Assembly: GCF_900104635.1 (NCBI RefSeq)
Contig: NZ_FNWC01000007.1
Coordinates: 1,339,421 to 1,403,420 of the forward strand
Length of the DNA: 64,000 nucleotides
Direction: 5' to 3'
DNA from: Coprococcus phoceensis
Lineage (GTDB): Bacteria; Bacillota; Clostridia; Lachnospirales; Lachnospiraceae
The notes under the pieces are model-generated. The model did not search any database and had not been told where the DNA came from. It saw nothing but the letters and a program-made list of their open reading frames with translations. Positions 1-64,000 of this stretch are shown here, piece after piece; positions within the stretch are counted from its first letter, which is position 1, and every line of letters starts with the position of its first letter. A program made the translations under genes and the position numbers.

Positions 1-1070
1 ACACTCCCTACAGTCTCTCCTGCCTGGACGGGCGCTTTCAATGTCTTTTTAATATCAGTCTTGATATCTACTGTTTCCCCCTCCTTCAACAAAAATGGCA
101 GTTCCTGCGTATCTGTTTTGATTTTTGTCTCTGCCATCGCCACATCAAAAATATCATCACTTTCCGGAATCCCATTTTCAACGATGATACAAGAGCTGTC
201 CTGTTTTTGGAATACATTCTCGTATTCATATTTTTGAAGTCCATACTCCATCAATGCTTTCGTATCTTTCCATTTATAACCTTTATTGTTTGGCCACCCA
301 CACCCTAAAAGTGCCACGATAAATGTCCTTTCTCCCTGCTTTAAAGCCCCAACATAGCAATACCCCGCATCACCTGTAAAACCAGTTTTCCCAGACAGTG
401 CTCCATCCATCATCCCTAAAAACACATTATGATTATTACAGGAAAATTGTCGCTTTCCTTCTACATCTGTAAATGTGTGGTTCTGCGTCTGGGTTATCTC
501 CAAAAACAGCTCTTTTTGAGGTGAAAGCTTAATACAATACCGCATGATTTTTGCCAGTTCTTCCGCTGTTGTAGAATGTTTCCCATTTTCATCAGAAGCA
601 TCCAGACCGTTTGGTGTTATAAAATATGTATCCTTACATCCGATTTTTTCTGCTTTCTCATTCATCATTCGAGCAAATCCCTCTACTGTTCCTCCCACCT
701 GTTCTGCAATTGCAACTGCCGAATCATTGTGTGACTCCAACATCAAAGAATATAAAAGATCACGCAGATAGAATTGTTCTCCATTTGCCATTCCCAAATG
801 TACTCTCGGCTGTCTTGCCGCATTCTCTGACACTGTGACAATTTGATCTGGTTTTCCTTTTTCCAACGCCAAAATACAGGTCATAATCTTTGTCGTACTC
901 GCCATTGCTTTTTGTTCATATCCATTCTTTTCAAACAAAACACGCCCACTGTCCGCATCCATAAGGACCGCTGACTGGGCGTATAATTGTTTTGGCTCCT
1001 CCTCTTTTGCATATGAGGTTATCCCAAAAAGGAGCGCACATGTCAATATAAATACTAATATCCGTTTCAC
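1..1070 (-). CDS. D-alanyl-D-alanine carboxypeptidase (S11, PBP5-like), partial
   Basis: Extracytoplasmic serine peptidase that trims the terminal D-Ala of peptidoglycan stem peptides. The gene runs off the left edge, so its C-terminus is missing. The start is a GTG at 1070 preceded by AGGCGGG about six bases away; no ATG fits better. A hydrophobic signal peptide ending near SYA is followed by the three S11 motifs: the nucleophile tetrad STTK (about residues 58-61), SHN (within LESHNDSA) and KTG (within SGKTGFTG). The visible part reaches the start of the C-terminal beta domain. It lies downstream of scpAB on the same strand with a 61-base gap, so co-transcription with scpAB is likely. The family is clear; whether it is the dacB or dacF type is not, and a second paralogue sits at 7033-8238. 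Confidence 0.9.
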   Translation of the reverse strand, partial: MKRILVFILTCALLFGITSYAKEEEPKQLYAQSAVLMDADSGRVLFEKNGYEQKAMASTTKIMTCILALEKGKPDQIVTVSENAARQPRVHLGMANGEQFYLRDLLYSLMLESHNDSAVAIAEQVGGTVEGFARMMNEKAEKIGCKDTYFITPNGLDASDENGKHSTTAEELAKIMRYCIKLSPQKELFLEITQTQNHTFTDVEGKRQFSCNNHNVFLGMMDGALSGKTGFTGDAGYCYVGALKQGERTFIVALLGCGWPNNKGYKWKDTKALMEYGLQKYEYENVFQKQDSSCIIVENGIPESDDIFDVAMAETKIKTDTQELPFLLKEGETVDIKTDIKKTLKAPVQAGETVGS

Positions 1071-1131
1071 GATGTCCCGCCTATTGATTCTTTTGTTCAA
1101 TATATGCAATGCACGAAACATCCATTCCTAT

Positions 1132-1701
1132 TTAGAGGTTCAGACGCAACTGTACCTCATCTTCTGCCTCCGCTTTGAAATCCTCCATTTTTTCCGGATT
1201 GATACTCGGAAGCTCATCGACAGACTGCACACTGAATCTTCTAAGAAATTCTTCTGTGGTGCCGAACAAAAGCGGTCTTCCAGGCGCATCCATTCTTCCG
1301 ACCTCCGCAACCAGATCATATTCAATCAGCTTGTTAACTGCATGGTCTGATTTCACCCCACGGATCTTTTCAATCTCAAGCTTTGTAATGGGCTGTTTAT
1401 ACGCAATAATCGAGAGCGTCTCCAGTGCAACATCCGTCAGAACATGACGTTTAGGCTGTTTGGCAATTCGGATCAAATACTCATACGTATCCTTTTTGGT
1501 ACACATTTGAAATGCATTTTCCAATTCAATAATATGAATTCCCCTATCTTCTTTTTCATATCGATCCATCATATTGTGTATTACTTTCCGTGTTGTCTCC
1601 ACATCCTGCTCTAATGTTCTTGCAATCTTATCAAGTTCAACCGATTCTCCCATTGTAAAGAGAATTGCTTCTATAATCCCTTCCATCTTTTTAATCTTCA
1701 T
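1132..1701 (-). CDS. scpB: Segregation and condensation protein B
   Basis: ScpB is the winged-helix accessory subunit that binds ScpA and SMC in the condensin complex that organises the nucleoid. The 189-residue product begins MKIKKMEGIIEAILF and contains the family block around TDVALETLSIIAYKQPI with the RG-KSD motif after it. I chose the ATG at 1701 over an upstream in-frame start at 1722 because AAAGGTGGA lies ten bases before it. This start overlaps the scpA stop by 11 bases, as is usual for translationally coupled scpAB. The C-terminal tail is acidic. The assignment rests on protein similarity and on adjacency to scpA, and there is nothing unusual about the gene. Confidence 0.95.
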   Translation of the reverse strand: MKIKKMEGIIEAILFTMGESVELDKIARTLEQDVETTRKVIHNMMDRYEKEDRGIHIIELENAFQMCTKKDTYEYLIRIAKQPKRHVLTDVALETLSIIAYKQPITKLEIEKIRGVKSDHAVNKLIEYDLVAEVGRMDAPGRPLLFGTTEEFLRRFSVQSVDELPSINPEKMEDFKAEAEDEVQLRLNL

Positions 1702-2476
1702 TCTCTGTATTCCACCTTTCACCGGATTGTGAATCTTGTCGAGAAGTAATCATAATCTCTCCAAATGTATGCTCCTGTTCAATCGTGATCGCTCCGATTT
1801 TCATCATCTCCAAAACAGCAAGAAATGTAACTACAATGTGCAGTTTTGACTTCTGGTGCATCAAAAGATTACGAAAGCTGAATTTGTGATGTGTTCTGAT
1901 ATACTCATTCAGATATTCCATCTTATCATCCACGGTCACTTCTTCTTTCTCAATTTTACCAAATATACTTCTTACAGGATCTATCTTATCATTTTGACGT
2001 CTCATGACATCTTTAAATATCCGATTCAGTTTTGCCAAAGTAAGTCCATCCAAAAGCTCATCCAAATCAAATGGCTGTTGATAGGTTTTGACTTCCTCCG
2101 GTATATCCGGGCCTTTGAACATCATACGCTCACCATCAATCTGACGATCCCGAAGCTCATATGACATATATTTATACATCTTATATTGCAAAAGCTGCTC
2201 TACAAGCTCTTGTCTTGGGTCTTCCTCTTCCCCCTCTTCGTTGACTTCTTTCGGAAGAAGCATCTTGCATTTAATGTCCAACAGTGTTGCTGCCATCAGA
2301 AGAAATTCGCTCATAATATTCAAGTCCTTCTTCTGCATCTCACGGATATAATCCATATACTGATTGGTAATCTCCACAATCGGAATGTCATAGATATCAA
2401 TCTTATTTTTTTCAATCAAGTGCAAAAGCAGATCAAGCGGTCCCTCAAACACTTGCAATTTCACCGGTATTCCCAT
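1691..2476 (-). CDS. scpA: Segregation and condensation protein A
   Basis: ScpA is the kleisin subunit that bridges the SMC heads. The product has 261 residues, near the usual family length. The N-terminal block VFEGPLDLLLHLIEKNKIDIYDIPI is the diagnostic kleisin signature, and the C-terminal winged-helix segment includes FLAVLEMMKIGAITIEQ. A GGAAG-type ribosome site precedes the ATG at 2476. A good sigma-A promoter lies directly upstream (2513-2541), so scpA-scpB and probably the carboxypeptidase form one transcription unit. A perfect Spo0A-box heptamer overlaps the -35 element of that promoter, which is discussed as a finding. Confidence 0.96.
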   Translation of the reverse strand: MGIPVKLQVFEGPLDLLLHLIEKNKIDIYDIPIVEITNQYMDYIREMQKKDLNIMSEFLLMAATLLDIKCKMLLPKEVNEEGEEEDPRQELVEQLLQYKMYKYMSYELRDRQIDGERMMFKGPDIPEEVKTYQQPFDLDELLDGLTLAKLNRIFKDVMRRQNDKIDPVRSIFGKIEKEEVTVDDKMEYLNEYIRTHHKFSFRNLLMHQKSKLHIVVTFLAVLEMMKIGAITIEQEHTFGEIMITSRQDSQSGERWNTENED

Positions 2477-2512
2477 TTATCTGTCTTCCTTTTCCCTTAC
2501 TCACTGCTATTT

Positions 2513-2541
2513 ATTATACGGGATAGTACACTTTTCGACAA
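2513..2541 (-). promoter_or_regulatory. Sigma-A promoter of scpAB, with overlapping 0A-box heptamer
   Basis: On the minus strand TTGTCG is separated by exactly 17 bases from TATAAT, about 37 bases upstream of the scpA start. The heptamer TGTCGAA, the Spo0A-box core, occupies 2534-2540 and overlaps the -35 hexamer. Confidence 0.75.
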
Positions 2542-2564
2542 GTTCTTTCTCAAGGATTCCGCTA

Positions 2565-3599
2565 TTACTGCTGCAAAAATAAAAGTGCCTCTTCCCAAAG
2601 AGAAATATACACTTCTTCCTTTTCATGATAAACCAAAACCTGGCTTTTTGGAAGTTGCATGCGCAGAGGTTTTTTCGCCCCATCCGGTCTCAGAAGATAA
2701 ATCATATCAAAGGTCGACTCAATCACATCCTCCACAACACATTTTGCATCCGCATATTCTCTTTCCTTGATTACTTTTATATCATGCGCCCGGATTCCAA
2801 GTGCTTTTCCAATCACTTTTTCTGAACATACAATTCTTTTTCTGATGTTCCAGTCCTTACAATATATATATTGCCCCTCTGTTACCATCTCTGTTATGTT
2901 TTTACACCCCGTCAGGATTGCTGCTGAAACCGTCCTTGGATTTTTGAAAATTTCCTTTTTTTCACCTGTCACTTCTACTTTTCCGTTATGAATCACCGCC
3001 ATTTTATCACAGAGCCGATAAACCTCATCTCTGTTGTGAGAAACGAAGAGAATTGTGCTGTTATATAATTTTGCAAGCTCCATGATCTGCTGTTCCAATT
3101 TCCATTTTAAATAGCTGTCAACTGCTGAAAACGGTTCGTCCAAAAGTATCATCTCAGGATTGAGAATGAGAATTCTCGCAATGGCCACTCGCTGTTTTTG
3201 TCCACCTGAAAGCATATACGGATATTTTTTTTCAAACCCTTCCAGAAAAAACATCTTCACAAAACGCGCGACCTCTTCTTTTCTTCGCTTTTTCTCAATA
3301 CCGATTCCGATGTTTTCTTCAACAGTCATGTTTGGAAACAATGCATAATCTTGAAATAAATAACCGATTTTTCTCTTCTGAGGCGGCAGGTTAATATGTT
3401 TTTCCGAATCAAACAGCACTTTGCCATTCAACACAATCTTTCCCGTATCCGGTCTCTCAATCCCTGCGATACATCGAAGTGTCAGACTTTTTCCACAACC
3501 GCTTTCCCCAAGAACAGCAAAAAATTCATTCTCTGCCTCAAAAGCCACATCCAAGGTAAATCCTTCTATTTTTTTCTTAATATTTACCGAAAGAGACAT
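2565..3599 (-). CDS. modC: Molybdate ABC transporter ATP-binding protein
   Basis: Cytoplasmic ATPase of the molybdate importer ModABC, 344 residues. Walker A GESGCGKS is at 31-38, the Q-loop at Q83, the signature LSGGQKQR at 130-137 and Walker B ILLDEP at 151-156. The last hundred or so residues form a divergent TOBE/MOP-like region, as in ModC, although the sequence match there is weak. The start ATG at 3599 was preferred over one seven codons upstream because TAGGAGG precedes it. The gene begins one base after the modB stop codon and is the last gene of the phosphoesterase-moaA-modABC operon. A tungstate importer cannot be excluded from sequence, but the adjacent moaA favours molybdate. Confidence 0.9.
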   Translation of the reverse strand: MSLSVNIKKKIEGFTLDVAFEAENEFFAVLGESGCGKSLTLRCIAGIERPDTGKIVLNGKVLFDSEKHINLPPQKRKIGYLFQDYALFPNMTVEENIGIGIEKKRRKEEVARFVKMFFLEGFEKKYPYMLSGGQKQRVAIARILILNPEMILLDEPFSAVDSYLKWKLEQQIMELAKLYNSTILFVSHNRDEVYRLCDKMAVIHNGKVEVTGEKKEIFKNPRTVSAAILTGCKNITEMVTEGQYIYCKDWNIRKRIVCSEKVIGKALGIRAHDIKVIKEREYADAKCVVEDVIESTFDMIYLLRPDGAKKPLRMQLPKSQVLVYHEKEEVYISLWEEALLFLQQ

Positions 3600-3600
3600 C

Positions 3601-4272
3601 TTATTTCCTCCTAATTGCATATTTCATCTGCTGTCTGTTTACAAGATTCATAAGCAAGATTGACAAAAAAGAAATCAGCATGATAACCCCAACCCATTGA
3701 TATGCCTGTGTGCGGTTTCCGTTTTGCATGGCAGAATATACCGCTATCGCCACTGTCTGTGTTTTTCCCGGAATGTTTCCGGCAAGCATGATTGTTGCGC
3801 CAAATTCTCCGAGAGCTCTTGCAAATGCCAGAATCGTTCCCCCTGCAATTCCCGGAAAACAGTTCGGGAAAATAACTTTCCAAAAGATCGTGTAATTAGA
3901 AAGGCCTAACGTTTGTCCCGCATACACTAGATTCTGATCCATCTGTTCAAATGCACTGCGTGCAGTTCGGTACATCAATGGAAACGATACAACCACAGAT
4001 GCGATCACCGTACCTGCAAATGAAAATACAATCGGCATTCCATGTTCGGAAAGCCACGCTCCCAACGGACTGCTTTTTCCAAAAAAAAGCAATAGAAAAA
4101 AGCCGACGACTGTCGGCGGCAGTATCATCGGCAATGTTAATATTGTATCCAATACCGCTTTTCCATGCTTTATTTTTATCACTTTATAGGCAATCCAAAG
4201 TCCGGCAAAAAATGTAATGACTGTTGCCAGACACGCTGTTTTTAACGATAAAAGAAGTGGTGAGATATCCAT
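3601..4272 (-). CDS. modB: Molybdate ABC transporter permease
   Basis: Inner-membrane channel subunit of the molybdate importer, 223 residues with about five hydrophobic segments. The permease coupling motif occurs as RALGEFGATIMLAGNIPGKT, which is highly characteristic of ModB. The N-terminus MDISPLLLSLKTACLATV matches the family. A GAGGAG ribosome site precedes the ATG at 4272, three bases downstream of the modA stop, and the stop is followed immediately by modC, so the three genes are tightly coupled. Confidence 0.93.
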   Translation of the reverse strand: MDISPLLLSLKTACLATVITFFAGLWIAYKVIKIKHGKAVLDTILTLPMILPPTVVGFFLLLFFGKSSPLGAWLSEHGMPIVFSFAGTVIASVVVSFPLMYRTARSAFEQMDQNLVYAGQTLGLSNYTIFWKVIFPNCFPGIAGGTILAFARALGEFGATIMLAGNIPGKTQTVAIAVYSAMQNGNRTQAYQWVGVIMLISFLSILLMNLVNRQQMKYAIRRK

Positions 4273-4275
4273 TGA

Positions 4276-5073
4276 TTACTCCTCATAATTCGTAAATCCA
4301 TACGCTGTAAATACAGATTTTGCTTCATCCGTTTTCAAGTATTCCATAAATTGTTCTGCCGCTTTGGCATTCTCACTGGATTTGACAACTCCCGCCGGAT
4401 AGATTACCGGATCACATGTCCCTTGCGGTGCTTCACAGATTACTTTCACATTCTCTTCTATCATCGCATCTGTAGCATAAACAATTCCGCAGTCTACATT
4501 GTTTGTGGCAACCCAATCCAGTACCTGTCTGACATTAGTCGCCAAATTCGCCTTCGCTGCGACCTGATCCCATAATCCCAAATTTTTATAAATTTGTTCT
4601 GTGTACTGTCCTACCGGAACATCAGCATTTCCAATTGCAACCATGGATACTTTATCTGTTGCCACGTCTTCAAAAGAGCTGATCTCTGTTTTCGCATCTT
4701 TTGGCTGAATCAAGACAACCTTATTTTCCAAAAGTTTCACAATACTGTCCTTTTTAATAAATCCACCTTTATCCAATTCATCCATCTGTTTCATCGCCGC
4801 AGAAATAAAAATATCTGCCGGAGCGCCTTCTTCAATCTGCGTTTTCAATGTACCGGAAGAATCAAAATTAAACACAAACTTTACATTTTCGTGTTCTTTT
4901 TTATATGTCTTAGAAATCTCCGTCAATGCATCTGTCATGCTGGCTGCCGCCAATATGTGCAATTCAACTTCTTGTTTCCTCTTTTCTGCTTTCTTTTCTT
5001 CTTTTATACATCCCGCCATACCAATCATAACCGCAAACGCAGTTAATAAACACACTAACTTTTTTCTTTTCAT
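4276..5073 (-). CDS. modA: Molybdate-binding lipoprotein
   Basis: Extracellular substrate-binding component of the molybdate importer, 265 residues from the chosen ATG at 5073, which has AAAGGA upstream. An in-frame start 19 codons upstream would put an implausible charged stretch before the signal peptide. The N-terminus is lysine-rich, then hydrophobic, and ends in MIGMAGC, a lipobox, so the mature protein should be a membrane-tethered lipoprotein. The body carries family blocks HILAAASMTDALTEI, FNFDSSGTLKTQIEEGAPADIFISAA and ADVPVGQYTEQI that form the oxyanion pocket. The gene sits 17 bases after moaA in the operon. Confidence 0.93.
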   Translation of the reverse strand: MKRKKLVCLLTAFAVMIGMAGCIKEEKKAEKRKQEVELHILAAASMTDALTEISKTYKKEHENVKFVFNFDSSGTLKTQIEEGAPADIFISAAMKQMDELDKGGFIKKDSIVKLLENKVVLIQPKDAKTEISSFEDVATDKVSMVAIGNADVPVGQYTEQIYKNLGLWDQVAAKANLATNVRQVLDWVATNNVDCGIVYATDAMIEENVKVICEAPQGTCDPVIYPAGVVKSSENAKAAEQFMEYLKTDEAKSVFTAYGFTNYEE

Positions 5074-5090
5074 TTTGTCTATCCTTTCTT

Positions 5091-6056
5091 TTATCCTCCG
5101 ATTCTGGACATTGCCTCTCCCTCTATGCAATCACATCCAAATCGATGTTCTCTTGGTTTTTCAAGTAATCCCTTTTCCAATAATTGCTTCAATTCCTCTT
5201 CGCAGGCACCTTGACGCAAGGCGCTCTTTAGATCTACCGCATTTTCTGATTGCAGGCACAACCGTAGTTTTCCATCACAAGTGAGACGTATACGGTTGCA
5301 CTGATTACAGAATTTGTGACTGACTGCACTAATAAAGCCAATCTTTCCACAAAACTCAGGCAATTCATAATAGACACTCGGACCAAATCCGATTCGCTCC
5401 TCGCACCTTCTCATAGGACCATAAACATCTTCTAGCAATGCCTTTATTTCTTCTTCCAGATTTCCCTTTTCCTCTTGATTCTGAATCGGCATCAGTTCAA
5501 TAAATCTCACATGAATTCTATATTTCTTTGCGATTTCTGCCACATGTACGGCATCTTTTTGCCAGTCTTTTCCAGCCAGAACACAATTTATCTTCATGTT
5601 GATCTGATCATAGGGAATAACCGAAGAAATTCCCTTCCACACATCTTTTACCTCACCATTTCGTGTCAGTTTTCGAAATTTTTTCTCTTCCAATGTGTCC
5701 AGACTGATATTGATTCCATCAATTCCCGCTTTCGACAACTGTTCAATGTAGTTTGGAAGCAGAATACCGTTCGTAGTAAGCGTTACCGTCTCAATTCCTT
5801 TGGTCTTTTTTAATCTTGCAATAAATTCCGTCACATTCTTTCGAAGCAGAGGCTCGCCTCCAGTTATCTTTATGTGTTTGATTCCCAGTGCTGCCGCTGC
5901 CTTACCCACTGTTAACAGTTCCTCATAAGTCAGCACTTCACTGTGAGGAATCCACGTCACACCTTTTTCCGGCATACAATACACACAACGCAGATTGCAT
6001 CGGTCTGTGACAGATATTCGAAGATAATCAATCAATCTTCCATACTGGTCTTTCAT
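5091..6056 (-). CDS. moaA: GTP 3',8-cyclase, molybdenum cofactor biosynthesis
   Basis: Radical-SAM enzyme that converts GTP to (8S)-3',8-cyclo-7,8-dihydro-GTP, the first step of molybdopterin synthesis. The 321-residue protein has the N-terminal cluster cysteines C20, C24 and C27 (DRCNLRCVYCMPE), a GGEPL motif, and the C-terminal second [4Fe-4S] site in KFCNQCNRIRLTCDGKLRLCL. It ends MSRIGG, keeping the conserved terminal Gly-Gly tail needed for catalysis. The ATG is preceded by AGGAGG and overlaps the stop of the upstream phosphoesterase as ATGA. No other moa, moe or mob genes are in the window, so the rest of the pathway must be elsewhere. Confidence 0.96.
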   Translation of the reverse strand: MKDQYGRLIDYLRISVTDRCNLRCVYCMPEKGVTWIPHSEVLTYEELLTVGKAAAALGIKHIKITGGEPLLRKNVTEFIARLKKTKGIETVTLTTNGILLPNYIEQLSKAGIDGINISLDTLEEKKFRKLTRNGEVKDVWKGISSVIPYDQINMKINCVLAGKDWQKDAVHVAEIAKKYRIHVRFIELMPIQNQEEKGNLEEEIKALLEDVYGPMRRCEERIGFGPSVYYELPEFCGKIGFISAVSHKFCNQCNRIRLTCDGKLRLCLQSENAVDLKSALRQGACEEELKQLLEKGLLEKPREHRFGCDCIEGEAMSRIGG

Positions 6057-6925
6057 GATTTTTCTCCTCCTATCTGAAGAACAATCATCTCCGCCGGATT
6101 AAAAAGACGAAACCGAAACGTATGCGTTCCAAGTCCTTTGCTTACTACAACAGCCTTTTCTCCTTCCATAGTCAATTCGCCTGAATATTTCGGAAATAAC
6201 CTTGCCTGAGGCGTAATGACACCGCCAAGCTTCGGAACTCTCACAATCCCTCCATGCAAATGTCCGGACAAAATTAAATCTGCTCCCCATTTCAGATAGG
6301 TCTTTGCAAACACCGGGTTATGCGCAAGCAAAATCTCATAATGTCCCTCAAAAGCTTCACCGATACAGCTTTCTACTTCTTCCACCGGAAGTTCTATATT
6401 TTCAAATTTTTTATAATATCGATGCGGAATTTCCAACCCATATACATCAACAGCCTGTCCATCCCAGCTTAATCTGACTCCTTCATTTTCCAAAAAGTGA
6501 ATTCCTGCACGCTTTAACTGTTCTTGATATACCGCATAAGTCTCACCATATTTTTCTGTATTTTCCTTCATCCGCTGTTCGTGATTCCCATTGGCATAAT
6601 ATACATCACAAATAGCAGGAAGTGCAGAGACAAATTCTTTTGCTGGCTTTGGCGAAACTCCTTCTTTCCCAATCAACATATCTCCGGCAATCAGTATCAG
6701 ATCTTGGTTTTCTCTTCGTATTGCCGTCAAAAGCTTCTGATTATTCTTTCCATAACATTGGTTATGCAAGTCACTTAGCACAACAACCTTCCGTTTCCTC
6801 TTCAGCTTTTGCAGTTTGGATGATTGTATATTGTAATAGGTCGTTCTAAATACATGATTCTCCCGCCAAGATTCCATAAGCACGGTCAATAACACGATTC
6901 CAAGTACAATAATCACATTTCCCAT
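6053..6925 (-). CDS. Membrane-anchored metallophosphoesterase (YaeI/YkuE-like)
   Basis: A 290-residue calcineurin-like phosphoesterase with an N-terminal hydrophobic anchor (VIIVLGIVLLTVLM). The dinuclear metal motifs appear in order: SDLHN, AGDM, GNHE, LLAHNP and SGHLHGG. Relatives act on phospholipid-like or nucleotide substrates at the membrane, but the substrate here cannot be read from sequence. It is the first gene of the operon with moaA and modABC, its stop overlapping the moaA start, and a promoter and hairpin leader lie upstream. A role in molybdenum metabolism is suggested only by that context. Confidence 0.85.
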   Translation of the reverse strand: MGNVIIVLGIVLLTVLMESWRENHVFRTTYYNIQSSKLQKLKRKRKVVVLSDLHNQCYGKNNQKLLTAIRRENQDLILIAGDMLIGKEGVSPKPAKEFVSALPAICDVYYANGNHEQRMKENTEKYGETYAVYQEQLKRAGIHFLENEGVRLSWDGQAVDVYGLEIPHRYYKKFENIELPVEEVESCIGEAFEGHYEILLAHNPVFAKTYLKWGADLILSGHLHGGIVRVPKLGGVITPQARLFPKYSGELTMEGEKAVVVSKGLGTHTFRFRLFNPAEMIVLQIGGEKS

Positions 6926-6967
6926 ACCGCCACTCCCGCCTTCTTTTTCTTTTCCATTCCATAAAAC

Positions 6968-6995
6968 AGTACAGATCCAAATCTGAACCTGTACT
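6968..6995 (-). terminator. Hairpin in the leader of the molybdenum operon (terminator or attenuator)
   Basis: Arms agtacag (6968-6974) and ctgtact (6989-6995) with an inner CAGAT/ATCTG stem are followed on the minus strand by GTTTTA. The hairpin lies after the dac stop and also inside the transcript predicted from the promoter at 7010-7038, so it may end dac transcripts or attenuate the operon. The T-run is short. Confidence 0.4.
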
Positions 6996-7009
6996 ATTAT
7001 TTCTCTAGC

Positions 7010-7038
7010 ATTATATAATTTTTTAACTCATTCTACAA
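7010..7038 (-). promoter_or_regulatory. Sigma-A promoter of the phosphoesterase-moaA-modABC operon
   Basis: TTGTAG and a perfect TATAAT are separated by 17 bases. The -35 box overlaps the end of the upstream carboxypeptidase gene. The predicted leader is about 80 nt and includes the hairpin at 6968-6995. Confidence 0.6.
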
Positions 7039-8238
7039 TAGAAAATTTTGAAATATCTCTGCAAATGCATGTTTAAACTGCATTTTCCCTACACTTTTTT
7101 GTATCTGAATCGAAATCTCCCCAATTTTCTTTCCATTCAACAGATATGTAACCGTTCCGACTTTTTCTCCTTTTTTTACCGGAGCCTGTTTTTCCTGATC
7201 GATTTCGATTTTTCGCTTTATCCCTGATAAATTGGCTCCTGTTGTGTCAATATATTGAAATTCCGTCTCCACAGCGACAGGCATCTCTTTTTCAATTCCA
7301 CCCCTTATTTTCAAAGGCTCTAATTCAAACGGAGTGGTATCTTTGTATTTCGTACATTTTCCAAATCCATAATTTAGAAGCGTTGTCGCATCTTTAAATC
7401 TCGCCTTCGGATCCGGCGCTGCCATGATTACTGCAATCAGTTCTAAATCATCTTTCTTTGCAGTTGCTGACAGACAAAATTTTGCCTTGCTTGTCGAGCC
7501 GGTCTTTAGTCCTGTCGCATACTGATATTGTCTGATCAGTTTGTTGGTATTCGCAAGGCCAAACTCCGTTGTCCCCTTCTTGGTCGTATGTGTAATGTTT
7601 TCCATCCATATCGTAGAATAGTCGTGAATTTTCGGATATCTCGTAATCAATTCTCTCGACATCAGGGCAATATCCCGCGCTGTCGTCACATGTCCGTCTG
7701 CATCAAGTCCATTACAGTTCAAAAAATTCGTGTGTTCCATACCGAGTTCCTTTGCCCTTGCATTCATTTTTGCTACAAATTCTTCCTCACTGCCCCATAT
7801 GTGCTCTGCCATTGCCACACAAGCATCGTTCGCACTCGCCACCGCAATACATTTTATCATCGTATCCACAGTCTGTGTCTCTCCCGGCTCTAAAAACACC
7901 TGCGAGCCACCCATGGACGCCGCATACTCCGATACGGATACTATGTCAGTCAGCTTTATTTTCTCATCTTCCAACGCATCAAAAATCAACAATAATGTCA
8001 TTACCTTCGTGACACTCGCCGGCGGAAGTTGTTCATCTGCCGCCTTCTCGTAAATTACCTTTCCGGTAGACACCTCCATCAAAACAGCCGATGGTGTGCT
8101 GATTTCCAGCTCCCCAAAAGCAGATTCCTCTGTTCCGGCTTTCGTTTCCTCGTAAAGTATTCCTTCGCTCTCTGACATTGCACACACATCTGTAACGCAT
8201 AATACCAGACTTACCATCAGTGCTAGAAACCTTTTCAT
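7033..8238 (-). CDS. D-alanyl-D-alanine carboxypeptidase (DacF-like)
   Basis: S11-family serine DD-carboxypeptidase, 401 residues, exported and probably held at the membrane by a C-terminal amphipathic helix (VGKMQFKHAFAEIFQNFLL). A signal peptide covers residues 1-20. Catalytic motifs are SVTK (75-78), SAN (135-137) and KTG (245-247). The C-terminal beta-rich PBP5-like domain occupies about 300-380. It trims pentapeptides on the outer side of the membrane, affecting cell-wall or spore-cortex cross-linking. Two such paralogues lie within 8 kb. The ATG at 8238 follows AAAGGAGC. It appears to be a single-gene unit. Confidence 0.93.
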   Translation of the reverse strand: MKRFLALMVSLVLCVTDVCAMSESEGILYEETKAGTEESAFGELEISTPSAVLMEVSTGKVIYEKAADEQLPPASVTKVMTLLLIFDALEDEKIKLTDIVSVSEYAASMGGSQVFLEPGETQTVDTMIKCIAVASANDACVAMAEHIWGSEEEFVAKMNARAKELGMEHTNFLNCNGLDADGHVTTARDIALMSRELITRYPKIHDYSTIWMENITHTTKKGTTEFGLANTNKLIRQYQYATGLKTGSTSKAKFCLSATAKKDDLELIAVIMAAPDPKARFKDATTLLNYGFGKCTKYKDTTPFELEPLKIRGGIEKEMPVAVETEFQYIDTTGANLSGIKRKIEIDQEKQAPVKKGEKVGTVTYLLNGKKIGEISIQIQKSVGKMQFKHAFAEIFQNFLL

Positions 8239-8333
8239 GGCAACTTGCTCCTTTATAATATTTTTCGTCTACTATCATTGTAATGACTGTTTTTAAAAAA
8301 TATGCAACCTTCTCTACTTTCATCTCCATTTTA

Positions 8334-8927
8334 CTAAGAACGTGAAATTTTCTCAATCAATGTATCTTTAATCCTCCATACACGTTCCGGTATATCTTCC
8401 TTTTTCTCCACATACAATGAATGAAGAAAATCTATTGTAAATACAACAATCAGAAAACTGCCCACAATTTTCCCGACCAAAAACGGTATTCTCGCCACAA
8501 CTCCCTCCACAAATCTTTGCAGAAATAAAAACAGAAAAAGGGTATAAAAGCCCCATGCGATTGAACTTTCCAGACATAAAATTCCTTTGTAATTAAATGG
8601 CTTTTCATGGTAATCCCACCAAATTTCTCCAAAGATACGCTTCATGATAATTCCCGTCAAAAGCTCAAGCGCCGTAGCAAGCAGAGACCCTAATAAAAAC
8701 AGCAGAAATCCATTACTGCTATATGGTCTCAACACAAAATATACCGTCAATGCCCCAACACCATAAATCGGACAAAACGGGCCTTTTGCAAATCCTCTGT
8801 TTGTCAATTTTCTATTACAGATTGACATATAAATCGACTCTACAATCCACCCTAAAATACTATATAGCAAAAACCATAAAATCACATGGTAACTGTCAAA
8901 CCCCAAAATCATTCTATTCCACCACAT
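8334..8927 (-). CDS. CmpB-type membrane protein (putative ABC-transporter type IV family)
   Basis: A 197-residue integral membrane protein with about five hydrophobic segments. The N-terminal block FLLYSILGWIVESIYMSICNRKLTNRGFAKGPFCPIYGVGAL is typical of the ABC_trans_CmpB (PF06541) family. Despite the family name, no ATPase partner is nearby and the function is unknown. I chose the ATG at 8927 because GAAGGAGAG precedes it; a start 22 codons upstream would add a poor extension. TGCTACAAT (extended -10) lies about 40 bases before the start. Confidence 0.8.
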   Translation of the reverse strand: MWWNRMILGFDSYHVILWFLLYSILGWIVESIYMSICNRKLTNRGFAKGPFCPIYGVGALTVYFVLRPYSSNGFLLFLLGSLLATALELLTGIIMKRIFGEIWWDYHEKPFNYKGILCLESSIAWGFYTLFLFLFLQRFVEGVVARIPFLVGKIVGSFLIVVFTIDFLHSLYVEKKEDIPERVWRIKDTLIEKISRS

Positions 8928-9022
8928 AACCGTACTCTCTCCTTCTCTAAAAATGTACGCCCTATTGTAGCATAGTTCCTTGAGAATATCCACTTTCTTC
9001 AGAAATTCTTAATGATTCACGT

Positions 9023-9067
9023 CAATTGGGGACATAGCAAAATTCAATTTTACTACGCCCCCAATTG
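9023..9067. repeat. REP-like palindrome
   Basis: Perfect arms caattgggg (9023-9031) and ccccaattg (9059-9067) surround a 27-base loop that itself contains AAAATT/AATTTT symmetry. There is no T-run on either side, so it is not an ordinary terminator. It lies just after the end of the beta-helix gene. Its layout (GTCAATtgGGGACA at one border) resembles the palindrome at 62179-62212. Confidence 0.5.
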
Positions 9068-9083
9068 CAACTATTTCATTCTA

Positions 9084-12000
9084 CTATTCATATTTTCTTT
9101 TTTTATAAATCACAGTCACTGTGCTTACTCCGGCAATCATAACAAGAATCCATACAAACATCATTGTTGTATCCCCTGTCTTCGCAGCCGTTGGTTTTTT
9201 CTCTGATGCATTTTCTTTACTTGCTTGTGCATTTCCCTGTTCAGCAGATGGCTTTTTATCATCTGTCGGTTCTTTTGATTCCGCTGTTTTCAATCCATCC
9301 ATTGCTTTTGCCAATAAATCTGACGCATACGCAACCTGCTTCTCTGTTGCATTTTCATCTTCAAAAATCGCTTTGGCATCTGCAATTGCTGCTTTCAAAA
9401 CATTACCGGACTCTTCTGTATACAATGACAAATCAATATTTTCTGCTTTGCTTAACAACTCTTCCAATTTGTCTTTATTCGGAATCAGTCTCAAGTTGAA
9501 GATTGCATTTTGCAGATTTACAAATGCATGTTCTACCTGTTCTTGTGTTGCTTTTTCATCATCTAAAACAGCTTTTGCCGCATCTAAAGCTCCTTGGAAA
9601 AGTTCAGCAGACTGAGGTGTATATTCATTTAATTTTTCAACATACTTTTGTGCCTCTTTCACAGCTTTTGCAAGTTTGGATTTATCAACCGGAATTATAG
9701 TCAATCCCTCCATTGCTTCCTGTAATTTCTGTTGTGCAGCATCTAATTCATACTGAAGTGCATTTTCATCTTTCAACAATTCTACTGCTTCTTCTAATGC
9801 TGCTCTAAATGCTTTCACACTCTCTTCTGTATAAACATCAACATTGATATCCTCTGCTGCTTTTACTAACGCCTGCAGCGACTTGCTGTTTCCGGTGTAA
9901 GAAAGATAATGAATCATCTCCAACAGTTTATCACATACAGTATCTACCTGAGCCTGTGTAGCATTTTCATCTGCATATACTTTTTCGGCTGCTTCTAATG
10001 CTTCTTCCAATTTTTGTTTCACAATCGGTACAACGTACTGATACTCCGGTTTTTCCTGCTCAGATTTTGCATAATCAATTGTGTCTTTCAACAATGTTTT
10101 ATTTACCTGTTCAGGTTCCACCATAGCCTCATCAACATAAGTAATGATTGGTGTTACGTGGATAGATGGTTTTGTCGGAGCTCCGTTATTTTTCGCTTCC
10201 ACACGAATCCAGTCGCCTTTATTGACTTCAATCTCACGGATTCCCACATCTGCTTTTTGATTACTTACTTCAAGTACATAAGAATCGCCAAGCACTTCTC
10301 CATTTTTCGTAAAGCTTAAAGTAACCGTTCCGTTTTTGTTTCCTGCCTGACGCAGATACGGTTCATCGTCTTTCACAGCCAAGGTAATTTTTCCGCTCTT
10401 CGGTACGCGGAATGCCATTGCCATACCTTCTTTTTTAGATGCTCCGGTTGTATCGGAAAGCAATCCATGTGTTGTCTCTGTTGTCGGTGTCTGATGATTT
10501 GGCAAAGCTACACCTGGCCCAAAATATGTATCCACTGCCCAGTTTGGATATACCGGATCGTATGCTGTCAAATTCTCATATTCTGAAGCAGATTTTTTCA
10601 TCTGACCAAACCAGACATTACCCTGCTGTGGTCCGGCATAATCAAGCGCCCACTGATAACTGTTTTTCGCAGAAATTGTAAATTCATTTTGATCTCCATT
10701 TTCTGCCTGAACGACAAGTTTCATTCCTTCTGCAATATTTCCTGTCGTAACTTCTTTTCCTTCTGCATTTACAATTTTGACTTCCGCTGTGCTGTGAACT
10801 TTCACACCTTCTTTTAACTCTTTCACAGTTGTCGGATTATTTTCCAGCATCGGAACAAATACAGTTTTATCTTTCATCATATAGACAGCCTCTTTGATTG
10901 CGTTGTCAGCTGATGCAACAATCGTATACACTACTTCTTGTTTTCCGTCAGACAATACAACACTCATACCGCCTTTTACAATTCCGCTTTCCACTTCTTC
11001 TTTGCCATTCATCACTTTGATTGTGCATCCGGAATCGTACTTCAAATTTTTAAGGAAATCTGCAACTGTTGTACCTGCTTCTACTCCTCCAATTGTTTTT
11101 TCTGCTGTTTTAATATCATATACATCAGATGTTAAAACAAGAGAAACCGCATCACTTTCAAATGCTCCTATATCCGGTGTTCCTGTCACTTTGTTTCCAA
11201 AGAAGTCTTTTCCACCATTGTTTTTGATCACTTTACCTGCATTAACTGCCGGAGAATCTGATGCCAGTTTATATCCATCAAATGCTGTTCTTTCATGAAC
11301 AATTGAATCTTTTATGTTTCCTGCTTCCACGCCGGCCAAAGGTGCTGTTGGCGCTTTACCCGGATCTGCAAATTTCGGATCTGCTTCAATCGCATTCGCA
11401 TCATTTGCCGGAACATTTGCATAATTGTAATAAAGGTTATTGTCATATTTTGTTTTTGTTTCATTCGTATGTTTGAACCAGTTTTCTTCTTTTGGTGCAG
11501 AGCCATTATAATAAATGATATTATTCTCTACTACCATTGGACCACCGCCCATATTTGTACGAATAAAATCAATTCCTTCTTTTACAAAGAATGTATTGTT
11601 ATACACATGTGCATCAGGTTGTCCTGCTGGGTTAATCACACCGCCTAAATCATTTTGACTGATATTATACCGGAAAATATTATTGATTGCTTCTCCTCCG
11701 CAGAACATAACACTTCCGCCACCGTTATTATGGCTGTAATTATACTGGTAAACAGTTCCATCACCATAGTCTGCATCCCACGCCTGACCATCTTGGTTTT
11801 GGCAAGTATCAAATGCTTCATTGTACTGGAAAATGGCATCTTTACATTTCCAAGGCCAAATTCCGGCTGCAACTCGTCCAAATCCGGTCGCATTATAGTC
11901 TTTTGTATTAATCTGTCTTGCCGCACCATCTGATACGTTATACTCAATAAGCGGACGGTCACAATACATCAATGTAATTGCATCTCCACCTGCATCTTTC

Positions 12001-12866
12001 ACATAGTTATTGCGAATCACAACATTGGTAGAGCCGTATGTACTAATCTTTTCATCTGAAATCACACCGCCATGGAACTGACCATGGGTATAACTGTATC
12101 CAACTGCAATTCCCCATCTGTTTGTGTTTTCTACATAACAATTTTCAATTTTTACATCATCATATTTTGCAATTCCTGTTGATGCATCCATCGGCTGGAA
12201 AGCTGTAAAATAGATACCTCCGTTGTTCATATGTTTGTCATATACATTTCCAATTACATCATGAACATATAAATTATCCAGATAAATATGATTTAACGTT
12301 CCTTCATTTTGTGCAACTGCCGCAACTCCTGTACGGTTCATAACATCTTCTGCATTATATGCTGTTTCAATCTTTGGAGCTTTGTTTGTAATTTCCAAGT
12401 TTTTGATTTCTACATATTCTACATCATAAAGAAGTACAGAAGAAGAAACATATCCTTGATATTTATGTTTTGCGTTGCCCAAAGGAGCGCGATAGTTTTG
12501 ATACCAGATTCCTTGTCCGTTTGTTTCAATGATTGGTAAATTTCCTTTTCCATAAGAGTCAACAACGATTGGCGCCTCTTCTGAACCGTCTCCTTTCAAA
12601 TGCAGAAAACCATTTTGGAATACAGAACCACGCTCCAAAAGAACTTTATCTCCCGGCTTCAATGTCAGTTCATTGATTTTGTCTAAACTGTAAAATGCTT
12701 TCCCCTCAGACATTCCATCATTGTTGTCGTTTCCGTCAACTGTACTTACATAATACGTTGTTCCTGTTGTTTTTCCCTGTTTTGCGGCATCTACTGTCAT
12801 TCCCGGTAAAACTGTCGTACCCACAACTGCAGCCGCCATAAACATAGCCAGAATTCTATTTTTCAT
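9084..12866 (-). CDS. Cell-wall-anchored right-handed beta-helix glycosidase, probable GH136 lacto-N-biosidase
   Basis: A 1260-residue exported protein. A signal peptide covers residues 1-27. A right-handed parallel beta-helix (about 33-590, repeated N-N-Y and N-I-Y rungs) is followed by two small Ig-like domains, a beta-sandwich (about 740-920), a four-repeat FIVAR-type helical stalk, and a C-terminal sorting signal AAKTGDT-hydrophobic-KKRK. The block DGQAWDADYGDGT places two aspartates seven apart (D359, D366), the spacing I recall for the catalytic pair of GH136 (LnbX D411/D418). GH136 enzymes release lacto-N-biose from type-1 glycans. The start at 12866 follows AAAGGAGG, 16 bases after the upstream paralogue. 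A polysaccharide lyase of similar fold is the main alternative. Confidence 0.72.
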   Translation of the reverse strand: MKNRILAMFMAAAVVGTTVLPGMTVDAAKQGKTTGTTYYVSTVDGNDNNDGMSEGKAFYSLDKINELTLKPGDKVLLERGSVFQNGFLHLKGDGSEEAPIVVDSYGKGNLPIIETNGQGIWYQNYRAPLGNAKHKYQGYVSSSVLLYDVEYVEIKNLEITNKAPKIETAYNAEDVMNRTGVAAVAQNEGTLNHIYLDNLYVHDVIGNVYDKHMNNGGIYFTAFQPMDASTGIAKYDDVKIENCYVENTNRWGIAVGYSYTHGQFHGGVISDEKISTYGSTNVVIRNNYVKDAGGDAITLMYCDRPLIEYNVSDGAARQINTKDYNATGFGRVAAGIWPWKCKDAIFQYNEAFDTCQNQDGQAWDADYGDGTVYQYNYSHNNGGGSVMFCGGEAINNIFRYNISQNDLGGVINPAGQPDAHVYNNTFFVKEGIDFIRTNMGGGPMVVENNIIYYNGSAPKEENWFKHTNETKTKYDNNLYYNYANVPANDANAIEADPKFADPGKAPTAPLAGVEAGNIKDSIVHERTAFDGYKLASDSPAVNAGKVIKNNGGKDFFGNKVTGTPDIGAFESDAVSLVLTSDVYDIKTAEKTIGGVEAGTTVADFLKNLKYDSGCTIKVMNGKEEVESGIVKGGMSVVLSDGKQEVVYTIVASADNAIKEAVYMMKDKTVFVPMLENNPTTVKELKEGVKVHSTAEVKIVNAEGKEVTTGNIAEGMKLVVQAENGDQNEFTISAKNSYQWALDYAGPQQGNVWFGQMKKSASEYENLTAYDPVYPNWAVDTYFGPGVALPNHQTPTTETTHGLLSDTTGASKKEGMAMAFRVPKSGKITLAVKDDEPYLRQAGNKNGTVTLSFTKNGEVLGDSYVLEVSNQKADVGIREIEVNKGDWIRVEAKNNGAPTKPSIHVTPIITYVDEAMVEPEQVNKTLLKDTIDYAKSEQEKPEYQYVVPIVKQKLEEALEAAEKVYADENATQAQVDTVCDKLLEMIHYLSYTGNSKSLQALVKAAEDINVDVYTEESVKAFRAALEEAVELLKDENALQYELDAAQQKLQEAMEGLTIIPVDKSKLAKAVKEAQKYVEKLNEYTPQSAELFQGALDAAKAVLDDEKATQEQVEHAFVNLQNAIFNLRLIPNKDKLEELLSKAENIDLSLYTEESGNVLKAAIADAKAIFEDENATEKQVAYASDLLAKAMDGLKTAESKEPTDDKKPSAEQGNAQASKENASEKKPTAAKTGDTTMMFVWILVMIAGVSTVTVIYKKRKYE

Positions 12867-12882
12867 AATCACACCCTCCTTT

Positions 12883-15555
12883 CTACTCTTCAAATCCTAA
12901 ACGAATTTCTGCTGCCGAAGCAAAAATTTTACTTGCTTCCTGCGATGCAGAGTCTGTTGCTACTAATTTCACATAACGTCCTAAAACAGTGTCAAATCTT
13001 GCATATTTCACAACATTATTGTTTGCCCATGTTCCCGTTGCAACCGGTTCTCCCCAAGTCTGTCCGTCTTTACTTACATAAATCTCATAAGCTGTGATGT
13101 TACCGTTTGTTCCGCCGCCTTGTCTTGGAGTATATTTTAACATTGCAACATTTTGTTCTTTCTTCATATCAATCGTAATCCATGTTTCTGAACGTTGACA
13201 GCCATTCCAGTTTGTATGCCACATTGTATTCAAGTTGTTATCCAATGCAAGATTTCCGTTTCCTTCTGTATTATTATTTGGCTGGAAACTTCCCGCCTCT
13301 GCTGTCATTCCTGTTGCTGCATACTCTTTATATACTTTCACAAGTGAAATGTTAAATTCTTTGGAAACTTCTTTATAAGATACTTTCAGTGTCATTCCTT
13401 CTTCGATAACTTCAGAATCTTCTACCTTTTTGTCTCCTTTATAAACGTCTACATTGACACGTTTATGATGAATTAAATTTTCTTTAAAAGTACCAACAGT
13501 TGTTCCTTTTGGAACTTCACGGATTGTTGTTCCTTCTATCTCGTAAACAAGCGTTGACAGACGAAGGACTGTATGTATTGTATACTCTTTTACCGTATCT
13601 CCATTTTTCAGTTTCAAAATCATACCGTCTTCCACAGCTGCATCGCCCGCTGCAGCTTCTTCTCCCTTGTACACTTCCAAAGTAACCCGCTTGTCATATA
13701 CAAGATTTTCTTTCATCTCATCGACAGTAGTTCCGACTTCGACATCATTGATTTCATTCTCTGTCACTTTGTAAACATCTGAATAAATTTCTTCCACGAT
13801 TTCTCCATCTTCTGCTTTTGTCTCGTGCATACCGATATCAGGTGTCATTCCAAGTTTATTGCCAAAGAAATCTTTTCCGCCATTATTTGGAATATATACA
13901 CCGGCATTTACTGCTGCAGAATCTTCTTTGATTTTAAATCCGTCAAACACTGTCTTTGCTTCCGGATCATCGTGTCTATGAATCGTTCCATCTGTGCTGT
14001 CCGGTGCAGTCAGTGGTCCGACAAAAATCTGGTCTTTTTCACTTTCTGCAACAACTACCGCATGTTTATCTGTAGATGGAGTAGAAGTATATCCATAATA
14101 AAGATTATTGCTGAATTTTTTATTTCCATTTGGTTCCCACTCATCGTTCGGGTTCGCTGTACTTGCATTGTAGAAAATATTATTTGAAATCACACCGGAA
14201 CCGCTGCGTTTTCCACTCGCATTGTGGTGTACTCTTGTTGCTCTGTCCCCGTCCACATAAAAGACGTTGTTATAAATCTTTGCTTCCGGATTTCCTTGGA
14301 ATGTAATAAGACAGCCTAAATCATTATGGCTTAAATTATAACGGAATGTACCATTATAAGCCTCATTTAAGCAAATCAGCATAGAACCTCCACCATTATT
14401 ATGACTATAGTTATACTGGTAAACCGTGCCGTCTGACCAGTCAATGTCCCACGCCTGTCCGTCACCATTGCCTTCTCCGACTGTATCAAACGCCTCATTA
14501 TATTGGAATACCGCATCTTTTGTTTTCCATGGCCAGATTGTCGCACAGAAAGACTGCCAATAACCGGCATATCCATCATCCAAATCAACGCCGGCTGTAT
14601 CCGAAATATTTCTTTCAATTACCGGTCGATATGCATACATTGCAACAATCGCATCATTTCCAGAATTCTGTACATAATTGTCTGCGATATAAATGTTTGT
14701 GTGTCCATATTTTTGCACTGTCTCATCTGCAATCTGTGCTCCATTGAATTTAGAATGCTGATATGTATAGCCAACTACAATTCCGGCACGTTTTACATCT
14801 TTGACATAACAGTTTGTAATTTTTACATCATTATATCTTGCAATCCCTGTTTTAGATTCATCTGTCGGTTTTGATACGTTGAACTGGATTCCTCCATTGT
14901 CCATATGTTTATCTTGAAGATTTCCGTCAATATCGTGGATATAAAGGTCTTCTAAATAGACATGGTCCATGGTTCCTCCGTCTTTTGCAATTCCTGCAAC
15001 TCCGGTGCGGTCCATACGTGCTGATGTATTTGCCAAACCATTTTGAATGTATTGTGCATCATCAGATTCATTTGTCAATTCCAAACCTTTCACTTCTACA
15101 TAATCAACATCGTAGAGCAAAATGGCAGAAGACACATATCCTTTTGAACGGTGTCCACTGTTATCCATCGGTGTACCATAATCCTGATACCAGACACCTT
15201 CTCCTCTTGCATTAATGATAGGTTTATTACCTTCCCCATAGCTTCCGATCCGAATCGGATTTTCTTTTGTTCCGTGTACATTCTGCAGATGAAGAAATCC
15301 TTGGAAAACAGATCCCGCTTCAAAAAGTACGCTGTCACCCGGCTGAAGTTTCACATCTTTAAGCTTATCTAAAGTCTGCCATGCTTCTCCTTCTGAAGTT
15401 CCACTGTTTTGATTGTCTCCACGATTACTGATGTAATATGTCGTTCCAACTGCTTTTTCCTTTCGAGCCGCACTAACGCTCGACATCGGGAAAACATTCG
15501 CTGACGTACACAATACAGCAAGTGCACACATTGCCGCTACAATTTTTCTCTTCAT
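12883..15555 (-). CDS. Secreted right-handed beta-helix glycosidase with CBM32-like domain, probable GH136
   Basis: An 890-residue paralogue of the neighbouring beta-helix protein. A signal peptide (to about residue 29) precedes the beta-helix (about 35-600). The block DGQAWDIDWSDGT carries D365 and D372, again seven apart as in GH136. Two Ig-like domains (about 605-755) and a C-terminal F5/8 type C (CBM32-like) domain follow (about 765-890, WHTNWNG, WITIDM, ASAAEIRL). No sorting signal or membrane segment follows, so it should be released or held only by binding glycan. It starts 21 bases after the foldase-like gene and ends 16 bases before the anchored paralogue, indicating a three-gene operon. 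Confidence 0.75.
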   Translation of the reverse strand: MKRKIVAAMCALAVLCTSANVFPMSSVSAARKEKAVGTTYYISNRGDNQNSGTSEGEAWQTLDKLKDVKLQPGDSVLFEAGSVFQGFLHLQNVHGTKENPIRIGSYGEGNKPIINARGEGVWYQDYGTPMDNSGHRSKGYVSSAILLYDVDYVEVKGLELTNESDDAQYIQNGLANTSARMDRTGVAGIAKDGGTMDHVYLEDLYIHDIDGNLQDKHMDNGGIQFNVSKPTDESKTGIARYNDVKITNCYVKDVKRAGIVVGYTYQHSKFNGAQIADETVQKYGHTNIYIADNYVQNSGNDAIVAMYAYRPVIERNISDTAGVDLDDGYAGYWQSFCATIWPWKTKDAVFQYNEAFDTVGEGNGDGQAWDIDWSDGTVYQYNYSHNNGGGSMLICLNEAYNGTFRYNLSHNDLGCLITFQGNPEAKIYNNVFYVDGDRATRVHHNASGKRSGSGVISNNIFYNASTANPNDEWEPNGNKKFSNNLYYGYTSTPSTDKHAVVVAESEKDQIFVGPLTAPDSTDGTIHRHDDPEAKTVFDGFKIKEDSAAVNAGVYIPNNGGKDFFGNKLGMTPDIGMHETKAEDGEIVEEIYSDVYKVTENEINDVEVGTTVDEMKENLVYDKRVTLEVYKGEEAAAGDAAVEDGMILKLKNGDTVKEYTIHTVLRLSTLVYEIEGTTIREVPKGTTVGTFKENLIHHKRVNVDVYKGDKKVEDSEVIEEGMTLKVSYKEVSKEFNISLVKVYKEYAATGMTAEAGSFQPNNNTEGNGNLALDNNLNTMWHTNWNGCQRSETWITIDMKKEQNVAMLKYTPRQGGGTNGNITAYEIYVSKDGQTWGEPVATGTWANNNVVKYARFDTVLGRYVKLVATDSASQEASKIFASAAEIRLGFEE

Positions 15556-15576
15556 AGCTCTTATTCCTCCTCATTT

Positions 15577-16632
15577 TTATTTTTTTATATGTTTTTTTGT
15601 AAAATCATATACTTTCTTCATATCGCCGTCGACTTCCAAATCCTCGGCTTTTTTTTCTATCATAGAATTATAATGTTGTTCTCTTAACTCTTTATTGATA
15701 TTATCCTTTACTTCATCAACAGTAAAATAATCATAATCGTTCTTAGCCGTACACTGCACAAGATACAGCGCCCCATTTTCATCTACTACCTGTGTCGATT
15801 CTCCAATCTTTAATTCATATCCCAGTTCCAAAACATCTCCGATTTCCTTCGCCTTCGAAGAAACCTCACTGGAAAGCAGTTCTTCATGGGAAAAATACGG
15901 ACTCAGCATCTCGTTTTCTGCCACAAGTTTCTGTAATGTTTGTGAGCCATCCATGCTTTTATAAATAGATATCAATTCTTTTTCCAGTAACTCTTTTTGA
16001 TCTTCCGTCATATTTTCTGAAAGATATGGGATTTTTATATAATCCAGTGTGATATCATCATTTTTTTGAAAGAGTGCATCTTTGTTTTTTTCATAATACT
16101 GTACTCTTTCTTCTTCTGTGATCTCCATTCCTTCATTTTTCAGATTCTCGCAATATCTCTTTTGAAAAGAATCCATCTCATATTCCATATACAATTCTGT
16201 AGTAAATTTGGACAATCCGAAAACCGGTTCTCCGTTCTCGATTTTTTCTGCCCTCATTTTATTCTCTTCTTCCATACGCTTTATCATATGTTCATAATCT
16301 GCATATTCCACGTAACCTTCTTCAATTGCCGTTTCATAAACCGCACGATAATATTTCAATTGTTCTATTGTCTGATCCGCCAATTTTTTATATGGAACAG
16401 TTCCCTCAATTTCCGTCTCCCAAAATTTCTCATCAATCTGAATGTCTCGATTTTCTGTCAGCTCATTGGAAACATCATAAATTTGTTGATTCATCACATA
16501 CAAATATTCTTCTTTACTAATTGGTTTTTCATGAATATTCAATTCAAATTTCCCTTTTATAAAAAATGCACCTGCCACAAAAATTCCAGCCGTCAACACT
16601 GTTGCTACTAGGCATACTATTTTCTTTTTCAT
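15577..16632 (-). CDS. Membrane-anchored SurA/parvulin-like foldase, likely partner of the beta-helix enzymes
   Basis: A 351-residue protein with a lysine-rich N-terminus and one transmembrane segment (VCLVATVLTAGIFVAGAFFI) without a lipobox cysteine, so it should be anchored with its body outside. The rest is charged and helical (about 40-180, SurA-N-like), followed by a region resembling a PpiC/parvulin domain (about 190-320, LDYIKIPYL, IGDVLELGYELKIGEST, ALYLVQCTAKNDYD) and a helical tail. Known GH136 enzymes need a cognate partner (LnbY in Bifidobacterium; a separate or fused helical subunit in Lachnospiraceae). First position in an operon with two GH136-like genes makes this the natural candidate. 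A general PrsA-type foldase is the alternative. Confidence 0.65.
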   Translation of the reverse strand: MKKKIVCLVATVLTAGIFVAGAFFIKGKFELNIHEKPISKEEYLYVMNQQIYDVSNELTENRDIQIDEKFWETEIEGTVPYKKLADQTIEQLKYYRAVYETAIEEGYVEYADYEHMIKRMEEENKMRAEKIENGEPVFGLSKFTTELYMEYEMDSFQKRYCENLKNEGMEITEEERVQYYEKNKDALFQKNDDITLDYIKIPYLSENMTEDQKELLEKELISIYKSMDGSQTLQKLVAENEMLSPYFSHEELLSSEVSSKAKEIGDVLELGYELKIGESTQVVDENGALYLVQCTAKNDYDYFTVDEVKDNINKELREQHYNSMIEKKAEDLEVDGDMKKVYDFTKKHIKK

Positions 16633-16686
16633 TCTTTTCCTCCGTCATATTACACAAAAATAGATTTCTCACATTTCTTTAATTGT

Positions 16687-16716
16687 ATCATATATACAAC
16701 ATCAATACTTGTACAA
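16687..16716 (-). promoter_or_regulatory. Candidate promoter of the foldase/GH136 operon
   Basis: TTGTAC and TATGAT are separated by 18 bases, about 55 bases before the foldase start. The -35 match is weak. The region 16633-16770 is otherwise AT-rich with no other gene. Confidence 0.35.
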
Positions 16717-16770
16717 ATGTATCTGATTTCTCCATTTATTTGTATAATCAGGAACTCTTACACTATATAT

Positions 16771-16808
16771 AAAAAGGTCTCCCGAACCTTTTTCCGATTC
16801 AGGAGACC
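16771..16808 (-). terminator. Rho-independent terminator of the sialidase gene
   Basis: Arms ggtctcc (16776-16782) and ggagacc (16802-16808) are followed on the minus strand by TTTTT. It lies 13 bases beyond the sialidase stop and separates it from the foldase/GH136 operon. Confidence 0.75.
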
Positions 16809-16821
16809 CTTTCTTCATCTA

Positions 16822-19800
16822 TTAATTTTCTTCTTTTTTCCGTACAGAAAATACCGTTCCCGCACTTAAAGCTGCAATCAGCGCAAATAAAATCGGTGTT
16901 GAACGATCTCCTGTTTTGACAGGACTCGTATTCTTTTCTTTATCATCGTTCTTTTCCGCTGTTGTATTTTTGTTTGGTACTTTTTGTTCTTCTGCTTTTC
17001 CAACTTCTTTTAATCCATCCATTGCTTTTGCAAGTGTACGTTCTGCATCTTCCACTTCCTGTGTCGATGCTTCTGAATCTGCAAATACAGCTTTTGCTTT
17101 TGACAATGCTGACATGAATTCTTTTGCACTTTCTTCTGAGTAAAGCTTCACATCAATCTGTTCTGCACTTTGGATTAATTCTTCTAATTTATCTTTATTC
17201 GGCAATAATCTCAAACCAAAGACTGCATTTCGAAGATTTGCATACGCCTGATCGACTTCCTCTTTTGTCGCATCCTGTTTTCCTAAAATATTCTCAGCCG
17301 CTTCAAATGCTCCCATGAAAATCTCACCGCTTTGAGTTGTATACTCATCCAGTTTTTCTACATATTTTCGTGAACTGTCTACAAGTTTCTGAAGTTTTGA
17401 CTTATCTACAGATATCACTTGCAATCCATCCATTGCCTCTTTTAATTTTTTCTGAGCCGCATCAAGTTCTTTCTGCAGCGCATTTTCATCGGCAAGTACA
17501 GTCTCTGCTTCTGCAAGTGCTTCTTTGAATACATTCGCACTTTGTTCTGTATAAATATCTGTATTGAGTTTTTTTGCGATATCTACCAAATCTCTCAGTG
17601 ATTTTGCATCTCCTGTAAATGATAAATAGTGGAACATTTTTACAAGTTCATCTTTTGCTTTGTCAACTTCTTCCTGTGTTGCAGCTGCATTCGCAAAAAC
17701 AGTTTCCGCCGCTTCAAGCGCCTCATCTAATTTTTGTTTTACAATTGGTACAACATATTGATATTCCGGTTTTGTCTTCACATCTTTCGCATATGCAATC
17801 GCAGCTTCCAGCGAACTCTTATCCGCTTCCACAACCGGAGGCGCCTCCGTTTTTGTTCCTGTAAGACGAATTTCTGCTGCTGATGCATAGTCATTATCTG
17901 CCTCCACGCTGAGTGCATCTAAAGATGTCAAACGCACATATTTTGCACGCACCGGCTCAAATGAAACCATCTTCCAAGCAGTATTTCCCGCCCATGTTCC
18001 TGTTGCAACTTGATCAAAATGAACACCGTCATTACTTACTTCCACTTTATATTCTGTAATAATACCATTTACGCCCCCGGAAGTTCTTGGCTGATAACGG
18101 ATTCCATCTACCATATAGAAATCTTTCAGTTCAAATTGAATCCAATGATTTTCGCGTCCATGGCCACCACCCCATGTAGTATGCCATAATGTGTCTGCTC
18201 TTCCATCTAAAACATTCGCTGCCCCTTGACCTGATTGAGCCGCACCGGCTGTTGCACTCATCTGTTCTGTCGCAATATCTCTTGCAGCATCTGAAGGATC
18301 TACTCCAATGTATCCCATATTGACATCCATATCACCGGAACTTACACACAGTCCATTCGCATTTTTCACTGCTCCCGCTTCATCACAGATAATCTTTGGT
18401 CCTTTGAATTGGATCGTTCCTTCATCACCTTTTTGTAATACATATTCAAACACTAATGTTTTGTCATCATTTCCGCCGGATACATAATTCGCATAACGAC
18501 CTTTGCCGTTTAACATAAACCTGAATTTCGGTGTTCCTGTTGCCGTAACATTCTGATCTGTTTTCACTGTAATCACATATTTATCTCCCGGCAGCGTATA
18601 AGCATGATCGTCTGTTTTTTCCACTTTGTATGTAACAGATGTAATCGTCGGGCTTAATAAATTCACTTCATCTTTAATATAGTCCAAATTAAATGCAGTA
18701 AATTTAATCGTATTCTGATGTTCATAGAGAAGTCCCATATTTCCATCTCTCATTTTTGTCAAACATGAATATGCATAATTATTTGGACAGAACATTTTTT
18801 CTTCTACCCAGTCCACAGAGAAACTATCCTCTGTCTCCGTCACTTCACCGATTCGTAATGTTCCGTTATTTCTTCCTGAACCTCCCGGATTTGACATAAT
18901 CACTCTGTCTTTTCCGTCTGTTCCGTTTTTATCATAATACAATACAGATAACTGGCAGTATACTTCCGGCGCTGTTGTATCAATCGGATCACTCCATGTT
19001 GCTCCACCGTCTGTACTTCTAGAAACAACAACTTTTCCGTTTCCACCTGTATTTCTCATAAACTGAAGCAAGTTGCCGCTGCTCAATTCAATAATCTGAC
19101 TTTCTGTCAGCTCACTGATTCCAACCGGATTTTGCGAAGATGTCACCTGTCCGTTTTTGTTAATTCGTCCATCATTCGGAGACTCTCCTCTTTGCCATGT
19201 TTTTCCGCCGTCATCACTGTAAATACAAGCAGAAGACTGGAATCCTATACCACTTCCTGCAATTGTATAATAAATCGGAAATACAAGTCTTCCCGGATGT
19301 TCCTCATCATACTGAAGCTGAACTCCAAATCCCGGACCAACTCCACAGAATCTCATCCAGTCTGCTTTTACCTGTGGTGTGATATCTACCGGATCACTCC
19401 ATGTCACACCGTCATCATCACTATAGCTCAGCCACAAATAGCATGTCTGAGTCGGATGAAGAGGTGCTGAATCGTTGTTCTTAGAGGCACTTCTCAAATA
19501 AATATTTCCCACATATTCACCGGATTTATACAAATCACCTTTTTCATGGTAGCCTTGTTCATCATTTCCTTCAAACTGTTTTACTACATAATCTGTTTTT
19601 TGATTATCCTTGTCAAATACTTCTCCATTTTCCCGAAGTGTATATTGATTATTATCTTTATCATAAAGCGACAGATAATCTTTTCCATCTACTTTCACAT
19701 AACCTGTTCCGGTTTCTTTGATTGACCATGTTCCTTGGCTTCCATTCGTTGATTCTGGAAACATATCTACAAGCATCCACACACGTCCCGGATTCTTTCC

Positions 19801-21381
19801 ATTCTCATCTTCTGCAATCATCGCCGGATCAATTGTGTAAGCAGATTGTGTGCCACTGAAATAAGATTGTGATTTCAAATCAATTACATCAATCGGATCT
19901 TCCCAAGTCAAACCGTTATCTGTACTTCTTCTGACAACCGTATCAATATTTCCCCAGTCAGACCAATGTGTATTTCTTTGATCAGCTGCTGCGATTACAG
20001 TTCCTTTACTCGTTGTAACCATTGCTGGAATACGGTAATTATAAGAATCATAATCACCCATATCATAAATACCATACTCACCTGTCTTATATACATCTTT
20101 CCCGTATTCCGGTTCATCTTGCGGTAAGGTGCGTTTATGAAGTTCCATAACCTGTTCCGCATTTAACGTCTCATCAAACACATTGACACTGTCAATGATT
20201 CCGTAGAATGGCCATTTTGAACCCGGTGTCGTATTCGTTCTGCTGATTCCGCCAAGCGTAACCATATCCGGCGTCCAATCACCCTTCAGCAAATGCGTTG
20301 TCGCAAACTTTCCGATGGATACACCATCTAAATAAAACTCTGCCTGTGTCCCATCAAATGCATATGTCACCGTATGCCACTCTGCATTATTGACAGAATT
20401 TCCATTGCGGACTGTAATATACTTATCTCCTTTGCCCTGCACCTCATATCCGATTCGGTTATCCTTCGGCTTAATATAAAGAGCTCCGTACTCTCTATCT
20501 GCATTGCTGTTCGACAGAGATAACAATCCGTAAATCGTTTTGCCTACAGCCGCCTCATTTAAGCGATATGCAAAAGAAAACGTTCCTTTTGTCAAACCGG
20601 AAATTTTTTCTTTCTGCTCCGGCAGTTGAATCATCTTTCCTTCTGTTCCGTCAAACATTTTTCTCTGGTAAGTAAAAATCGGTGTTCCTACAGACACAGC
20701 ACCATGGTCTGCCATAATCTGATCTTCGGAAACTGCTCCATTATACAATTTCACTTCTTTGATGCTTCCGGTAAACGGATAACTATTTCCTGAAATTCGA
20801 TTTGCGCCTCCAAATGTCACAGAAGTCGGTTCCCATTCCATTTTGTCGACAAAATTAGTCTCACTCACATCCCACTGCTGTACAAGTTTTTGATCCAAAT
20901 ATACTTTATAATAGCTGTCCTTTTCTGTTACAAGCGTAATCGTATGCCATTGATTATCCGCAAGATTCACATCATTTACCGTAAAGTTTTTGTGATCATT
21001 TACCGTCTCATTTTTGCGGAATTCAAAACCGATTTTATTCCCGCCACTAATGTACAAAGACATATAATGATTCGTATGTGTACTTCCATTAATTGCAGCC
21101 AACGCCTGTAAATTGGTACTTCCCGTCCTAAAACTCAGTGTAATCGTACCGCTTCCCAATCCTTTTACAAAAGCCACATCCTCCTGCGGTATTGAAAAAC
21201 GCTGTTCAATACCTTGAATCTGCTTTTCTTCACTTAAATATTCCTTGCACAAAATTTTTGTTGTTTCTGTATCTACTGTTGTCTCAACTCTTCCCGCACT
21301 TTCATCTTGAGCAAAAACAGGCATGGCTCCTTGCATCACCATCGTAAGCACCAAAAGAGCTGCCACTATTTTTTTCTTCAT
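16822..21381 (-). CDS. Multidomain wall-anchored sialidase (GH33)
   Basis: A 1519-residue exo-sialidase. In order it has a signal peptide (1-24), two LamG/CBM40-like sandwiches (about 55-230 and 235-420), and the GH33 propeller (about 430-905). The propeller has YRIP at 449-452, Asp boxes near 486, 653, 722 and 789 (S-x-D-x-G-x-T-W), an inserted beta-domain near 555-630, and the probable nucleophile Tyr in YAYS (about 871). A CBM32-like domain (about 1055-1190), a four-repeat FIVAR stalk and the sorting signal SPVKTGDRS-hydrophobic-RKKEEN follow. The insertion is seen in NanB/NanH sialidases, including intramolecular trans-sialidases, so product type is open. The second of two close ATGs (21381) fits the GGAG site best. 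Confidence 0.93.
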   Translation of the reverse strand: MKKKIVAALLVLTMVMQGAMPVFAQDESAGRVETTVDTETTKILCKEYLSEEKQIQGIEQRFSIPQEDVAFVKGLGSGTITLSFRTGSTNLQALAAINGSTHTNHYMSLYISGGNKIGFEFRKNETVNDHKNFTVNDVNLADNQWHTITLVTEKDSYYKVYLDQKLVQQWDVSETNFVDKMEWEPTSVTFGGANRISGNSYPFTGSIKEVKLYNGAVSEDQIMADHGAVSVGTPIFTYQRKMFDGTEGKMIQLPEQKEKISGLTKGTFSFAYRLNEAAVGKTIYGLLSLSNSNADREYGALYIKPKDNRIGYEVQGKGDKYITVRNGNSVNNAEWHTVTYAFDGTQAEFYLDGVSIGKFATTHLLKGDWTPDMVTLGGISRTNTTPGSKWPFYGIIDSVNVFDETLNAEQVMELHKRTLPQDEPEYGKDVYKTGEYGIYDMGDYDSYNYRIPAMVTTSKGTVIAAADQRNTHWSDWGNIDTVVRRSTDNGLTWEDPIDVIDLKSQSYFSGTQSAYTIDPAMIAEDENGKNPGRVWMLVDMFPESTNGSQGTWSIKETGTGYVKVDGKDYLSLYDKDNNQYTLRENGEVFDKDNQKTDYVVKQFEGNDEQGYHEKGDLYKSGEYVGNIYLRSASKNNDSAPLHPTQTCYLWLSYSDDDGVTWSDPVDITPQVKADWMRFCGVGPGFGVQLQYDEEHPGRLVFPIYYTIAGSGIGFQSSACIYSDDGGKTWQRGESPNDGRINKNGQVTSSQNPVGISELTESQIIELSSGNLLQFMRNTGGNGKVVVSRSTDGGATWSDPIDTTAPEVYCQLSVLYYDKNGTDGKDRVIMSNPGGSGRNNGTLRIGEVTETEDSFSVDWVEEKMFCPNNYAYSCLTKMRDGNMGLLYEHQNTIKFTAFNLDYIKDEVNLLSPTITSVTYKVEKTDDHAYTLPGDKYVITVKTDQNVTATGTPKFRFMLNGKGRYANYVSGGNDDKTLVFEYVLQKGDEGTIQFKGPKIICDEAGAVKNANGLCVSSGDMDVNMGYIGVDPSDAARDIATEQMSATAGAAQSGQGAANVLDGRADTLWHTTWGGGHGRENHWIQFELKDFYMVDGIRYQPRTSGGVNGIITEYKVEVSNDGVHFDQVATGTWAGNTAWKMVSFEPVRAKYVRLTSLDALSVEADNDYASAAEIRLTGTKTEAPPVVEADKSSLEAAIAYAKDVKTKPEYQYVVPIVKQKLDEALEAAETVFANAAATQEEVDKAKDELVKMFHYLSFTGDAKSLRDLVDIAKKLNTDIYTEQSANVFKEALAEAETVLADENALQKELDAAQKKLKEAMDGLQVISVDKSKLQKLVDSSRKYVEKLDEYTTQSGEIFMGAFEAAENILGKQDATKEEVDQAYANLRNAVFGLRLLPNKDKLEELIQSAEQIDVKLYSEESAKEFMSALSKAKAVFADSEASTQEVEDAERTLAKAMDGLKEVGKAEEQKVPNKNTTAEKNDDKEKNTSPVKTGDRSTPILFALIAALSAGTVFSVRKKEEN

Positions 21382-21640
21382 GCTCATCTCTCCTTCTCTT
21401 AATGAAATATATTATAAATTGTAGCATATTTTTATAATTTTTTCTTGTATAAAAGCGTCACTTTTGTTTTTATTTTTGTACAATACGGAACAAGCAATGT
21501 CGTTTTTACACAATTAAGTCAAAATACACACCAAAATCGCAGTTATAATTAACATTTTTTCACAAAACATCACACTTGTATTTTTCACTGTCTCTTCATA
21601 TACAAAACACATTACGAGAACAATAAAGAGATGCACTAAA
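21382..21640. other. AT-rich intergenic region upstream of the sialidase
   Basis: No ORF or RNA gene is apparent. On the minus strand an extended -10 (TATGCTACAAT, hexamer at 21418-21423) and a TATAAT (21411-21416) precede the sialidase start, but neither has a convincing -35 box. I did not find a clear catabolite-response element. Confidence 0.4.
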
Positions 21641-21667
21641 AAGGAAGTGTCTGTTAAACACTTCCTT
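21641..21667 (-). terminator. Rho-independent terminator of rpsU
   Basis: A perfect 10-bp stem aaggaagtgt/acacttcctt has a 7-base loop and is followed on the minus strand by CCTTTTTAG. It lies 14 bases beyond the rpsU stop. Confidence 0.85.
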
Positions 21668-21680
21668 TATCTTGCACATA

Positions 21681-21857
21681 TTAGTTAAATTTACGTTTTC
21701 TAGCAGCTTCAGATTTCTTTTTACGTCTTACGCTTGGTTTTTCGTAATGTTCTCTTTTACGAATTTCTTGTTGAATACCAGCTTTTGCACAGTTTCTTTT
21801 GAATCTGCGTAAAGCGCTATCTAACGTCTCATTATCTTTTACGATTACATTTGACAT
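21681..21857 (-). CDS. rpsU: 30S ribosomal protein S21
   Basis: A 58-residue, very basic protein beginning [19 protein letters not shown] and ending RKRKFN. It includes the family block [21 protein letters not shown]21 is a small-subunit protein near the mRNA 3' anti-Shine-Dalgarno site, involved in initiation. GGAGGGAGG lies upstream of the ATG at 21857. It has its own strong promoter and terminator and sits between alaS and the sialidase. It is under 60 residues, so automated length cut-offs can miss it. Confidence 0.97.
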
Positions 21858-21937
21858 AGTCTCACACCTAACCTCCCTCCAGTCCTATATTGTGCATCAT
21901 ACGACTGTTCGGGTATTTTTTTATTGCACTATATAGA

Positions 21938-21965
21938 ATTATAGCATATTTTTTTCATTCGTCAA
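21938..21965 (-). promoter_or_regulatory. Strong sigma-A promoter of rpsU
   Basis: TTGACG and TATAAT are 16 bases apart, and the -10 is extended (TGCTATAAT). It lies between the alaS stop and rpsU, so rpsU can be transcribed independently. Confidence 0.85.
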
Positions 21966-21988
21966 CTATTTTTTTCAAAAATACGCAA

Positions 21989-24628
21989 CTATTTAATCTG
22001 CTCTGCGAGAACCTCTGCTGCTTTGGCAATCGCATCCGGAATTCCTGCCGGATTCTTTCCACCTGCCTGAGCCATATTTGGACGGCCACCGCCGCCACCG
22101 CCTACAAGTGCTGCAATTCCTTTGATTAGATTACCTGCGTGAGCGCCTTTTTCCATTGCTTCATCTGTCGCCATCGCAATCAAGTTTACTTTTCCACTTG
22201 CTGAAGATGCAATCACAACAACGCCTTCTCCTAATTTTTCTTTCAACTGGTCACCAAGATCACGAAGACCATTCATATCAACGTCCTCAACAGCTGTGGC
22301 AAGCAGTCTCACTCCATTCACTTCTTTTACCTGGTTCATCACATCACCCAAAGCATCTTTTGCCGCTTTACTCTTCAGTGATTCGATCTCACTTTGCAAT
22401 GCTTTCATTTCAGCCTGCATGTGTTCAATTTTTTCTTTTAAGTTGGCAGGAGTTGATTTCGCAGCTTTTGCAGCTTCTGCGAGTTCTTTTTCCACTTCTT
22501 TGTAATAACAAAATACACCGTCCCCTGTCAATGCTTCAATACGGCGCACGCCTGCCGCAACACCTGCTTCCGAAACAATCTTAAATGTTGTAATGTTTCC
22601 TGTATTGCTTACGTGTGTACCTCCACAGAGCTCTTTGGAGAAATCTCCCATTGATACGACTCTTACATCTTCTTCATATTTTTCTCCGAACAATGCCATA
22701 GCCCCTGTTGCTTTTGCCTGTTCAATATTCATAACTTCTGTTACAACCGGAACGTTTTTAGCAATCTCCGTATTTACAATGTTCTCCACTTTTTCTAATT
22801 CTTCTGGCGTCATCGCTGAGAAATGTGCAAAGTCAAAACGTAGTCTGTCCGGTGTCACAAGGGAACCTTTCTGCTCTACATGCGAACCAAGCACTGTCTT
22901 TAATGCTTTCTGCAACAAGTGTGTTGCACTGTGATTCTTACATGTGTTTGCTCTTTCTTTTTCTGCAACTTCCAATGTAACAGAATCTCCCACTTTGAAC
23001 ATTCCCTTTGTCACGTTACCGACATGCCCGATTTTTCCGCCTAGTAATTTGATTGTATTGCTCACAGTAAATTCTGCATCCTCAGTACAGATGATACCTG
23101 TATCACCTTCCTGACCACCCATCGTCGCATAAAACGGAGTCTCATCGACAAAAATTGTTCCATTCTGTCCCTCAGTAATTGCCTCCACAATCTCACTTTC
23201 TGTTGTGAGAACACTGATTTTTGAAGTATGTGTCAGTCTGTCGTACCCTACAAATTCTGATGTCACAGATGCCTCAATCTCATCGTATACAGTGGCATCC
23301 GCCCCCATATAGTTCGTCACTTCACGGGCATTACGCGCCTTTACTCGTTGCTCTTCCATAGAAGCCTTAAAGCCTTCTTCATCGATTGTATATCCTGCTT
23401 CTTCCAAAATCTCTTTTGTCAGATCAAGCGGGAATCCATATGTGTCATATAGCTTGAATGCATCCGCACCTGAAAGAACTGTCTTTCCAGCTTCTTTCAT
23501 CTCATCCTGCATAGATGCCAAAATGCTAAGTCCCTGATCGATTGTCTTGTTAAATTTATCTTCCTCCTGTGTCAGTACTTTAAAGATAAATTCTTTCTTT
23601 TCTTCCAACTCCGGATAACCATCTTTGGATCCTTCGATTACTGTTGCACTTAATTTTGCAAGGAATTTCCCATCAATTCCAAGAAGACGTCCATGACGAG
23701 CCGCACGTCTGATCAGACGGCGAAGTACATATCCTCTTCCCTCATTTGTCGGCATGATTCCATCTGAAATCATGAATGTTGCAGAACGAATATGATCTGT
23801 GATCAAACGGATAGATACGTCTTTATCTGCATCTGCTTTGTATTCTACACTTGCAAATTCACATACTTTGTCACGAAGAGCCTTGATTGTATCTACGTCG
23901 AAAATAGAATCTACATCCTGTACAACAGAGGCAAGTCTTTCTAATCCCATACCAGTATCAATATTCTTTTGCTCTAACTCTTCATAATTGCCATTGCCAT
24001 CATTGTCAAACTGTGTGAATACGTTGTTCCAGATTTCCATATATCTGTCACATTCGCACCCAACTGTACAGTCCGGACTTCCGCATCCATATTTTTCTCC
24101 GCGATCATAATAAATCTCTGAACATGGACCACATGGACCGGAGCCGTGTTCCCAGAAGTTATCTTCTTTTCCAAATTTAAAAATTCTCTCCGGTGCGATT
24201 CCCATCTCTTTATTCCAAATATCAAATGCTTCCTGATCGTCCACATATACAGACGGATACAGTCTGTCCGGATCAAGTCCTACTACTTCTGTTAAAAATT
24301 CCCATGACCAGTGAATTGCCTCTCTTTTAAAGTAGTCTCCAAAAGAAAAGTTTCCAAGCATCTCAAAAAATGTACCATGACGAGCTGTCTTTCCGACATT
24401 TTCAATATCACCTGTACGGATACATTTTTGGCATGTTGTCACTCTTTTTCTCGGTGGTATCTCCTGTCCTGTAAAATATGGTTTCAACGGTGCCATACCC
24501 GAATTGATCAATAATAAACTTTTATCGTTATTTGGAACTAACGAAAAACTTTTCATCACAAGATGTTCTTTACTCTCAAAAAAGTTCAAAAACATTTTTC
24601 TCAGTTCATTTACTCCATATTGTTGCAT
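21989..24628 (-). CDS. alaS: Alanyl-tRNA synthetase
   Basis: Class II synthetase that charges tRNA-Ala, 879 residues, full length. The order is catalytic core (GMAPLKPYFTGQ, RHGTFFEMLGNFSFGDYFK), tRNA-recognition region, editing domain with the zinc motifs HSATH and CGGTH, and a C-terminal DHHA1 domain with the GGGGGGRPNMAQAGG block. The ATG at 24628 was chosen because AGGAGG lies seven bases upstream; a start six codons earlier has no ribosome site. The leader is short (about 40 nt), with no room for a T-box. A near-consensus promoter precedes it. Confidence 0.98.
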   Translation of the reverse strand: MQQYGVNELRKMFLNFFESKEHLVMKSFSLVPNNDKSLLLINSGMAPLKPYFTGQEIPPRKRVTTCQKCIRTGDIENVGKTARHGTFFEMLGNFSFGDYFKREAIHWSWEFLTEVVGLDPDRLYPSVYVDDQEAFDIWNKEMGIAPERIFKFGKEDNFWEHGSGPCGPCSEIYYDRGEKYGCGSPDCTVGCECDRYMEIWNNVFTQFDNDGNGNYEELEQKNIDTGMGLERLASVVQDVDSIFDVDTIKALRDKVCEFASVEYKADADKDVSIRLITDHIRSATFMISDGIMPTNEGRGYVLRRLIRRAARHGRLLGIDGKFLAKLSATVIEGSKDGYPELEEKKEFIFKVLTQEEDKFNKTIDQGLSILASMQDEMKEAGKTVLSGADAFKLYDTYGFPLDLTKEILEEAGYTIDEEGFKASMEEQRVKARNAREVTNYMGADATVYDEIEASVTSEFVGYDRLTHTSKISVLTTESEIVEAITEGQNGTIFVDETPFYATMGGQEGDTGIICTEDAEFTVSNTIKLLGGKIGHVGNVTKGMFKVGDSVTLEVAEKERANTCKNHSATHLLQKALKTVLGSHVEQKGSLVTPDRLRFDFAHFSAMTPEELEKVENIVNTEIAKNVPVVTEVMNIEQAKATGAMALFGEKYEEDVRVVSMGDFSKELCGGTHVSNTGNITTFKIVSEAGVAAGVRRIEALTGDGVFCYYKEVEKELAEAAKAAKSTPANLKEKIEHMQAEMKALQSEIESLKSKAAKDALGDVMNQVKEVNGVRLLATAVEDVDMNGLRDLGDQLKEKLGEGVVVIASSASGKVNLIAMATDEAMEKGAHAGNLIKGIAALVGGGGGGRPNMAQAGGKNPAGIPDAIAKAAEVLAEQIK

Positions 24629-24666
24629 GATTTTCCTCCTCAGCATCTTAAATTCGCTAATAATTT

Positions 24667-24695
24667 ATTATAAATAGATTTCTGTTCTTTGTCAA
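24667..24695 (-). promoter_or_regulatory. Consensus sigma-A promoter of alaS
   Basis: TTGACA-17-TATAAT on the minus strand, about 38 bases before the alaS start. It is divergent from the aroE promoter, whose -35 begins 19 bases away. Confidence 0.92.
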
Positions 24696-24713
24696 TCAAT
24701 GGCATAAAAACTG

Positions 24714-24742
24714 TTGACACTTTTACTTTTTTGCTTTAAAGT
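24714..24742 (+). promoter_or_regulatory. Promoter of aroE
   Basis: TTGACA and TAAAGT are separated by 17 bases. The shared 16-bp aro motif (24725-24740) covers the spacer and most of the -10 box, which would suit repression. TAGAAT at 24744-24749 is an alternative -10 but would need a 24-base spacer. Confidence 0.6.
24725..24740 (+). promoter_or_regulatory. Candidate aromatic-biosynthesis operator, copy 1 (aroE)
   Basis: ACTTTTTTGCTTTAAA matches ACTTT-N4-CTTTAAA, shared with the sites at 26527-26542 and 26658-26673. Here it overlaps the aroE -10 region. Flanking ACACTTT (24717-24723) and AAAGTGT (24738-24744) also form a 21-bp-centred dyad. Confidence 0.55.
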
Positions 24743-24781
24743 GTAGAATCATAAAAGTAAACCAAAGAAAGGATGAATACT

Positions 24782-25651
24782 ATGACAAATCAAATTACCG
24801 GACATACACGTCTGACCGGTCTTTTAGGAAGCCCGGTCGAACACAGCATCTCACCAATGATGCACAACGAAGCATTTCAACAATTAGGGCTTGACTATGC
24901 ATACCTCGCTTTTGATGTTGGAACTGACAAATTAAAAACGGCTGTAGAAGGGCTTCGCACCTTAAATGTGCGCGGATTTAATCTGACAATGCCGGATAAA
25001 AACCTGATGTGCTCTCTTTGTGACAAGCTTTCTCCTGCTGCTGAGATCATCGGCGCCGTCAACACTGTCGTAAATGACAATGGCGTTCTGATCGGATATA
25101 CAACTGACGGAGTCGGTTACATGCACGCAGTGAAGGATGCCGGTCACAACATCATCGGCAAAAAAATGACACTGCTCGGTGCCGGCGGCGCCGCAACTGC
25201 AATTTTAGTGCAGGCTGCACTAGATGGTGTGTCTGAAATTTCCGTATTCAATGTGCGGGACGATTTTTTCGCACGTGCCGAAAAAACAGTCGCTGATTTA
25301 AACGAACGGACAAACTGCAAAGTACGATTATTTGATTTTGAAAATCCTGATATTTTAAAAAGAGAAATCTCTGAAAGCGCAATTTTGACAAACGGAACCT
25401 CTGTAGGCATGTCTCCTGACACCGACGCCTGCATCATCAAAGATACTTCCGTATTCCACAAAGATCTGATTGTCTCTGATGTCATCTACAATCCGGAAGA
25501 GACAAAATTGTTAAGACTTGCAAAAGAAGCAGGGTGTCCGACATTCAACGGCCTGTATATGCTTTTATACCAGGGCGCAGAGGCATTTCGCCTGTGGACC
25601 GGGAAAGAAATGCCAATTCCAGTCATTAAAGAAAAATATTTTTCAAGATAG
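24782..25651 (+). CDS. aroE: Shikimate dehydrogenase
   Basis: NADPH-dependent reduction of 3-dehydroshikimate to shikimate, 289 residues. The N-terminal substrate block GLLGSPVEHSISPMMHNEAF has the shikimate-binding S-x-S. GFNLTMPDK is a slight variant of the usual N-V-T-x-P-x-K with the catalytic lysine kept, and LLGAGGAATAIL is the dinucleotide site. The ATG at 24782 lies nine bases after AAAGG; an in-frame ATG three codons earlier would overlap the ribosome site. It is a single-gene unit, divergent from alaS and convergent with the chorismate mutase-kinase fusion. A quinate/shikimate dehydrogenase role is possible but less likely beside other aro genes. Confidence 0.94.
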   Translation: MTNQITGHTRLTGLLGSPVEHSISPMMHNEAFQQLGLDYAYLAFDVGTDKLKTAVEGLRTLNVRGFNLTMPDKNLMCSLCDKLSPAAEIIGAVNTVVNDNGVLIGYTTDGVGYMHAVKDAGHNIIGKKMTLLGAGGAATAILVQAALDGVSEISVFNVRDDFFARAEKTVADLNERTNCKVRLFDFENPDILKREISESAILTNGTSVGMSPDTDACIIKDTSVFHKDLIVSDVIYNPEETKLLRLAKEAGCPTFNGLYMLLYQGAEAFRLWTGKEMPIPVIKEKYFSR

Positions 25652-25678
25652 TTAAGAATGGCGGAAAACTGATATAGA

Positions 25679-25726
25679 AAAAGAAAAGCGATACCTACCC
25701 TCTCGGGCAGATATCGCTTTTCTTTT
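25679..25726. terminator. Bidirectional terminator between aroE and the chorismate mutase-shikimate kinase gene
   Basis: Perfect 15-base arms aaaagaaaagcgata (25679-25693) and tatcgcttttctttt (25712-25726) with A and T tracts on opposite sides serve both convergent genes. Confidence 0.88.
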
Positions 25727-25737
25727 AACAACTGTCA

Positions 25738-26514
25738 CTAAGCTTCTTTCAGTTTTGCAATCATCTCCTCACAGATCTGCAATACACTCTTGTTGTCCGT
25801 ATGTATGATCACATCAGCCGCTGTCTCATATTTCTGTCTTCGCTGCTCCATCATATTCGCAATAAACTCCACATTTTTATTGCCATTTAAAAGCGGACGA
25901 TCGTCGCTGTCTTTCACGCGATTTAAAATTGTCTCTGGAGCTGCCGTCAAAAGAACAACCTTTCCATTTTTCTTCATCTCTTTTACATTCTGCTCACGAA
26001 GTGCAGCACCTCCACCACAGGAAACAATCGTATTTTTCGTTGCCTGCATCTCAATCAAAAGATTTGTCTCTAAATTGCGGAAATACTCTTCCCCATAAGT
26101 TGCAAAAATATCCGGAATACTCATATCCTCCCGCTCTGCAATCAATTGATCCATCTCAACCACATGCATGGCAAATACATCTTTTAAATACTGTGATACC
26201 GTACTTTTTCCGGCCCCCATAAACCCAATCAGGATAATGTTGTAAGAGAATAATTTTTGCGCCTGAATCCGCTTACTGTTTCTTACAATACAGTGGAACA
26301 CATCTTCGATCTCTTTTTCATAACGATTGTCCTGCAGTTTTTCTTTAATCTGGCGCTGCTGTTTCTTCTCCTGCTGTGGTTGTAAAATTGGAATCCCATA
26401 CTCCTCTTTATACGCCATAATTTTTTCTATAATAGAATTACGCTCTACCAAAGCATCAATGATTCTGTCGTCGCATTCTGCTAACTGTTCTCTGTATAAT
26501 TCTAAATCATTCAT
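25738..26514 (-). CDS. Bifunctional chorismate mutase (AroQ)-shikimate kinase fusion
   Basis: A 258-residue fusion. Residues 1-85 are an all-helical AroQ chorismate mutase (MNDLELYREQLAECDDRIIDALVERNSIIEKIMAYKEEYGIPI, then Q-Q-E-K and the third helix). Residues 90-258 are shikimate kinase with P-loop GFMGAGKST (97-105), EMDQLI with the Mg/shikimate aspartate, SCGGGAALR and a DDRPLL lid. It would phosphorylate shikimate and also convert chorismate to prephenate, linking an early and a branch-point step. I chose the ATG at 26514 for its GGGGGAAAG site; the longer frame would run through the promoter. It is transcribed opposite to the aroB operon from a divergent intergenic region. Confidence 0.93.
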   Translation of the reverse strand: MNDLELYREQLAECDDRIIDALVERNSIIEKIMAYKEEYGIPILQPQQEKKQQRQIKEKLQDNRYEKEIEDVFHCIVRNSKRIQAQKLFSYNIILIGFMGAGKSTVSQYLKDVFAMHVVEMDQLIAEREDMSIPDIFATYGEEYFRNLETNLLIEMQATKNTIVSCGGGAALREQNVKEMKKNGKVVLLTAAPETILNRVKDSDDRPLLNGNKNVEFIANMMEQRRQKYETAADVIIHTDNKSVLQICEEMIAKLKEA

Positions 26515-26526
26515 ATTCTTTCCCCC

Positions 26527-26542
26527 TTTAAAGTGCAAAAGT
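26527..26542 (-). promoter_or_regulatory. Candidate aromatic-biosynthesis operator, copy 2 (chorismate mutase-aroK)
   Basis: On the minus strand ACTTTTGCACTTTAAA lies between the predicted transcription start and the ribosome site. The two ACTTT halves are spaced by 8 bases. Confidence 0.6.
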
Positions 26543-26554
26543 TTCTCAAATGCT

Positions 26555-26583
26555 ATTTTATGCTTTTTTCTGTATAAATGCAA
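26555..26583 (-). promoter_or_regulatory. Promoter of the chorismate mutase-shikimate kinase gene
   Basis: TTGCAT-17-TAAAAT on the minus strand. The predicted start near 26548 puts the operator motif at about +6 to +21. Confidence 0.65.
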
Positions 26584-26614
26584 GAAGAAATATGAATATT
26601 CTAAAAATTTCTTG

Positions 26615-26643
26615 TTTACATCACGTGCAAATAGGTGTAATAT
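26615..26643 (+). promoter_or_regulatory. Promoter of the aroB-aroC-aroF-aroA operon
   Basis: TTTACA-17-TAATAT. Transcription would begin near 26650, about 55 bases before aroB, with the operator motif at about +8 to +23. Confidence 0.65.
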
Positions 26644-26657
26644 ATATGCATCATGAA

Positions 26658-26673
26658 TTTAAAGTGATAAAGT
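26658..26673 (-). promoter_or_regulatory. Candidate aromatic-biosynthesis operator, copy 3 (aroB operon)
   Basis: On the minus strand ACTTTATCACTTTAAA. On the plus strand it reads as AAAGTG repeated with an 8-base period (26661 and 26669). It lies in the aroB leader. Confidence 0.6.
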
Positions 26674-26703
26674 GTTTAATATTAATATAAGGAGACAGCT
26701 ACC

Positions 26704-27693
26704 ATGAAAATTCACGTAACATGCAGTAAAGATTATGATATCTATCTTGAAAAAGGGCTTTTGGAACAGCTTCATGATTATATCGACTGTCAGCGGAAAA
26801 TATTTATCATATCTGATGACAATGTACCGGAATGTTATCAGCAGACGGTATCAAAACAATTTCCCAATTCCTATCTTCACATTGTAAAACATGGAGAAGG
26901 TGCAAAAAGTTTTGCAGTACTGGAAGATTGTTTAACACAAATGCTGCGGCGAAACTTTTCTCGCAAAGATCTGGTTATCGCCCTCGGCGGCGGTGTCATC
27001 GGAGATCTTGCCGGCTTCGTGGCAGCCAGTTATATGAGAGGAATCGATTTTATAAATATACCGACCACGACATTATCTCAGATAGACTCCAGCATCGGTG
27101 GAAAGGTTGCAATCAATTTAGATGGGATCAAAAACTGTGTCGGTGCATTCTATCAGCCAGAGATGGTCCTCATTGATCCCCTTGTATTGAATACTTTGCC
27201 AAAAAGACATTTTTATAATGGTCTTGTGGAGGCAATCAAGGCAGGATTGATTCAGGATAAAGAACTGTTTGAACTATTTGAGCAGGAAGAACTTGATATT
27301 GAGCAGATTATTTACCGTTCACTGCTTGTCAAAAAGTATGTTGTAGAGCAGGATGAGACAGAACAGGGTTTGCGAAAGATTTTAAACTTTGGTCACACGA
27401 TTGGTCATGCATATGAAAGCTATTATCACCTTCGCGACTATTACCACGGAGAATGTGTGGCACTCGGTATGATGGCAATTCTCAAGAATCCTGAGATTAA
27501 AGAAAGACTCTCCAAAATACTGGAACGCCTTCAGATTGAGACAACCTGTGATGCCGAGAAAGACAAAGTTTTTACTTATCTTGGCAAAGACAAAAAAGCT
27601 GACCATGACCGGATTACGATTGTAAAAGTAGAACAAATCGGTCATGCAGAATTGGAAGATATTCCAATCACAGATTTAAGAACTTATTTATAA
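26704..27693 (+). CDS. aroB: 3-dehydroquinate synthase
   Basis: Converts DAHP to 3-dehydroquinate using NAD and a divalent metal. The 329-residue protein is somewhat shorter than the usual 350-360. The NAD block ALGGGVIGDLAGFVA (GGGVIGD at 95-101), the TTTLSQIDSSIGGKVAIN motif and the metal ligands in LNFGHTIGHAYE and YYHGECVALGM are all intact. The shortfall is spread over the C-terminal helical domain, and no catalytic residue is visibly lost. AAGGAGACAG precedes the ATG. It is the first gene of the four-gene aro operon. Confidence 0.96.
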   Translation: MKIHVTCSKDYDIYLEKGLLEQLHDYIDCQRKIFIISDDNVPECYQQTVSKQFPNSYLHIVKHGEGAKSFAVLEDCLTQMLRRNFSRKDLVIALGGGVIGDLAGFVAASYMRGIDFINIPTTTLSQIDSSIGGKVAINLDGIKNCVGAFYQPEMVLIDPLVLNTLPKRHFYNGLVEAIKAGLIQDKELFELFEQEELDIEQIIYRSLLVKKYVVEQDETEQGLRKILNFGHTIGHAYESYYHLRDYYHGECVALGMMAILKNPEIKERLSKILERLQIETTCDAEKDKVFTYLGKDKKADHDRITIVKVEQIGHAELEDIPITDLRTYL

Positions 27694-27708
27694 AAGGATT
27701 TGATTACT

Positions 27709-28830
27709 ATGAAGAATACATTTGGAAATAACATTACTGTTACGATTTTCGGGGAATCCCACGGTCCTGCCATCGGCGCAGTTATTGACGGGATGCCTCC
27801 CGGAATCAAAATTGATTCCGGCTTTATCAAAAAACAGCTGGACAAGCGGAAACCAAAGGGAAAGATTTCTACAGCACGTGTCGAGAGTGACCGGGTTCAA
27901 ATTATAAGCGGCGTCTTTGAAGACTATTCCTGCGGAACACCGATCTGCCTTCTGATTCAAAATCAGAACCAGCACTCTAAAGATTACAACAAAACAAAAG
28001 CGCTCGCCCGCCCATCTCATGCAGACTACAGTGGAGATTGCAAATACCTCGGATTTCAGGATTACCGCGGAGGAGGACATTTCTCCGGAAGGCTGACGAC
28101 ACCGCTTGTCGCGGTCGGCGCCATCTGCCTTGATATGCTTGCAAGCAAGGGTATTTATGTTGCCTCCCATTTAAAAAGCATTAAGGATATCGAAGATGTT
28201 TCTTTTTCTTCCGATGAAGAACTGCTGAAACAACAGATGGACAAAGTCAACGACGAATATTTTGCAACGATTGATGATGCCGTCAAAGAACCGATGAATC
28301 GAGTGATTGAAGATGCCTTTCACAGTCTGGACTCTGTCGGCGGCACGATTGAGACGGCAATTATCAATATGCCTGCCGGCGTAGGTGAACCGTATTTTGA
28401 CTCCGTTGAGAGTATTCTCTCCCACGCACTCTATTCTGTAGGTGCCGTAAAGGGAGTTCAATTTGGAACCGGATTCCCAATCAGCCGGATGTACGGCTCA
28501 GAGGCGAATGACAGCTTCCGCATGAAAGATGGGAAAGTCATCACTTCAACTAACCACAATGGCGGTATCAACGGCGGTATTACGAACGGAATGCCAATTA
28601 TCATCACAACGGCAATCAAACCAACGCCTTCTATTTATCAAAAGCAGGATACCATCAATTTCCGTGAACGTTCCGATGAGGAGATCTGTATCGAGGGAAG
28701 ACATGATCCTTGTATCGCTCACCGTGCGCGTGTAGTCATCGACAGCGTGGTAGCAATTGGACTGGTCGATCTTCTTCTGACCAGATACGGACAACTCTAT
28801 TTCCAGAGCGAACCAAAAGAAAATTTTTAA
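27709..28830 (+). CDS. aroC: Chorismate synthase
   Basis: Uses reduced FMN to eliminate phosphate from EPSP, giving chorismate. It has 373 residues with the N-terminal signature FGNNITVTIFGESHGPAIGAVIDGMPPG, the middle motif RPSHADYSG with the catalytic histidine, and the C-terminal RHDPCIAHRARVVIDSVVA. The ATG at 27709 with AAAGGA upstream is preferred over a TTG three codons earlier. It begins 15 bases after aroB and ends 19 bases before aroF. Confidence 0.97.
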   Translation: MKNTFGNNITVTIFGESHGPAIGAVIDGMPPGIKIDSGFIKKQLDKRKPKGKISTARVESDRVQIISGVFEDYSCGTPICLLIQNQNQHSKDYNKTKALARPSHADYSGDCKYLGFQDYRGGGHFSGRLTTPLVAVGAICLDMLASKGIYVASHLKSIKDIEDVSFSSDEELLKQQMDKVNDEYFATIDDAVKEPMNRVIEDAFHSLDSVGGTIETAIINMPAGVGEPYFDSVESILSHALYSVGAVKGVQFGTGFPISRMYGSEANDSFRMKDGKVITSTNHNGGINGGITNGMPIIITTAIKPTPSIYQKQDTINFRERSDEEICIEGRHDPCIAHRARVVIDSVVAIGLVDLLLTRYGQLYFQSEPKENF

Positions 28831-28849
28831 TAGAAAGTAGGGAAAGACA

Positions 28850-29875
28850 ATGATTATTACACTGAAAAAAAACACACCAAATCAAGAAGTAGACCACTTA
28901 ATTCAGCAATTTGAATCACAAAACCTGAAAGTAAGCCTGATTACCGGAGAAAATTACAATGTATTTGGTTTGGTCGGCGACACTGCACAATTAGATGAAA
29001 GAAGAATCCTTGCAAATGAATGGGTAGAAAATGTACAGAGAATCGCTGCTCCATATAAGATGGCAAACAGAATGTTTCATCATGAAGATTCTATTATTGA
29101 TGTGGGCGGCATCAAAGTCGGCGGACAGGAACCGATTGTCATCATCGGTGGACCATGCTCTGTGGAAGGCAGAGAAATGATGGAAGAAATTGCAGTCGAT
29201 GTCAAAAACGCCGGTGGCTCTATGCTCCGCGGCGGCGCTTACAAACCCAGAACATCTCCTTATGCTTTTCAGGGAATGGGATATGACGGAATCATGTGCA
29301 TGGTAAATGCCCGCAGCAAAACCGGACTTCCGATTGTCTCTGAGCTTATGAGCGCAGACAAAATCGAAGAATTTGAAGAACACGTAGATCTGGTTCAGAT
29401 TGGCGCACGCAATATGCAAAACTTTGATCTGTTAAAAGCAGTTGGTAAAATGACAAAACCAATCTTATTAAAACGCGGTTTGAGTGCAACAATCGAAGAA
29501 TGGATCATGTCAGCAGAATACATTATGGCAAGCGGAAACCCAAATGTCATCTTCTGCGAACGTGGTATCCGTACTTTTGAAAAATATACGAGAAATACTT
29601 TGGATTTGAGTGTGATTCCTATTCTGAAAGAAAAAACTCACCTTCCGGTGATCATCGATCCATCCCACGCAACCGGAGACTGGAAACTTGTAGAATCTAT
29701 GTCTCTTGCCGCAATCGCAGCAGGCGCCGACGGTCTTATCATCGAAGTACACAATAATCCAGAATGTGCATGGAGCGACGGCATGCAGTCTCTAAAACCA
29801 GAGAAATTCAAGAATGTAATTGAGAAAGCCAAGCTGGTTGCCCAGTCTGTAGGAAGAAGTGTCTATGAGGGCTAG
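28850..29875 (+). CDS. aroF: 3-deoxy-7-phosphoheptulonate synthase (AroA-I-beta type)
   Basis: Condenses phosphoenolpyruvate and erythrose 4-phosphate into DAHP, the entry step of the pathway. It has 341 residues: an N-terminal ferredoxin-like domain (about 1-70) of the kind that carries feedback regulation in Thermotoga-type enzymes, then a TIM barrel with IIGGPCSVEGREMM, GGAYKPRTSPYAFQG, LQI-GARNMQNF, KPILLKRG, FCERGIRTFE and IIDPSHATGDW. All metal and substrate ligands appear present. Whether tyrosine or phenylalanine is the inhibitor cannot be read. It is the third gene of the operon and overlaps aroA by 11 bases. Confidence 0.94.
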   Translation: MIITLKKNTPNQEVDHLIQQFESQNLKVSLITGENYNVFGLVGDTAQLDERRILANEWVENVQRIAAPYKMANRMFHHEDSIIDVGGIKVGGQEPIVIIGGPCSVEGREMMEEIAVDVKNAGGSMLRGGAYKPRTSPYAFQGMGYDGIMCMVNARSKTGLPIVSELMSADKIEEFEEHVDLVQIGARNMQNFDLLKAVGKMTKPILLKRGLSATIEEWIMSAEYIMASGNPNVIFCERGIRTFEKYTRNTLDLSVIPILKEKTHLPVIIDPSHATGDWKLVESMSLAAIAAGADGLIIEVHNNPECAWSDGMQSLKPEKFKNVIEKAKLVAQSVGRSVYEG

Positions 29876-31133
29876 AATCACCCCTGCAAAGATAGACTCA
29901 GGAAATATCACTATTCCGCCGAGCAAGTCTTTGGCGCACCGTGCAATTATCTGCGCCTGCCTTGCTCCTGGCAGAAGTGTAATCTCCAACATTGATTATA
30001 GCGTAGATATTCGGGCAACCATAGAGGGCATGCGCCATCTTGGTGCCAGTATCAAAGAAGACAAAGATACGCTTTTCATCGACGGCATTGAGACATTCCA
30101 ATATGATGGAGACGTTGTAAATTGCCATGAATCCGGCTCCACACTTCGCTTCTTCCTTCCGCTCTTCTCTCTAACCGGAAAGAGAGCAACTTTTTCAGGG
30201 AGCAAACGTCTCATCGAACGCCCGCAAAACGTCTACGAGATGTTATTTCAAGAACAGGGGATTGACTTTGTACGGACATATCCCAATATTATAATCGACG
30301 GGAGACTAAAACCGGGAGAGCTGACTTTAAAAGGAAATGTTTCTTCGCAATTTATAACAGGACTTTTATTTGCCCTCCCACTTTTGGAAGCAGACTCAAA
30401 AATTCATATTGAGCCGCCATTTGAATCTCGCTCTTATGTTGATCTTACTATCCAAATGTTGAAACGTTTCCAAATTATTGTGGAATACGAAGATGCATAC
30501 ACATTAGCGATCAAAGGAAACCAACAGTACCAGCCGACAGATGTACTTGTAGAAGGAGACTACTCTCAGCTTGTATTCTGGGCATCTCTCGGCGTTTTGA
30601 ACCATTCTGTCGAGACACATGGATTAGATTTACATTCCCTGCAGGGTGACAAAAAAACAATCGACATCTTCCAAAGCATGAACGCCGGCATTAAAGTTTT
30701 AGATGACGGATATCAGTTCTGTCCTGGCACATTAAATGGCACAGTCATCGACCTCAATGACTGTCCGGACCTCGGACCGATGCTTTTTGCACTTGCAACA
30801 CAGGCAAATGGAAAAACGACTTTCCAAAATGCCGGAAGACTCCGCATCAAAGAATCTGATCGGATAGAGGCAATGGAAACAGAACTCAAAAAACTTGGCT
30901 GCTCCATCTCTTCTACCTTTGGCACAGTCACAATAACCGGTCCTGTCAAACTTCAAGGAAATGTAACACTTCACGGACACAACGATCACCGGATTGTAAT
31001 GGCTCTTTCTATACTTGCCACAATTGCTGACGAACCAATAACAATTGATGACGCACAGGCAATCAGCAAAAGTTATCCGGGATTTTTTAAAGATTTAGCT
31101 TCCTGTGGAATCTTTATAGAATTTGCAAATTAA
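29865..31133 (+). CDS. aroA: 3-phosphoshikimate 1-carboxyvinyltransferase (EPSP synthase)
   Basis: Transfers the enolpyruvyl group of PEP to shikimate 3-phosphate. It has 422 residues with PPSKSLAHRA, the double-domain inside-out barrel, ESGSTLRFFLPL, VSSQFITGLLFALPL, LRIKESDRIEAM and the C-terminal HNDHRIVMALSI. The ATG at 29865 lies eight bases after AGGAAG; a GTG two codons upstream is less likely. The gene overlaps the aroF end by 11 bases and is followed by a strong terminator. Confidence 0.95.
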   Translation: MRARITPAKIDSGNITIPPSKSLAHRAIICACLAPGRSVISNIDYSVDIRATIEGMRHLGASIKEDKDTLFIDGIETFQYDGDVVNCHESGSTLRFFLPLFSLTGKRATFSGSKRLIERPQNVYEMLFQEQGIDFVRTYPNIIIDGRLKPGELTLKGNVSSQFITGLLFALPLLEADSKIHIEPPFESRSYVDLTIQMLKRFQIIVEYEDAYTLAIKGNQQYQPTDVLVEGDYSQLVFWASLGVLNHSVETHGLDLHSLQGDKKTIDIFQSMNAGIKVLDDGYQFCPGTLNGTVIDLNDCPDLGPMLFALATQANGKTTFQNAGRLRIKESDRIEAMETELKKLGCSISSTFGTVTITGPVKLQGNVTLHGHNDHRIVMALSILATIADEPITIDDAQAISKSYPGFFKDLASCGIFIEFAN

Positions 31134-31136
31134 AAA

Positions 31137-31170
31137 CGGAGAAGATTTTTCATCTTCTCCGCCTTTTTTT
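31137..31170. terminator. Terminator of the aro operon, shared with the convergent glycosidase gene
   Basis: A 10-bp stem cggagaagat/atcttctccg with a 5-base loop is followed on the plus strand by a T7 run and on the minus strand by TTTTT. Confidence 0.88.
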
Positions 31171-34100
31171 ATGAATTTCTTCTTCTCTTCTTATCTGCGA
31201 TTAAAATAGTACCGCCTGATACAACTACCAACATGATCATCAATAAAATCATTGTTCCGTCTCCTGTTGTAACACTATTGTTAGGTTTGTTATCAGGAGT
31301 TGGCTGCACGTTGGCTTTCTTTTTCAAATTATCAATTGCCTTTTGGATTGCTTCAGCCATCTTATCTACTTCTGCCTGTTTTGTAATATCCAAATCACGT
31401 ACAACTGCTTCTTTTGCTTCTTCTAATTTTGCCACAGATTCTTTTGTGTAAATGCTTAAGTCTTTTGGAATATTTCCAAGTGCTGCATCTACTTTGCTGT
31501 AATCTGCTTTTTTCAGCTGAAGAGCTTCGATTGCATTCTGGATCGCTTCTGCCATCTTGTCTACTTCTGCCTGTTTTGTAATATCCAAATCACGTACAAC
31601 CGCATCTTTCGCTGCATTTAAGTTTGCTACAGACTCTTCTGTGTAAACGCTTAAGTCTTTTGGAATATTTCCAAGTGCTGCATCTACTTTACTGTAATCT
31701 GCTTTTTTCAACTGAAGAGCTTTGATTGCATTCTGGATCGCTTCTGCCATCTTGTCTACTTCTGCCTGTTTTGTGATATCTAAATCACGTATAACTGCTT
31801 CTTTTGCTGCATTTAAGTTTGCTACAGACTCTTCTGTGTAAATACTTAAGTCGCTTGGAATTGCTGAAATTGCCGCATCTACTTTACTGTAATCTGCCTT
31901 TTCCACTACCTGTTCTTCAGTTAAAATCTTAACAATAGCAAAAGAATGTTTTTTCAAGTTGATAATCTGTCCTTTTGGCATCTTTGTTTTCTCTGTCTGA
32001 ACAGTTACTTTATTTGGTGTTTCTAATGTATTTTCATCTGTAATCGCTTCAGACTCTAATCTCTGAATTTCAATATCACGTCCACTTACATCTACACCTT
32101 TTACATCTAACATTATCTTTTGATCTTTTTCACGATCTACATTCACAAGCGCAACATACATATTTCCCTTTTTATCCACACTTGCAAGTGAAGATAATGT
32201 TTTCACGCCATTACTCATCGTTGATTCTTTCTCGAATGTCGCTTCCACAACATTTTCTCCAAATCCTGCATTTAACATCTGAAATACATGTGCAGAAGGC
32301 GTTGAGAAAAATGCAAAGTTTCCTTCGCCTGTTTTTGTATCTGCTCCTTCCTGAGGCACAACCTGTATCACAGCCTGCTGTGTAGGCCCCAAAGAGTCTG
32401 CTCCTGAGCTGTACCAGTCAGATAAACAGTGTTTCTGAATATACGGGCTTCCAAGTTTTACATATTCTGTAATTACTTTTGCAATGTAGAGTGCATGTGT
32501 CTGAGAACGAACTTGAGATTCTGTATTTCTAAAAATACCATACTCGCTGATGACCGGAACTTTTCCTTCCGGCAATTGTTCTACATATTCTCTCACTTTC
32601 TGAATCCCAACATTCTCCGCTTTCTTCATTGCATCATCATAAAATGTATCTGCATTCGTTCCGCCGCTCACACTTCCTGAATACGGATGAATGGTCATGC
32701 CATCATACCATTTATTTGCATCAAGATCACTCATTCGTTTAATAAATCCGCTTGATTCAAAACTCGTGTATACATTTGCTTCGTAATTTGTCTTCTCTAT
32801 TTCATTGATTTTCTCTGTTGTCTGCTTAATTGCTTTTGATACATCAATAAATCCTTCTCTGTCTACTGTGTAAGTTGCATAAATATTTTTTCCTTTTTCT
32901 GGAATCATGCCATGTATCCCATCACCAAAAGTAATGCTTCCTGTACTATAGTCAACTACACAATGTTTGTCAGTTGCTTTTGAGTTTTCAAAATCAGATA
33001 CCACTGTCCATTCGTCTAACTTTCCATCTGTACCAACATACACTTTTACACCATCATTAACTGCTTTATAACTTGGATCTTCTACAATTTTTCCATCAAC
33101 CAGTTTTCCTGGATTTTGGTTCGCATAGCGCAAATAACGCACTAAGTTCGGCTTTCCATCACTCTGCGATGCCTTCTTATTCCAGTCTTCTTCTGCTACA
33201 GCATATTTCTGTACGAATTTTGCCTGTCCACCTTCTGTGTATGCTTTCTCTGCACCAGCGTCACCATCCACATATGTTGTCCAATAGCCTTGAGAAGCTG
33301 TACCATCAGAACCTCCCCATGCCTGTTGCATCTCATTTCCGATTTCAAAATATCTTACATGATAAGGCTCTTTATGTCCGTTATCCGCACGAACTTGTGC
33401 CCAATCAATTCCGCCATTTGGATTCGTTCCAACTTTTGCATTCAGAAATTCCACCAAATCTGCTGCGTCTTGTGCATTTCCACGTCCAAGGCTATACACA
33501 TACACGATTTCTGAATCTACCTGATCTGCAAAATCTGCAATTTCTTTAATTCCAAAATTAGGCTCAATACCTCCTTGTCCATCATTATTATAGAAACCAT
33601 GAATTTGTTTTTTTCTATCCTTTTTATCTCCCAATGTTGTCTTCCAGTTAAACAAATTAGAAATCGTTCCTCCCGGATAGCGTATAGAACCAAATCCTGC
33701 TTTTTCATACAACGCTGTGAAATCATCTTTCATCTTCATCTCTTTTGAATCAAATGTGCCATATCCATTGAATGCATAGCGATGATTAATTCCGAAAATA
33801 GAATCCGGTTCGATTGTTTGTATTGTTTTCTCGGTATCTATCGATAGTTTTACTGGAACTTCTGCTTCATACTCTGCAATTGCTTTTTCAAGAGCCGTAT
33901 ACGCTGCTTTCATTTCATCTAAAGTCGTAGCATCCTCTGCTTTTTTGAGTGCTTCTTTTAATTGTTTTGCTTTTTCATTATCTTCCGGAAGTTTCTGATT
34001 CTCTATAACCTCTTTTCCTTCTTTAACCAGTTTTTTCAATTCCTGATTGTACAACTCAGTAGCTTTATCTTCGTAGATTGCTTTCGCCTCATCTGCTGTC

Positions 34101-34789
34101 AATGCCTTTTCATACACATAAAATTCATCTACATCTCCGCGCATTGGGTGTGGATCTGTATTTCCGGCTGTCTTATGAGCTCCAAGACGAAGAGATAATT
34201 TTTTATTTACTTTTGAAGTTCCCATATTTTTTGTGCTGTCCAATTCTCCATTGATATAATAGGTTACTTCATTTTTTGCCTGGTCAAACACTACCGTAAC
34301 ATGCTGCCAGTCACCTTTTTGAACCGCCTTGTTACTAGCCACATTCTGTGCATTAATATAAGTATTATATTGTCCACTTGCCTGCAATGTAAGCAACGAA
34401 CGTCCATCGTCTTCATGTTGAAGCAATACTGCTGACTTATCAGCTCCATCTCCTGTAATTTTTGTGTCGTAACGATACCACATAGAGAATGAAGTCGCAT
34501 CCTTACCGGTATTGATATAATTTTCCAGTTTCAAATATTTGTCTGTTCCGCCTCCAAATCTTAAAACATTTCCGAATACCGGATTTTTGCTGTCGACAAT
34601 ACTAATACCATTTAATGTAGCTGTCGTCTTTTCACCCTGATCGCTTTGTAATGAATCAAAATTCCAATGATCTTTCATGTCGGTCTTCCAACTCGGCTCT
34701 TCTGCCGCCCGCACTGGATCGATAACAGATGCCAGCATCACGGCGGACATGATCGAGCATAACGCCATTTTTAATGTTTTCTTTTTCAT
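31169..34789 (-). CDS. Wall-anchored LamG/clan GH-A glycoside hydrolase with FIVAR stalk
   Basis: A 1206-residue secreted protein. It has a signal peptide (1-28), a LamG/concanavalin-like domain (about 32-240), a helical linker (245-310), then a TIM-barrel hydrolase (about 314-900) related to GH51/GH39 arabinofuranosidase-type enzymes. IRYPGGT and NLFNW lie near 369-382, GNE at 484-486 gives the acid/base E486, and SEY at 748-750 the nucleophile E749. A beta-rich insertion (about 570-650) separates the two glutamates. Three near-identical 65-residue helical repeats and a sorting signal SVTTGDG-hydrophobic-KKRRRNS end the protein. Substrate is unknown; plant arabinan or host glycan are both possible. 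The ATG at 34789 is set by AAAGG. Confidence 0.75.
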   Translation of the reverse strand: MKKKTLKMALCSIMSAVMLASVIDPVRAAEEPSWKTDMKDHWNFDSLQSDQGEKTTATLNGISIVDSKNPVFGNVLRFGGGTDKYLKLENYINTGKDATSFSMWYRYDTKITGDGADKSAVLLQHEDDGRSLLTLQASGQYNTYINAQNVASNKAVQKGDWQHVTVVFDQAKNEVTYYINGELDSTKNMGTSKVNKKLSLRLGAHKTAGNTDPHPMRGDVDEFYVYEKALTADEAKAIYEDKATELYNQELKKLVKEGKEVIENQKLPEDNEKAKQLKEALKKAEDATTLDEMKAAYTALEKAIAEYEAEVPVKLSIDTEKTIQTIEPDSIFGINHRYAFNGYGTFDSKEMKMKDDFTALYEKAGFGSIRYPGGTISNLFNWKTTLGDKKDRKKQIHGFYNNDGQGGIEPNFGIKEIADFADQVDSEIVYVYSLGRGNAQDAADLVEFLNAKVGTNPNGGIDWAQVRADNGHKEPYHVRYFEIGNEMQQAWGGSDGTASQGYWTTYVDGDAGAEKAYTEGGQAKFVQKYAVAEEDWNKKASQSDGKPNLVRYLRYANQNPGKLVDGKIVEDPSYKAVNDGVKVYVGTDGKLDEWTVVSDFENSKATDKHCVVDYSTGSITFGDGIHGMIPEKGKNIYATYTVDREGFIDVSKAIKQTTEKINEIEKTNYEANVYTSFESSGFIKRMSDLDANKWYDGMTIHPYSGSVSGGTNADTFYDDAMKKAENVGIQKVREYVEQLPEGKVPVISEYGIFRNTESQVRSQTHALYIAKVITEYVKLGSPYIQKHCLSDWYSSGADSLGPTQQAVIQVVPQEGADTKTGEGNFAFFSTPSAHVFQMLNAGFGENVVEATFEKESTMSNGVKTLSSLASVDKKGNMYVALVNVDREKDQKIMLDVKGVDVSGRDIEIQRLESEAITDENTLETPNKVTVQTEKTKMPKGQIINLKKHSFAIVKILTEEQVVEKADYSKVDAAISAIPSDLSIYTEESVANLNAAKEAVIRDLDITKQAEVDKMAEAIQNAIKALQLKKADYSKVDAALGNIPKDLSVYTEESVANLNAAKDAVVRDLDITKQAEVDKMAEAIQNAIEALQLKKADYSKVDAALGNIPKDLSIYTKESVAKLEEAKEAVVRDLDITKQAEVDKMAEAIQKAIDNLKKKANVQPTPDNKPNNSVTTGDGTMILLMIMLVVVSGGTILIADKKRRRNS
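31315..31900 (-). repeat. Tandem 195-bp coding repeat, three copies
   Basis: Each copy encodes a 65-residue FIVAR-like three-helix unit beginning KADYSKVDAA. The same ACTTT landmark recurs at 31491, 31686 and 31881, an exact 195-bp period. The first two copies in protein order are nearly identical and the last is more diverged. Confidence 0.92.
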
Positions 34790-34832
34790 TTTCCCCATCC
34801 TTTTTGTTTATTTTTACAATATGTATATTGAC

Positions 34833-34861
34833 ACTTTATCATTGTTTTGTTTTTTTTGCAA
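34833..34861 (-). promoter_or_regulatory. Promoter of the GH-A glycosidase gene
   Basis: TTGCAA-17-TAAAGT on the minus strand, about 45 bases before the gene start. Confidence 0.6.
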
Positions 34862-34862
34862 C

Positions 34863-34877
34863 ATTAATCGGTTTAAT
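34863..34877. promoter_or_regulatory. Inverted repeat upstream of the glycosidase promoter
   Basis: ATTAA-tcggt-TTAAT is a perfect 5-base dyad with a central CG, placed immediately upstream of the -35 box. It is a plausible binding site for a LacI- or AraC-type sugar regulator. Confidence 0.35.
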
Positions 34878-34965
34878 CTTTTCAATTCTTAGTTTAAAAT
34901 ACGATATTTTTCCGATACTAATTGATTGAACATTGTATCAACCTTTCTTTTCAGAACAAAAATGA

Positions 34966-34986
34966 GGTAAGATTCTTCATCTTACC
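34966..34986 (-). terminator. Terminator of the small membrane protein gene
   Basis: Stem ggtaagat/atcttacc with a 5-base loop, followed on the minus strand by CTCATTTTTG. Confidence 0.75.
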
Positions 34987-34995
34987 CCACTACTT

Positions 34996-35124
34996 CTAGG
35001 CATTCGCCTCTTTATCATCTTTTCGTTTTCGCAAATAACGTCCAAGCTTAATTCCGCCAAACGCAAATGCACCGACAATCACCATCTTTATAATCGTTTG
35101 AACAAATGCTGCAAAAAATCCCAT
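34996..35124 (-). CDS. 42-residue single-pass membrane protein of unknown function
   Basis: A short ORF encoding MGFFAAFVQTIIKMVIVGAF followed by AFGGIKLGRYLRKRKDDKEANA. It has one hydrophobic helix with a very basic then acidic tail, implying an inside C-terminus. GGAGGT lies six bases before the ATG at 35124; another ATG two codons earlier is too close to it. A promoter (35170-35198) and a terminator (34966-34986) bracket it, which supports a real, separately expressed gene. I do not recognise a function. It lies between the hydrogenase and the GH-A glycosidase. Confidence 0.72.
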   Translation of the reverse strand: MGFFAAFVQTIIKMVIVGAFAFGGIKLGRYLRKRKDDKEANA

Positions 35125-35169
35125 ATACATACCTCCGCACACATATTCTTTTATCTTAGCTTATAGTAC

Positions 35170-35198
35170 ATCATATCATAGAATTTATGTATCGTAAA
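35170..35198 (-). promoter_or_regulatory. Promoter of the 42-residue membrane protein gene
   Basis: TTTACG-17-TATGAT on the minus strand, 46 bases before the start codon. Confidence 0.55.
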
Positions 35199-35205
35199 GG
35201 TAGCA

Positions 35206-36714
35206 TTATTTTAATTCAATCTCTTCTAATTCTTTTGGCGGCAGCATCTTTGAAGAATGTGCCACAAAATCCTTCAATTCTTTCTGTGCTTTTTGAATCG
35301 GGATATTCGTTCCGGCTCCGGCAATACAACCTCCCGGGCATCCCATCCCCTCAATCAGGCATCCATTTTTCTTTCCAATCTTCGCAAGTGTCAGCATCTT
35401 CTTACATTCCGCAAGACCTTCCGCATGCTCAATCTTCACTTCCACATCCGGATAATATTCATTGACACATTTTTCGATGGCATTCGCAACACCGCCTGCC
35501 GCAGCATATCCACGCCCTGCACCGGTTGCGTCATGGAACGATGACTCAGCCTCATATTCTGTCAGATCGATCTCTCTGGCATCAAACATTGCCTGTAATT
35601 CTTCAAACGTAATGACAAAATCTACATCACTTCTCACAGTTCTTCTGGAAGCTTCCAGCTTTTTCGATGCACATGGTCCGATAAATACCACTTTTGCATT
35701 CGGATGCTCTAATTTGATTGTTCTTGCTGTTGCAACCATCGGTGTCAATTCCTGTGATACCTGATCTGCAAGATCCGGAAAATATTTTTTAGCAAGCATT
35801 GACCATGCCGGGCAACAAGAAGTCAGTAAAAACGGAAGTTCTCCTGTAACTACTTTTTCTACATAATGATGTGCCTCCGCAATCGCGCCGATATCTGCAC
35901 CCAACGCCACCTCATACACTTCCGCGAATCCAAGTTCCTGCAGTGCAGCCTTGATATGTCTCGGTGTAATATTCGGTCCGAACTGTCCTACAAATGCAGG
36001 TGCGATCTCAGCTATAATCTCCCCACCTTCTTTCAACGCTCTTCCAAGCTGAAAGATCTGGGATTTGTCCGAAATTGCTCCAAACGGACAGCTTACCATA
36101 CACATTCCGCAAGATACACATTTATCATTGTCAATATGAGCTCTTCCCATCTTATCCGAACCAATCGCATTCACCCCGCATGCTTTCGCACATGGACGCT
36201 CTTTTTTTGAAATTGCATCATATGGACAGACAGATTTGCATTTCCCACACTTAATACATTTTTCCTGATCAATGTAGGAACGTCCCTTTTTCATGGAAAT
36301 AGCTCCCACCGGACAGACTTCGCGGCAAGGATGTGCCACACAGCCTTTACACATGTCACTCACTTCATATCCCTTTTCCTCGCATGCCGCACAGGCAGAT
36401 GGGATAACCTGCATAAGCGGTGGCTCATAATATTTTTCTGAAATATTACTTTCTTCAATCCCAGCTGTCAGATGTACCGGCTTATCCTCCGGGCGAAGTG
36501 ACATTCCCATCGCAAGGCGCATACGCTCCCTTACAATTGCACGCGAACGGTAAATACTCTCTCTGTATTTCTCCGTATCCTCATTAATCAGTTCATAAGG
36601 AACAGCCTCAATATCGTCGATCAGCGTCTCCGGAGTCGATTCAAATGCCAGCTTTGCTACCTTTGTGAACACTTGTCTTCTGATTCTTCTAATTGGTGTT
36701 TCCAATCCTCTCAT
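35206..36714 (-). CDS. [FeFe] hydrogenase, group B, with ferredoxin-like domain
   Basis: A 502-residue cytoplasmic iron-sulfur protein. Residues 1-100 are a helical extension, 108-215 carry several [4Fe-4S] cysteine sets (CEEKG, CKGC, CIKCGKCKSVC, CVSCGMCMVSC), and 235-500 form the H-cluster domain. Its ligating motifs are TSCCPAW (298-304), GPCASKK (346-352) and EGMGCPGGC (455-463). The second motif differs from the MPCxxKK of classical group A enzymes and fits group B, whose physiological role is unsettled. No hydEFG maturases or electron-transfer partners are adjacent. AAAGGAG precedes the ATG. It follows metH by 52 bases on the same strand. Confidence 0.9.
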   Translation of the reverse strand: MRGLETPIRRIRRQVFTKVAKLAFESTPETLIDDIEAVPYELINEDTEKYRESIYRSRAIVRERMRLAMGMSLRPEDKPVHLTAGIEESNISEKYYEPPLMQVIPSACAACEEKGYEVSDMCKGCVAHPCREVCPVGAISMKKGRSYIDQEKCIKCGKCKSVCPYDAISKKERPCAKACGVNAIGSDKMGRAHIDNDKCVSCGMCMVSCPFGAISDKSQIFQLGRALKEGGEIIAEIAPAFVGQFGPNITPRHIKAALQELGFAEVYEVALGADIGAIAEAHHYVEKVVTGELPFLLTSCCPAWSMLAKKYFPDLADQVSQELTPMVATARTIKLEHPNAKVVFIGPCASKKLEASRRTVRSDVDFVITFEELQAMFDAREIDLTEYEAESSFHDATGAGRGYAAAGGVANAIEKCVNEYYPDVEVKIEHAEGLAECKKMLTLAKIGKKNGCLIEGMGCPGGCIAGAGTNIPIQKAQKELKDFVAHSSKMLPPKELEEIELK

Positions 36715-36766
36715 GGCTTTTTCTCCTTTATCTCTGTAAAATGCATTCTCTATTTATCATAGAAAC

Positions 36767-39160
36767 CTATCTGTGATTTGTCAATATTTTTTGTGCGTAA
36801 TAGACGGATTGCATTGCATCTTTTCCATAGAAATCCGCTCCGATCATATCCGCATATTCCTGATTCAAAACAGCTCCGCCGACCATAACTTTACAATCCG
36901 GCGCTTTTTCTCTAAGCTGTCTGATCGTCTCTTCCATGCTTACGACAGTAGTCGTCATCAGAGCACTTAACCCTACAAGCTTCACCTCTTTTTCAAGCAC
37001 CGTCTCAACAATACATTCTGGCGCCACATCTTTTCCCAGATCGATTACTTCAAAACTGTAATTTTCTAAAAGTACTTTCACAATATTCTTTCCGATATCG
37101 TGAATATCCCCTTTCACGGTTGCAAGAATGACTTTTTCTTTCTCTTTTTCCTCTCCGCCGTTCTTTTCAAGCTCCTCTTTTAAGACCGCAAAAGAACTTT
37201 TTGCCGCATCTGCACTCATCAGTAGCTGAGGAAGAAATACAGTTCCCTTTTCAAAACCTTTTCCGACCGTGTCAAGCGCCGGAATCAGATAGGTATTAAT
37301 GATCTCAAGCGGTTCCTTTGTTTTTACAAGTGCAACCGTTGTCTGGTATGCATCTTCTTTCAATCCTTTTTCAATAGCTGTCTTCAGATCAATTTGCTGC
37401 CCTGCCGGCACTGTTGTTTTCGCCGGTTCCTGATTGCCGTAATGTGCAATATAGTTCTCGCAGTTTGTGTCATAATTCATCAGTGCACAGTAGGAATGAT
37501 ACGAGCGCATCATATCCTCTGAAGACGGATTGATAATCCCCGCCGTCAATCCATTTTGCATTGCCATAGTATAGAAATTCGCATTGATGACCGGACGACT
37601 TGGAAGTCCAAAAGAGATATTAGACACACCAAGAGCAGTCCGGACTCCATATGTATCCCGTACCATTTTCAACGCTTCCAATGTTGTCTTTGCTCCGTTT
37701 GGCTCTGAGCTGATTGTCATGGTAAGCACATCAATGACAATATCCTTTTTGTCAATACCATATTTTTTTGCTTCCTCGATAATCTTGCCTGCAACCTCAA
37801 GACGCCCTTTTGCTGTCTTTGGAATCCCATTTTCATCCAGCGTAAGTCCAATAACAACTCCACCATACTTTTGAATCAACGGGAAAACTGCATTCATGGA
37901 TTCCTGTTTTCCGCTGACTGAATTTACCATTGGCTTTCCATTGTAAATACGCATCGCCTGCTCCATTGCCTCTGTGTCGACTGTGTCAATCTGAAGAGGG
38001 AGACTTGTCACACTTTGAAGTTCTCTGACCACCTCTTTCATCATTACAACCTCATCGATATCCGGAAGTCCCACATTCACATCTAAAATATGTGCCCCCT
38101 TATCCTGCTGTGTAATTCCTTCTTTTAAAATATAGTCCAGGTTATGTTCCTTTAAAGCCTGCTTAAACTTACTCTTTCCTGTCGGATTGATACGCTCTCC
38201 AATAATAACAGGCATATCTCCAAGTTCCACTGCTTTTCCATAGGAGGAGACAATCGTGTGATTCTTGAAGGTTGGCTTTGTCATCTCCAAGTCTTTACAA
38301 GCTGAAATCATCGCGCGGATATGCTTTGGAGTTGTACCACAGCATCCGCCGATCACACAGGCACCTGCTTTTACAATCTCCTGGAGCTGTTTGGCAAAAA
38401 CATCCGGTGTGACATCATAGTAGGTCTGTCCGTCTCTTTGCTTTGGAAGTCCCGCATTCGGCTTTACAATGATTGGCAGTGAAGTATATTGCGCAATCTG
38501 CTGCAAAATAGGGAGCATCTGTTTTGGTCCCATTCCACAGTTAATCCCAAGTGCATCCACTCTGAGACCTTCCAAAAGCGCCACTACAGACGGCACATCT
38601 CCTCCTGTCAGAAGTTTTCCTTTGTCATCAAATATCATCGTTGCAAATACAGGGAGATTTGTGTTTTCTTTTGCTGCAAGGACTGCCGCTTTCACCTCGT
38701 AAGTATCACTCATTGTCTCGATATGAATCAAATCTGCCCCTGCTTTCTCCCCATACTGCACAACTTCTTTGAATGCTTCATAGGCGTCTTCAAAAGACAG
38801 GTCTCCCAAAGGTTTTAACAATTTTCCAGTCGGTCCGATATCCAAAGCAACATAATAGTCTCGCCCATCTCTGATCCCCGCCTTTGCTCCAAATCTGACA
38901 TTTTCAACTGCCGCATCAATGATAGCCTTTAAGGAACAATTTTCGTCATGAAACTTCAATGCGTTCGCTCCAAATGTGTTCGTAAGCACAATATCACTTC
39001 CAGCCTCAAAATATGACTGATGAATTTTTCGTATCGTTTCTTTTCGCTCTATATTCCAGGTCTCAGGGAGTTCGCCAGGCTGAAGTCCTTCTGCCTGCAA
39101 CAGCGTCCCCATCCCTCCGTCAAAAAATAAGAGCTCTTTTCCTAATCTTTCCAGTAACAT
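36767..39160 (-). CDS. metH: Cobalamin-dependent methionine synthase, core modules only
   Basis: Transfers a methyl group from methyl-tetrahydrofolate to homocysteine through cobalamin. The 797-residue protein has the homocysteine module (zinc ligands C208, C273 and C274 in INCGMGP and GGCCG), the pterin module (IIGERINPTGKSKFKQAL, about 315-570) and the cobalamin modules with DIHDIGK, whose histidine binds cobalt. It stops there: the C-terminal reactivation domain found in the 1200-residue enterobacterial MetH is missing and is supplied as a separate protein by the upstream gene, one base away. metF lies just beyond, making a complete methyl-transfer unit. Confidence 0.94.
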   Translation of the reverse strand: MLLERLGKELLFFDGGMGTLLQAEGLQPGELPETWNIERKETIRKIHQSYFEAGSDIVLTNTFGANALKFHDENCSLKAIIDAAVENVRFGAKAGIRDGRDYYVALDIGPTGKLLKPLGDLSFEDAYEAFKEVVQYGEKAGADLIHIETMSDTYEVKAAVLAAKENTNLPVFATMIFDDKGKLLTGGDVPSVVALLEGLRVDALGINCGMGPKQMLPILQQIAQYTSLPIIVKPNAGLPKQRDGQTYYDVTPDVFAKQLQEIVKAGACVIGGCCGTTPKHIRAMISACKDLEMTKPTFKNHTIVSSYGKAVELGDMPVIIGERINPTGKSKFKQALKEHNLDYILKEGITQQDKGAHILDVNVGLPDIDEVVMMKEVVRELQSVTSLPLQIDTVDTEAMEQAMRIYNGKPMVNSVSGKQESMNAVFPLIQKYGGVVIGLTLDENGIPKTAKGRLEVAGKIIEEAKKYGIDKKDIVIDVLTMTISSEPNGAKTTLEALKMVRDTYGVRTALGVSNISFGLPSRPVINANFYTMAMQNGLTAGIINPSSEDMMRSYHSYCALMNYDTNCENYIAHYGNQEPAKTTVPAGQQIDLKTAIEKGLKEDAYQTTVALVKTKEPLEIINTYLIPALDTVGKGFEKGTVFLPQLLMSADAAKSSFAVLKEELEKNGGEEKEKEKVILATVKGDIHDIGKNIVKVLLENYSFEVIDLGKDVAPECIVETVLEKEVKLVGLSALMTTTVVSMEETIRQLREKAPDCKVMVGGAVLNQEYADMIGADFYGKDAMQSVYYAQKILTNHR

Positions 39161-39161
39161 A

Positions 39162-39806
39162 TTAACTCCTTCTGTATATACAATCTAATTTCTGACATTC
39201 TTCGCAGCCTTTGATATGGCATGGCTCCTGTGTGCTGCTGATCCCAATCACAGCCGTCACAGACTTTGTCGGGGTAAGCATATAACTCTCTGTCATCGTC
39301 AGTCCTATCGTCTTTGCAGCATCAAGCATGCGTAAGATATCATCCTGATGTAAAATGGAGTAATCTCCATACCCCGGACTGAATCTTGGGCGAAGATATA
39401 ACTGCTCCTTGCGCAGACTTTCGGCAATTTCATTTTGTGCCTTATCACAATATTCCTCCAGCATCGCAGCTGCACACGCCTGCAGAACAACTGCCTTCGC
39501 CATATCCGTCAGACTGTATCGTTTCATAAGCACATCCACACCGGTCCCGAGTGTCGCTCCAAATACGACTGCCTGAGAACAGCCCTTCAAGTTCTTATAT
39601 AGATTTTTACTTTTAATTTTCATTTTTCCTATGCTAAGCTCATTCGTATCCGGAAAAGTAGTTTCAAAAATGCGATAGGTGAATTTTGCATTTACGATGT
39701 GTTCCAATTCTTTGAAAGAATCTTCCACCAGCTGTAATGTTCGTTCATCTATCGCATGTCTTCCATATCCAAGATACCGAACGGCTTCTCTCGTTCGTAT
39801 ATCCAT
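39162..39806 (-). CDS. Stand-alone MetH activation-domain protein
   Basis: A 214-residue protein related to the vitamin B12-dependent methionine synthase activation domain. It has the block RPRFSPGYGDYSI (R-P-x-x-S-P-G-Y, the SAM-binding signature) and MLTPTKSVTAVIGI, and ends in a cysteine-rich tail (CHIKGCEECQKLDCIYR). It would reductively methylate inactive cob(II)alamin in MetH using SAM. The gene lies between metF and metH with gaps of 18 bases and one base, so stoichiometric co-expression is likely. The cysteine tail could bind zinc or an iron-sulfur cluster, which is inference. Confidence 0.88.
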   Translation of the reverse strand: MDIRTREAVRYLGYGRHAIDERTLQLVEDSFKELEHIVNAKFTYRIFETTFPDTNELSIGKMKIKSKNLYKNLKGCSQAVVFGATLGTGVDVLMKRYSLTDMAKAVVLQACAAAMLEEYCDKAQNEIAESLRKEQLYLRPRFSPGYGDYSILHQDDILRMLDAAKTIGLTMTESYMLTPTKSVTAVIGISSTQEPCHIKGCEECQKLDCIYRRS

Positions 39807-39824
39807 AATACCCTCTAATTTCGT

Positions 39825-40691
39825 TTATTTGATAATCTCTGATAAGTTTGTCATGATTGCAGCTGCAATTTCCGGCTTATTCATAGAATAAATATGAATA
39901 TTCTGAATACCATTTGCAATCAGATCGATAATCTGATCTGTCGCATAGGCAATTCCCGCCTGCTGCATCGCTTTTGGATCATCTCCGAACCGGTCTACTA
40001 TGGCACGAAATCTTTCAGGAAGGATTGTTCCCGAAAGTTCACAGATACGAGCGATCTGCTTTCCATTCGTGACAGGCATAATTCCTGGAAGAACAGGAAC
40101 TGTGATTCCTTTCTCTCGAATCCGGTACAGGAAATTGTATAAAATCGAATTGTCAAAAAACATCTGTGTCGTCAGAAAATCTACGCCGACATCCACTTTT
40201 TCTTTCAAGTGCGCAATATCCTCTGATTTGTGCTCGCTCTCCACATGTCCTTCCGGATAACATGCTGCCCCGATACAAAAATCTCCCTGTGATTTGATAT
40301 CTGCAATCAGCTCACTTGCATATTTATAGTGGTTGGGAATCGGAAAAGCTCCATCTTTTGGGATATCTCCGCGAAGTGCCAGTATATTTTGAATTCCCTG
40401 TTCCTTTAACTGCTCAATGACTTGTCTTACTTCTTCTTTTGTGGAAGAAGCGCAAGTCAGATGCGCAAGACTTGCCACCCCAAGATCATTCTGGATATGA
40501 GATGCAATCTTGACTGTATTCTTGCTTGTCCCGCCGCCGGCTCCATAAGTCACACTGATAAAGGAAGGCTTTAAAGCCGCAATCTCTTCTGTTGCTTCCA
40601 ATACTTTTCCGTATCCGGCATCTGTTTTTGGGGGAAATACTTCAAACGAAATATTCACTCTGTTTTCTGATAATCTGTCTTTAATTTTCAT
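39825..40691 (-). CDS. metF: 5,10-methylenetetrahydrofolate reductase
   Basis: Flavin-dependent reduction of methylene-THF to methyl-THF, the methyl donor for MetH. It has 288 residues with the N-terminal ISFEVFPPKTDAG, SVTYGAGGGTSKNT, LAHLTCAS, ILALRGDIP and the FLTTQMFFDN block. The ATG at 40691 follows GGAGGAG by seven bases; a TTG two codons upstream is rejected. It begins the metF-activator-metH series, only 29 bases after glgA, leaving no room for an S-box or other riboswitch. Confidence 0.95.
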   Translation of the reverse strand: MKIKDRLSENRVNISFEVFPPKTDAGYGKVLEATEEIAALKPSFISVTYGAGGGTSKNTVKIASHIQNDLGVASLAHLTCASSTKEEVRQVIEQLKEQGIQNILALRGDIPKDGAFPIPNHYKYASELIADIKSQGDFCIGAACYPEGHVESEHKSEDIAHLKEKVDVGVDFLTTQMFFDNSILYNFLYRIREKGITVPVLPGIMPVTNGKQIARICELSGTILPERFRAIVDRFGDDPKAMQQAGIAYATDQIIDLIANGIQNIHIYSMNKPEIAAAIMTNLSEIIK

Positions 40692-40720
40692 GTCCAATCT
40701 CCTCCGGTCTCTTCTTTTGT

Positions 40721-42157
40721 CTATAAAGTGTTGTATAAATCCTCATATTGTTTTGCAGAATTTTTCCATGAGAAATCTTTCTGCATCGCCCGCTCTGCAA
40801 TCTTATTCCAGTCGCGTTTTTTATCGTAATAAATCTGCTCTGCATACCGCACAGTATGCATCATCTCATGCGCATTATAATTGCAGAAACTGAATCCTGT
40901 TCCCGTCTTTTCATATTCATTATAAGCTTCAACTGTATCCTTTAATCCTCCGGTCTCTCTCACGATCGGAACTGTTCCATATCGAAGGCTCATCAGCTGA
41001 CTAAGTCCACAAGGCTCAAATAAGGACGGCATTAAAAATGCATCACAGGCAGCGTAAATCATATGAGACATTGGTTCGGAATAATAAATCTGAGCCGATA
41101 CTTTTCCCGGATATTTCCATGCGAAATGCCGGAACATGTTCTCATATCTCTCCTCACCGGTTCCAAGTACAACGATCTGAATCTCGTCCTGACACAATTC
41201 GTCTAACACATATGCGATCAGGTCAAATCCTTTCTGGTCAGTCAATCTGGAGACAATACCGATCATCATCTTCTTTGCATCAACTTCCAGCCCAAGCTGC
41301 TCTTGAAGTGCAAGTTTATTTTTCACCTTTTCTTTTCTAAAGTTCTCTACTGTATAATTTCTTGCAATATGGATATCCGTGCCAGGATTATATTCTTCAT
41401 AGTCAATACCATTGACAATTCCGGACAGACTGTTACTTCTTGCATTCATAAGTCCGTCCAGTTTTTCTCCGTAAAATGGTGTCTTAATCTCTTCGGCATA
41501 AGAATTGCTCACTGTCGTCACGCGGTCTGCATATACAATACCTCCCTTCAACAGATTTGCATCTTTATATGCCTCCATCTTGTCCGGCACAAAATAATAA
41601 TCCGGAAGCCCTGTAATCTCTTTTACTTTATCGGTTCCCCACACGCCTTGGAATTTCAGATTATGTATCGTCATAACAGTCTTAATCCCCCGATAAAATT
41701 CTCCACCATAACGGAAATTGTCAAGATATACCGGAATCAACCCAGTCTGCCAGTCATGGCAGTGAATGATATCTGGTCTGAAATCTATCAACGGTAAGAT
41801 GCTGAGCACTGCCTTTGAGAAGAACGCAAATTTTTCAATGTCCCAAAGCATATCACCATAAGGCTTGAACCCCGCAAAATATTCCTCATTATCTACAAAA
41901 TAGAATGTCACTCCGTCCAATTCAAGCTCCAGAACACCTACATAACGGCTCTGCCAGTAAAAATCCATGTAAAAATGTGTCTTGTACTGCAACTGATTCT
42001 TCCATTCTTCTTTTATACACATGTATTTTGGCAGTATTACTCTGACATCATACTGTTCTTTGTCAAAATTTTTGGGCAAGGATCCGACAACATCGGCTAA
42101 CCCACCGGTTTTAATAAACGGCACTGATTCTGAAGCGGCAAATAATATTTTTTTCAT
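40721..42157 (-). CDS. glgA: Glycogen synthase (ADP-glucose)
   Basis: GT5 glycosyltransferase that elongates alpha-1,4-glucan from ADP-glucose. It has 478 residues with N-terminal KTGGLADVVGSLP (KTGGL at 16-20, ADP-glucose contact), HDWQTGL, GIVNGIDYEEYNP and the C-terminal PSLFEPCGLSQLMSLRYGTVPIVRETGGLKDTV. The start at 42157 follows GGAGGGAAGG. No other glg genes are in the window, so it is an orphan relative to glgC and glgB. A near-consensus promoter lies directly upstream. Confidence 0.96.
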   Translation of the reverse strand: MKKILFAASESVPFIKTGGLADVVGSLPKNFDKEQYDVRVILPKYMCIKEEWKNQLQYKTHFYMDFYWQSRYVGVLELELDGVTFYFVDNEEYFAGFKPYGDMLWDIEKFAFFSKAVLSILPLIDFRPDIIHCHDWQTGLIPVYLDNFRYGGEFYRGIKTVMTIHNLKFQGVWGTDKVKEITGLPDYYFVPDKMEAYKDANLLKGGIVYADRVTTVSNSYAEEIKTPFYGEKLDGLMNARSNSLSGIVNGIDYEEYNPGTDIHIARNYTVENFRKEKVKNKLALQEQLGLEVDAKKMMIGIVSRLTDQKGFDLIAYVLDELCQDEIQIVVLGTGEERYENMFRHFAWKYPGKVSAQIYYSEPMSHMIYAACDAFLMPSLFEPCGLSQLMSLRYGTVPIVRETGGLKDTVEAYNEYEKTGTGFSFCNYNAHEMMHTVRYAEQIYYDKKRDWNKIAERAMQKDFSWKNSAKQYEDLYNTL

Positions 42158-42195
42158 GACCTTCCCTCCACTCATTTTTATAGCACTTTCTTTCT

Positions 42196-42224
42196 ATTAT
42201 ACCGAGTGCAGCCCAAAGGGTCAA
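42196..42224 (-). promoter_or_regulatory. Consensus sigma-A promoter of glgA
   Basis: TTGACC-17-TATAAT on the minus strand between the spo0A stop and glgA. It may also drive metF-metH read-through, since only 29 bases separate glgA from metF. Confidence 0.88.
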
Positions 42225-42241
42225 TAAAAACTCCTGTATAT

Positions 42242-43033
42242 TTATGCGTGCTTTTTTTCTAATCGGATTGTATCGGATACCAAAGCGATAAATTCTGAGT
42301 TCGTCGGCTTTCCTTTTCCATTGCTGACAGTATATCCAAACAAGTCATCTAAAATATCTAGTTTTCCTCTGCTCCAAGCCACCTCAATCGCATGTCGAAT
42401 TGCACGTTCTACTCTGCTTGATGTTGTACGATATTTCTTCGCCACTGTCGGATACAGTATTTTCGTGATCGCGTTCAGTACATCCATATCTTCCACAGCC
42501 ATCATAATCGCATCACGCAAATAGTGATATCCTTTGATATGTGCCGGTATTCCGATTTCATGAATCATATTTGTCACACGACTCTCCAAACTTTCTTCGT
42601 CAATCTCTCTTCTGCATTCGGAAATATTTCCCACGGGCGTCTTTTCATATTGTATTTCTCTGTGTGTATGTTTGATTCTGTTTAATACCATTTCATTGTT
42701 AAACGGTTTCATGATGTAGTAGCTTGCCCCTCTTTTAAAGGCGTCTTCTGTAATTCGTTCCTGTCCAATTGCTGTTATGATAATAAAATCTGGCATTTTT
42801 TTTAAGTTTCTATCCTCCTGTACAAGTTCCATGACACTTAAACCGTCCATTTTCGGCATGATCAGATCTAATAATACGACATCCGGCTCCTTATTTTTTA
42901 TGATATGATACATATCTTCTCCATTATCAGCCTTTCCGACAAGTGTCAATTCCTCGTCATTATTTACAATTTCCTCCAAAATGTTCAAAATCCGCTCATT
43001 ATCATCAGCAATTGCCACGTTTAACCGTCCCAC
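42242..43033 (-). CDS. spo0A: Sporulation response regulator Spo0A
   Basis: Master transcription factor for entry into sporulation, 263 residues. The receiver domain has the acidic pocket D10/D11, phosphoacceptor D56 in [12 protein letters not shown] and the switch lysine in MKPFNNE. The C-terminal DNA-binding domain contains [19 protein letters not shown] and the conserved [20 protein letters not shown]. The start is GTG at 43033 with AGGAGG eight bases upstream. No phosphorelay genes (spo0F, spo0B) are nearby, as expected in Clostridia where orphan kinases phosphorylate Spo0A directly. The promoter has 0A boxes, suggesting autoregulation. Confidence 0.98.
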
Positions 43034-43081
43034 TTTATTGTCCTCCTACACTCTTAATCTCTGTTTTCAATCACAAATCCT

Positions 43082-43110
43082 ATTATATCTTCCGTCATTT
43101 TGGCGTGCAA
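43082..43110 (-). promoter_or_regulatory. Sigma-A promoter of spo0A
   Basis: TTGCAC-17-TATAAT on the minus strand, about 50 bases before the GTG start. Confidence 0.75.
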
Positions 43111-43115
43111 GCGAA

Positions 43116-43136
43116 TGTCGTCGTAATATTTCGACA
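43116..43136 (-). promoter_or_regulatory. Pair of Spo0A boxes upstream of spo0A
   Basis: A perfect TGTCGAA lies at 43130-43136 (minus strand), and a near match TGTCGTC in inverted orientation at 43116-43122 (plus strand). Both are just upstream of the -35 box, a position suited to activation by Spo0A~P. Confidence 0.6.
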
Positions 43137-43145
43137 TTTCTCTTT

Positions 43146-44210
43146 CTATTCTATATTTTTCAACATATTCTCTATAAATATTCCGTATCCTTTTGTCGCA
43201 TCTTGTACAAACACGTGAGTTACTGCTCCGACAAGTTTTCCGTTCTGTATGATTGGGCTGCCACTCATTCCCTGAACAATTCCCCCAGTCAGATCCAACA
43301 ATTCAGGGTCTGTGACTTCCAGCACAATTCCCTTGTTCACTTCCTTACAAAATAAGTCTACTTTTGTAATTTTTATCTGATAATCTCTCACAGTTCCATC
43401 CACCGCACAGCGAATAAAGGCATCCCCTGTCTGTATCTCTTCTTTCTTTCCAATTGTCATCGGTGTCTGTTCGGCAAACAGAGCGTCAATCTTATCTACG
43501 GTTCCATAAATTCCCGCCTCTGTGTTTTTTGCAATTTTCCCTAATATATTATAGCGGTTATAGACGATAATCCCTTCCATGCCGCCCGGATTTCCACTTT
43601 CTCCCTTTTGAATATCTTTTATACTCGTCTCGTATAATGTGCCATCCGTAATATCGAGCAGCTCATTTGTATCCACATCATGAATTCCGTGTCCCAATGC
43701 TCCAAATTCGCTGTTCCCAGTCAAAAATGTGATGGTGCCAAGTCCCTGCGCGTTATCTCTTACCCAAATTCCGAGCTTATATTCTTTTTCAGTCACTTTT
43801 ACCGGTTTCATCTTTACCTCAATTACTTCCTCTTTTCTTCGCACTTTCAGTATCACTTCCTCAGATGTAAGATTCTTTATTTCCTCCAGCAATTCTTTTT
43901 TATTTGCAACCGGCTTTTCATTGATACCAACAATGTAATCCCCTGCCTTTACCAGATGTTTGGCCGGTTCATAATTCAATCCGTCAAGCCCTTCAAGCGC
44001 TTCTGTTCCAAGAACCATTACACCATCTGTCTCCATATAAATGCCAATGGGCATTCCACCCGGTATCAACAGATCACCGGATGCCGCTTTTGCGCTGACT
44101 TCTTCCTTAGAATACATCTGTTTTGCATTCCGTATACTAAATCCGCCTCCCACAAACAGGCCAAACAACAATACCATTATTAAAAATCTTCTATACCAGC
44201 GTTTTTTCAT
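43146..44210 (-). CDS. spoIVB: SpoIVB peptidase
   Basis: Serine peptidase (S55) secreted from the forespore that triggers the sigma-K checkpoint in Bacillus. It has 354 residues with an N-terminal membrane segment (FLIMVLLFGLFVGGGF), a PDZ domain (about 85-180, VKAGDYIVGINEKPV) and the peptidase domain with His in ALGHGIHD and Ser in GMSGSPIIQNGKLVGAVTHV. The ATG at 44210 follows AGGAGG; the longer frame would run through the recN terminator. It lies directly upstream of spo0A, a conserved pairing. Confidence 0.95.
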   Translation of the reverse strand: MKKRWYRRFLIMVLLFGLFVGGGFSIRNAKQMYSKEEVSAKAASGDLLIPGGMPIGIYMETDGVMVLGTEALEGLDGLNYEPAKHLVKAGDYIVGINEKPVANKKELLEEIKNLTSEEVILKVRRKEEVIEVKMKPVKVTEKEYKLGIWVRDNAQGLGTITFLTGNSEFGALGHGIHDVDTNELLDITDGTLYETSIKDIQKGESGNPGGMEGIIVYNRYNILGKIAKNTEAGIYGTVDKIDALFAEQTPMTIGKKEEIQTGDAFIRCAVDGTVRDYQIKITKVDLFCKEVNKGIVLEVTDPELLDLTGGIVQGMSGSPIIQNGKLVGAVTHVFVQDATKGYGIFIENMLKNIE

Positions 44211-44231
44211 ATCACATGTCCTCCTGCTAAA

Positions 44232-44258
44232 AAAACAGATGCAAAATGCATCTGTTTT
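44232..44258 (-). terminator. Terminator between recN and spoIVB
   Basis: A perfect 12-bp stem aaaacagatgca/tgcatctgtttt with a 3-base loop, followed on the minus strand by a T7 run. spoIVB therefore needs a promoter in recN or close to this hairpin. Confidence 0.88.
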
Positions 44259-44292
44259 AGTATGTGATATTCTCTTTTTTTTCACTCTGGTA

Positions 44293-45969
44293 TTATTTTG
44301 TACGTTCTGCCAATTCTTTCATCTCAGCTGCACTTTGCATAACAGTATCTGTAATCTTTGCACCTCCAAGAATTCTGGCGAGCTCTTCAATTTCCTGTTC
44401 TTTACTTAATCGGAAAATTTTACTTTTTGTGACACCATCCTCCACCTGCTTTTCAATCGCGTAATGTGCATCTGCCATCGCTGCAATCTGCGCAAGATGG
44501 GTAATGCAAATCACCTGATGATTTCGTCCGATAAAAGACATCTTTTCAGAAACCTTCTGAGCGGTTCTTCCGCTGATTCCCACATCAATCTCATCAAAGA
44601 TCAATGTCTCTATCTGGTCTTTCTCAGCCATCACACTTTTAATTGCGAGCATGATTCTTGACAGCTCTCCTCCCGATGCAACATCGCCGAGCGCTCTCAC
44701 CGGTTCTCCGGGATTCATGGAAATCATAAATTCAACTTCATCTGTCCCCTGAACTGTATAAGTCCCAAGCTCACGAAACACAATTTCAAACTGCGTATCT
44801 AAAAAATTCAGATCTCGAAGCCCTTTTCGAATCGCTTCTGCAAGCTTTACGGATTCTTCTTTCCGCAGTAAAGACAACTGGTTAGAATAGTGTTTTACTT
44901 CTGCTTCGGTCTCTTCCACTTTTTTTTGTAACTGCGCCAGATACGCATCATAATCCTGCAGTTTTAATAGCCTTTCCTCTTTTTTATCACAATATTCTAA
45001 AATCTCTTCAATAGAATTTCCATATTTTGCCTTCAAACGATTGATCTCATTCAATCGTGTCTCCACTTCAAAAAACGTCTCTTCCGAAAAATCAAAGGAC
45101 ATTTTGTAGTCTGACAATTCTCGGTTAAAATCATTCAAAAGACTATCTATCTCCGCAAGCTGCTGAAACATATCCTGTGCCTGCTCATCGCAGCCTGCCG
45201 CCTCCTGCATACAACGAAGCGCCCTGCTGATTGCCTCGCTTGCCGTCTCTGAGTTCGTTCCACCGGTGTACTCATATGCCTCTTCCAAATTTCCCACGAT
45301 TTTCTTTCCATTCGTCATCCGGCGATATGTTTCCTCCAGTGTCTCATCCTCCTGTCTTGAAAGCTTCGCCTGTCTGATCTCCTGAATTTCAAACTCTAAG
45401 AACCCGATCTCCTTATTGCGTTCCTTTTCATCTGTCAACGCCTCTTCAAGCTCTTCTTTCTGCTCTTTGTAAATCAAATAAGCCTTTGCAAGCTTTTCTT
45501 TCACCTGCTTAATGTTCTCTTTTGCAAATGCATCTAAAATTGTCAGATGATTTTTTTTATAGAGCAGGGACTGGTGCTCATGCTGTCCATGAATATCGAT
45601 TAAAATCGACGCTGCTTCTTTTAAAAGCGCAATCGGAACCGTCTCGCCATTGATCTTACTGATACTTCTCTTACTCATAAGTTTTCTGCTAAGAACAACG
45701 ACTCCATCTTCCGGGAAAATATCTTTTCTTTTCAGCGCCTCCTCCTGTGTCTTATTTTCCACAAAAAATGTTAGTTCCACATATCCATATTCTGCACCCT
45801 TTCGTATGATATCAGCGGAATATTTTCCTCCCAATGCAAGATTGACAGAACCAAGAATAATTGATTTCCCGGCGCCTGTCTCCCCTGTCAAAATATTCAG
45901 CCCCTTTGTAAATTCCACTTCAATCTCATCAATCAATGCAAGATTTTTCACATACAAATTATGTAACAT
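44293..45969 (-). CDS. recN: DNA repair protein RecN
   Basis: SMC-like ATPase acting early in double-strand-break repair, 558 residues. The N-terminal ATPase half has Walker A GETGAGKS (29-36), a long coiled coil fills about 160-375, and the C-terminal half has the ABC signature SGGELSRIMLAIK and Walker B LIFDEIDVGISG. It is followed by a terminator and preceded by argR with a 37-base gap, the standard Firmicutes argR-recN arrangement. Confidence 0.97.
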   Translation of the reverse strand: MLHNLYVKNLALIDEIEVEFTKGLNILTGETGAGKSIILGSVNLALGGKYSADIIRKGAEYGYVELTFFVENKTQEEALKRKDIFPEDGVVVLSRKLMSKRSISKINGETVPIALLKEAASILIDIHGQHEHQSLLYKKNHLTILDAFAKENIKQVKEKLAKAYLIYKEQKEELEEALTDEKERNKEIGFLEFEIQEIRQAKLSRQEDETLEETYRRMTNGKKIVGNLEEAYEYTGGTNSETASEAISRALRCMQEAAGCDEQAQDMFQQLAEIDSLLNDFNRELSDYKMSFDFSEETFFEVETRLNEINRLKAKYGNSIEEILEYCDKKEERLLKLQDYDAYLAQLQKKVEETEAEVKHYSNQLSLLRKEESVKLAEAIRKGLRDLNFLDTQFEIVFRELGTYTVQGTDEVEFMISMNPGEPVRALGDVASGGELSRIMLAIKSVMAEKDQIETLIFDEIDVGISGRTAQKVSEKMSFIGRNHQVICITHLAQIAAMADAHYAIEKQVEDGVTKSKIFRLSKEQEIEELARILGGAKITDTVMQSAAEMKELAERTK

Positions 45970-46006
45970 ATTCTTTCTCCCAGACTCTCTTTTGACACAT
46001 CTTGTC

Positions 46007-46456
46007 TTACATTACAATTTTTCTGATTTTGTCCATCACGTTCACTGTATCATCTGTCGTCCGTATTGCACACATAATCGTGTCATCTCCTGCAATACAA
46101 CCGACTACTTCATTCCAATTCATCGCGTCAATTGCCGCCGCCACTGCCATTGCCATGCCGGAAACAGTTTTGATCACCAGTATATTTTGAGCCATGTCCA
46201 TGGAAACATATCCGTCCTTTAAAACCCTCATATATTTCTCGCTCATCGCCGTTTCAGGTGTCTTCAAAATCGTATATTTCTGTCTTCCGCCCTCAGTTGG
46301 AACCTTTGTCAGCTTCAGGTCTCTGATATCTCTGGAAACTGTTGCCTGTGTCACCTGAAATCCTTCCTGATTCAAGCGCTCTGCCAGCTCCTCCTGTGTC
46401 TCTATATTATGCTTATTGATGAGCTCAACTACTTTTGCATGTCTTTTTCCCTTCAT
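46007..46456 (-). CDS. argR: Arginine repressor
   Basis: Hexameric regulator of arginine metabolism, 149 residues. The N-terminal winged helix includes NIETQEELAERLNQEGFQVTQATVSRDIRDLKL. The C-terminal domain has GCIAGDDTIMCAIRT, matching the arginine-binding GTIAGDDTI motif with one change (Cys for Thr). It lies four bases after nadK, so it is translated from the same long operon; AGGAAG precedes the ATG. No arginine biosynthetic genes are in the window. Confidence 0.96.
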   Translation of the reverse strand: MKGKRHAKVVELINKHNIETQEELAERLNQEGFQVTQATVSRDIRDLKLTKVPTEGGRQKYTILKTPETAMSEKYMRVLKDGYVSMDMAQNILVIKTVSGMAMAVAAAIDAMNWNEVVGCIAGDDTIMCAIRTTDDTVNVMDKIRKIVM

Positions 46457-46460
46457 TTTT

Positions 46461-47273
46461 TCAGCTTCCTTTCATCTTTTTCCTCAACGTCTCTAAAAAG
46501 CTTATTTTGCTCAGCTTAAAAAGTTTCGTGGTATCTTCCGCCCTTCTTATGACAATCTGATCCCCTGTATATATTTCAATTGTTTGTTCTCCATCAAACG
46601 AAACTGCTGCAATCTCTGTCCGGTTATCTCTTCCTTTTCCAATCTCCACAACAATCTCATCCTCAGCCGACAGCACAATACTTCTTGTATTTAAGGCGTG
46701 AGAGCAGATTGGTGTCACAACAATCATAGATGCGGTAGGCTCTACAATCGGACCACCGGCAGACAAATTATATCCGGTCGAGCCGGTTGGGGTAGAAATA
46801 ATCACTCCATCCGCCTGATATGAATTCAAAAGTTCTCCATTCACGTAAATATTAAAATGAATGATCCGAAGAGCTCCTGCTCTTCCCACAACAATATCAT
46901 TGAGTGCTACATCTTCCTGACCTTTATTCAGAACTCCTTTGAGCATCATTCTTGCCTCAATCTCCGGAGTCTCTTCAAAAAGCTGCTCCAGTGCCTGCTC
47001 AATATTTTGCACTTCCACTTCCGTCAAATACCCAAGCGTTCCCAAATTAATCCCAAGAAGCGGTGCTTTGCAGGTACGCAATTCTCTTGCAGCACGAATT
47101 AAAGTTCCATCGCCGCCAAGTACCAGGACGCATTCCGTATCCTTTGGCACACTCTTACCATCTGACGCTACAATACACTGTCTGCCATGCTGTTCGATAT
47201 ATCGTTGAATCCGATGTGTTGTCACAAGCTCCCTGTCTTTGCTTTGGTTTGTAATGATATAAAACTTATCCAT
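46461..47273 (-). CDS. nadK: NAD kinase
   Basis: ATP-dependent phosphorylation of NAD to NADP, 270 residues. The catalytic GGDGT (53-57), LNDIVVGR, TPTGSTGYNLSAGGPIV and P-I-C-S-H blocks are all present. The length is typical of Gram-positive PpnK. It is in the nusB-to-recN operon, 16 bases after tlyA. Confidence 0.96.
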   Translation of the reverse strand: MDKFYIITNQSKDRELVTTHRIQRYIEQHGRQCIVASDGKSVPKDTECVLVLGGDGTLIRAARELRTCKAPLLGINLGTLGYLTEVEVQNIEQALEQLFEETPEIEARMMLKGVLNKGQEDVALNDIVVGRAGALRIIHFNIYVNGELLNSYQADGVIISTPTGSTGYNLSAGGPIVEPTASMIVVTPICSHALNTRSIVLSAEDEIVVEIGKGRDNRTEIAAVSFDGEQTIEIYTGDQIVIRRAEDTTKLFKLSKISFLETLRKKMKGS

Positions 47274-47289
47274 CTTCTATCCTCTATTT

Positions 47290-48099
47290 TTATTTTGCCA
47301 ATGTGGAAAAGGCATTCTCCACAATCTGCTTCCAGTCAATCTCCACGTGTTCGATTCTATCTGTCTGTTCTGTTTTCTGCAAATGCACAAGATATTCGAT
47401 ATTTCCTTCCGGACCTTTGATTGGAGAAAAGTCAAGATTTAGCACTGAAAATCCGATAGACAGTGCATAGGACAGCACCATCTCAATCACTTCATAGTGC
47501 GTACTTTTTTCACGTACTACACCCTTCTTTCCTACCTTTTCTCTTCCAGCCTCAAACTGCGGCTTGATCAGTGCCACGATCTGACCATCCTCTTTCAAAT
47601 AATTCCGAATCGGAAGCAATACCTTTGTAAGTGAAATAAAGGAGACATCAATCGAAGAAAAATCAATTTCTTCTCCCAGATCCTCCGGTGTCACATAACG
47701 GATATTTGTCTTCTCCATGCAGATAACACGATCATCCTGTCTTAATTTCCACGCAAGCTGTCCTTTTCCGACATCAATGGCAAACACTTTTCTTGCCCCG
47801 TTTTGCAGCATACAGTCTGTAAAACCACCAGTCGAAGCGCCCACGTCCGTGCAGACTTTCCCTTCCAGACAGACGTCAAAATTGGCAACTGCCTTTTCAA
47901 GCTTCAAGCCTCCACGGCTGACATACGGAAGCGTATGCCCTTTAATCTCAATCTGCACTTCATCCGAAAATGTTGTCCCTGCTTTATCCTCTCTTTGTCC
48001 TTCCACAAACACATTACCGGACATAATGATCGCCTTTGCCTTTTCTCTGGACTCTGCTAAATTCCTTTTTACCAGTAATACATCTAATCGTTCTTTCAT
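47290..48099 (-). CDS. tlyA: TlyA family rRNA 2'-O-methyltransferase (hemolysin-like)
   Basis: 269 residues with an N-terminal S4 RNA-binding domain (RLDVLLVKRNLAESREKAKAIIMSGNVFVEG) and an FtsJ-like methyltransferase domain with SAM site DVGASTGGFTDCMLQNGA and the catalytic K-D-K-type residues around VALIKPQFEAGR. Actinobacterial TlyA methylates 16S and 23S rRNA; the Firmicutes homologue (YqxC) is less studied. It sits between dxs and nadK in the conserved operon with AGGAGAG before the ATG. Confidence 0.92.
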   Translation of the reverse strand: MKERLDVLLVKRNLAESREKAKAIIMSGNVFVEGQREDKAGTTFSDEVQIEIKGHTLPYVSRGGLKLEKAVANFDVCLEGKVCTDVGASTGGFTDCMLQNGARKVFAIDVGKGQLAWKLRQDDRVICMEKTNIRYVTPEDLGEEIDFSSIDVSFISLTKVLLPIRNYLKEDGQIVALIKPQFEAGREKVGKKGVVREKSTHYEVIEMVLSYALSIGFSVLNLDFSPIKGPEGNIEYLVHLQKTEQTDRIEHVEIDWKQIVENAFSTLAK

Positions 48100-48118
48100 A
48101 TACTCTCCTAAATCATCT

Positions 48119-49987
48119 TCATTTCAATGCGTCATATGTTGCAACAATTTTCTCAACAATCGAATCCGCATCCAGATGCACTTCTTTTCTCAACAACTCC
48201 ACATTACCATGTTCCACATATTCATCCTGAATACCATTTTGCAATACGCAGACATCCATTCTTTCTCTTGCAGCATAATTGGCAATTTTCTCGCCATATC
48301 CGCCATCTAAAAGGCCTTCCTCAATCGACACAAAAAGTCTGTGTGCTCTGCTCATCTGTTTCAGGATATCCTGATCAAATGGTTTGACAAAGCGCACATT
48401 GATCAGACTGCAATGATATCCTCTTTCTCTTAGCTGCGCACACACTGCCTCCGCAGTCTCCATCATATGCCCAACAGCAAAAACTGCGATGTCCTGTTCC
48501 TCATAAATAACTTCACTTTTCCCATATACGATCGGCTCCCGGAATTCCTGCAGTCCGTCATACGCCGCTCCCCTTGGATATCTGATGGCGATCGGTCCGT
48601 GAAATTCGATTGCAAACCGGATCATATCCGCAAACTCCCATTTATTTTTCGGGGACATCACTGTCATATTCGGGATTCCGCTTAAATATGCAAGATCAAA
48701 CAGTCCCTGATGTGTCTCCCCGTCATTTCCGACAAGTCCCGCCCGATCTACCGCAAAGACGACCGGCAAATTTTGCAGACAGACATCATGTATCATTTGA
48801 TCATACCCTCTCTGTAAAAAGGAAGAATATACAGCAAATACAGGTTTTAGCCCTGCTGCTGCAAGTCCTGCTGCAAAAGTAACCGCATGCTCTTCTGCAA
48901 TTCCGACATCAAAAAATCTGTCCGGATATTTCTTTGCAAACGGTGTCAGACCCGTCCCGTCTTTCATCGCTGCAGTGATTGCAACAAGCTTTGGCTCCTC
49001 TTTTCCCATCCTGTACATCACCTTTGCAAAAACATCGGTATATGTGTCTTTGTCACCAGAAGATTTCTGCTGTCCAGTGGCAATATCAAACGGACCTGTC
49101 CCATGAAATTTGGAAGGCATCTTTTCCGCCGGAAGATATCCTTTTCCTTTTTCTGTCAAGACATGGACAAGCACAGCATGGTCAATCTTCTTTGCTTCCT
49201 GAAAAATTTTATATAATTTTTTGATATCATGACCGTCGACAGGACCCAGATAAGTGATTCCCATATCTTCAAACAACATCCCAGGTACAAGCAATTGCTT
49301 GATACTGTTTTTTGTCTTTCGAATATGTGACACGATCTGATCTCCAACACACGGCACTTTCTGTAATGTCTTTTCTACATTTTTCTTCAAATCTGTATAG
49401 GCATGTGCTGTGCGGATTCCATCCAGATAGTTCGACATTCCTCCGACATTTTCAGAAATCGACATCCGATTATCGTTTAATACAATAATAAAATTGCTCT
49501 TCAGATGAGACGCGTTATTCAACGCTTCATAAGCCATACCTCCGGTCAGAGAACCGTCTCCGATCACTGAGATGACCTGATAATCTTCTCTCAGTATCTC
49601 TCTTGCCTCCACATATCCCAGTCCTGCCGAGATTGAAGTAGAACTGTGTCCCGTATCAAATGCATCACATGCACTTTCTTTTCGTTTCGGGAAACCGCTC
49701 ATCCCCCCGTACTTACGCAGATCATCAAATCCTGCTTTTCTTCCTGTTAGAATCTTATGTGTATATGCCTGATGTCCCACATCCCATATAATTTTATCTT
49801 TCGGAAGTGAAAACGCCAAATGCATCGCCATCGTCAGTTCCACTACACCTAGATTGGAAGCCAGATGTCCTCCCGTTTTACTGATCTTTTCAACCAAAAA
49901 CTGACGAATCTCTTCTGCCAGCGTATCCAATTCACTTTCCTTTAGTTTTTTAATATCATCTTCTTTTTGAATTCGCTCCAATACCAT
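48119..49987 (-). CDS. dxs: 1-deoxy-D-xylulose-5-phosphate synthase
   Basis: Thiamine-diphosphate enzyme that condenses pyruvate and glyceraldehyde 3-phosphate, the first step of the MEP isoprenoid pathway. It has 622 residues with GHQAYTHKILTGR, the ThDP motif GDGSLTGGMAYEALNNA-N, DGHD, the transketolase-like middle domain (DVGIAEEHAVTFAAGLA, catalytic Glu) and the C-terminal domain ending near IVATYDALK. It is co-transcribed with ispA, the prenyl synthase that uses the pathway's products, 13 bases away. Confidence 0.97.
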   Translation of the reverse strand: MVLERIQKEDDIKKLKESELDTLAEEIRQFLVEKISKTGGHLASNLGVVELTMAMHLAFSLPKDKIIWDVGHQAYTHKILTGRKAGFDDLRKYGGMSGFPKRKESACDAFDTGHSSTSISAGLGYVEAREILREDYQVISVIGDGSLTGGMAYEALNNASHLKSNFIIVLNDNRMSISENVGGMSNYLDGIRTAHAYTDLKKNVEKTLQKVPCVGDQIVSHIRKTKNSIKQLLVPGMLFEDMGITYLGPVDGHDIKKLYKIFQEAKKIDHAVLVHVLTEKGKGYLPAEKMPSKFHGTGPFDIATGQQKSSGDKDTYTDVFAKVMYRMGKEEPKLVAITAAMKDGTGLTPFAKKYPDRFFDVGIAEEHAVTFAAGLAAAGLKPVFAVYSSFLQRGYDQMIHDVCLQNLPVVFAVDRAGLVGNDGETHQGLFDLAYLSGIPNMTVMSPKNKWEFADMIRFAIEFHGPIAIRYPRGAAYDGLQEFREPIVYGKSEVIYEEQDIAVFAVGHMMETAEAVCAQLRERGYHCSLINVRFVKPFDQDILKQMSRAHRLFVSIEEGLLDGGYGEKIANYAARERMDVCVLQNGIQDEYVEHGNVELLRKEVHLDADSIVEKIVATYDALK

Positions 49988-50000
49988 AAGAGCACCCCTT

Positions 50001-50891
50001 TTATTTTTCTCTGTAAATTAATTCTTTTAAAAGCATCTCCAAAAACTGATTTTCCCCTGAAATGCTGTGTAATAAATGAATCGCTTCCATGGAAAGGCTC
50101 TCCACAGCCTCCTTTGCGTTTTCAATTCCAAGCAACGTCACATATGTCGTCTTTTCATTCTTTTCATCGCTGTGAATTGGCTTTCCAAGCACTTCCACCG
50201 TGCTTGTCACATCCAAAATATCATCCTGTATCTGAAAAGCGACTCCCACATATTTTGCAATCTGTTCTATCTTTTGCACTTCTGTCTCAGAAGCGCCGGC
50301 AAGCACCGCTCCGATCATCATAGCACACTCGATCAGAGCACTTGTCTTCAGCTCATAAATAAAATCCAACACTTCTTTGGAAACAGCTTGTCCTGCACTC
50401 TTGACGTCGACTACCTGTCCCCCGATCATGCCGTAAATTCCAGCTTTCTCAGAAAGGATTCTCATCGCCTGACCAATCTCTATGCTCTTTTGCGGACACA
50501 TTGCAAACGCCTTTACAGCCGTCTCAAAGGCAAAATTAAGAAGTGCATCTCCCGCCAGAATCCCCATTGCCTCACCGTACACAACATGTGTAGTCTTTCT
50601 CCCTCTGCGGTAGTCATCATTGTCCATCGCCGGAAGATCATCATGTACAAGTGAATACGTGTGAATCATCTCAATCGCTGCCATAAACGGCTCAATAAGT
50701 TCCTCATCACCGCCAAACAATACATATGTCTCTCTCATCAGCATCGGCCGGAGACGTTTTCCACCGGCTAGAAGACTATACTCCATCGCCTCCATGATCT
50801 CTTTTTGGAGACCTTCTTTGACCGGCAGATATTTTTTTAAAATCTGTTCTATCGCTGTTATTTTTCCGATTCTTTCTTCCTTAAAATTCAT
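50001..50891 (-). CDS. ispA: Short-chain polyprenyl (farnesyl) diphosphate synthase
   Basis: Trans-prenyltransferase, 296 residues. The first aspartate-rich motif is DDLPAMD (84-90) and the second DDILD (in FQIQDDILDVTS). The two-residue insertion in the first motif (D-D-x-x-x-x-D) and the length fit bacterial farnesyl diphosphate synthases; geranylgeranyl product specificity cannot be excluded. The ATG at 50891 with GGTGA upstream overlaps the xseB end by 11 bases. Confidence 0.93.
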   Translation of the reverse strand: MNFKEERIGKITAIEQILKKYLPVKEGLQKEIMEAMEYSLLAGGKRLRPMLMRETYVLFGGDEELIEPFMAAIEMIHTYSLVHDDLPAMDNDDYRRGRKTTHVVYGEAMGILAGDALLNFAFETAVKAFAMCPQKSIEIGQAMRILSEKAGIYGMIGGQVVDVKSAGQAVSKEVLDFIYELKTSALIECAMMIGAVLAGASETEVQKIEQIAKYVGVAFQIQDDILDVTSTVEVLGKPIHSDEKNEKTTYVTLLGIENAKEAVESLSMEAIHLLHSISGENQFLEMLLKELIYREK

Positions 50892-51099
50892 GCTCTTCAC
50901 CATCTTTATCCAATATCATTACTTTTTTCTCAATCGTCTCAATCTTATCATTACATATCTTCAGCAATTCCATTCCTTCATGATACAATTGAAAAGAATC
51001 CTCAAGCGAAACAGCTTCTCCCTCTAATTTTTTTACTACTTCATCTAACTGTTCAAATACGTCCTCCAGAGTCTGATCTTTTTTATTTTCTGCTTCCAC
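50881..51099 (-). CDS. xseB: Exodeoxyribonuclease VII small subunit
   Basis: A 72-residue helical protein, TLEDVFEQLDEVVKKLEGEAVSLEDSFQLYHEGMELL, the full XseB domain, with an acidic tail. It binds XseA to form the single-strand exonuclease. It overlaps xseA by 17 bases and ispA by 11 bases, indicating tight translational coupling. Confidence 0.96.
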   Translation of the reverse strand: MEAENKKDQTLEDVFEQLDEVVKKLEGEAVSLEDSFQLYHEGMELLKICNDKIETIEKKVMILDKDGEEHEF

Positions 51100-52306
51100 A
51101 ATGTTCCTCCTTATGCGTATCTTCTACTCTTGCTTTGATCACACCGTCTGTCACATATACATTCAGTGTCTCTCCATTTGCCGTATCTGCGATTGTCTTC
51201 ACCACTTTGCCATTTTCCGTTGATACATAAGCAAATCCCTGATTCAGCTTTGCCAGCGGCGAAAGTCCTTTCATACGTTCGATATAAAAACCAAATCGGC
51301 GTTTTTTATCGTCAATCTTTCTTTCCATTGTCTGTCTGAGCCGCTCTTCCAATTCCACCGTTCTTTGCTGTTTGTCCCGCAGTTTATTTTGCGGATGCAG
51401 ATACTTTAATTTCAATGCATACTGCCCGGTTTTTATCTTTTCCCATTCTGCTTTCTGATGTATTGCTTTACGTATCTTTATTCGATATTCTTCAACTCCG
51501 TTTAAAAATGTCTCATATTCAAACACCGCAAGTTCAGCCGCCGCAGAAGGCGTTGGCGCCCGCAAATCTGCCACATAATCTGCGATAGTTGTGTCCGTCT
51601 CATGCCCCACCGCTGAAATAACCGGAATCCGGCATTCAAAAATAGCTCTCGCAACAATTTCTTCATTAAACGCCCAAAGATCTTCTATAGAACCACCGCC
51701 GCGCCCTACAATGATCAAATCTACTCCTTTTTTTTCAAGCGCCGCAATTCCTTCTACAATACTTGCAGCCGCCCCTTCTCCCTGAACCAATGCAGGGTAT
51801 AAGAGTAACTGCACATACGGGTTTCTTCTGCCTGCAACATTGATAATATCCCGAATCGCCGCGCCTGTAGGCGCCGTCACAACGCCGATTGTTCTTGCAA
51901 ACTTCGGAATCGGCTGCTTGTACTCCTCGGCAAACATTCCCATCTCGCCCAGTTCCTGTTTCAATGCCTCGAATCTCTCATAAAGTGCTCCGGCTCCATC
52001 TAGAATAATCTCTTTTGCATAGAGCTGATATTTCCCATCTCTCTCGTATGTGGTTATATTGCCAAGCACAATTACCTGCTGTCCTTCCCGCATCCGAAAT
52101 GGCAAACCGCCTCTCTGTCCTGCAAACATAATACATGCGATCATCCCGGACTCATCCTTCAGTGAAAAGTAAATATGCCCGGACGTATGATATTTACAAT
52201 TTGACACTTCCCCTTTCACATAAATCCGGTTCAGCATAAAATCCTGTGTAAACATATTCTTGATATAGGCATTGACCTGTCCAACAGAATACACATTGCG
52301 CATCAT
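51083..52306 (-). CDS. xseA: Exodeoxyribonuclease VII large subunit
   Basis: Catalytic subunit of ExoVII, 407 residues. The N-terminal OB fold has [24 protein letters not shown]. The nuclease core has [35 protein letters not shown], and [30 protein letters not shown] long coiled-coil follows. The start is one of two adjacent ATGs (52306 or 52303) after AAGGTGAT. It begins six bases after nusB. Confidence 0.97.
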   Translation of the reverse strand: [407 protein letters not shown]

Positions 52307-52312
52307 ATCACC

Positions 52313-52711
52313 TTATTCCGCCAGCTTTGCCAGCACACCATTGACAAACGAAGGGCCTTCATCACTGCTGTATTTCTTTGCGAGTTCTACCGCCTCATTG
52401 ATTGCCACACCGGTCGGAACTTCCTCATCCCATTTCATCTCATAAACCGCAAGTCTTAAAATTGTCAGATCTACCCGATTCATACGAGATGTCTTCCAGC
52501 CTGTTGTATACTCATTCAAAAGTCCATCAATCTCTTCTTTTTTGTCGACAACAGCTTTATATTTATTCAAAATATAAGTCTTATCCTGTTCGTCAGTCTC
52601 GCCAAGCAATTCAAAGTAGAGGTCTTCTTGTTCTTTCATCTCTTCTTCGCTGTTAAATTCTATACGGAATAACATTCTAAAAATATGTTCTCTAAGTTCT
52701 GATCTATTCAT
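52313..52711 (-). CDS. nusB: Transcription antitermination factor NusB
   Basis: A 132-residue all-helical RNA-binding protein that joins NusE at boxA in rRNA antitermination. The conserved LREHIFRMLFRIEF, RMNRVDLTILRLAVYEM and PTGVAINEAVELAKKYSSDEGPSFVNGVL blocks are present. It is the first gene of the long operon down to recN and has its own promoter at 52762-52791. Confidence 0.96.
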   Translation of the reverse strand: MNRSELREHIFRMLFRIEFNSEEEMKEQEDLYFELLGETDEQDKTYILNKYKAVVDKKEEIDGLLNEYTTGWKTSRMNRVDLTILRLAVYEMKWDEEVPTGVAINEAVELAKKYSSDEGPSFVNGVLAKLAE

Positions 52712-52761
52712 TTTTCTACCTCTTTATTCTTTGGATTTTCTATTTTTTTGCATTATTGATT

Positions 52762-52791
52762 ATTATACTACATGTGATTCCCTCTTGGCAA
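52762..52791 (-). promoter_or_regulatory. Sigma-A promoter of the nusB operon
   Basis: TTGCCA-18-TATAAT on the minus strand, about 50 bases before nusB and just after the asp23 terminator. Confidence 0.7.
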
Positions 52792-52797
52792 CCAAAA

Positions 52798-52821
52798 AGA
52801 GTGGAGCTAAAACTCCACTCT
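52798..52821 (-). terminator. Terminator of the Asp23-family gene
   Basis: A 9-bp stem agagtggag/ctccactct with a 6-base loop, followed by TTTTTGGT on the minus strand. Confidence 0.85.
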
Positions 52822-52845
52822 GATTCCCATTCTGTCTTCACAGAT

Positions 52846-53223
52846 CTAGTTTTCCATGTCCACTCCAGCTACACGAATATTCACATCTGCAACTGTCAAA
52901 CCTGTCATATTCTCAATCGAAGCTTTTACTTTCTCCTGTACCTTGGCAGAAACATCCATGATGCTGTAGCCATACTTCAAATTCAGCGCCAGCGCAACTG
53001 TCACTACACCTTCAAGCACATCTACTTTCACACCTTTGGATAAAGATTTCATTCCAAGCTTGCTGATCAGTTCTCTCGTTGCATTCCCTGCCATCGAAGC
53101 GACACCTTCCACTTCCATAGCTGCAAGCCCTGCAATGATTGCAACAACCTCATCTGCAATCTGTACTTCTCCAAGATTATCATCTGCCTTTATTGTATAA
53201 CTATTTCTTTCGTCTTTTCCCAT
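52846..53223 (-). CDS. Asp23/Gls24 family envelope stress protein
   Basis: 125 residues with the family core VQIADEVVAIIAGLAAMEVEGVASMAG and the C-terminal VNIRVAGVDMEN. Family members are abundant soluble proteins linked to cell-envelope stress; the exact role is unknown. AGGAGGTTTTGAATC precedes the ATG. The leader from the promoter at 53285-53312 includes a hairpin (about 53250-53270, CTCTT/AAGAG core). It is a single-gene unit upstream of nusB, a common Clostridia position (YqhY). Confidence 0.92.
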   Translation of the reverse strand: MGKDERNSYTIKADDNLGEVQIADEVVAIIAGLAAMEVEGVASMAGNATRELISKLGMKSLSKGVKVDVLEGVVTVALALNLKYGYSIMDVSAKVQEKVKASIENMTGLTVADVNIRVAGVDMEN

Positions 53224-53284
53224 GATTCAAAACCTCCTAGTCTGGATTGCCGTCTCTTGCCAAGAGATGGAATTATCTCCTGTT

Positions 53285-53312
53285 ATTATAACAAATTTAT
53301 ATCCGTTTGCAA
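53285..53312 (-). promoter_or_regulatory. Sigma-A promoter of the Asp23-family gene
   Basis: TTGCAA-16-TATAAT on the minus strand, about 60 bases before the gene. Confidence 0.7.
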
Positions 53313-53329
53313 ATAGGGAAATTTGTAAA

Positions 53330-54919
53330 CTATTTTCCGAACTCAGATAACTCCAGCCCTTCGTTGCGCTCCAGTGTCATACGTATGCTCCAGCTGTTCA
53401 CAAACAATAAAAGCGGTCTGTCTTTTAAGTCCTTAATCTTCTTCATATCAGAAGTACCCACAATTTTATCTAAGTCAATTTCTTTATTCTCGATCCAGCG
53501 GATATGTTCATATGGCAGCGTATCCATTCGAATCTCCACATTGTATTCATTTTCCAAACGGTATTTTAACACATCAAATTGCAGGACACCTACCACACCT
53601 ACTATAATTTCCTCCATACCGGTATTATATTCCTGAAAAATTTGGATTGCACCTTCCTGTGCGATCTGATTGATTCCCTTGATGAACTGCTTACGTTTCA
53701 TCGTATCCACCTGGCGAACTCTGGCAAAGTGCTCCGGTGCAAAAGTCGGAATTCCTTCGTATGCAAATTTCTCAGGAGAATTGGTAAGCGTATCTCCAAT
53801 TGAAAAAATTCCCGGGTCGAACACACCAATGATATCTCCACCGTATGCTTTTTCGATCATTTTTCTTTCACTTGCCATCATCTGCTGTGGCTGAGAAAGT
53901 CTCACTTTTTTCCCACCCTGAATATGAAACACATCCATTCCAGCTTCGAATTCTCCGGAACATATTCTCATAAACGCGATTCTGTCACGGTGAGCCTTAT
54001 TCATATTTGCCTGAATCTTAAATACAAATGCGGAAAATTCCTTTTCTGTCATAGGATCAATAACTCCTTTATCCGAGATTCTCGGAAGGGGAGAGCTTGT
54101 CATCTGAAGAAAATGCTGAAGAAATGTCTCCACACCAAAGTTTGTAAGAGCCGATCCAAAAAATACCGGCGACAATTCTCCTTTGCTCACAAGTTCCATA
54201 TCAAACTCCGCACTTGCACCATCTAACAGTTCCACTTCATCCGTAAGCTGAGCCAGCTGTTCTTCACTGATCATTGTCTCCACCGACGGGTCATCCAATG
54301 CGATCTTTTTTACTTCCCCGATAGAAGTTCCTTTTTGTGTATCGGAAAATAACTCTATCTCCCGGTGTTCCCTGTCATATACACCTCTAAATTCTTTTCC
54401 GGAACCAATCGGCCAATTGACTGGACATGTCGCAATTCCAAGTTCCTTTTCAATCTCGTCCAACAGATCAAACGTATCTCTTGCCTCACGATCCATTTTA
54501 TTGATAAATGTAAAAATCGGAATATGACGCATCACACATACTTTGAACAATTTTCTCGTCTGCGCCTCCACACCTTTCGATGCATCAATAACCATGACGG
54601 CAGAATCTGCCGCCATCAATGTACGATAAGTATCTTCCGAGAAATCCTGATGTCCCGGCGTATCCAAAATATTGATGCAATATCCATCATAGTTGAATTG
54701 GAGCACGGAGGAAGTGACCGAGATACCTCTTTCTTTTTCAATCTCCATCCAGTCCGACACCGCATGCTTGGCAGTCGCTTTTCCTTTCACTGAACCTGCC
54801 TGATTGATTGCACCACCATATAATAAAAACTTTTCCGTCAACGTTGTCTTTCCTGCATCGGGATGCGATATGATCGCAAATGTTCTTCTTTTCTTTATCT
54901 CATCTGTAATTCCTGACAT
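53330..54919 (-). CDS. prfC: Peptide chain release factor 3
   Basis: GTPase that recycles RF1/RF2 from the ribosome, 529 residues. The G1 loop is HPDAGKTT (19-26), the switch region GISVTSSV, G3 DTPGHQDF, and G4 NKMD. Domain II and the RF3-specific C-terminus (GVLQFDVLKYRLENEYNVE) follow, which separates it from EF-G. It is monocistronic. A candidate promoter lies at 54943-54971, between it and spoIIIAH. Confidence 0.96.
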   Translation of the reverse strand: MSGITDEIKKRRTFAIISHPDAGKTTLTEKFLLYGGAINQAGSVKGKATAKHAVSDWMEIEKERGISVTSSVLQFNYDGYCINILDTPGHQDFSEDTYRTLMAADSAVMVIDASKGVEAQTRKLFKVCVMRHIPIFTFINKMDREARDTFDLLDEIEKELGIATCPVNWPIGSGKEFRGVYDREHREIELFSDTQKGTSIGEVKKIALDDPSVETMISEEQLAQLTDEVELLDGASAEFDMELVSKGELSPVFFGSALTNFGVETFLQHFLQMTSSPLPRISDKGVIDPMTEKEFSAFVFKIQANMNKAHRDRIAFMRICSGEFEAGMDVFHIQGGKKVRLSQPQQMMASERKMIEKAYGGDIIGVFDPGIFSIGDTLTNSPEKFAYEGIPTFAPEHFARVRQVDTMKRKQFIKGINQIAQEGAIQIFQEYNTGMEEIIVGVVGVLQFDVLKYRLENEYNVEIRMDTLPYEHIRWIENKEIDLDKIVGTSDMKKIKDLKDRPLLLFVNSWSIRMTLERNEGLELSEFGK

Positions 54920-54942
54920 AATAATCTCCTGTTTTTTATTAT

Positions 54943-54971
54943 TCTATACATACTTATTTAGTCTATCACAA
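54943..54971 (-). promoter_or_regulatory. Candidate promoter of prfC
   Basis: TTGTGA-17-TATAGA on the minus strand in the gap between spoIIIAH and prfC. Confidence 0.45.
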
Positions 54972-54996
54972 GTAATATCTCTCTGCAAACAAAAAT

Positions 54997-55668
54997 CTAT
55001 TCATTCTCAGAATTTTTCTCTGTCTCTTTTTGCGCACTGTCTTTACTGTATATCGGTGTGATGACAATATTTTCCGGAGCGATTTCTGCTTTTCTTGTGA
55101 TAATGTCCTCAATCTGGGCACGGTTAGCATCTGTCAGTTCCGCACTGTTTACTACCACGTCAGCTGTCTCCGCCGTCAGACTTACCACGGTATCTGAAAA
55201 CCCTTTCGATGCAAGCATCGTCTCAACCGCAGCCTCTTTTTCCGCAAGTTCCGTCATCGCAATCATCTGGTTGATCGCATCTTGTTTCTGTTCATCTGAC
55301 AAATTTGTGTTATCTATAATCTCAAGCAAAGTTTCTTTATTTTTTGCACGCACCTGCTCTCTTGTCACCTTCGCTTCCGCAACAACTCCTGTCACATCTC
55401 CATTGGTAAGCACTGCTTCTCCCGGCGTTCCTTCCACCGTTCCGTCTGCCACTTCCTGATCCTGACTTTCAATATCACCGGCAGTTTCTTGCGCTCCGTC
55501 TTCCGAAGTAATGTCAAGCAGCTCCTGATTTGCAAGTTCACCATTTGTCGCCTCTGCTTTTCCTGACTCGCCAAAAATGCGACCGGAATAGTTCAGGTAT
55601 CCGGCAACCGCAATCATAATCGCGAGTGTTGTGATAATAATCTGGTTTTTCTTGAATAGACGTTTCAA
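54997..55668 (-). CDS. spoIIIAH: Stage III sporulation protein AH
   Basis: Mother-cell component of the SpoIIIA-SpoIIQ channel across the forespore membranes, 223 residues. It has a short basic N-terminus, one transmembrane helix (IIITTLAIMIAVAGYLNYSG), a long acidic linker, and the C-terminal ring-building YscJ/FliF-like domain (VETMLASKGFSDTVVSLTAETADVVV). The start is TTG at 55668 with AGGAGG upstream. It is the last gene of the operon, 13 bases after spoIIIAG. Confidence 0.94.
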   Translation of the reverse strand: MKRLFKKNQIIITTLAIMIAVAGYLNYSGRIFGESGKAEATNGELANQELLDITSEDGAQETAGDIESQDQEVADGTVEGTPGEAVLTNGDVTGVVAEAKVTREQVRAKNKETLLEIIDNTNLSDEQKQDAINQMIAMTELAEKEAAVETMLASKGFSDTVVSLTAETADVVVNSAELTDANRAQIEDIITRKAEIAPENIVITPIYSKDSAQKETEKNSENE

Positions 55669-55681
55669 AATGTAACTCCTC

Positions 55682-56239
55682 CTAATTTGTTTGATTTCGT
55701 TTCATTACTTTAATTTTATGCGTGTCTACATCAAATAATGCTTGGATTGCTTCTGTAATATTTTTTATGACTACTGCATTTCCACCCCCTTCTGCAATGA
55801 CGACAACCCCTTCCACTTTTGGGTTGACTTCTTTTGTTACATACGGTGTCTGCTCACCTCCGGACGTGCTGTTGTACACTGTCGCCTCACTGTCCTGCGC
55901 TTCCTTTGTTTCGCGTTTTCCTCCCTGTTTGTCGCTCTCTGTTACAGTCTGACTGTTTGTCGCCTGATCCTTTTCAATAATTTTTTCCGATGAAGACTGA
56001 AACGTCACCATCACCTTTACGTTTCCCACCCCCTCTACTTCCCGCAACACCTCTTCTAGTTTCCTCTCCACCGCTTCTTCGTACTCATCTTCATAACTGT
56101 TTTCTGTTCCCGCCTCGACAGGCACATCTTTTGTCTTTGTCTTTTTTACCGGCATTGCAATGACAATCAGAAGAATCCCCACCAAAAGCGTGAGCATCAA
56201 TTGATTTTTTTTTAGTTTCCATTCAAACTTAGTTTTCAA
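55682..56239 (-). CDS. spoIIIAG: Stage III sporulation protein AG
   Basis: Large-ring component of the SpoIIIA complex, about 185 residues, with one transmembrane helix (LMLTLLVGILLIVIAM) and a ring-building motif domain (KLEEVLREVEGVGNVKVMVTF). It continues into a Ser/Gln-rich segment and ends VVVIAEGGGNAVVIKNITEAIQALFDVDTHKIKVMK. I place the start at TTG 56239 because GGAGGAG lies seven bases upstream; an ATG at 56266 has no ribosome site and would overlap spoIIIAF by 38 bases. Confidence 0.9.
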   Translation of the reverse strand: MKTKFEWKLKKNQLMLTLLVGILLIVIAMPVKKTKTKDVPVEAGTENSYEDEYEEAVERKLEEVLREVEGVGNVKVMVTFQSSSEKIIEKDQATNSQTVTESDKQGGKRETKEAQDSEATVYNSTSGGEQTPYVTKEVNPKVEGVVVIAEGGGNAVVIKNITEAIQALFDVDTHKIKVMKRNQTN

Positions 56240-56558
56240 TCTGAATCTCCTCCACCTCGATTTCATCTGTCTCTTCTTTTCCTACATCTTCAAGCGACAT
56301 TCCCTCCAGATACTTGGTCGCCTCTTCGATTTCCCTGATCTTTTGCTGATATGAGGCATTATGATACAATTCCGAAAATGTCGTCTGCATTCCGATTGCC
56401 TTCATGATTGGTTCTGAAAGCATCACGATCAGAATCAATCCGGTAAAAAAACGAATATACTTTTTGTAGCTGTGATTCGGAATAATTTGAATGATGGCTG
56501 TAATCAAAATCAGATAAAACGCAATATTCTGCAGCCATTGATAAAAAAACGCAATCAA
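56229..56558 (-). CDS. spoIIIAF: Stage III sporulation protein AF
   Basis: A 109-residue membrane protein with two N-terminal hydrophobic helices (NIAFYLILITAIIQIIPN and RFFTGLILIVMLSEPIM) and an acidic tail ending VEEIQIEN. The family block KYIRFFTGLILIVMLSEPI is typical. It starts with TTG at 56558 after AGGAGGG, ten bases beyond spoIIIAE, and its stop overlaps the spoIIIAG start. Confidence 0.92.
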   Translation of the reverse strand: MIAFFYQWLQNIAFYLILITAIIQIIPNHSYKKYIRFFTGLILIVMLSEPIMKAIGMQTTFSELYHNASYQQKIREIEEATKYLEGMSLEDVGKEETDEIEVEEIQIEN

Positions 56559-56568
56559 TTTTTCCCTC

Positions 56569-57744
56569 CTAACCTGCCATAGTGGTCGCTGTCACTACTG
56601 CGATTGTCAATAAAAAAAGCACCCCCGTCGTAAATATAATACGAAGCAGCATCTGAGATCCATCTGCGATGCTGCTGATACAGCCTACTATTCTCTTATC
56701 CGAAACAGGTTGTATCATTGCGGCAATCAATTTATAGAGCAGGGTCACTACTGCCATCTGTATAATCGGAACCAGACAGATTCCAATACAGACCAATGCT
56801 CCTGCAACTCCGATTCCATTCTTAATCAATACTGCGGTCCCTAGCATCACCTCCGTCACCCCTCCGATTGCATCACCTACAACCGGTATCGCCTCCGCGC
56901 TTCTTCCCACCACACTTCTTTTCAGTGAGTCAATTGCCGGACTTAAAAGTCCCTGTATAATGTTTACCCCTGTCACTCCCGCAAGCAGTGTCTTTAACGT
57001 CCATGCGATCACCGTCTCGCAAAGCTCTGCAAATTTAGAAAGATAGTCTTCCTCCGACAAATTATTCATAACTTTTACCACAATGTAGACTTGTACAAAT
57101 GGAATCAAAAAATTCAAAATAACAAGCTCAACCAGATAAATCAAGAGCAATACCAGGTTGTAAAACAAAATGGAAGTGCTGCTTCCTGCCGCAAAAGCGA
57201 CCGCCAGAAAGTAGACAGGTCCAAGCACTTTCATAAACCCGATCAGGCGCTCCAGATTCTCACTTGCCGACACGATCAAAATACGAAACGAATTAAGCCC
57301 GATTGTGATCAAAAGCAGATATAATACGTAAAAGCTGATTTCTGATATCTGCTGATTCTGAAATACATTGGAAAAATTAGTAAATACTGCCGCCACAATC
57401 ACAATCAGGAGAATGTGTACCATTCCCGCTTTGCTGCTCTTCCATTCGTAAAAAAATTGATCCGATATCATTTCACCAATCACTTGCAGCGAAGGTTCAG
57501 TCTGTCCACTTAACATCTTTTTTATCAAATCTTGGAAGTCTGTTTTCTTCTCCGGGAAAATATCATCCAGCAAATCTTCAATCTCTGAGAATTCAAATTC
57601 TTTCCAAATTGTTTCCTCCGCCTCTTTCTGAAGTTCAGCTTGCTCGTCCTTGTCTCGGATTTCTGTCGCATAGACCGTTCGCGGAGAAAAAAAGCAACCC
57701 AAAATCACTATAAAAATACAGAGTATTATTCCTTTCCCTCTCAT
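56569..57744 (-). CDS. spoIIIAE: Stage III sporulation protein AE
   Basis: Large polytopic membrane component of the SpoIIIA complex, 391 residues. It has a signal-like N-terminal helix, an acidic extracytoplasmic stretch, then about seven hydrophobic segments with family blocks FVQVYIVVKVMNNLSEEDYLSKFAEL and SLKRSVVGRSAEAIPVVGDAIGGV. It overlaps spoIIIAD as ATGA. Confidence 0.95.
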   Translation of the reverse strand: MRGKGIILCIFIVILGCFFSPRTVYATEIRDKDEQAELQKEAEETIWKEFEFSEIEDLLDDIFPEKKTDFQDLIKKMLSGQTEPSLQVIGEMISDQFFYEWKSSKAGMVHILLIVIVAAVFTNFSNVFQNQQISEISFYVLYLLLITIGLNSFRILIVSASENLERLIGFMKVLGPVYFLAVAFAAGSSTSILFYNLVLLLIYLVELVILNFLIPFVQVYIVVKVMNNLSEEDYLSKFAELCETVIAWTLKTLLAGVTGVNIIQGLLSPAIDSLKRSVVGRSAEAIPVVGDAIGGVTEVMLGTAVLIKNGIGVAGALVCIGICLVPIIQMAVVTLLYKLIAAMIQPVSDKRIVGCISSIADGSQMLLRIIFTTGVLFLLTIAVVTATTMAG

Positions 57745-58127
57745 GACAAAAATTCCTGTATCGTCTGAAGCAGGGCAAGTAAAACAGGAAGACTCATGAC
57801 CAGAATGGTCAGTTTTCCAAAAATCTCAATCTGAGAAGCAATTGTCTGATATCCGGTATCCCGACAGATCCCCGAAGCAAATTCTGCGATATAAGTAACA
57901 CCGAGCATCTTGATCAAGGTTGCAATATAAGAGGTATCCATGTTAATGTGCCCACTAATCTGCCTTATGGTATTAATAATCTCTTCCAATCGTCCGACAA
58001 TGCTCAAAAAAATAAAAACACTGATTGCCACACTCATATAAATTCCATATTCTGTTTTTCCATTTTTGAATTGGACTGCAAGAAGCGCACCCATCACTCC
58101 AAGAACCCCGGCTTGTACAATACTCAT
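57741..58127 (-). CDS. spoIIIAD: Stage III sporulation protein AD
   Basis: A 128-residue membrane protein with about four helices, related to SpoIIIAC. The conserved TSYIATLIKMLGVTYIAEFASGICRDTGYQTIASQIEIFGK block is present. The ATG at 58127 with AGGGG upstream is preferred to a GTG three codons earlier. Its stop overlaps the spoIIIAE start. Confidence 0.94.
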   Translation of the reverse strand: MSIVQAGVLGVMGALLAVQFKNGKTEYGIYMSVAISVFIFLSIVGRLEEIINTIRQISGHINMDTSYIATLIKMLGVTYIAEFASGICRDTGYQTIASQIEIFGKLTILVMSLPVLLALLQTIQEFLS

Positions 58128-58138
58128 TAAAAACACCC

Positions 58139-58333
58139 CTATAATGAAAACAGTCTCTTGATCGATTCAAATAGTTCATAAATATAAGGAACAATCCAAA
58201 ACAGCACGAGTAAAAGTCCTGCAAAGCTTGTCAAAAATGCCTGTTCTTCTCTCCCACTATGTTTTAATACCTGACTCAGAACCGAGACTAATATTCCCAC
58301 AGCAGCAATTTTAAAAATTAAATTTACACTCAT
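58139..58333 (-). CDS. spoIIIAC: Stage III sporulation protein AC
   Basis: A 64-residue protein of two transmembrane helices (VNLIFKIAAVGILVSVLSQVL and AFLTSFAGLLLVLFWIVPYIYELFES), full length for the family. The ATG at 58333 follows GTGGAGG. It lies between spoIIIAB and spoIIIAD with 11-12-base gaps. Confidence 0.94.
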   Translation of the reverse strand: MSVNLIFKIAAVGILVSVLSQVLKHSGREEQAFLTSFAGLLLVLFWIVPYIYELFESIKRLFSL

Positions 58334-58345
58334 CTTCGCCTCCAC

Positions 58346-58864
58346 TTATATCAGAATAATTACAAGGAAAATTCCCCCCATCACACCAAGACAGTTACAT
58401 AGTCGCTTTTTCATAACCAGTTCCTCTCTCGTCTTTTGAATTACGAACGAAAGCTGTTCCAAATACAAATCAATTGTCCCCAGCTGCATCTGCTCATCTA
58501 AATACCCCATCTGCATTCCGATTGCTTTCAGTTCTTCCTTATCCTTGTTTTTTAACTGCGACTTTATCAGACAACGGTCAATTGACTCTGTCCACAACTC
58601 AAAGAAGGTAGCTCCTGCTTTTTCTTCTATCTGCTCCGCCAAATAGAGCAGCCATTCGCCTTGCGCTCCTTCCATGCGCCTTCCAATGTGAGAAAACGCT
58701 TCCGAAAAAGGGGCTTTCGTATATTGGATTTCTCTTTTCAGCATCCAAAACAACTGCTTTAGCAGTTCCAGTTCTCTCAAATACTTTTGTAGCTCAAGTC
58801 CTTTTGTCACTCCGATTCCTCCACTTGCCAGAATGATCAAGATTGCTCCAATAATTTTTTGCAC
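58346..58864 (-). CDS. spoIIIAB: Stage III sporulation protein AB
   Basis: 172 residues with hydrophobic ends and a helical middle, VTKGLELQKYLRELELLKQLFWMLKREIQYTKAPFSEAFSHIG, typical of SpoIIIAB. The start is taken as GTG at 58864 because AAGGAGGAGG lies just upstream. An earlier in-frame GTG at 58888 would overlap spoIIIAA and lacks a ribosome site. Confidence 0.92.
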   Translation of the reverse strand: MQKIIGAILIILASGGIGVTKGLELQKYLRELELLKQLFWMLKREIQYTKAPFSEAFSHIGRRMEGAQGEWLLYLAEQIEEKAGATFFELWTESIDRCLIKSQLKNKDKEELKAIGMQMGYLDEQMQLGTIDLYLEQLSFVIQKTREELVMKKRLCNCLGVMGGIFLVIILI

Positions 58865-58884
58865 AAAGCCTCCTCCTTCTAAGC

Positions 58885-59838
58885 TCACGCTTCTCGATAA
58901 ATTAAATCTCCGTTTTCATCATAGACCGCCTCAATCCATCCAAGTCTGTATCGGTTGCTTAAGATGACATAGCGCTCAAATCTTTTTTCCCTGATCAATT
59001 TTTCAAAAATAGGTTTTTTGCAAATTTCTTCCATAGAATCCCCATGTGCTGTCGCCAACATTTTGCACCCACAGTGCATTGCATACTCAATCGCATGCAC
59101 ATCTTCCTTCGCACCGATTTCGTCTACAGCCACCACCTGTGGCGCCATTGAACGAATCAGCATGATCATACCATCCGCTTTCGGACACCTGTCTAAAATA
59201 TCCGTCCTCATCCCAAGATTATTCTGTATGACTCCAAGATAACAGCCGCCAAGCTCCGAACGCTCATCTACCACTCCGACTGTACAGCCTTTAATCCAAC
59301 GGTTTCCATCAGAAATCTGCCGTATCACATCTCTTAGCAGTGTTGTCTTACCACATCTTGGCGGTGATATAATCAATGTATGATACATCTGTTTATTATA
59401 TGTAATATAGGGAAATATCTTGTTTGCGCAGTCCAAAACCTCATGTGATACTCGAATATTAATCGAAGAAATATACTTCATGTTCTTTATTTTTCCCCCT
59501 TCCATAATTACCTGTCCCGCCATTCCCACTCTGTGTCCTCCTTCAATCGTGATAAATCCCTGTTTTAATTCATGCTCATACGCATAAAGTGAATAATTAC
59601 TGATATGCTCTATCGTCTCTTTCATTTCCTGTTTCCCGAGCCTTTTTTTCTCGGAATACATCGTCGGTAAAATCAGTTCCTCATTTTGATACAGCACAGT
59701 CACAGGCTGTCCTATCCTCAAACGTATCTCCTGTAGTTCTGAAAAGTCCATTCTTTCCTGCTCAATAATCTTTTGTACCGATTCCGAAAGCACTCGTATA
59801 ATCTGCTTTTTTTGATTCTTTTTTTTCATATCCTCCAT
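58885..59838 (-). CDS. spoIIIAA: Stage III sporulation protein AA, ATPase
   Basis: Predicted ATPase of the SpoIIIA channel, related to secretion ATPases, 317 residues. Walker A is PPRCGKTTLLRD, Walker B-like VVAVDEIG, and the N-terminal half has the EIRLRIGQPV block. It is the first of the eight genes spoIIIAA-AH, all present in order and full length, so the operon looks functional. Expression in the mother cell under sigma-E is expected, and a weak matching promoter precedes it. Confidence 0.95.
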   Translation of the reverse strand: MEDMKKKNQKKQIIRVLSESVQKIIEQERMDFSELQEIRLRIGQPVTVLYQNEELILPTMYSEKKRLGKQEMKETIEHISNYSLYAYEHELKQGFITIEGGHRVGMAGQVIMEGGKIKNMKYISSINIRVSHEVLDCANKIFPYITYNKQMYHTLIISPPRCGKTTLLRDVIRQISDGNRWIKGCTVGVVDERSELGGCYLGVIQNNLGMRTDILDRCPKADGMIMLIRSMAPQVVAVDEIGAKEDVHAIEYAMHCGCKMLATAHGDSMEEICKKPIFEKLIREKRFERYVILSNRYRLGWIEAVYDENGDLIYREA

Positions 59839-59857
59839 TCATCTCACCTCTTTAGAC

Positions 59858-59885
59858 AGTATATGAACAAGTTCCAAAATTAGTA
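59858..59885 (-). promoter_or_regulatory. Candidate sigma-E promoter of the spoIIIA operon
   Basis: A -10-like CATATACT lies 13 bases after TACTAAT on the minus strand. The match to the mother-cell sigma-E consensus is partial, so the call relies on context. Confidence 0.35.
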
Positions 59886-59886
59886 C

Positions 59887-59920
59887 AAAAAAAGAGCTTT
59901 CATCACTGAAAACTCTTTTT
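59887..59920 (-). terminator. Terminator of pnp
   Basis: AAAAAGAG/CTCTTTTT outer arms with an inner TTTCA/TGAAA pairing, followed by a T-run on the minus strand, ten bases after the pnp stop. Confidence 0.75.
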
Positions 59921-59930
59921 AACTTTTATT

Positions 59931-62021
59931 CTATTCTTCTACAACGTCTTTCATGCTGAAGCTGATTCTTCCCATCTTATCTTTTCCAAGACAAACCACT
60001 TTTACTTTGTCTCCCAGTGTGAGAACATCTTCCACATGTTTGATTCTTTCTTTAGAAATTTTAGAAATATGAACCATTCCTTCTTTTCCCGGTGCAAATT
60101 CGATAAATGCGCCAAACTCTTTGATGCTTACAACTTTTCCTTCAAATACCTGTCCAGCCTCAAAATCTGTCACAATCGTTGCAATCATCTTCATCGCCTC
60201 GTCCATCTTCTGTGCGTCAACACCACATACAGATACCGAACCTTCATCTGTGATATCAATCTTCACACCTGTCTGCTCAATAATTGCATTGATTGTCTTA
60301 CCACGCTGTCCGACAACATCACCAATCTTTGCAGGATCAATCTGCATCTGACGGATCTTCGGTGCATACGGTCCAACTTCCGGTCTTGGCTGTTCAATTG
60401 TCTTTGCCATTACCTCATCTAAGATATAAGTTCTTGCCTGTTTTGTGCGAGCAATCGCCTCTTCAATAATCGGTCTTGTCAAACCATGAATCTTGATATC
60501 CATCTGAATTGCTGTGATACCTTTGTGTGTACCTGCAACCTTAAAGTCCATATCCCCAAAGAAATCTTCTAATCCCTGAATATCTGTAAGCACAAGATAA
60601 TCATCGTCTGTATCACCTGTTACAAGACCTGCTGAGATACCCGCAACAGCTGATTTGATCGGTACACCTGCCGCCATCAGTGACATACTAGATGCGCAGA
60701 TACTTGCCTGTGAAGTAGAACCATTTGACTCAAATGTCTCAGAAACAGTACGGATTGCATATGGAAATTCTTCTTCTGTCGGAAGTACCGGCACAAGTGC
60801 TCTTTCCGCAAGTGCTCCATGCCCGATCTCACGGCGTCCCGGTCCTCTTGATGGTTTTGTCTCTCCAACTGAGTATGACGGGAAGTTATAGTGGTGCATA
60901 TATCTTTTTGAAGTCTCTGCCTCATCCAGCCCATCAATTCTCTGAGCCTCTGACAAAGGTGCCAGTGTTGTGATTGTACAAATCTGTGTCTGTCCACGTG
61001 TAAACATAGCAGAACCATGTACTCTCGGAATGATATCTGTCTCAGCAGCAAGCGGTCTGATCTGATCGATTGCTCTTCCGTCCGGACGTTTGTGATCTTT
61101 TAAGATCATCTTACGAACTGTTTTCTTCTGGTACTGATACAATGCTTCTCCCAAAATTTCAAGCCATTCTTCATTTTCCGCAAATGCTTCTTCTAATTTT
61201 TCTCTAATTACACGAAGATTCTCTTCTCTTACTTGTTTTTCATCAGTAAACACTGCAACTTCCATCTCTTCTGGAGTTACAATCTCTTTCATAGCCGCAA
61301 ACAGCTCTTCCGGTACTGCACAGCTTGTATAAGCATGTTTTTCTTTCCCACATTCCGCAACGATCGTATCGATGAATTTAATCACTTCCTGATTCACTTC
61401 ATGAGCTGCAAAAATAGCTTCGATCATCTTCGCTTCCGGAACCTCATTTGCTCCTGCCTCAATCATGATTACTTTGTCTCTTGTGGAAGCAACTGTAAGC
61501 TGCATATCTGATACTGCTCTCTGAGCGGCATTCGGATTAAATACAAACTCTCCGTCAATCATACCAACCTGTGTAGTGGAAGTCGGTCCGTCAAACGGAA
61601 TATCCGAAATTGCTGTTGCGATTGCAGATCCTAACATCGCCGTCAGTTCCGGACTGCAATCTGGATCAACAGATAATACCAGGTTGTTCAACGTCACATC
61701 ATTTCTGTAATCTTTCGGGAACAACGGTCTCATCGGCCTGTCGATGACACGCGAAGTAAGGATTGCATTCTCAGAGGCTTTTCCTTCTCTTTTGTTAAAT
61801 CCTCCCGGAATCTTTCCTACCGCATATAATTTTTCCTCATATTCAACACTGAGTGGGAAGAAGTCAATTCCTTCTCTCGGTTTTTCTGAAGCTGTCGCTG
61901 TTGATAATACAACCGTCTCCCCATAGTGCATCAGTGCTGCACCATTTGCCTGAGCAGCAACTCTTCCCACATCTACACGAAGTGTTCTGCCAGCTAATTC
62001 CATCTCAAATTTTTTAAACAT
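59931..62021 (-). CDS. pnp: Polyribonucleotide nucleotidyltransferase (PNPase)
   Basis: Phosphorolytic 3'-5' exoribonuclease of the RNA degradosome, 696 residues. Two RNase PH-like domains (about 1-215 and 300-545, with RREIGHGALAERAL and the catalytic D-T-D-D-D-Y), a helical linker, a KH domain (about 555-610, IGDVVGQRGKTINAI) and a C-terminal S1 domain (VFEGKVVSIKEFGAFIEFAPGKEGMVHISKI) are all present. AAAGGAG precedes the ATG. The long leader carries a large hairpin, consistent with PNPase/RNase III autoregulation as known in E. coli. Confidence 0.98.
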   Translation of the reverse strand: MFKKFEMELAGRTLRVDVGRVAAQANGAALMHYGETVVLSTATASEKPREGIDFFPLSVEYEEKLYAVGKIPGGFNKREGKASENAILTSRVIDRPMRPLFPKDYRNDVTLNNLVLSVDPDCSPELTAMLGSAIATAISDIPFDGPTSTTQVGMIDGEFVFNPNAAQRAVSDMQLTVASTRDKVIMIEAGANEVPEAKMIEAIFAAHEVNQEVIKFIDTIVAECGKEKHAYTSCAVPEELFAAMKEIVTPEEMEVAVFTDEKQVREENLRVIREKLEEAFAENEEWLEILGEALYQYQKKTVRKMILKDHKRPDGRAIDQIRPLAAETDIIPRVHGSAMFTRGQTQICTITTLAPLSEAQRIDGLDEAETSKRYMHHYNFPSYSVGETKPSRGPGRREIGHGALAERALVPVLPTEEEFPYAIRTVSETFESNGSTSQASICASSMSLMAAGVPIKSAVAGISAGLVTGDTDDDYLVLTDIQGLEDFFGDMDFKVAGTHKGITAIQMDIKIHGLTRPIIEEAIARTKQARTYILDEVMAKTIEQPRPEVGPYAPKIRQMQIDPAKIGDVVGQRGKTINAIIEQTGVKIDITDEGSVSVCGVDAQKMDEAMKMIATIVTDFEAGQVFEGKVVSIKEFGAFIEFAPGKEGMVHISKISKERIKHVEDVLTLGDKVKVVCLGKDKMGRISFSMKDVVEE

Positions 62022-62059
62022 ATTCTTCTCCTTTTTCTTTACACATTGAACGGGTTTTT

Positions 62060-62119
62060 CCGAAACTACTGAAAAATATACTTTTTTGTTTTGATAAATA
62101 TCCTTTTCAGTGGTCTCGG
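62060..62119 (-). promoter_or_regulatory. Long imperfect stem-loop in the pnp leader
   Basis: Arms 62104-62119 and 62060-62075 pair over 16 positions with one G-U and one C-A mismatch, leaving a 28-base loop. It lies between the promoter at 62148-62177 and the pnp start. A stem this long is a plausible RNase III substrate. Confidence 0.7.
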
Positions 62120-62147
62120 CTAATCTACCCTGTCCGTAATCTGTAAT

Positions 62148-62177
62148 ATTGTATCATATAGACAGGGCAAATGTCAA
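62148..62177 (-). promoter_or_regulatory. Sigma-A promoter of pnp
   Basis: TTGACA-18-TACAAT on the minus strand. The -35 lies in the border sequence TGATTGACA of the adjacent REP-like palindrome. The predicted leader is about 120 nt. Confidence 0.8.
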
Positions 62178-62178
62178 T

Positions 62179-62212
62179 CAGGGACAGGTGTTCTAAAAAA
62201 CTCCTGTCCCTG
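62179..62212. repeat. REP-like palindrome between pnp and pyk
   Basis: Perfect 10-base arms cagggacagg (62179-62188) and cctgtccctg (62203-62212) with a 14-base loop, bordered by TGTCAAT. No T-run follows on the minus strand, so it is a poor terminator. Confidence 0.5.
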
Positions 62213-62229
62213 TAATACGATCACTTATT

Positions 62230-63666
62230 CTACTCTACAACGGCAATACGCATCATATTGCTTATTCCCTCTTTTGCCATTCCTTCGCTTCTTGCCGGAA
62301 TTCCTGCTGTCAATACAACGATGTCTCCCGGTTCCACAATTTGTTTTGCACTTACAAGATTAATAGCCTCTTCACAAATATCTTCTGTCGTCTCCAACTG
62401 AATTGATTTGATTGGATATACGCCTCTGTAAAGCTGCATTTTGCGAAGCGTCAGCGCACTTGGGCTCACTCCGATAATAGGTGCTTTCGGTCTGAATTTT
62501 GATACCACTCTGGCTGTTGCACCGGATACCGTCGGTGTGACGATACATTTTGCATTCAGGCTTGCTGCTGTTGCAACAGATGAGTAGCCGATCGCACTGG
62601 AAATTCCTTTTTTGCGATGTGCCTGTGCTTTTCCAAGAAGTGTCTCATAATCCAAATGCTCTTCTGTATTCTCGATAATGTGAACCATCATCTGAAGTGC
62701 TTCTAAAGGATATTTTCCCTGTGCAGTTTCACCTGAGAGCATCACCGCATCTGTTCCATCATATACCGCATTGGCAACATCTGTCACCTCAGCTCTTGTC
62801 GGTCTTGGATTTCTCATCATAGAATCCAACATCTGTGTCGCTGTAATAACCGGTTTATAGTTACTGTTACATTTTTGGATCAGCATCTTCTGAAGATATG
62901 GAACTTCTTCCGCCGGAATCTCCACTCCCAGGTCTCCACGTGCAACCATGATTCCGTCTGCACAGCGGATAATCTCATCAATATTTTTAATTCCTTCTGC
63001 ATTCTCAATCTTGGCAATAACCGGAAGATGTGGTGCTCCACACTCTTTTAACAATGCTTTGATCTCAAGAACGCCTTCTGCCGAACGCACAAACGACGCC
63101 GCAATAAAGTCAACCCCTTGTTCCACACCAAAAATAATATCCTGACGGTCTTTTTCTGTCAGTGCAGGAAGTCTCACCGGTACATTCGGCACATTCACAC
63201 CTTTTTTCTGTCCCAGTTCACCACCGTTAATTACACGGCAAATAATATCCGTATCCGTAATATTCTTTACTTCCAGCTCAATCAAGCCGTCATCAATCAA
63301 AATTTTCTTTCCGATTTCAACATCTTCTACAAGACCTTCATATGTGATGGAAACTCGATTTGCATCGCCTTCCACGTCTTTTGTAGTTAATGTGAATTTT
63401 TGTCCCTCTACAAGTGTCACTTTTTTATCATCTTTTATCACACCTGTACGAATCTCCGGTCCTTTTGTATCCAAAAGAATCGCAATTGGTTTTCCAGCTT
63501 CTTCACGAATTGCTTTGAGCATATCCATTCTGCTTTTCTGTTCTTCATGATCTCCATGTGAGAAATTGAAACGGGCAATGTCCATTCCATTTTCGACTAA
63601 TTTTTTCATTAACTCTCTGTCGTTTGTGTTTGGTCCCATGGTACAAATAATTTTTGTCTTCTTCAT
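62230..63666 (-). CDS. pyk: Pyruvate kinase
   Basis: Converts PEP and ADP to pyruvate and ATP in glycolysis. It has 478 residues with KTKIICTMGPNTND, the metal/substrate motif IAKIENAEGIKNIDEI, MVARGDLGVEIP and the C-terminal allosteric domain. This is the short form; the extra PEP-utilising domain seen in Bacillus pyruvate kinase (about 585 residues) is absent. It lies 25 bases after the partial membrane-protein gene, so the two are probably co-transcribed. Confidence 0.98.
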   Translation of the reverse strand: MKKTKIICTMGPNTNDRELMKKLVENGMDIARFNFSHGDHEEQKSRMDMLKAIREEAGKPIAILLDTKGPEIRTGVIKDDKKVTLVEGQKFTLTTKDVEGDANRVSITYEGLVEDVEIGKKILIDDGLIELEVKNITDTDIICRVINGGELGQKKGVNVPNVPVRLPALTEKDRQDIIFGVEQGVDFIAASFVRSAEGVLEIKALLKECGAPHLPVIAKIENAEGIKNIDEIIRCADGIMVARGDLGVEIPAEEVPYLQKMLIQKCNSNYKPVITATQMLDSMMRNPRPTRAEVTDVANAVYDGTDAVMLSGETAQGKYPLEALQMMVHIIENTEEHLDYETLLGKAQAHRKKGISSAIGYSSVATAASLNAKCIVTPTVSGATARVVSKFRPKAPIIGVSPSALTLRKMQLYRGVYPIKSIQLETTEDICEEAINLVSAKQIVEPGDIVVLTAGIPARSEGMAKEGISNMMRIAVVE

Positions 63667-63691
63667 CTCGTTCTCTCCTGCCTTTTTATTT

Positions 63692-64000
63692 CTATTTCAC
63701 ATGTTCATGCGTAAACAAATGGTCCTGACAATATTCGTAGTTCCCATTGCATTTTGAACAATAACGAAATTCCAAATTTTCATCATCAAGTTCCGTGCGT
63801 CCGCAGACTGCACATTTATGTTTTGCACCACCTTCATAGTGCTGCTCTCTTTTTGCCTCATATACTGCTTTTTTATAAGCCTTTTTCCTACGAACTTCCT
63901 TCGGCGAATACCGTTTCATATTTCTTGTCGAAACATAGAAAATCAGGAAATTCAAAATGGATACCACTGCAGCCAATGCATTTGCCTTATAGACAATTCC
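63692..64000 (-). CDS. Membrane protein with C-terminal zinc ribbon, partial (N-terminus outside the window)
   Basis: The reading frame is open to the right edge, so only the last 102 residues are seen. A hydrophobic helix (ANALAAVVSILNFLIFYVSTR) is followed by a strongly basic stretch (RRKKAYKKAVYEAKREQ) and a four-cysteine zinc ribbon (CAVCGRTE, then YCSKCNGNYEYC) with a histidine tail. Such a tail follows rhomboid-like membrane domains in some Lachnospiraceae, but that is recall only and the catalytic part is not visible. It is upstream of pyk in the same direction. Confidence 0.65.
   Translation of the reverse strand, partial: GIVYKANALAAVVSILNFLIFYVSTRNMKRYSPKEVRRKKAYKKAVYEAKREQHYEGGAKHKCAVCGRTELDDENLEFRYCSKCNGNYEYCQDHLFTHEHVK

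Follow-up and report, generated by a model that had tools for sequence, protein, structure and literature searches.

Two deeply diverged GH136 paralogues and one LnbY-type partner form a conserved gene module found in Coprococcus phoceensis

Introduction

Do two neighbouring GH136 genes that follow a single partner gene encode two copies of one enzyme, or two enzymes with different tasks? Along with GH20, family GH136 releases lacto-N-biose from type-1 chains (PMC8106489, excerpts). The partner subunit was reported to have a fold not seen before; LnbX depended on being expressed together with its partner, and activity of RhLnb136 required co-expression (PMC7335108, excerpts). The 64,000-nucleotide stretch of C. 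phoceensis DNA analysed here (contig NZ_FNWC01000007.1; hereafter the window) contains such a locus, composed of partner Y and paralogues A and B (Table 1), and the initial annotation proposed a candidate lacto-N-biosidase operon with two catalytic paralogues. With one partner and two catalysts, such a module allows one to test directly whether specificity is set by the partner or by the catalyst. New here are the conserved Y-A-B module, the deep split between A and B, the differences in the pocket of A and a peptidylprolyl isomerase (PPIase)-like segment in Y.

Table 1. Features of the Y-A-B locus, in window coordinates
Feature	Position	Strand	Remarks
S, GH33 sialidase, 1521 aa	16822..21387	-	two LamG-type stretches, BNR-type sialidase domain, F5/8C, FIVAR; neighbour of Y, same direction
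Intrinsic-terminator-like hairpin with T run, between sialidase gene and Y	16771..16813	-	-28 kcal/mol, z -7.24, 0/200 shuffles as stable
Promoter-like site TGTACA-17-TATGAT upstream of Y	16687..16715	-	weak, consensus scan
Y, LnbY-type partner / putative membrane-anchored foldase, 351 aa	15577..16632	-	N-terminal hydrophobic anchor (read from sequence), N-domain, PPIase-like segment, C-terminal part
PPIase (parvulin)-like segment of Y, ~residues 171-310	15703..16122	-	Pfam PF13145, 24.2 bits
A, GH136 paralogue of a clade without solved member, 890 aa	12883..15555	-	signal peptide (read from sequence), beta-helix ~34-583, F5/8 type C ~762-872
Catalytic block of A, DGQAWDID	14440..14463	-	D365 (acid/base) to D372 (nucleophile), aligned with ErLnb136 D568/D575
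B, GH136 lacto-N-biosidase-type enzyme, 1260 aa from ATG 12866	9084..12866	-	beta-helix, FIVAR repeats, C-terminal KTGD + hydrophobic + basic tail
Catalytic block of B, DGQAWDAD	11769..11792	-	D359 (acid/base) to D366 (nucleophile), ATG count; aligned with ErLnb136 D568/D575

Results

Assignment of both paralogues to GH136 was borne out by PDB sequence searches, in which A and B matched the GH136 chains 7v6m, 6kqs, 5gqc, 24mr and 7v6i over the whole beta-helix, all with E 3.4e-108 or better. The best match of both proteins was 7v6m (E 1.8e-152 for A and 1.4e-182 for B), far beyond chance. These chains made up all five PDB matches of B and five of the 34 matches of A, the remaining 29 covering the F5/8C domain only. 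Best matches to polysaccharide lyases or other beta-helix families, named beforehand as an outcome that would speak against GH136, did not occur in these searches. The NCBIfam LnbX model NF047897 (1498 positions) gave 419.9 bits for A and 789.3 bits for B, both under its equivalog cut-off of 2500.

The block DGQAWD-x-D with two aspartates seven residues apart, noticed earlier from the letters, is present in both proteins (Table 1; the initial numbering D359/D366 of B agrees with a count from the ATG, and these aspartates become D368/D375 if numbered from the TTG of the 1269-aa open frame). Both frames and the partner gene lie at the place given earlier, on the minus strand; B had been given from TTG 12893, to which the listed frame runs, whereas ATG 12866, preceded by the ribosome-binding site AAGGAGGG, is the likely start codon. 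The aspartate pair was found in all 43 aligned GH136 rows; for LnbX, whose pair the initial annotation gave as D411/D418, chain 5gqc likewise carries Asp in both columns. The Eubacterium ramulus pair D568/D575, given in the initial annotation, agrees both with the publication (PMC7335108, excerpts) and with the E. ramulus open frame in L059, in which W548, D568 and D575 stand at exactly those numbers. W548, the Gal-stacking residue of ErLnb136 (PMC7335108, excerpts), is retained in A and B. Among the 120 homologues of A listed, many of which are near copies, D365 and D372 are aspartates in 117 (a gap in 3) and W343 is kept in 116 (4 gaps).

In all nine distinct A-type loci examined (Lachnospiraceae, Clostridium and Paraliobacillus) the partner gene comes first and is followed by A and then by B; Y-A-B is therefore a conserved module. 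In one set of nine candidate loci, a locus with its beta-helix cut by the contig end (L015) and two others with F5/8C only (L016, L017) were not taken as A-type. In C. celatum A is represented by two overlapping open frames, the longer of which alone entered the tree and distances. Y and A are separated by 8 to 95 bases, A and B by -116 to 16 (from first start codons; from ATG for the window), and divergence of the three genes is correlated across the nine modules (0.86 for Y-A, 0.92 for Y-B and 0.88 for A-B). Full-length matches of the Y profile, which was built partly from the same A-type module sequences that it then matched, were registered in exactly 4 of 397 genomes of the family, namely those with A-type genes. 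With the threshold E 1e-6 or better the partner profile was found in 29 of the 397 genomes, the match being confined to the PPIase part in three of them (G086, G124, G291), and the description of GH136 as rare is thus fair for the sampled family. Two catalytic copies behind one partner, which had been thought unusual, are indeed uncommon but no one-off: apart from the nine A-type loci, two genomes with other GH136 subfamilies (G522 and G607) likewise combine one partner with a pair of catalytic genes next to it. Persistence of the same trio in distant bacteria suggests different, complementary jobs for the two enzymes. No description of the module or of an A-type enzyme was found in the accessible portion of the open-access PMC literature, which is not proof of absence.

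Catalytic domains of A and B are 50.8% identical over 532 columns. In the tree B groups with characterised lacto-N-biosidases, while A forms a separate deep clade (support 100/99 for nine A rows and 96/95 for nine B rows). A single A+B clade was rejected by the AU test with p 0.0117, a value weakened because this group was chosen with the tree already known. Recent tandem duplication is supported by neither result and, as judged from their sequences, A and B are neither recent duplicates nor equivalent copies. Since B lies among lacto-N-biosidases and A belongs to a deep clade with a different pocket, homology supports the name lacto-N-biosidase in the case of B, not in that of A. Thus, from the proposed lacto-N-biosidase operon with two catalytic paralogues, the GH136 operon, its one partner and the right aspartates stay, and the activity given in the name can be extended to B only.

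The pocket of A departs from the lacto-N-biosidase group at five sites that do not vary among the 21 rows of that group, compared without two near copies of PDB chains (the second enzyme of this genome and G159b) and 11 distant rows. Residues W458, G501, T505 and A574 (ErLnb136 numbering), all present in 9/9 B rows, are different in each of the nine A rows, where position 458 is invariably occupied by A or G, 501 by N and 574 by I or V. Among the 120 listed homologues of A, which besides near copies include one B-type protein, A was found at position 458 in 102 and G in 2, N at position 501 in 110, and I or V at position 574 in 116. Active-site loop 2 has 18–20 residues in A-type proteins versus 22–40 in the lacto-N-biosidase group (20 in A, 22 in B, 24 in ErLnb136 and 40 in 7v6m), and loop 1 of A has 12 residues, the same as in ErLnb136. 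Taken at the level of residues, specificity of A likely differs from that of B. Because I/C at position 574, V/I at position 505 and the short loop 2 are also encountered in distant GH136 rows, the pocket of A may have kept an older state rather than been remodelled for a new substrate. The statement that A was remodelled was abandoned for the same reason, and we write that A lacks, not that it lost, these residues. Either polarity of its states leaves the odds of a difference in specificity unchanged. Six of the 120 listed relatives of A bear source names, five of them "discoidin domain-containing protein" and one "O-GlcNAcase NagJ precursor".

The upstream gene was expected to encode a partner, and Y proved to be of LnbY type: NCBIfam model NF047894 matched it with 107.5 bits over residues 33–182, below the equivalog cut-off of 400, and a weak match was obtained with the partner domain of ErLnb136 in 6kqs. 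Two PPIase models gave scores for Y below their thresholds, PRK00059 with 28.1 bits (cut-off 303) and PF13145 (Table 1; gathering score 27). Within 43 aligned Y-family members PF13145 was found in 35 (E 0.01), PRK00059 in 38 and SurA_N models in 4 each; the LnbY-type N-domain is present in all 43. The family has matches to PPIase models in common with PrsA/SurA-type parvulin foldases and differs from them by its LnbY-type N-domain. In the PDB search with the Y profile, taken up to E 10, no match to a parvulin structure was obtained and eight further matches were unrelated; nor are the histidines of the parvulin motif apparent in the PPIase-like segment. By its domain matches Y is no plain LnbY, as it carries this segment. 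Weak as the scores are, the segment is apparently inserted at the loop by which ErLnb136I touches the active site; Y145 of ErLnb136 falls on K190 of Y, which is not conserved, in a loose alignment.

Five short partners (247–255 aa) of the single-enzyme modules examined are devoid of the PPIase-like segment, and lacto-N-biosidase-like modules alone show a clean split into 4 full-length and 6 short partners. The assumption that the segment occurs only in two-enzyme modules was nevertheless ruled out by three genomes (G247, G361, G046), in which partners with open frames of 345–359 aa and matches reaching into the segment lie near divergent GH136 genes. No adjacent second GH136 copy was found there among the two candidates scored per genome, and the segment is therefore not specific to two-enzyme modules.

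Transcription of the sialidase gene together with Y-A-B is unlikely given the strong terminator-like hairpin between them, and its transcript is likely separate, as far as this can be read from the sequence. The consensus scan did not list the hairpin. The promoter scan of the region gave 32 sites of this kind compared with 40.8 in shuffles and is no evidence of itself. As a neighbour, the sialidase was counted in favour of the glycan-degrading system proposed below. A GH112 lacto-N-biose phosphorylase gene and that of an ABC solute-binding protein lie near the module in Paraliobacillus and in one more genome (G110). This genome has one GH112 gene, away from Y-A-B.

Discussion

We consider it reasonably probable that Y-A-B is a three-gene extracellular GH136 system, with B as lacto-N-biosidase, A acting on decorated type-1 ends, Y as their shared foldase and subunit, and a GH112 route downstream. 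Its targets would be type-1 (Gal-beta-1,3-GlcNAc) glycans of milk and mucin. Anchored in the membrane, Y would be needed for folding of both catalytic proteins and would pack on them in the manner of LnbY or ErLnb136I. B, presumably bound to the wall by its KTGD tail, would be a retaining enzyme that frees lacto-N-biose from unsubstituted ends. A would also act by retention; secreted and carrying a CBM, it would combine the aspartate pair found in B with a different -1/-2 pocket. As its residue differences suggest, A most likely frees the same disaccharide with a further substituent, from fucosylated or otherwise decorated type-1 ends not taken by B. The products would enter through an ABC importer and then be processed by the GH112 phosphorylase. 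No assay of any member of the A clade was found in the accessible portion of the open-access PMC literature. Among points that weigh against this interpretation are the full loop 1 of A, the presence of some of its residue states in distant GH136 rows, the scores of A, B and Y under equivalog cut-offs, the occurrence of PPIase-like partners outside two-enzyme modules, and the location of GH112 elsewhere in the genome.

Identical lacto-N-biosidase specificity of A and B, which would then differ in location (A secreted with its CBM, B on the wall) or kinetics alone, appears unlikely, but is the alternative to be taken most seriously. In its favour are the common catalytic pair, the Trp that stacks on Gal, the different accessory domains and 68 positions that do not vary across 30 rows, among them nine of A, nine of B and those of three solved enzymes. 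Against it stand the consistent changes at positions 458, 501 and 574, repeated among the listed homologues, and the maintenance of two deeply separated proteins side by side. It is rather improbable that A acts on another core, for instance beta-linked Gal-beta-1,3-GalNAc (galacto-N-biose), instead of decorated lacto-N-biose. GH136 enzymes are not known to release galacto-N-biose, and none doing so was seen in the parts of the published GH136 literature examined; nonetheless A differs beside the nucleophile (position 574) yet keeps W548, and the GH112 phosphorylase of Roseburia inulinivorans takes both lacto-N-biose and galacto-N-biose (PMC7335108, excerpts). Very little weight can be given to A as an obligate member of a ternary complex with B and Y, or as a pseudoenzyme or lectin devoid of independent activity: co-occurrence in nine of nine loci with fixed order agrees with this, but in a pseudoenzyme loss of the catalytic Asp or pocket Trp would be expected, and both are kept in nearly all listed homologues, near copies as many of these are. 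That A and B are lyases or belong to another beta-helix family is next to inconceivable, because the beta-helix PDB matches are all GH136 chains and the LnbX model matches both with the scores given above, even if the one beta-helix match in Pfam is the generic Beta_helix of B (29.2 bits), A having none.

ErLnb136 of E. ramulus (PDB 6kqs/6kqt; PMC7335108) is 54.5% identical to B and 48.4% to A, and its D568, D575 and W548 map exactly; unlike Y, its partner domain is fused to the enzyme and has no PPIase-like segment. LnbX of Bifidobacterium longum (5gqc; 50.7% to B, 43.5% to A) is alike in kind as a partner-dependent system (PMC7335108, excerpts), but has one catalytic gene with an adjacent partner, and A, B and Y stay below the cut-offs of the corresponding NCBIfam equivalogs. 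RiLe-a/b136 of R. inulinivorans, a two-gene extracellular GH136 enzyme with altered pocket loops, sets a precedent for a change in GH136 specificity (PMC7335108, excerpts). Compared by description only, it has both loops shortened (PMC7335108, excerpts), whereas A relative to ErLnb136 has a shorter loop 2 (20 versus 24) and keeps loop 1 (12 versus 12). In Limousia pullorum ET540 three neighbouring GH136 locus tags are up on mucin with log2 changes of 2.69, 3.65 and 3.78, but two of the three are listed as dockerin enzymes of a mucinolysome (PMC12997984, excerpts).

Y also offers a candidate origin of the GH136 partner subunit, a parvulin foldase. One may tentatively suppose, at rather less than even chances, that Y-A-B modules keep the connection between ordinary parvulin foldases (PrsA/SurA) and the GH136 partner; that a secretion chaperone, with its parvulin domain on the alpha6-alpha7 loop, became a permanent enzyme subunit, the short LnbY and ErLnb136I being without this domain; that Y serves two anciently diverged catalysts, its parvulin-like domain helping at the mouth of the active site to select substrate; and that A founds a new GH136 specificity.

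The PDB entry 7v6m, deposited as fibronectin type III domain-containing protein and presumably TnX of Tyzzerella nexilis, has the same catalytic pair and is 57.5% identical to B and 48.2% to A. A second GH136 enzyme, encoded elsewhere in this genome, is 99.3% identical to 7v6m and forms a single-enzyme module, in which the LnbY-type partner is short (247 aa) and has no PPIase-like segment. Loop 2 of 7v6m has 40 residues versus 22 in B and 20 in A. A natural comparison enzyme is thus at hand in the same genome.

Gene organization and family assignment

The three open reading frames lie on the minus strand where the initial annotation had put them, and its proposal of a GH136 operon was largely borne out. 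Among NCBIfam models, LnbX matched both catalytic proteins and LnbY matched Y, with scores under the strict equivalog cut-offs. Compared with all PDB sequences, A matched five GH136 chains across the beta-helix, with 7v6m at the top (512.6 bits), and the remaining 29 of its 34 matches covered the C-terminal F5/8 type C domain alone. The search with B gave five matches, all to the GH136 chains already matched by A, again headed by 7v6m (612.7 bits). Four of the five matched GH136 chains bear the deposited name lacto-N-biosidase; 7v6m was deposited under a domain name, and we take it to be a lacto-N-biosidase as well.

Features of the Y-A-B module, its surroundings and related loci (G000, this genome)
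Feature	Location	Strand	Description
Y, LnbY-type partner	window 15577-16632	minus	351 aa
A, GH136 paralogue	window 12883-15555	minus	890 aa; 21 bases after Y
B, GH136 paralogue	window, from ATG 12866	minus	16 bases after A
GH33 sialidase	window 16822-21387		large; LamG-type, F5/8C and FIVAR domains; adjoins Y-A-B
Palindrome	window 8985-9090		long; directly past B; -33.5 kcal/mol, z -6.0
LamG-type protein	window 31169-34798		1209 aa; amid housekeeping genes
Second GH136 module	L022 7424-11430 (G000:C7:2197423-2201429)		247-aa short LnbY-type partner and 7v6m-like enzyme
Fourth GH136 protein	L023 4491-9116 (G000:C7:382490-387115)		distant; 1245 aa; weak LnbY-like neighbour
Clostridium celatum A gene	L013 9001-11416		two overlapping ORFs in the assembly

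For ErLnb136 of Eubacterium ramulus (PDB 6kqs), the passages of PMC7335108 on its active site name D568 as acid/base, D575 as nucleophile and W548 as stacking on Gal. With this numbering confirmed on the E. ramulus ORF, the three residues align with W343/D365/D372 of A and with W348/D368/D375 of B (TTG numbering). The aspartates earlier proposed as catalytic thus fall on the ErLnb136 pair in both proteins, D365/D372 in A directly and D359/D366 in B after renumbering, since the latter had been counted from the ATG. All 43 aligned GH136 rows keep the pair, as do 117 of the 120 A homologues among the matches listed, many of which are near copies and one B-like; the other three have a gap there. 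In the alignment, the 24mr chain carries serine at the position of the nucleophilic aspartate of LnbX (5gqc), which is in keeping with the role of that residue. Identities of 43.5-57.5% to solved enzymes, together with the colinear catalytic residues, make it likely that the aspartates of A and B lie in the substrate groove.

Two further GH136 genes are present in this genome, both with LnbY-like neighbours, one of them weak. The L022 enzyme is 99.3% identical to 7v6m across 576 columns, and an AraC-family gene lies downstream of its module. The L023 protein retains the seven-residue spacing in the block GDGQGIEID.

Conservation of the module and ancestry of its enzymes

A search with A in named genomes returned nine loci, six of them with an A-type gene, and all six had the order Y-A-B; in C. 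celatum A is represented by two ORFs, through an assembly error or a real frame break. In the window's family 397 genomes were sampled, with two candidates scored in each; A-type genes of at least 58% identity were registered in four, namely this one, G110, G179 and G140, always with B adjoining A. G140 and the Lachnospiraceae UBA3316 locus share contig number and positions and were counted once; the window's family is accordingly taken to be Lachnospiraceae. In the family of C. sartagoforme 3 of 194 sampled genomes have A-type genes, with B present too, and all three are among the named loci. The samples of the genus (10 genomes), class (391) and phylum (398), each including this genome, yielded an A-type gene in this genome only. 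The distinct modules total nine, all ordered Y-A-B. Across them, module-to-module distances computed from each of the three proteins correlate at 0.86-0.92 (Mantel p <=0.0006), which joint inheritance of the trio would predict. Y-A-B is therefore a conserved module of one partner and two catalysts.

In the 43-row tree A formed a single clade of nine rows (100/99) and B a separate clade of nine rows (96/95). B was placed with 5gqc, 7v6m and ErLnb136 (95/93), the order inside this group being partly unresolved, and A branched outside the B/lacto-N-biosidase group as viewed from distant GH136 rows. Forcing A and B into one clade was 13.0 log-likelihood units worse (p-AU 0.0117, for a group named after the tree had been seen). 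A and B are thus old paralogues, and the clade of A has no solved member. Two catalytic genes with one LnbY-like partner also occur in other GH136 subfamilies, in different gene orders: at L070 of genome G607 the partner lies between both catalytic genes, and at L067/L073 of G522 downstream of the pair. As the catalytic pairs of G522 and G607 are sisters in the tree, unlike A and B, the arrangement probably arose more than once.

Pocket of A

Nine A rows were compared with 21 others (nine B, three solved and nine other lacto-N-biosidase-group enzymes). At five ErLnb136 positions fixed in all 21, the A rows depart: Y415 to Q/E, W458 to A/G, G501 to N, T505 to V/C and, beside the nucleophile, A574 to I/V. 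Position 577 is S in A rows and G in 20 of the 21; Q at 425 is shared with one B row. Among aligned rows N at 501 was found in A alone. In distant rows position 574 is I or C (11/11) and W never occurs at 458, so that some sites of A may preserve older states. Loop 2 is shorter in A (18-20 residues) than in the lacto-N-biosidase group (22-40) and longer than in distant rows (11-17), and loop 1 of A equals that of ErLnb136 in length. In the Lewis-a/b enzyme of Roseburia inulinivorans, as described in the relevant part of PMC7335108, both loops are shortened, in contrast to A with its full-length loop 1. Judged by loop lengths, A fits fully neither the lacto-N-biosidase nor the Lewis-a/b pattern. 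We read A as having a different -1/-2 pocket with the Gal platform retained, and would guess a decorated type-1 end as its most likely substrate.

Partner Y and its PPIase-like segment

Partners in the nine modules are 350-374 aa long, and five partners of single lacto-N-biosidase-group genes 247-255 aa. The difference is one segment of about 105-120 residues: alignment of the short partners to Y stops near 190 and restarts near 300-312. Among 43 members of the Y family alignment (38 long and five short), PF13145 (PPIC-type PPIase) matches 35 and PRK00059 (peptidylprolyl isomerase) 38, with two SurA_N models matching four each. Mean identity among the nine modules is 46.2% in this segment versus 46.5% in the N-domain. 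At E 0.01 the Y profile matched 6kqs as the sole PDB structure, and no parvulin structure appeared up to E 10. Residues 109-191 and 297-335 of Y are colinear with 62-147 and 146-184 of the 6kqs chain (18.6 and 6.2 bits); one more match, of Y 90-131 to chain residues 8-49 (2.6 bits), overlaps the 109-191 stretch of Y. The placement of the segment relies on this colinearity and on the identical break in short partners. Chain position 147 is Y145 in author numbering, which, according to the mutant data in PMC7335108, lies in a loop lining the ErLnb136 active site and on replacement by alanine raises KM 4.9-fold. If the placement is right, the PPIase-like segment would project from the active-site loop. 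Partners with such a part were also found near distant GH136 genes, so short LnbY may have lost the segment or the longer partners may have gained it. Y-type partners may link LnbY to parvulin foldases.

Genomic surroundings

Between Y and the upstream sialidase gene stands a hairpin resembling a terminator (-28 kcal/mol, z -7.24), so Y-A-B is probably transcribed separately. Models of exo-alpha-sialidases and of sialidase A score highest on the sialidase domain, with up to 327.2 bits; trans- and anhydrosialidases are more distant and reach at most 188.5 bits. In Paraliobacillus and G110 the module has GH112 lacto-N-biose phosphorylase genes and ABC solute-binding proteins in its vicinity; the single GH112 gene of this genome is located away from Y-A-B. 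AraC-family regulators occur within seven of nine loci (L009, L010, L011, L012, L014, L054 and L055), the scanned ORFs of the window showed no AraC domain, and the sole L013 neighbour ORF scanned, immediately upstream, encodes an oxidoreductase. The palindrome past B is a REP-like dispersed element: its core recurs in this genome, with 38 matches over both strands that fall at 21 places, this one included. The LamG-type protein of the window gave partial arabinofuranosidase-like matches (ArfA, 81.7 bits against a cut-off of 625) and is possibly a glycosidase.
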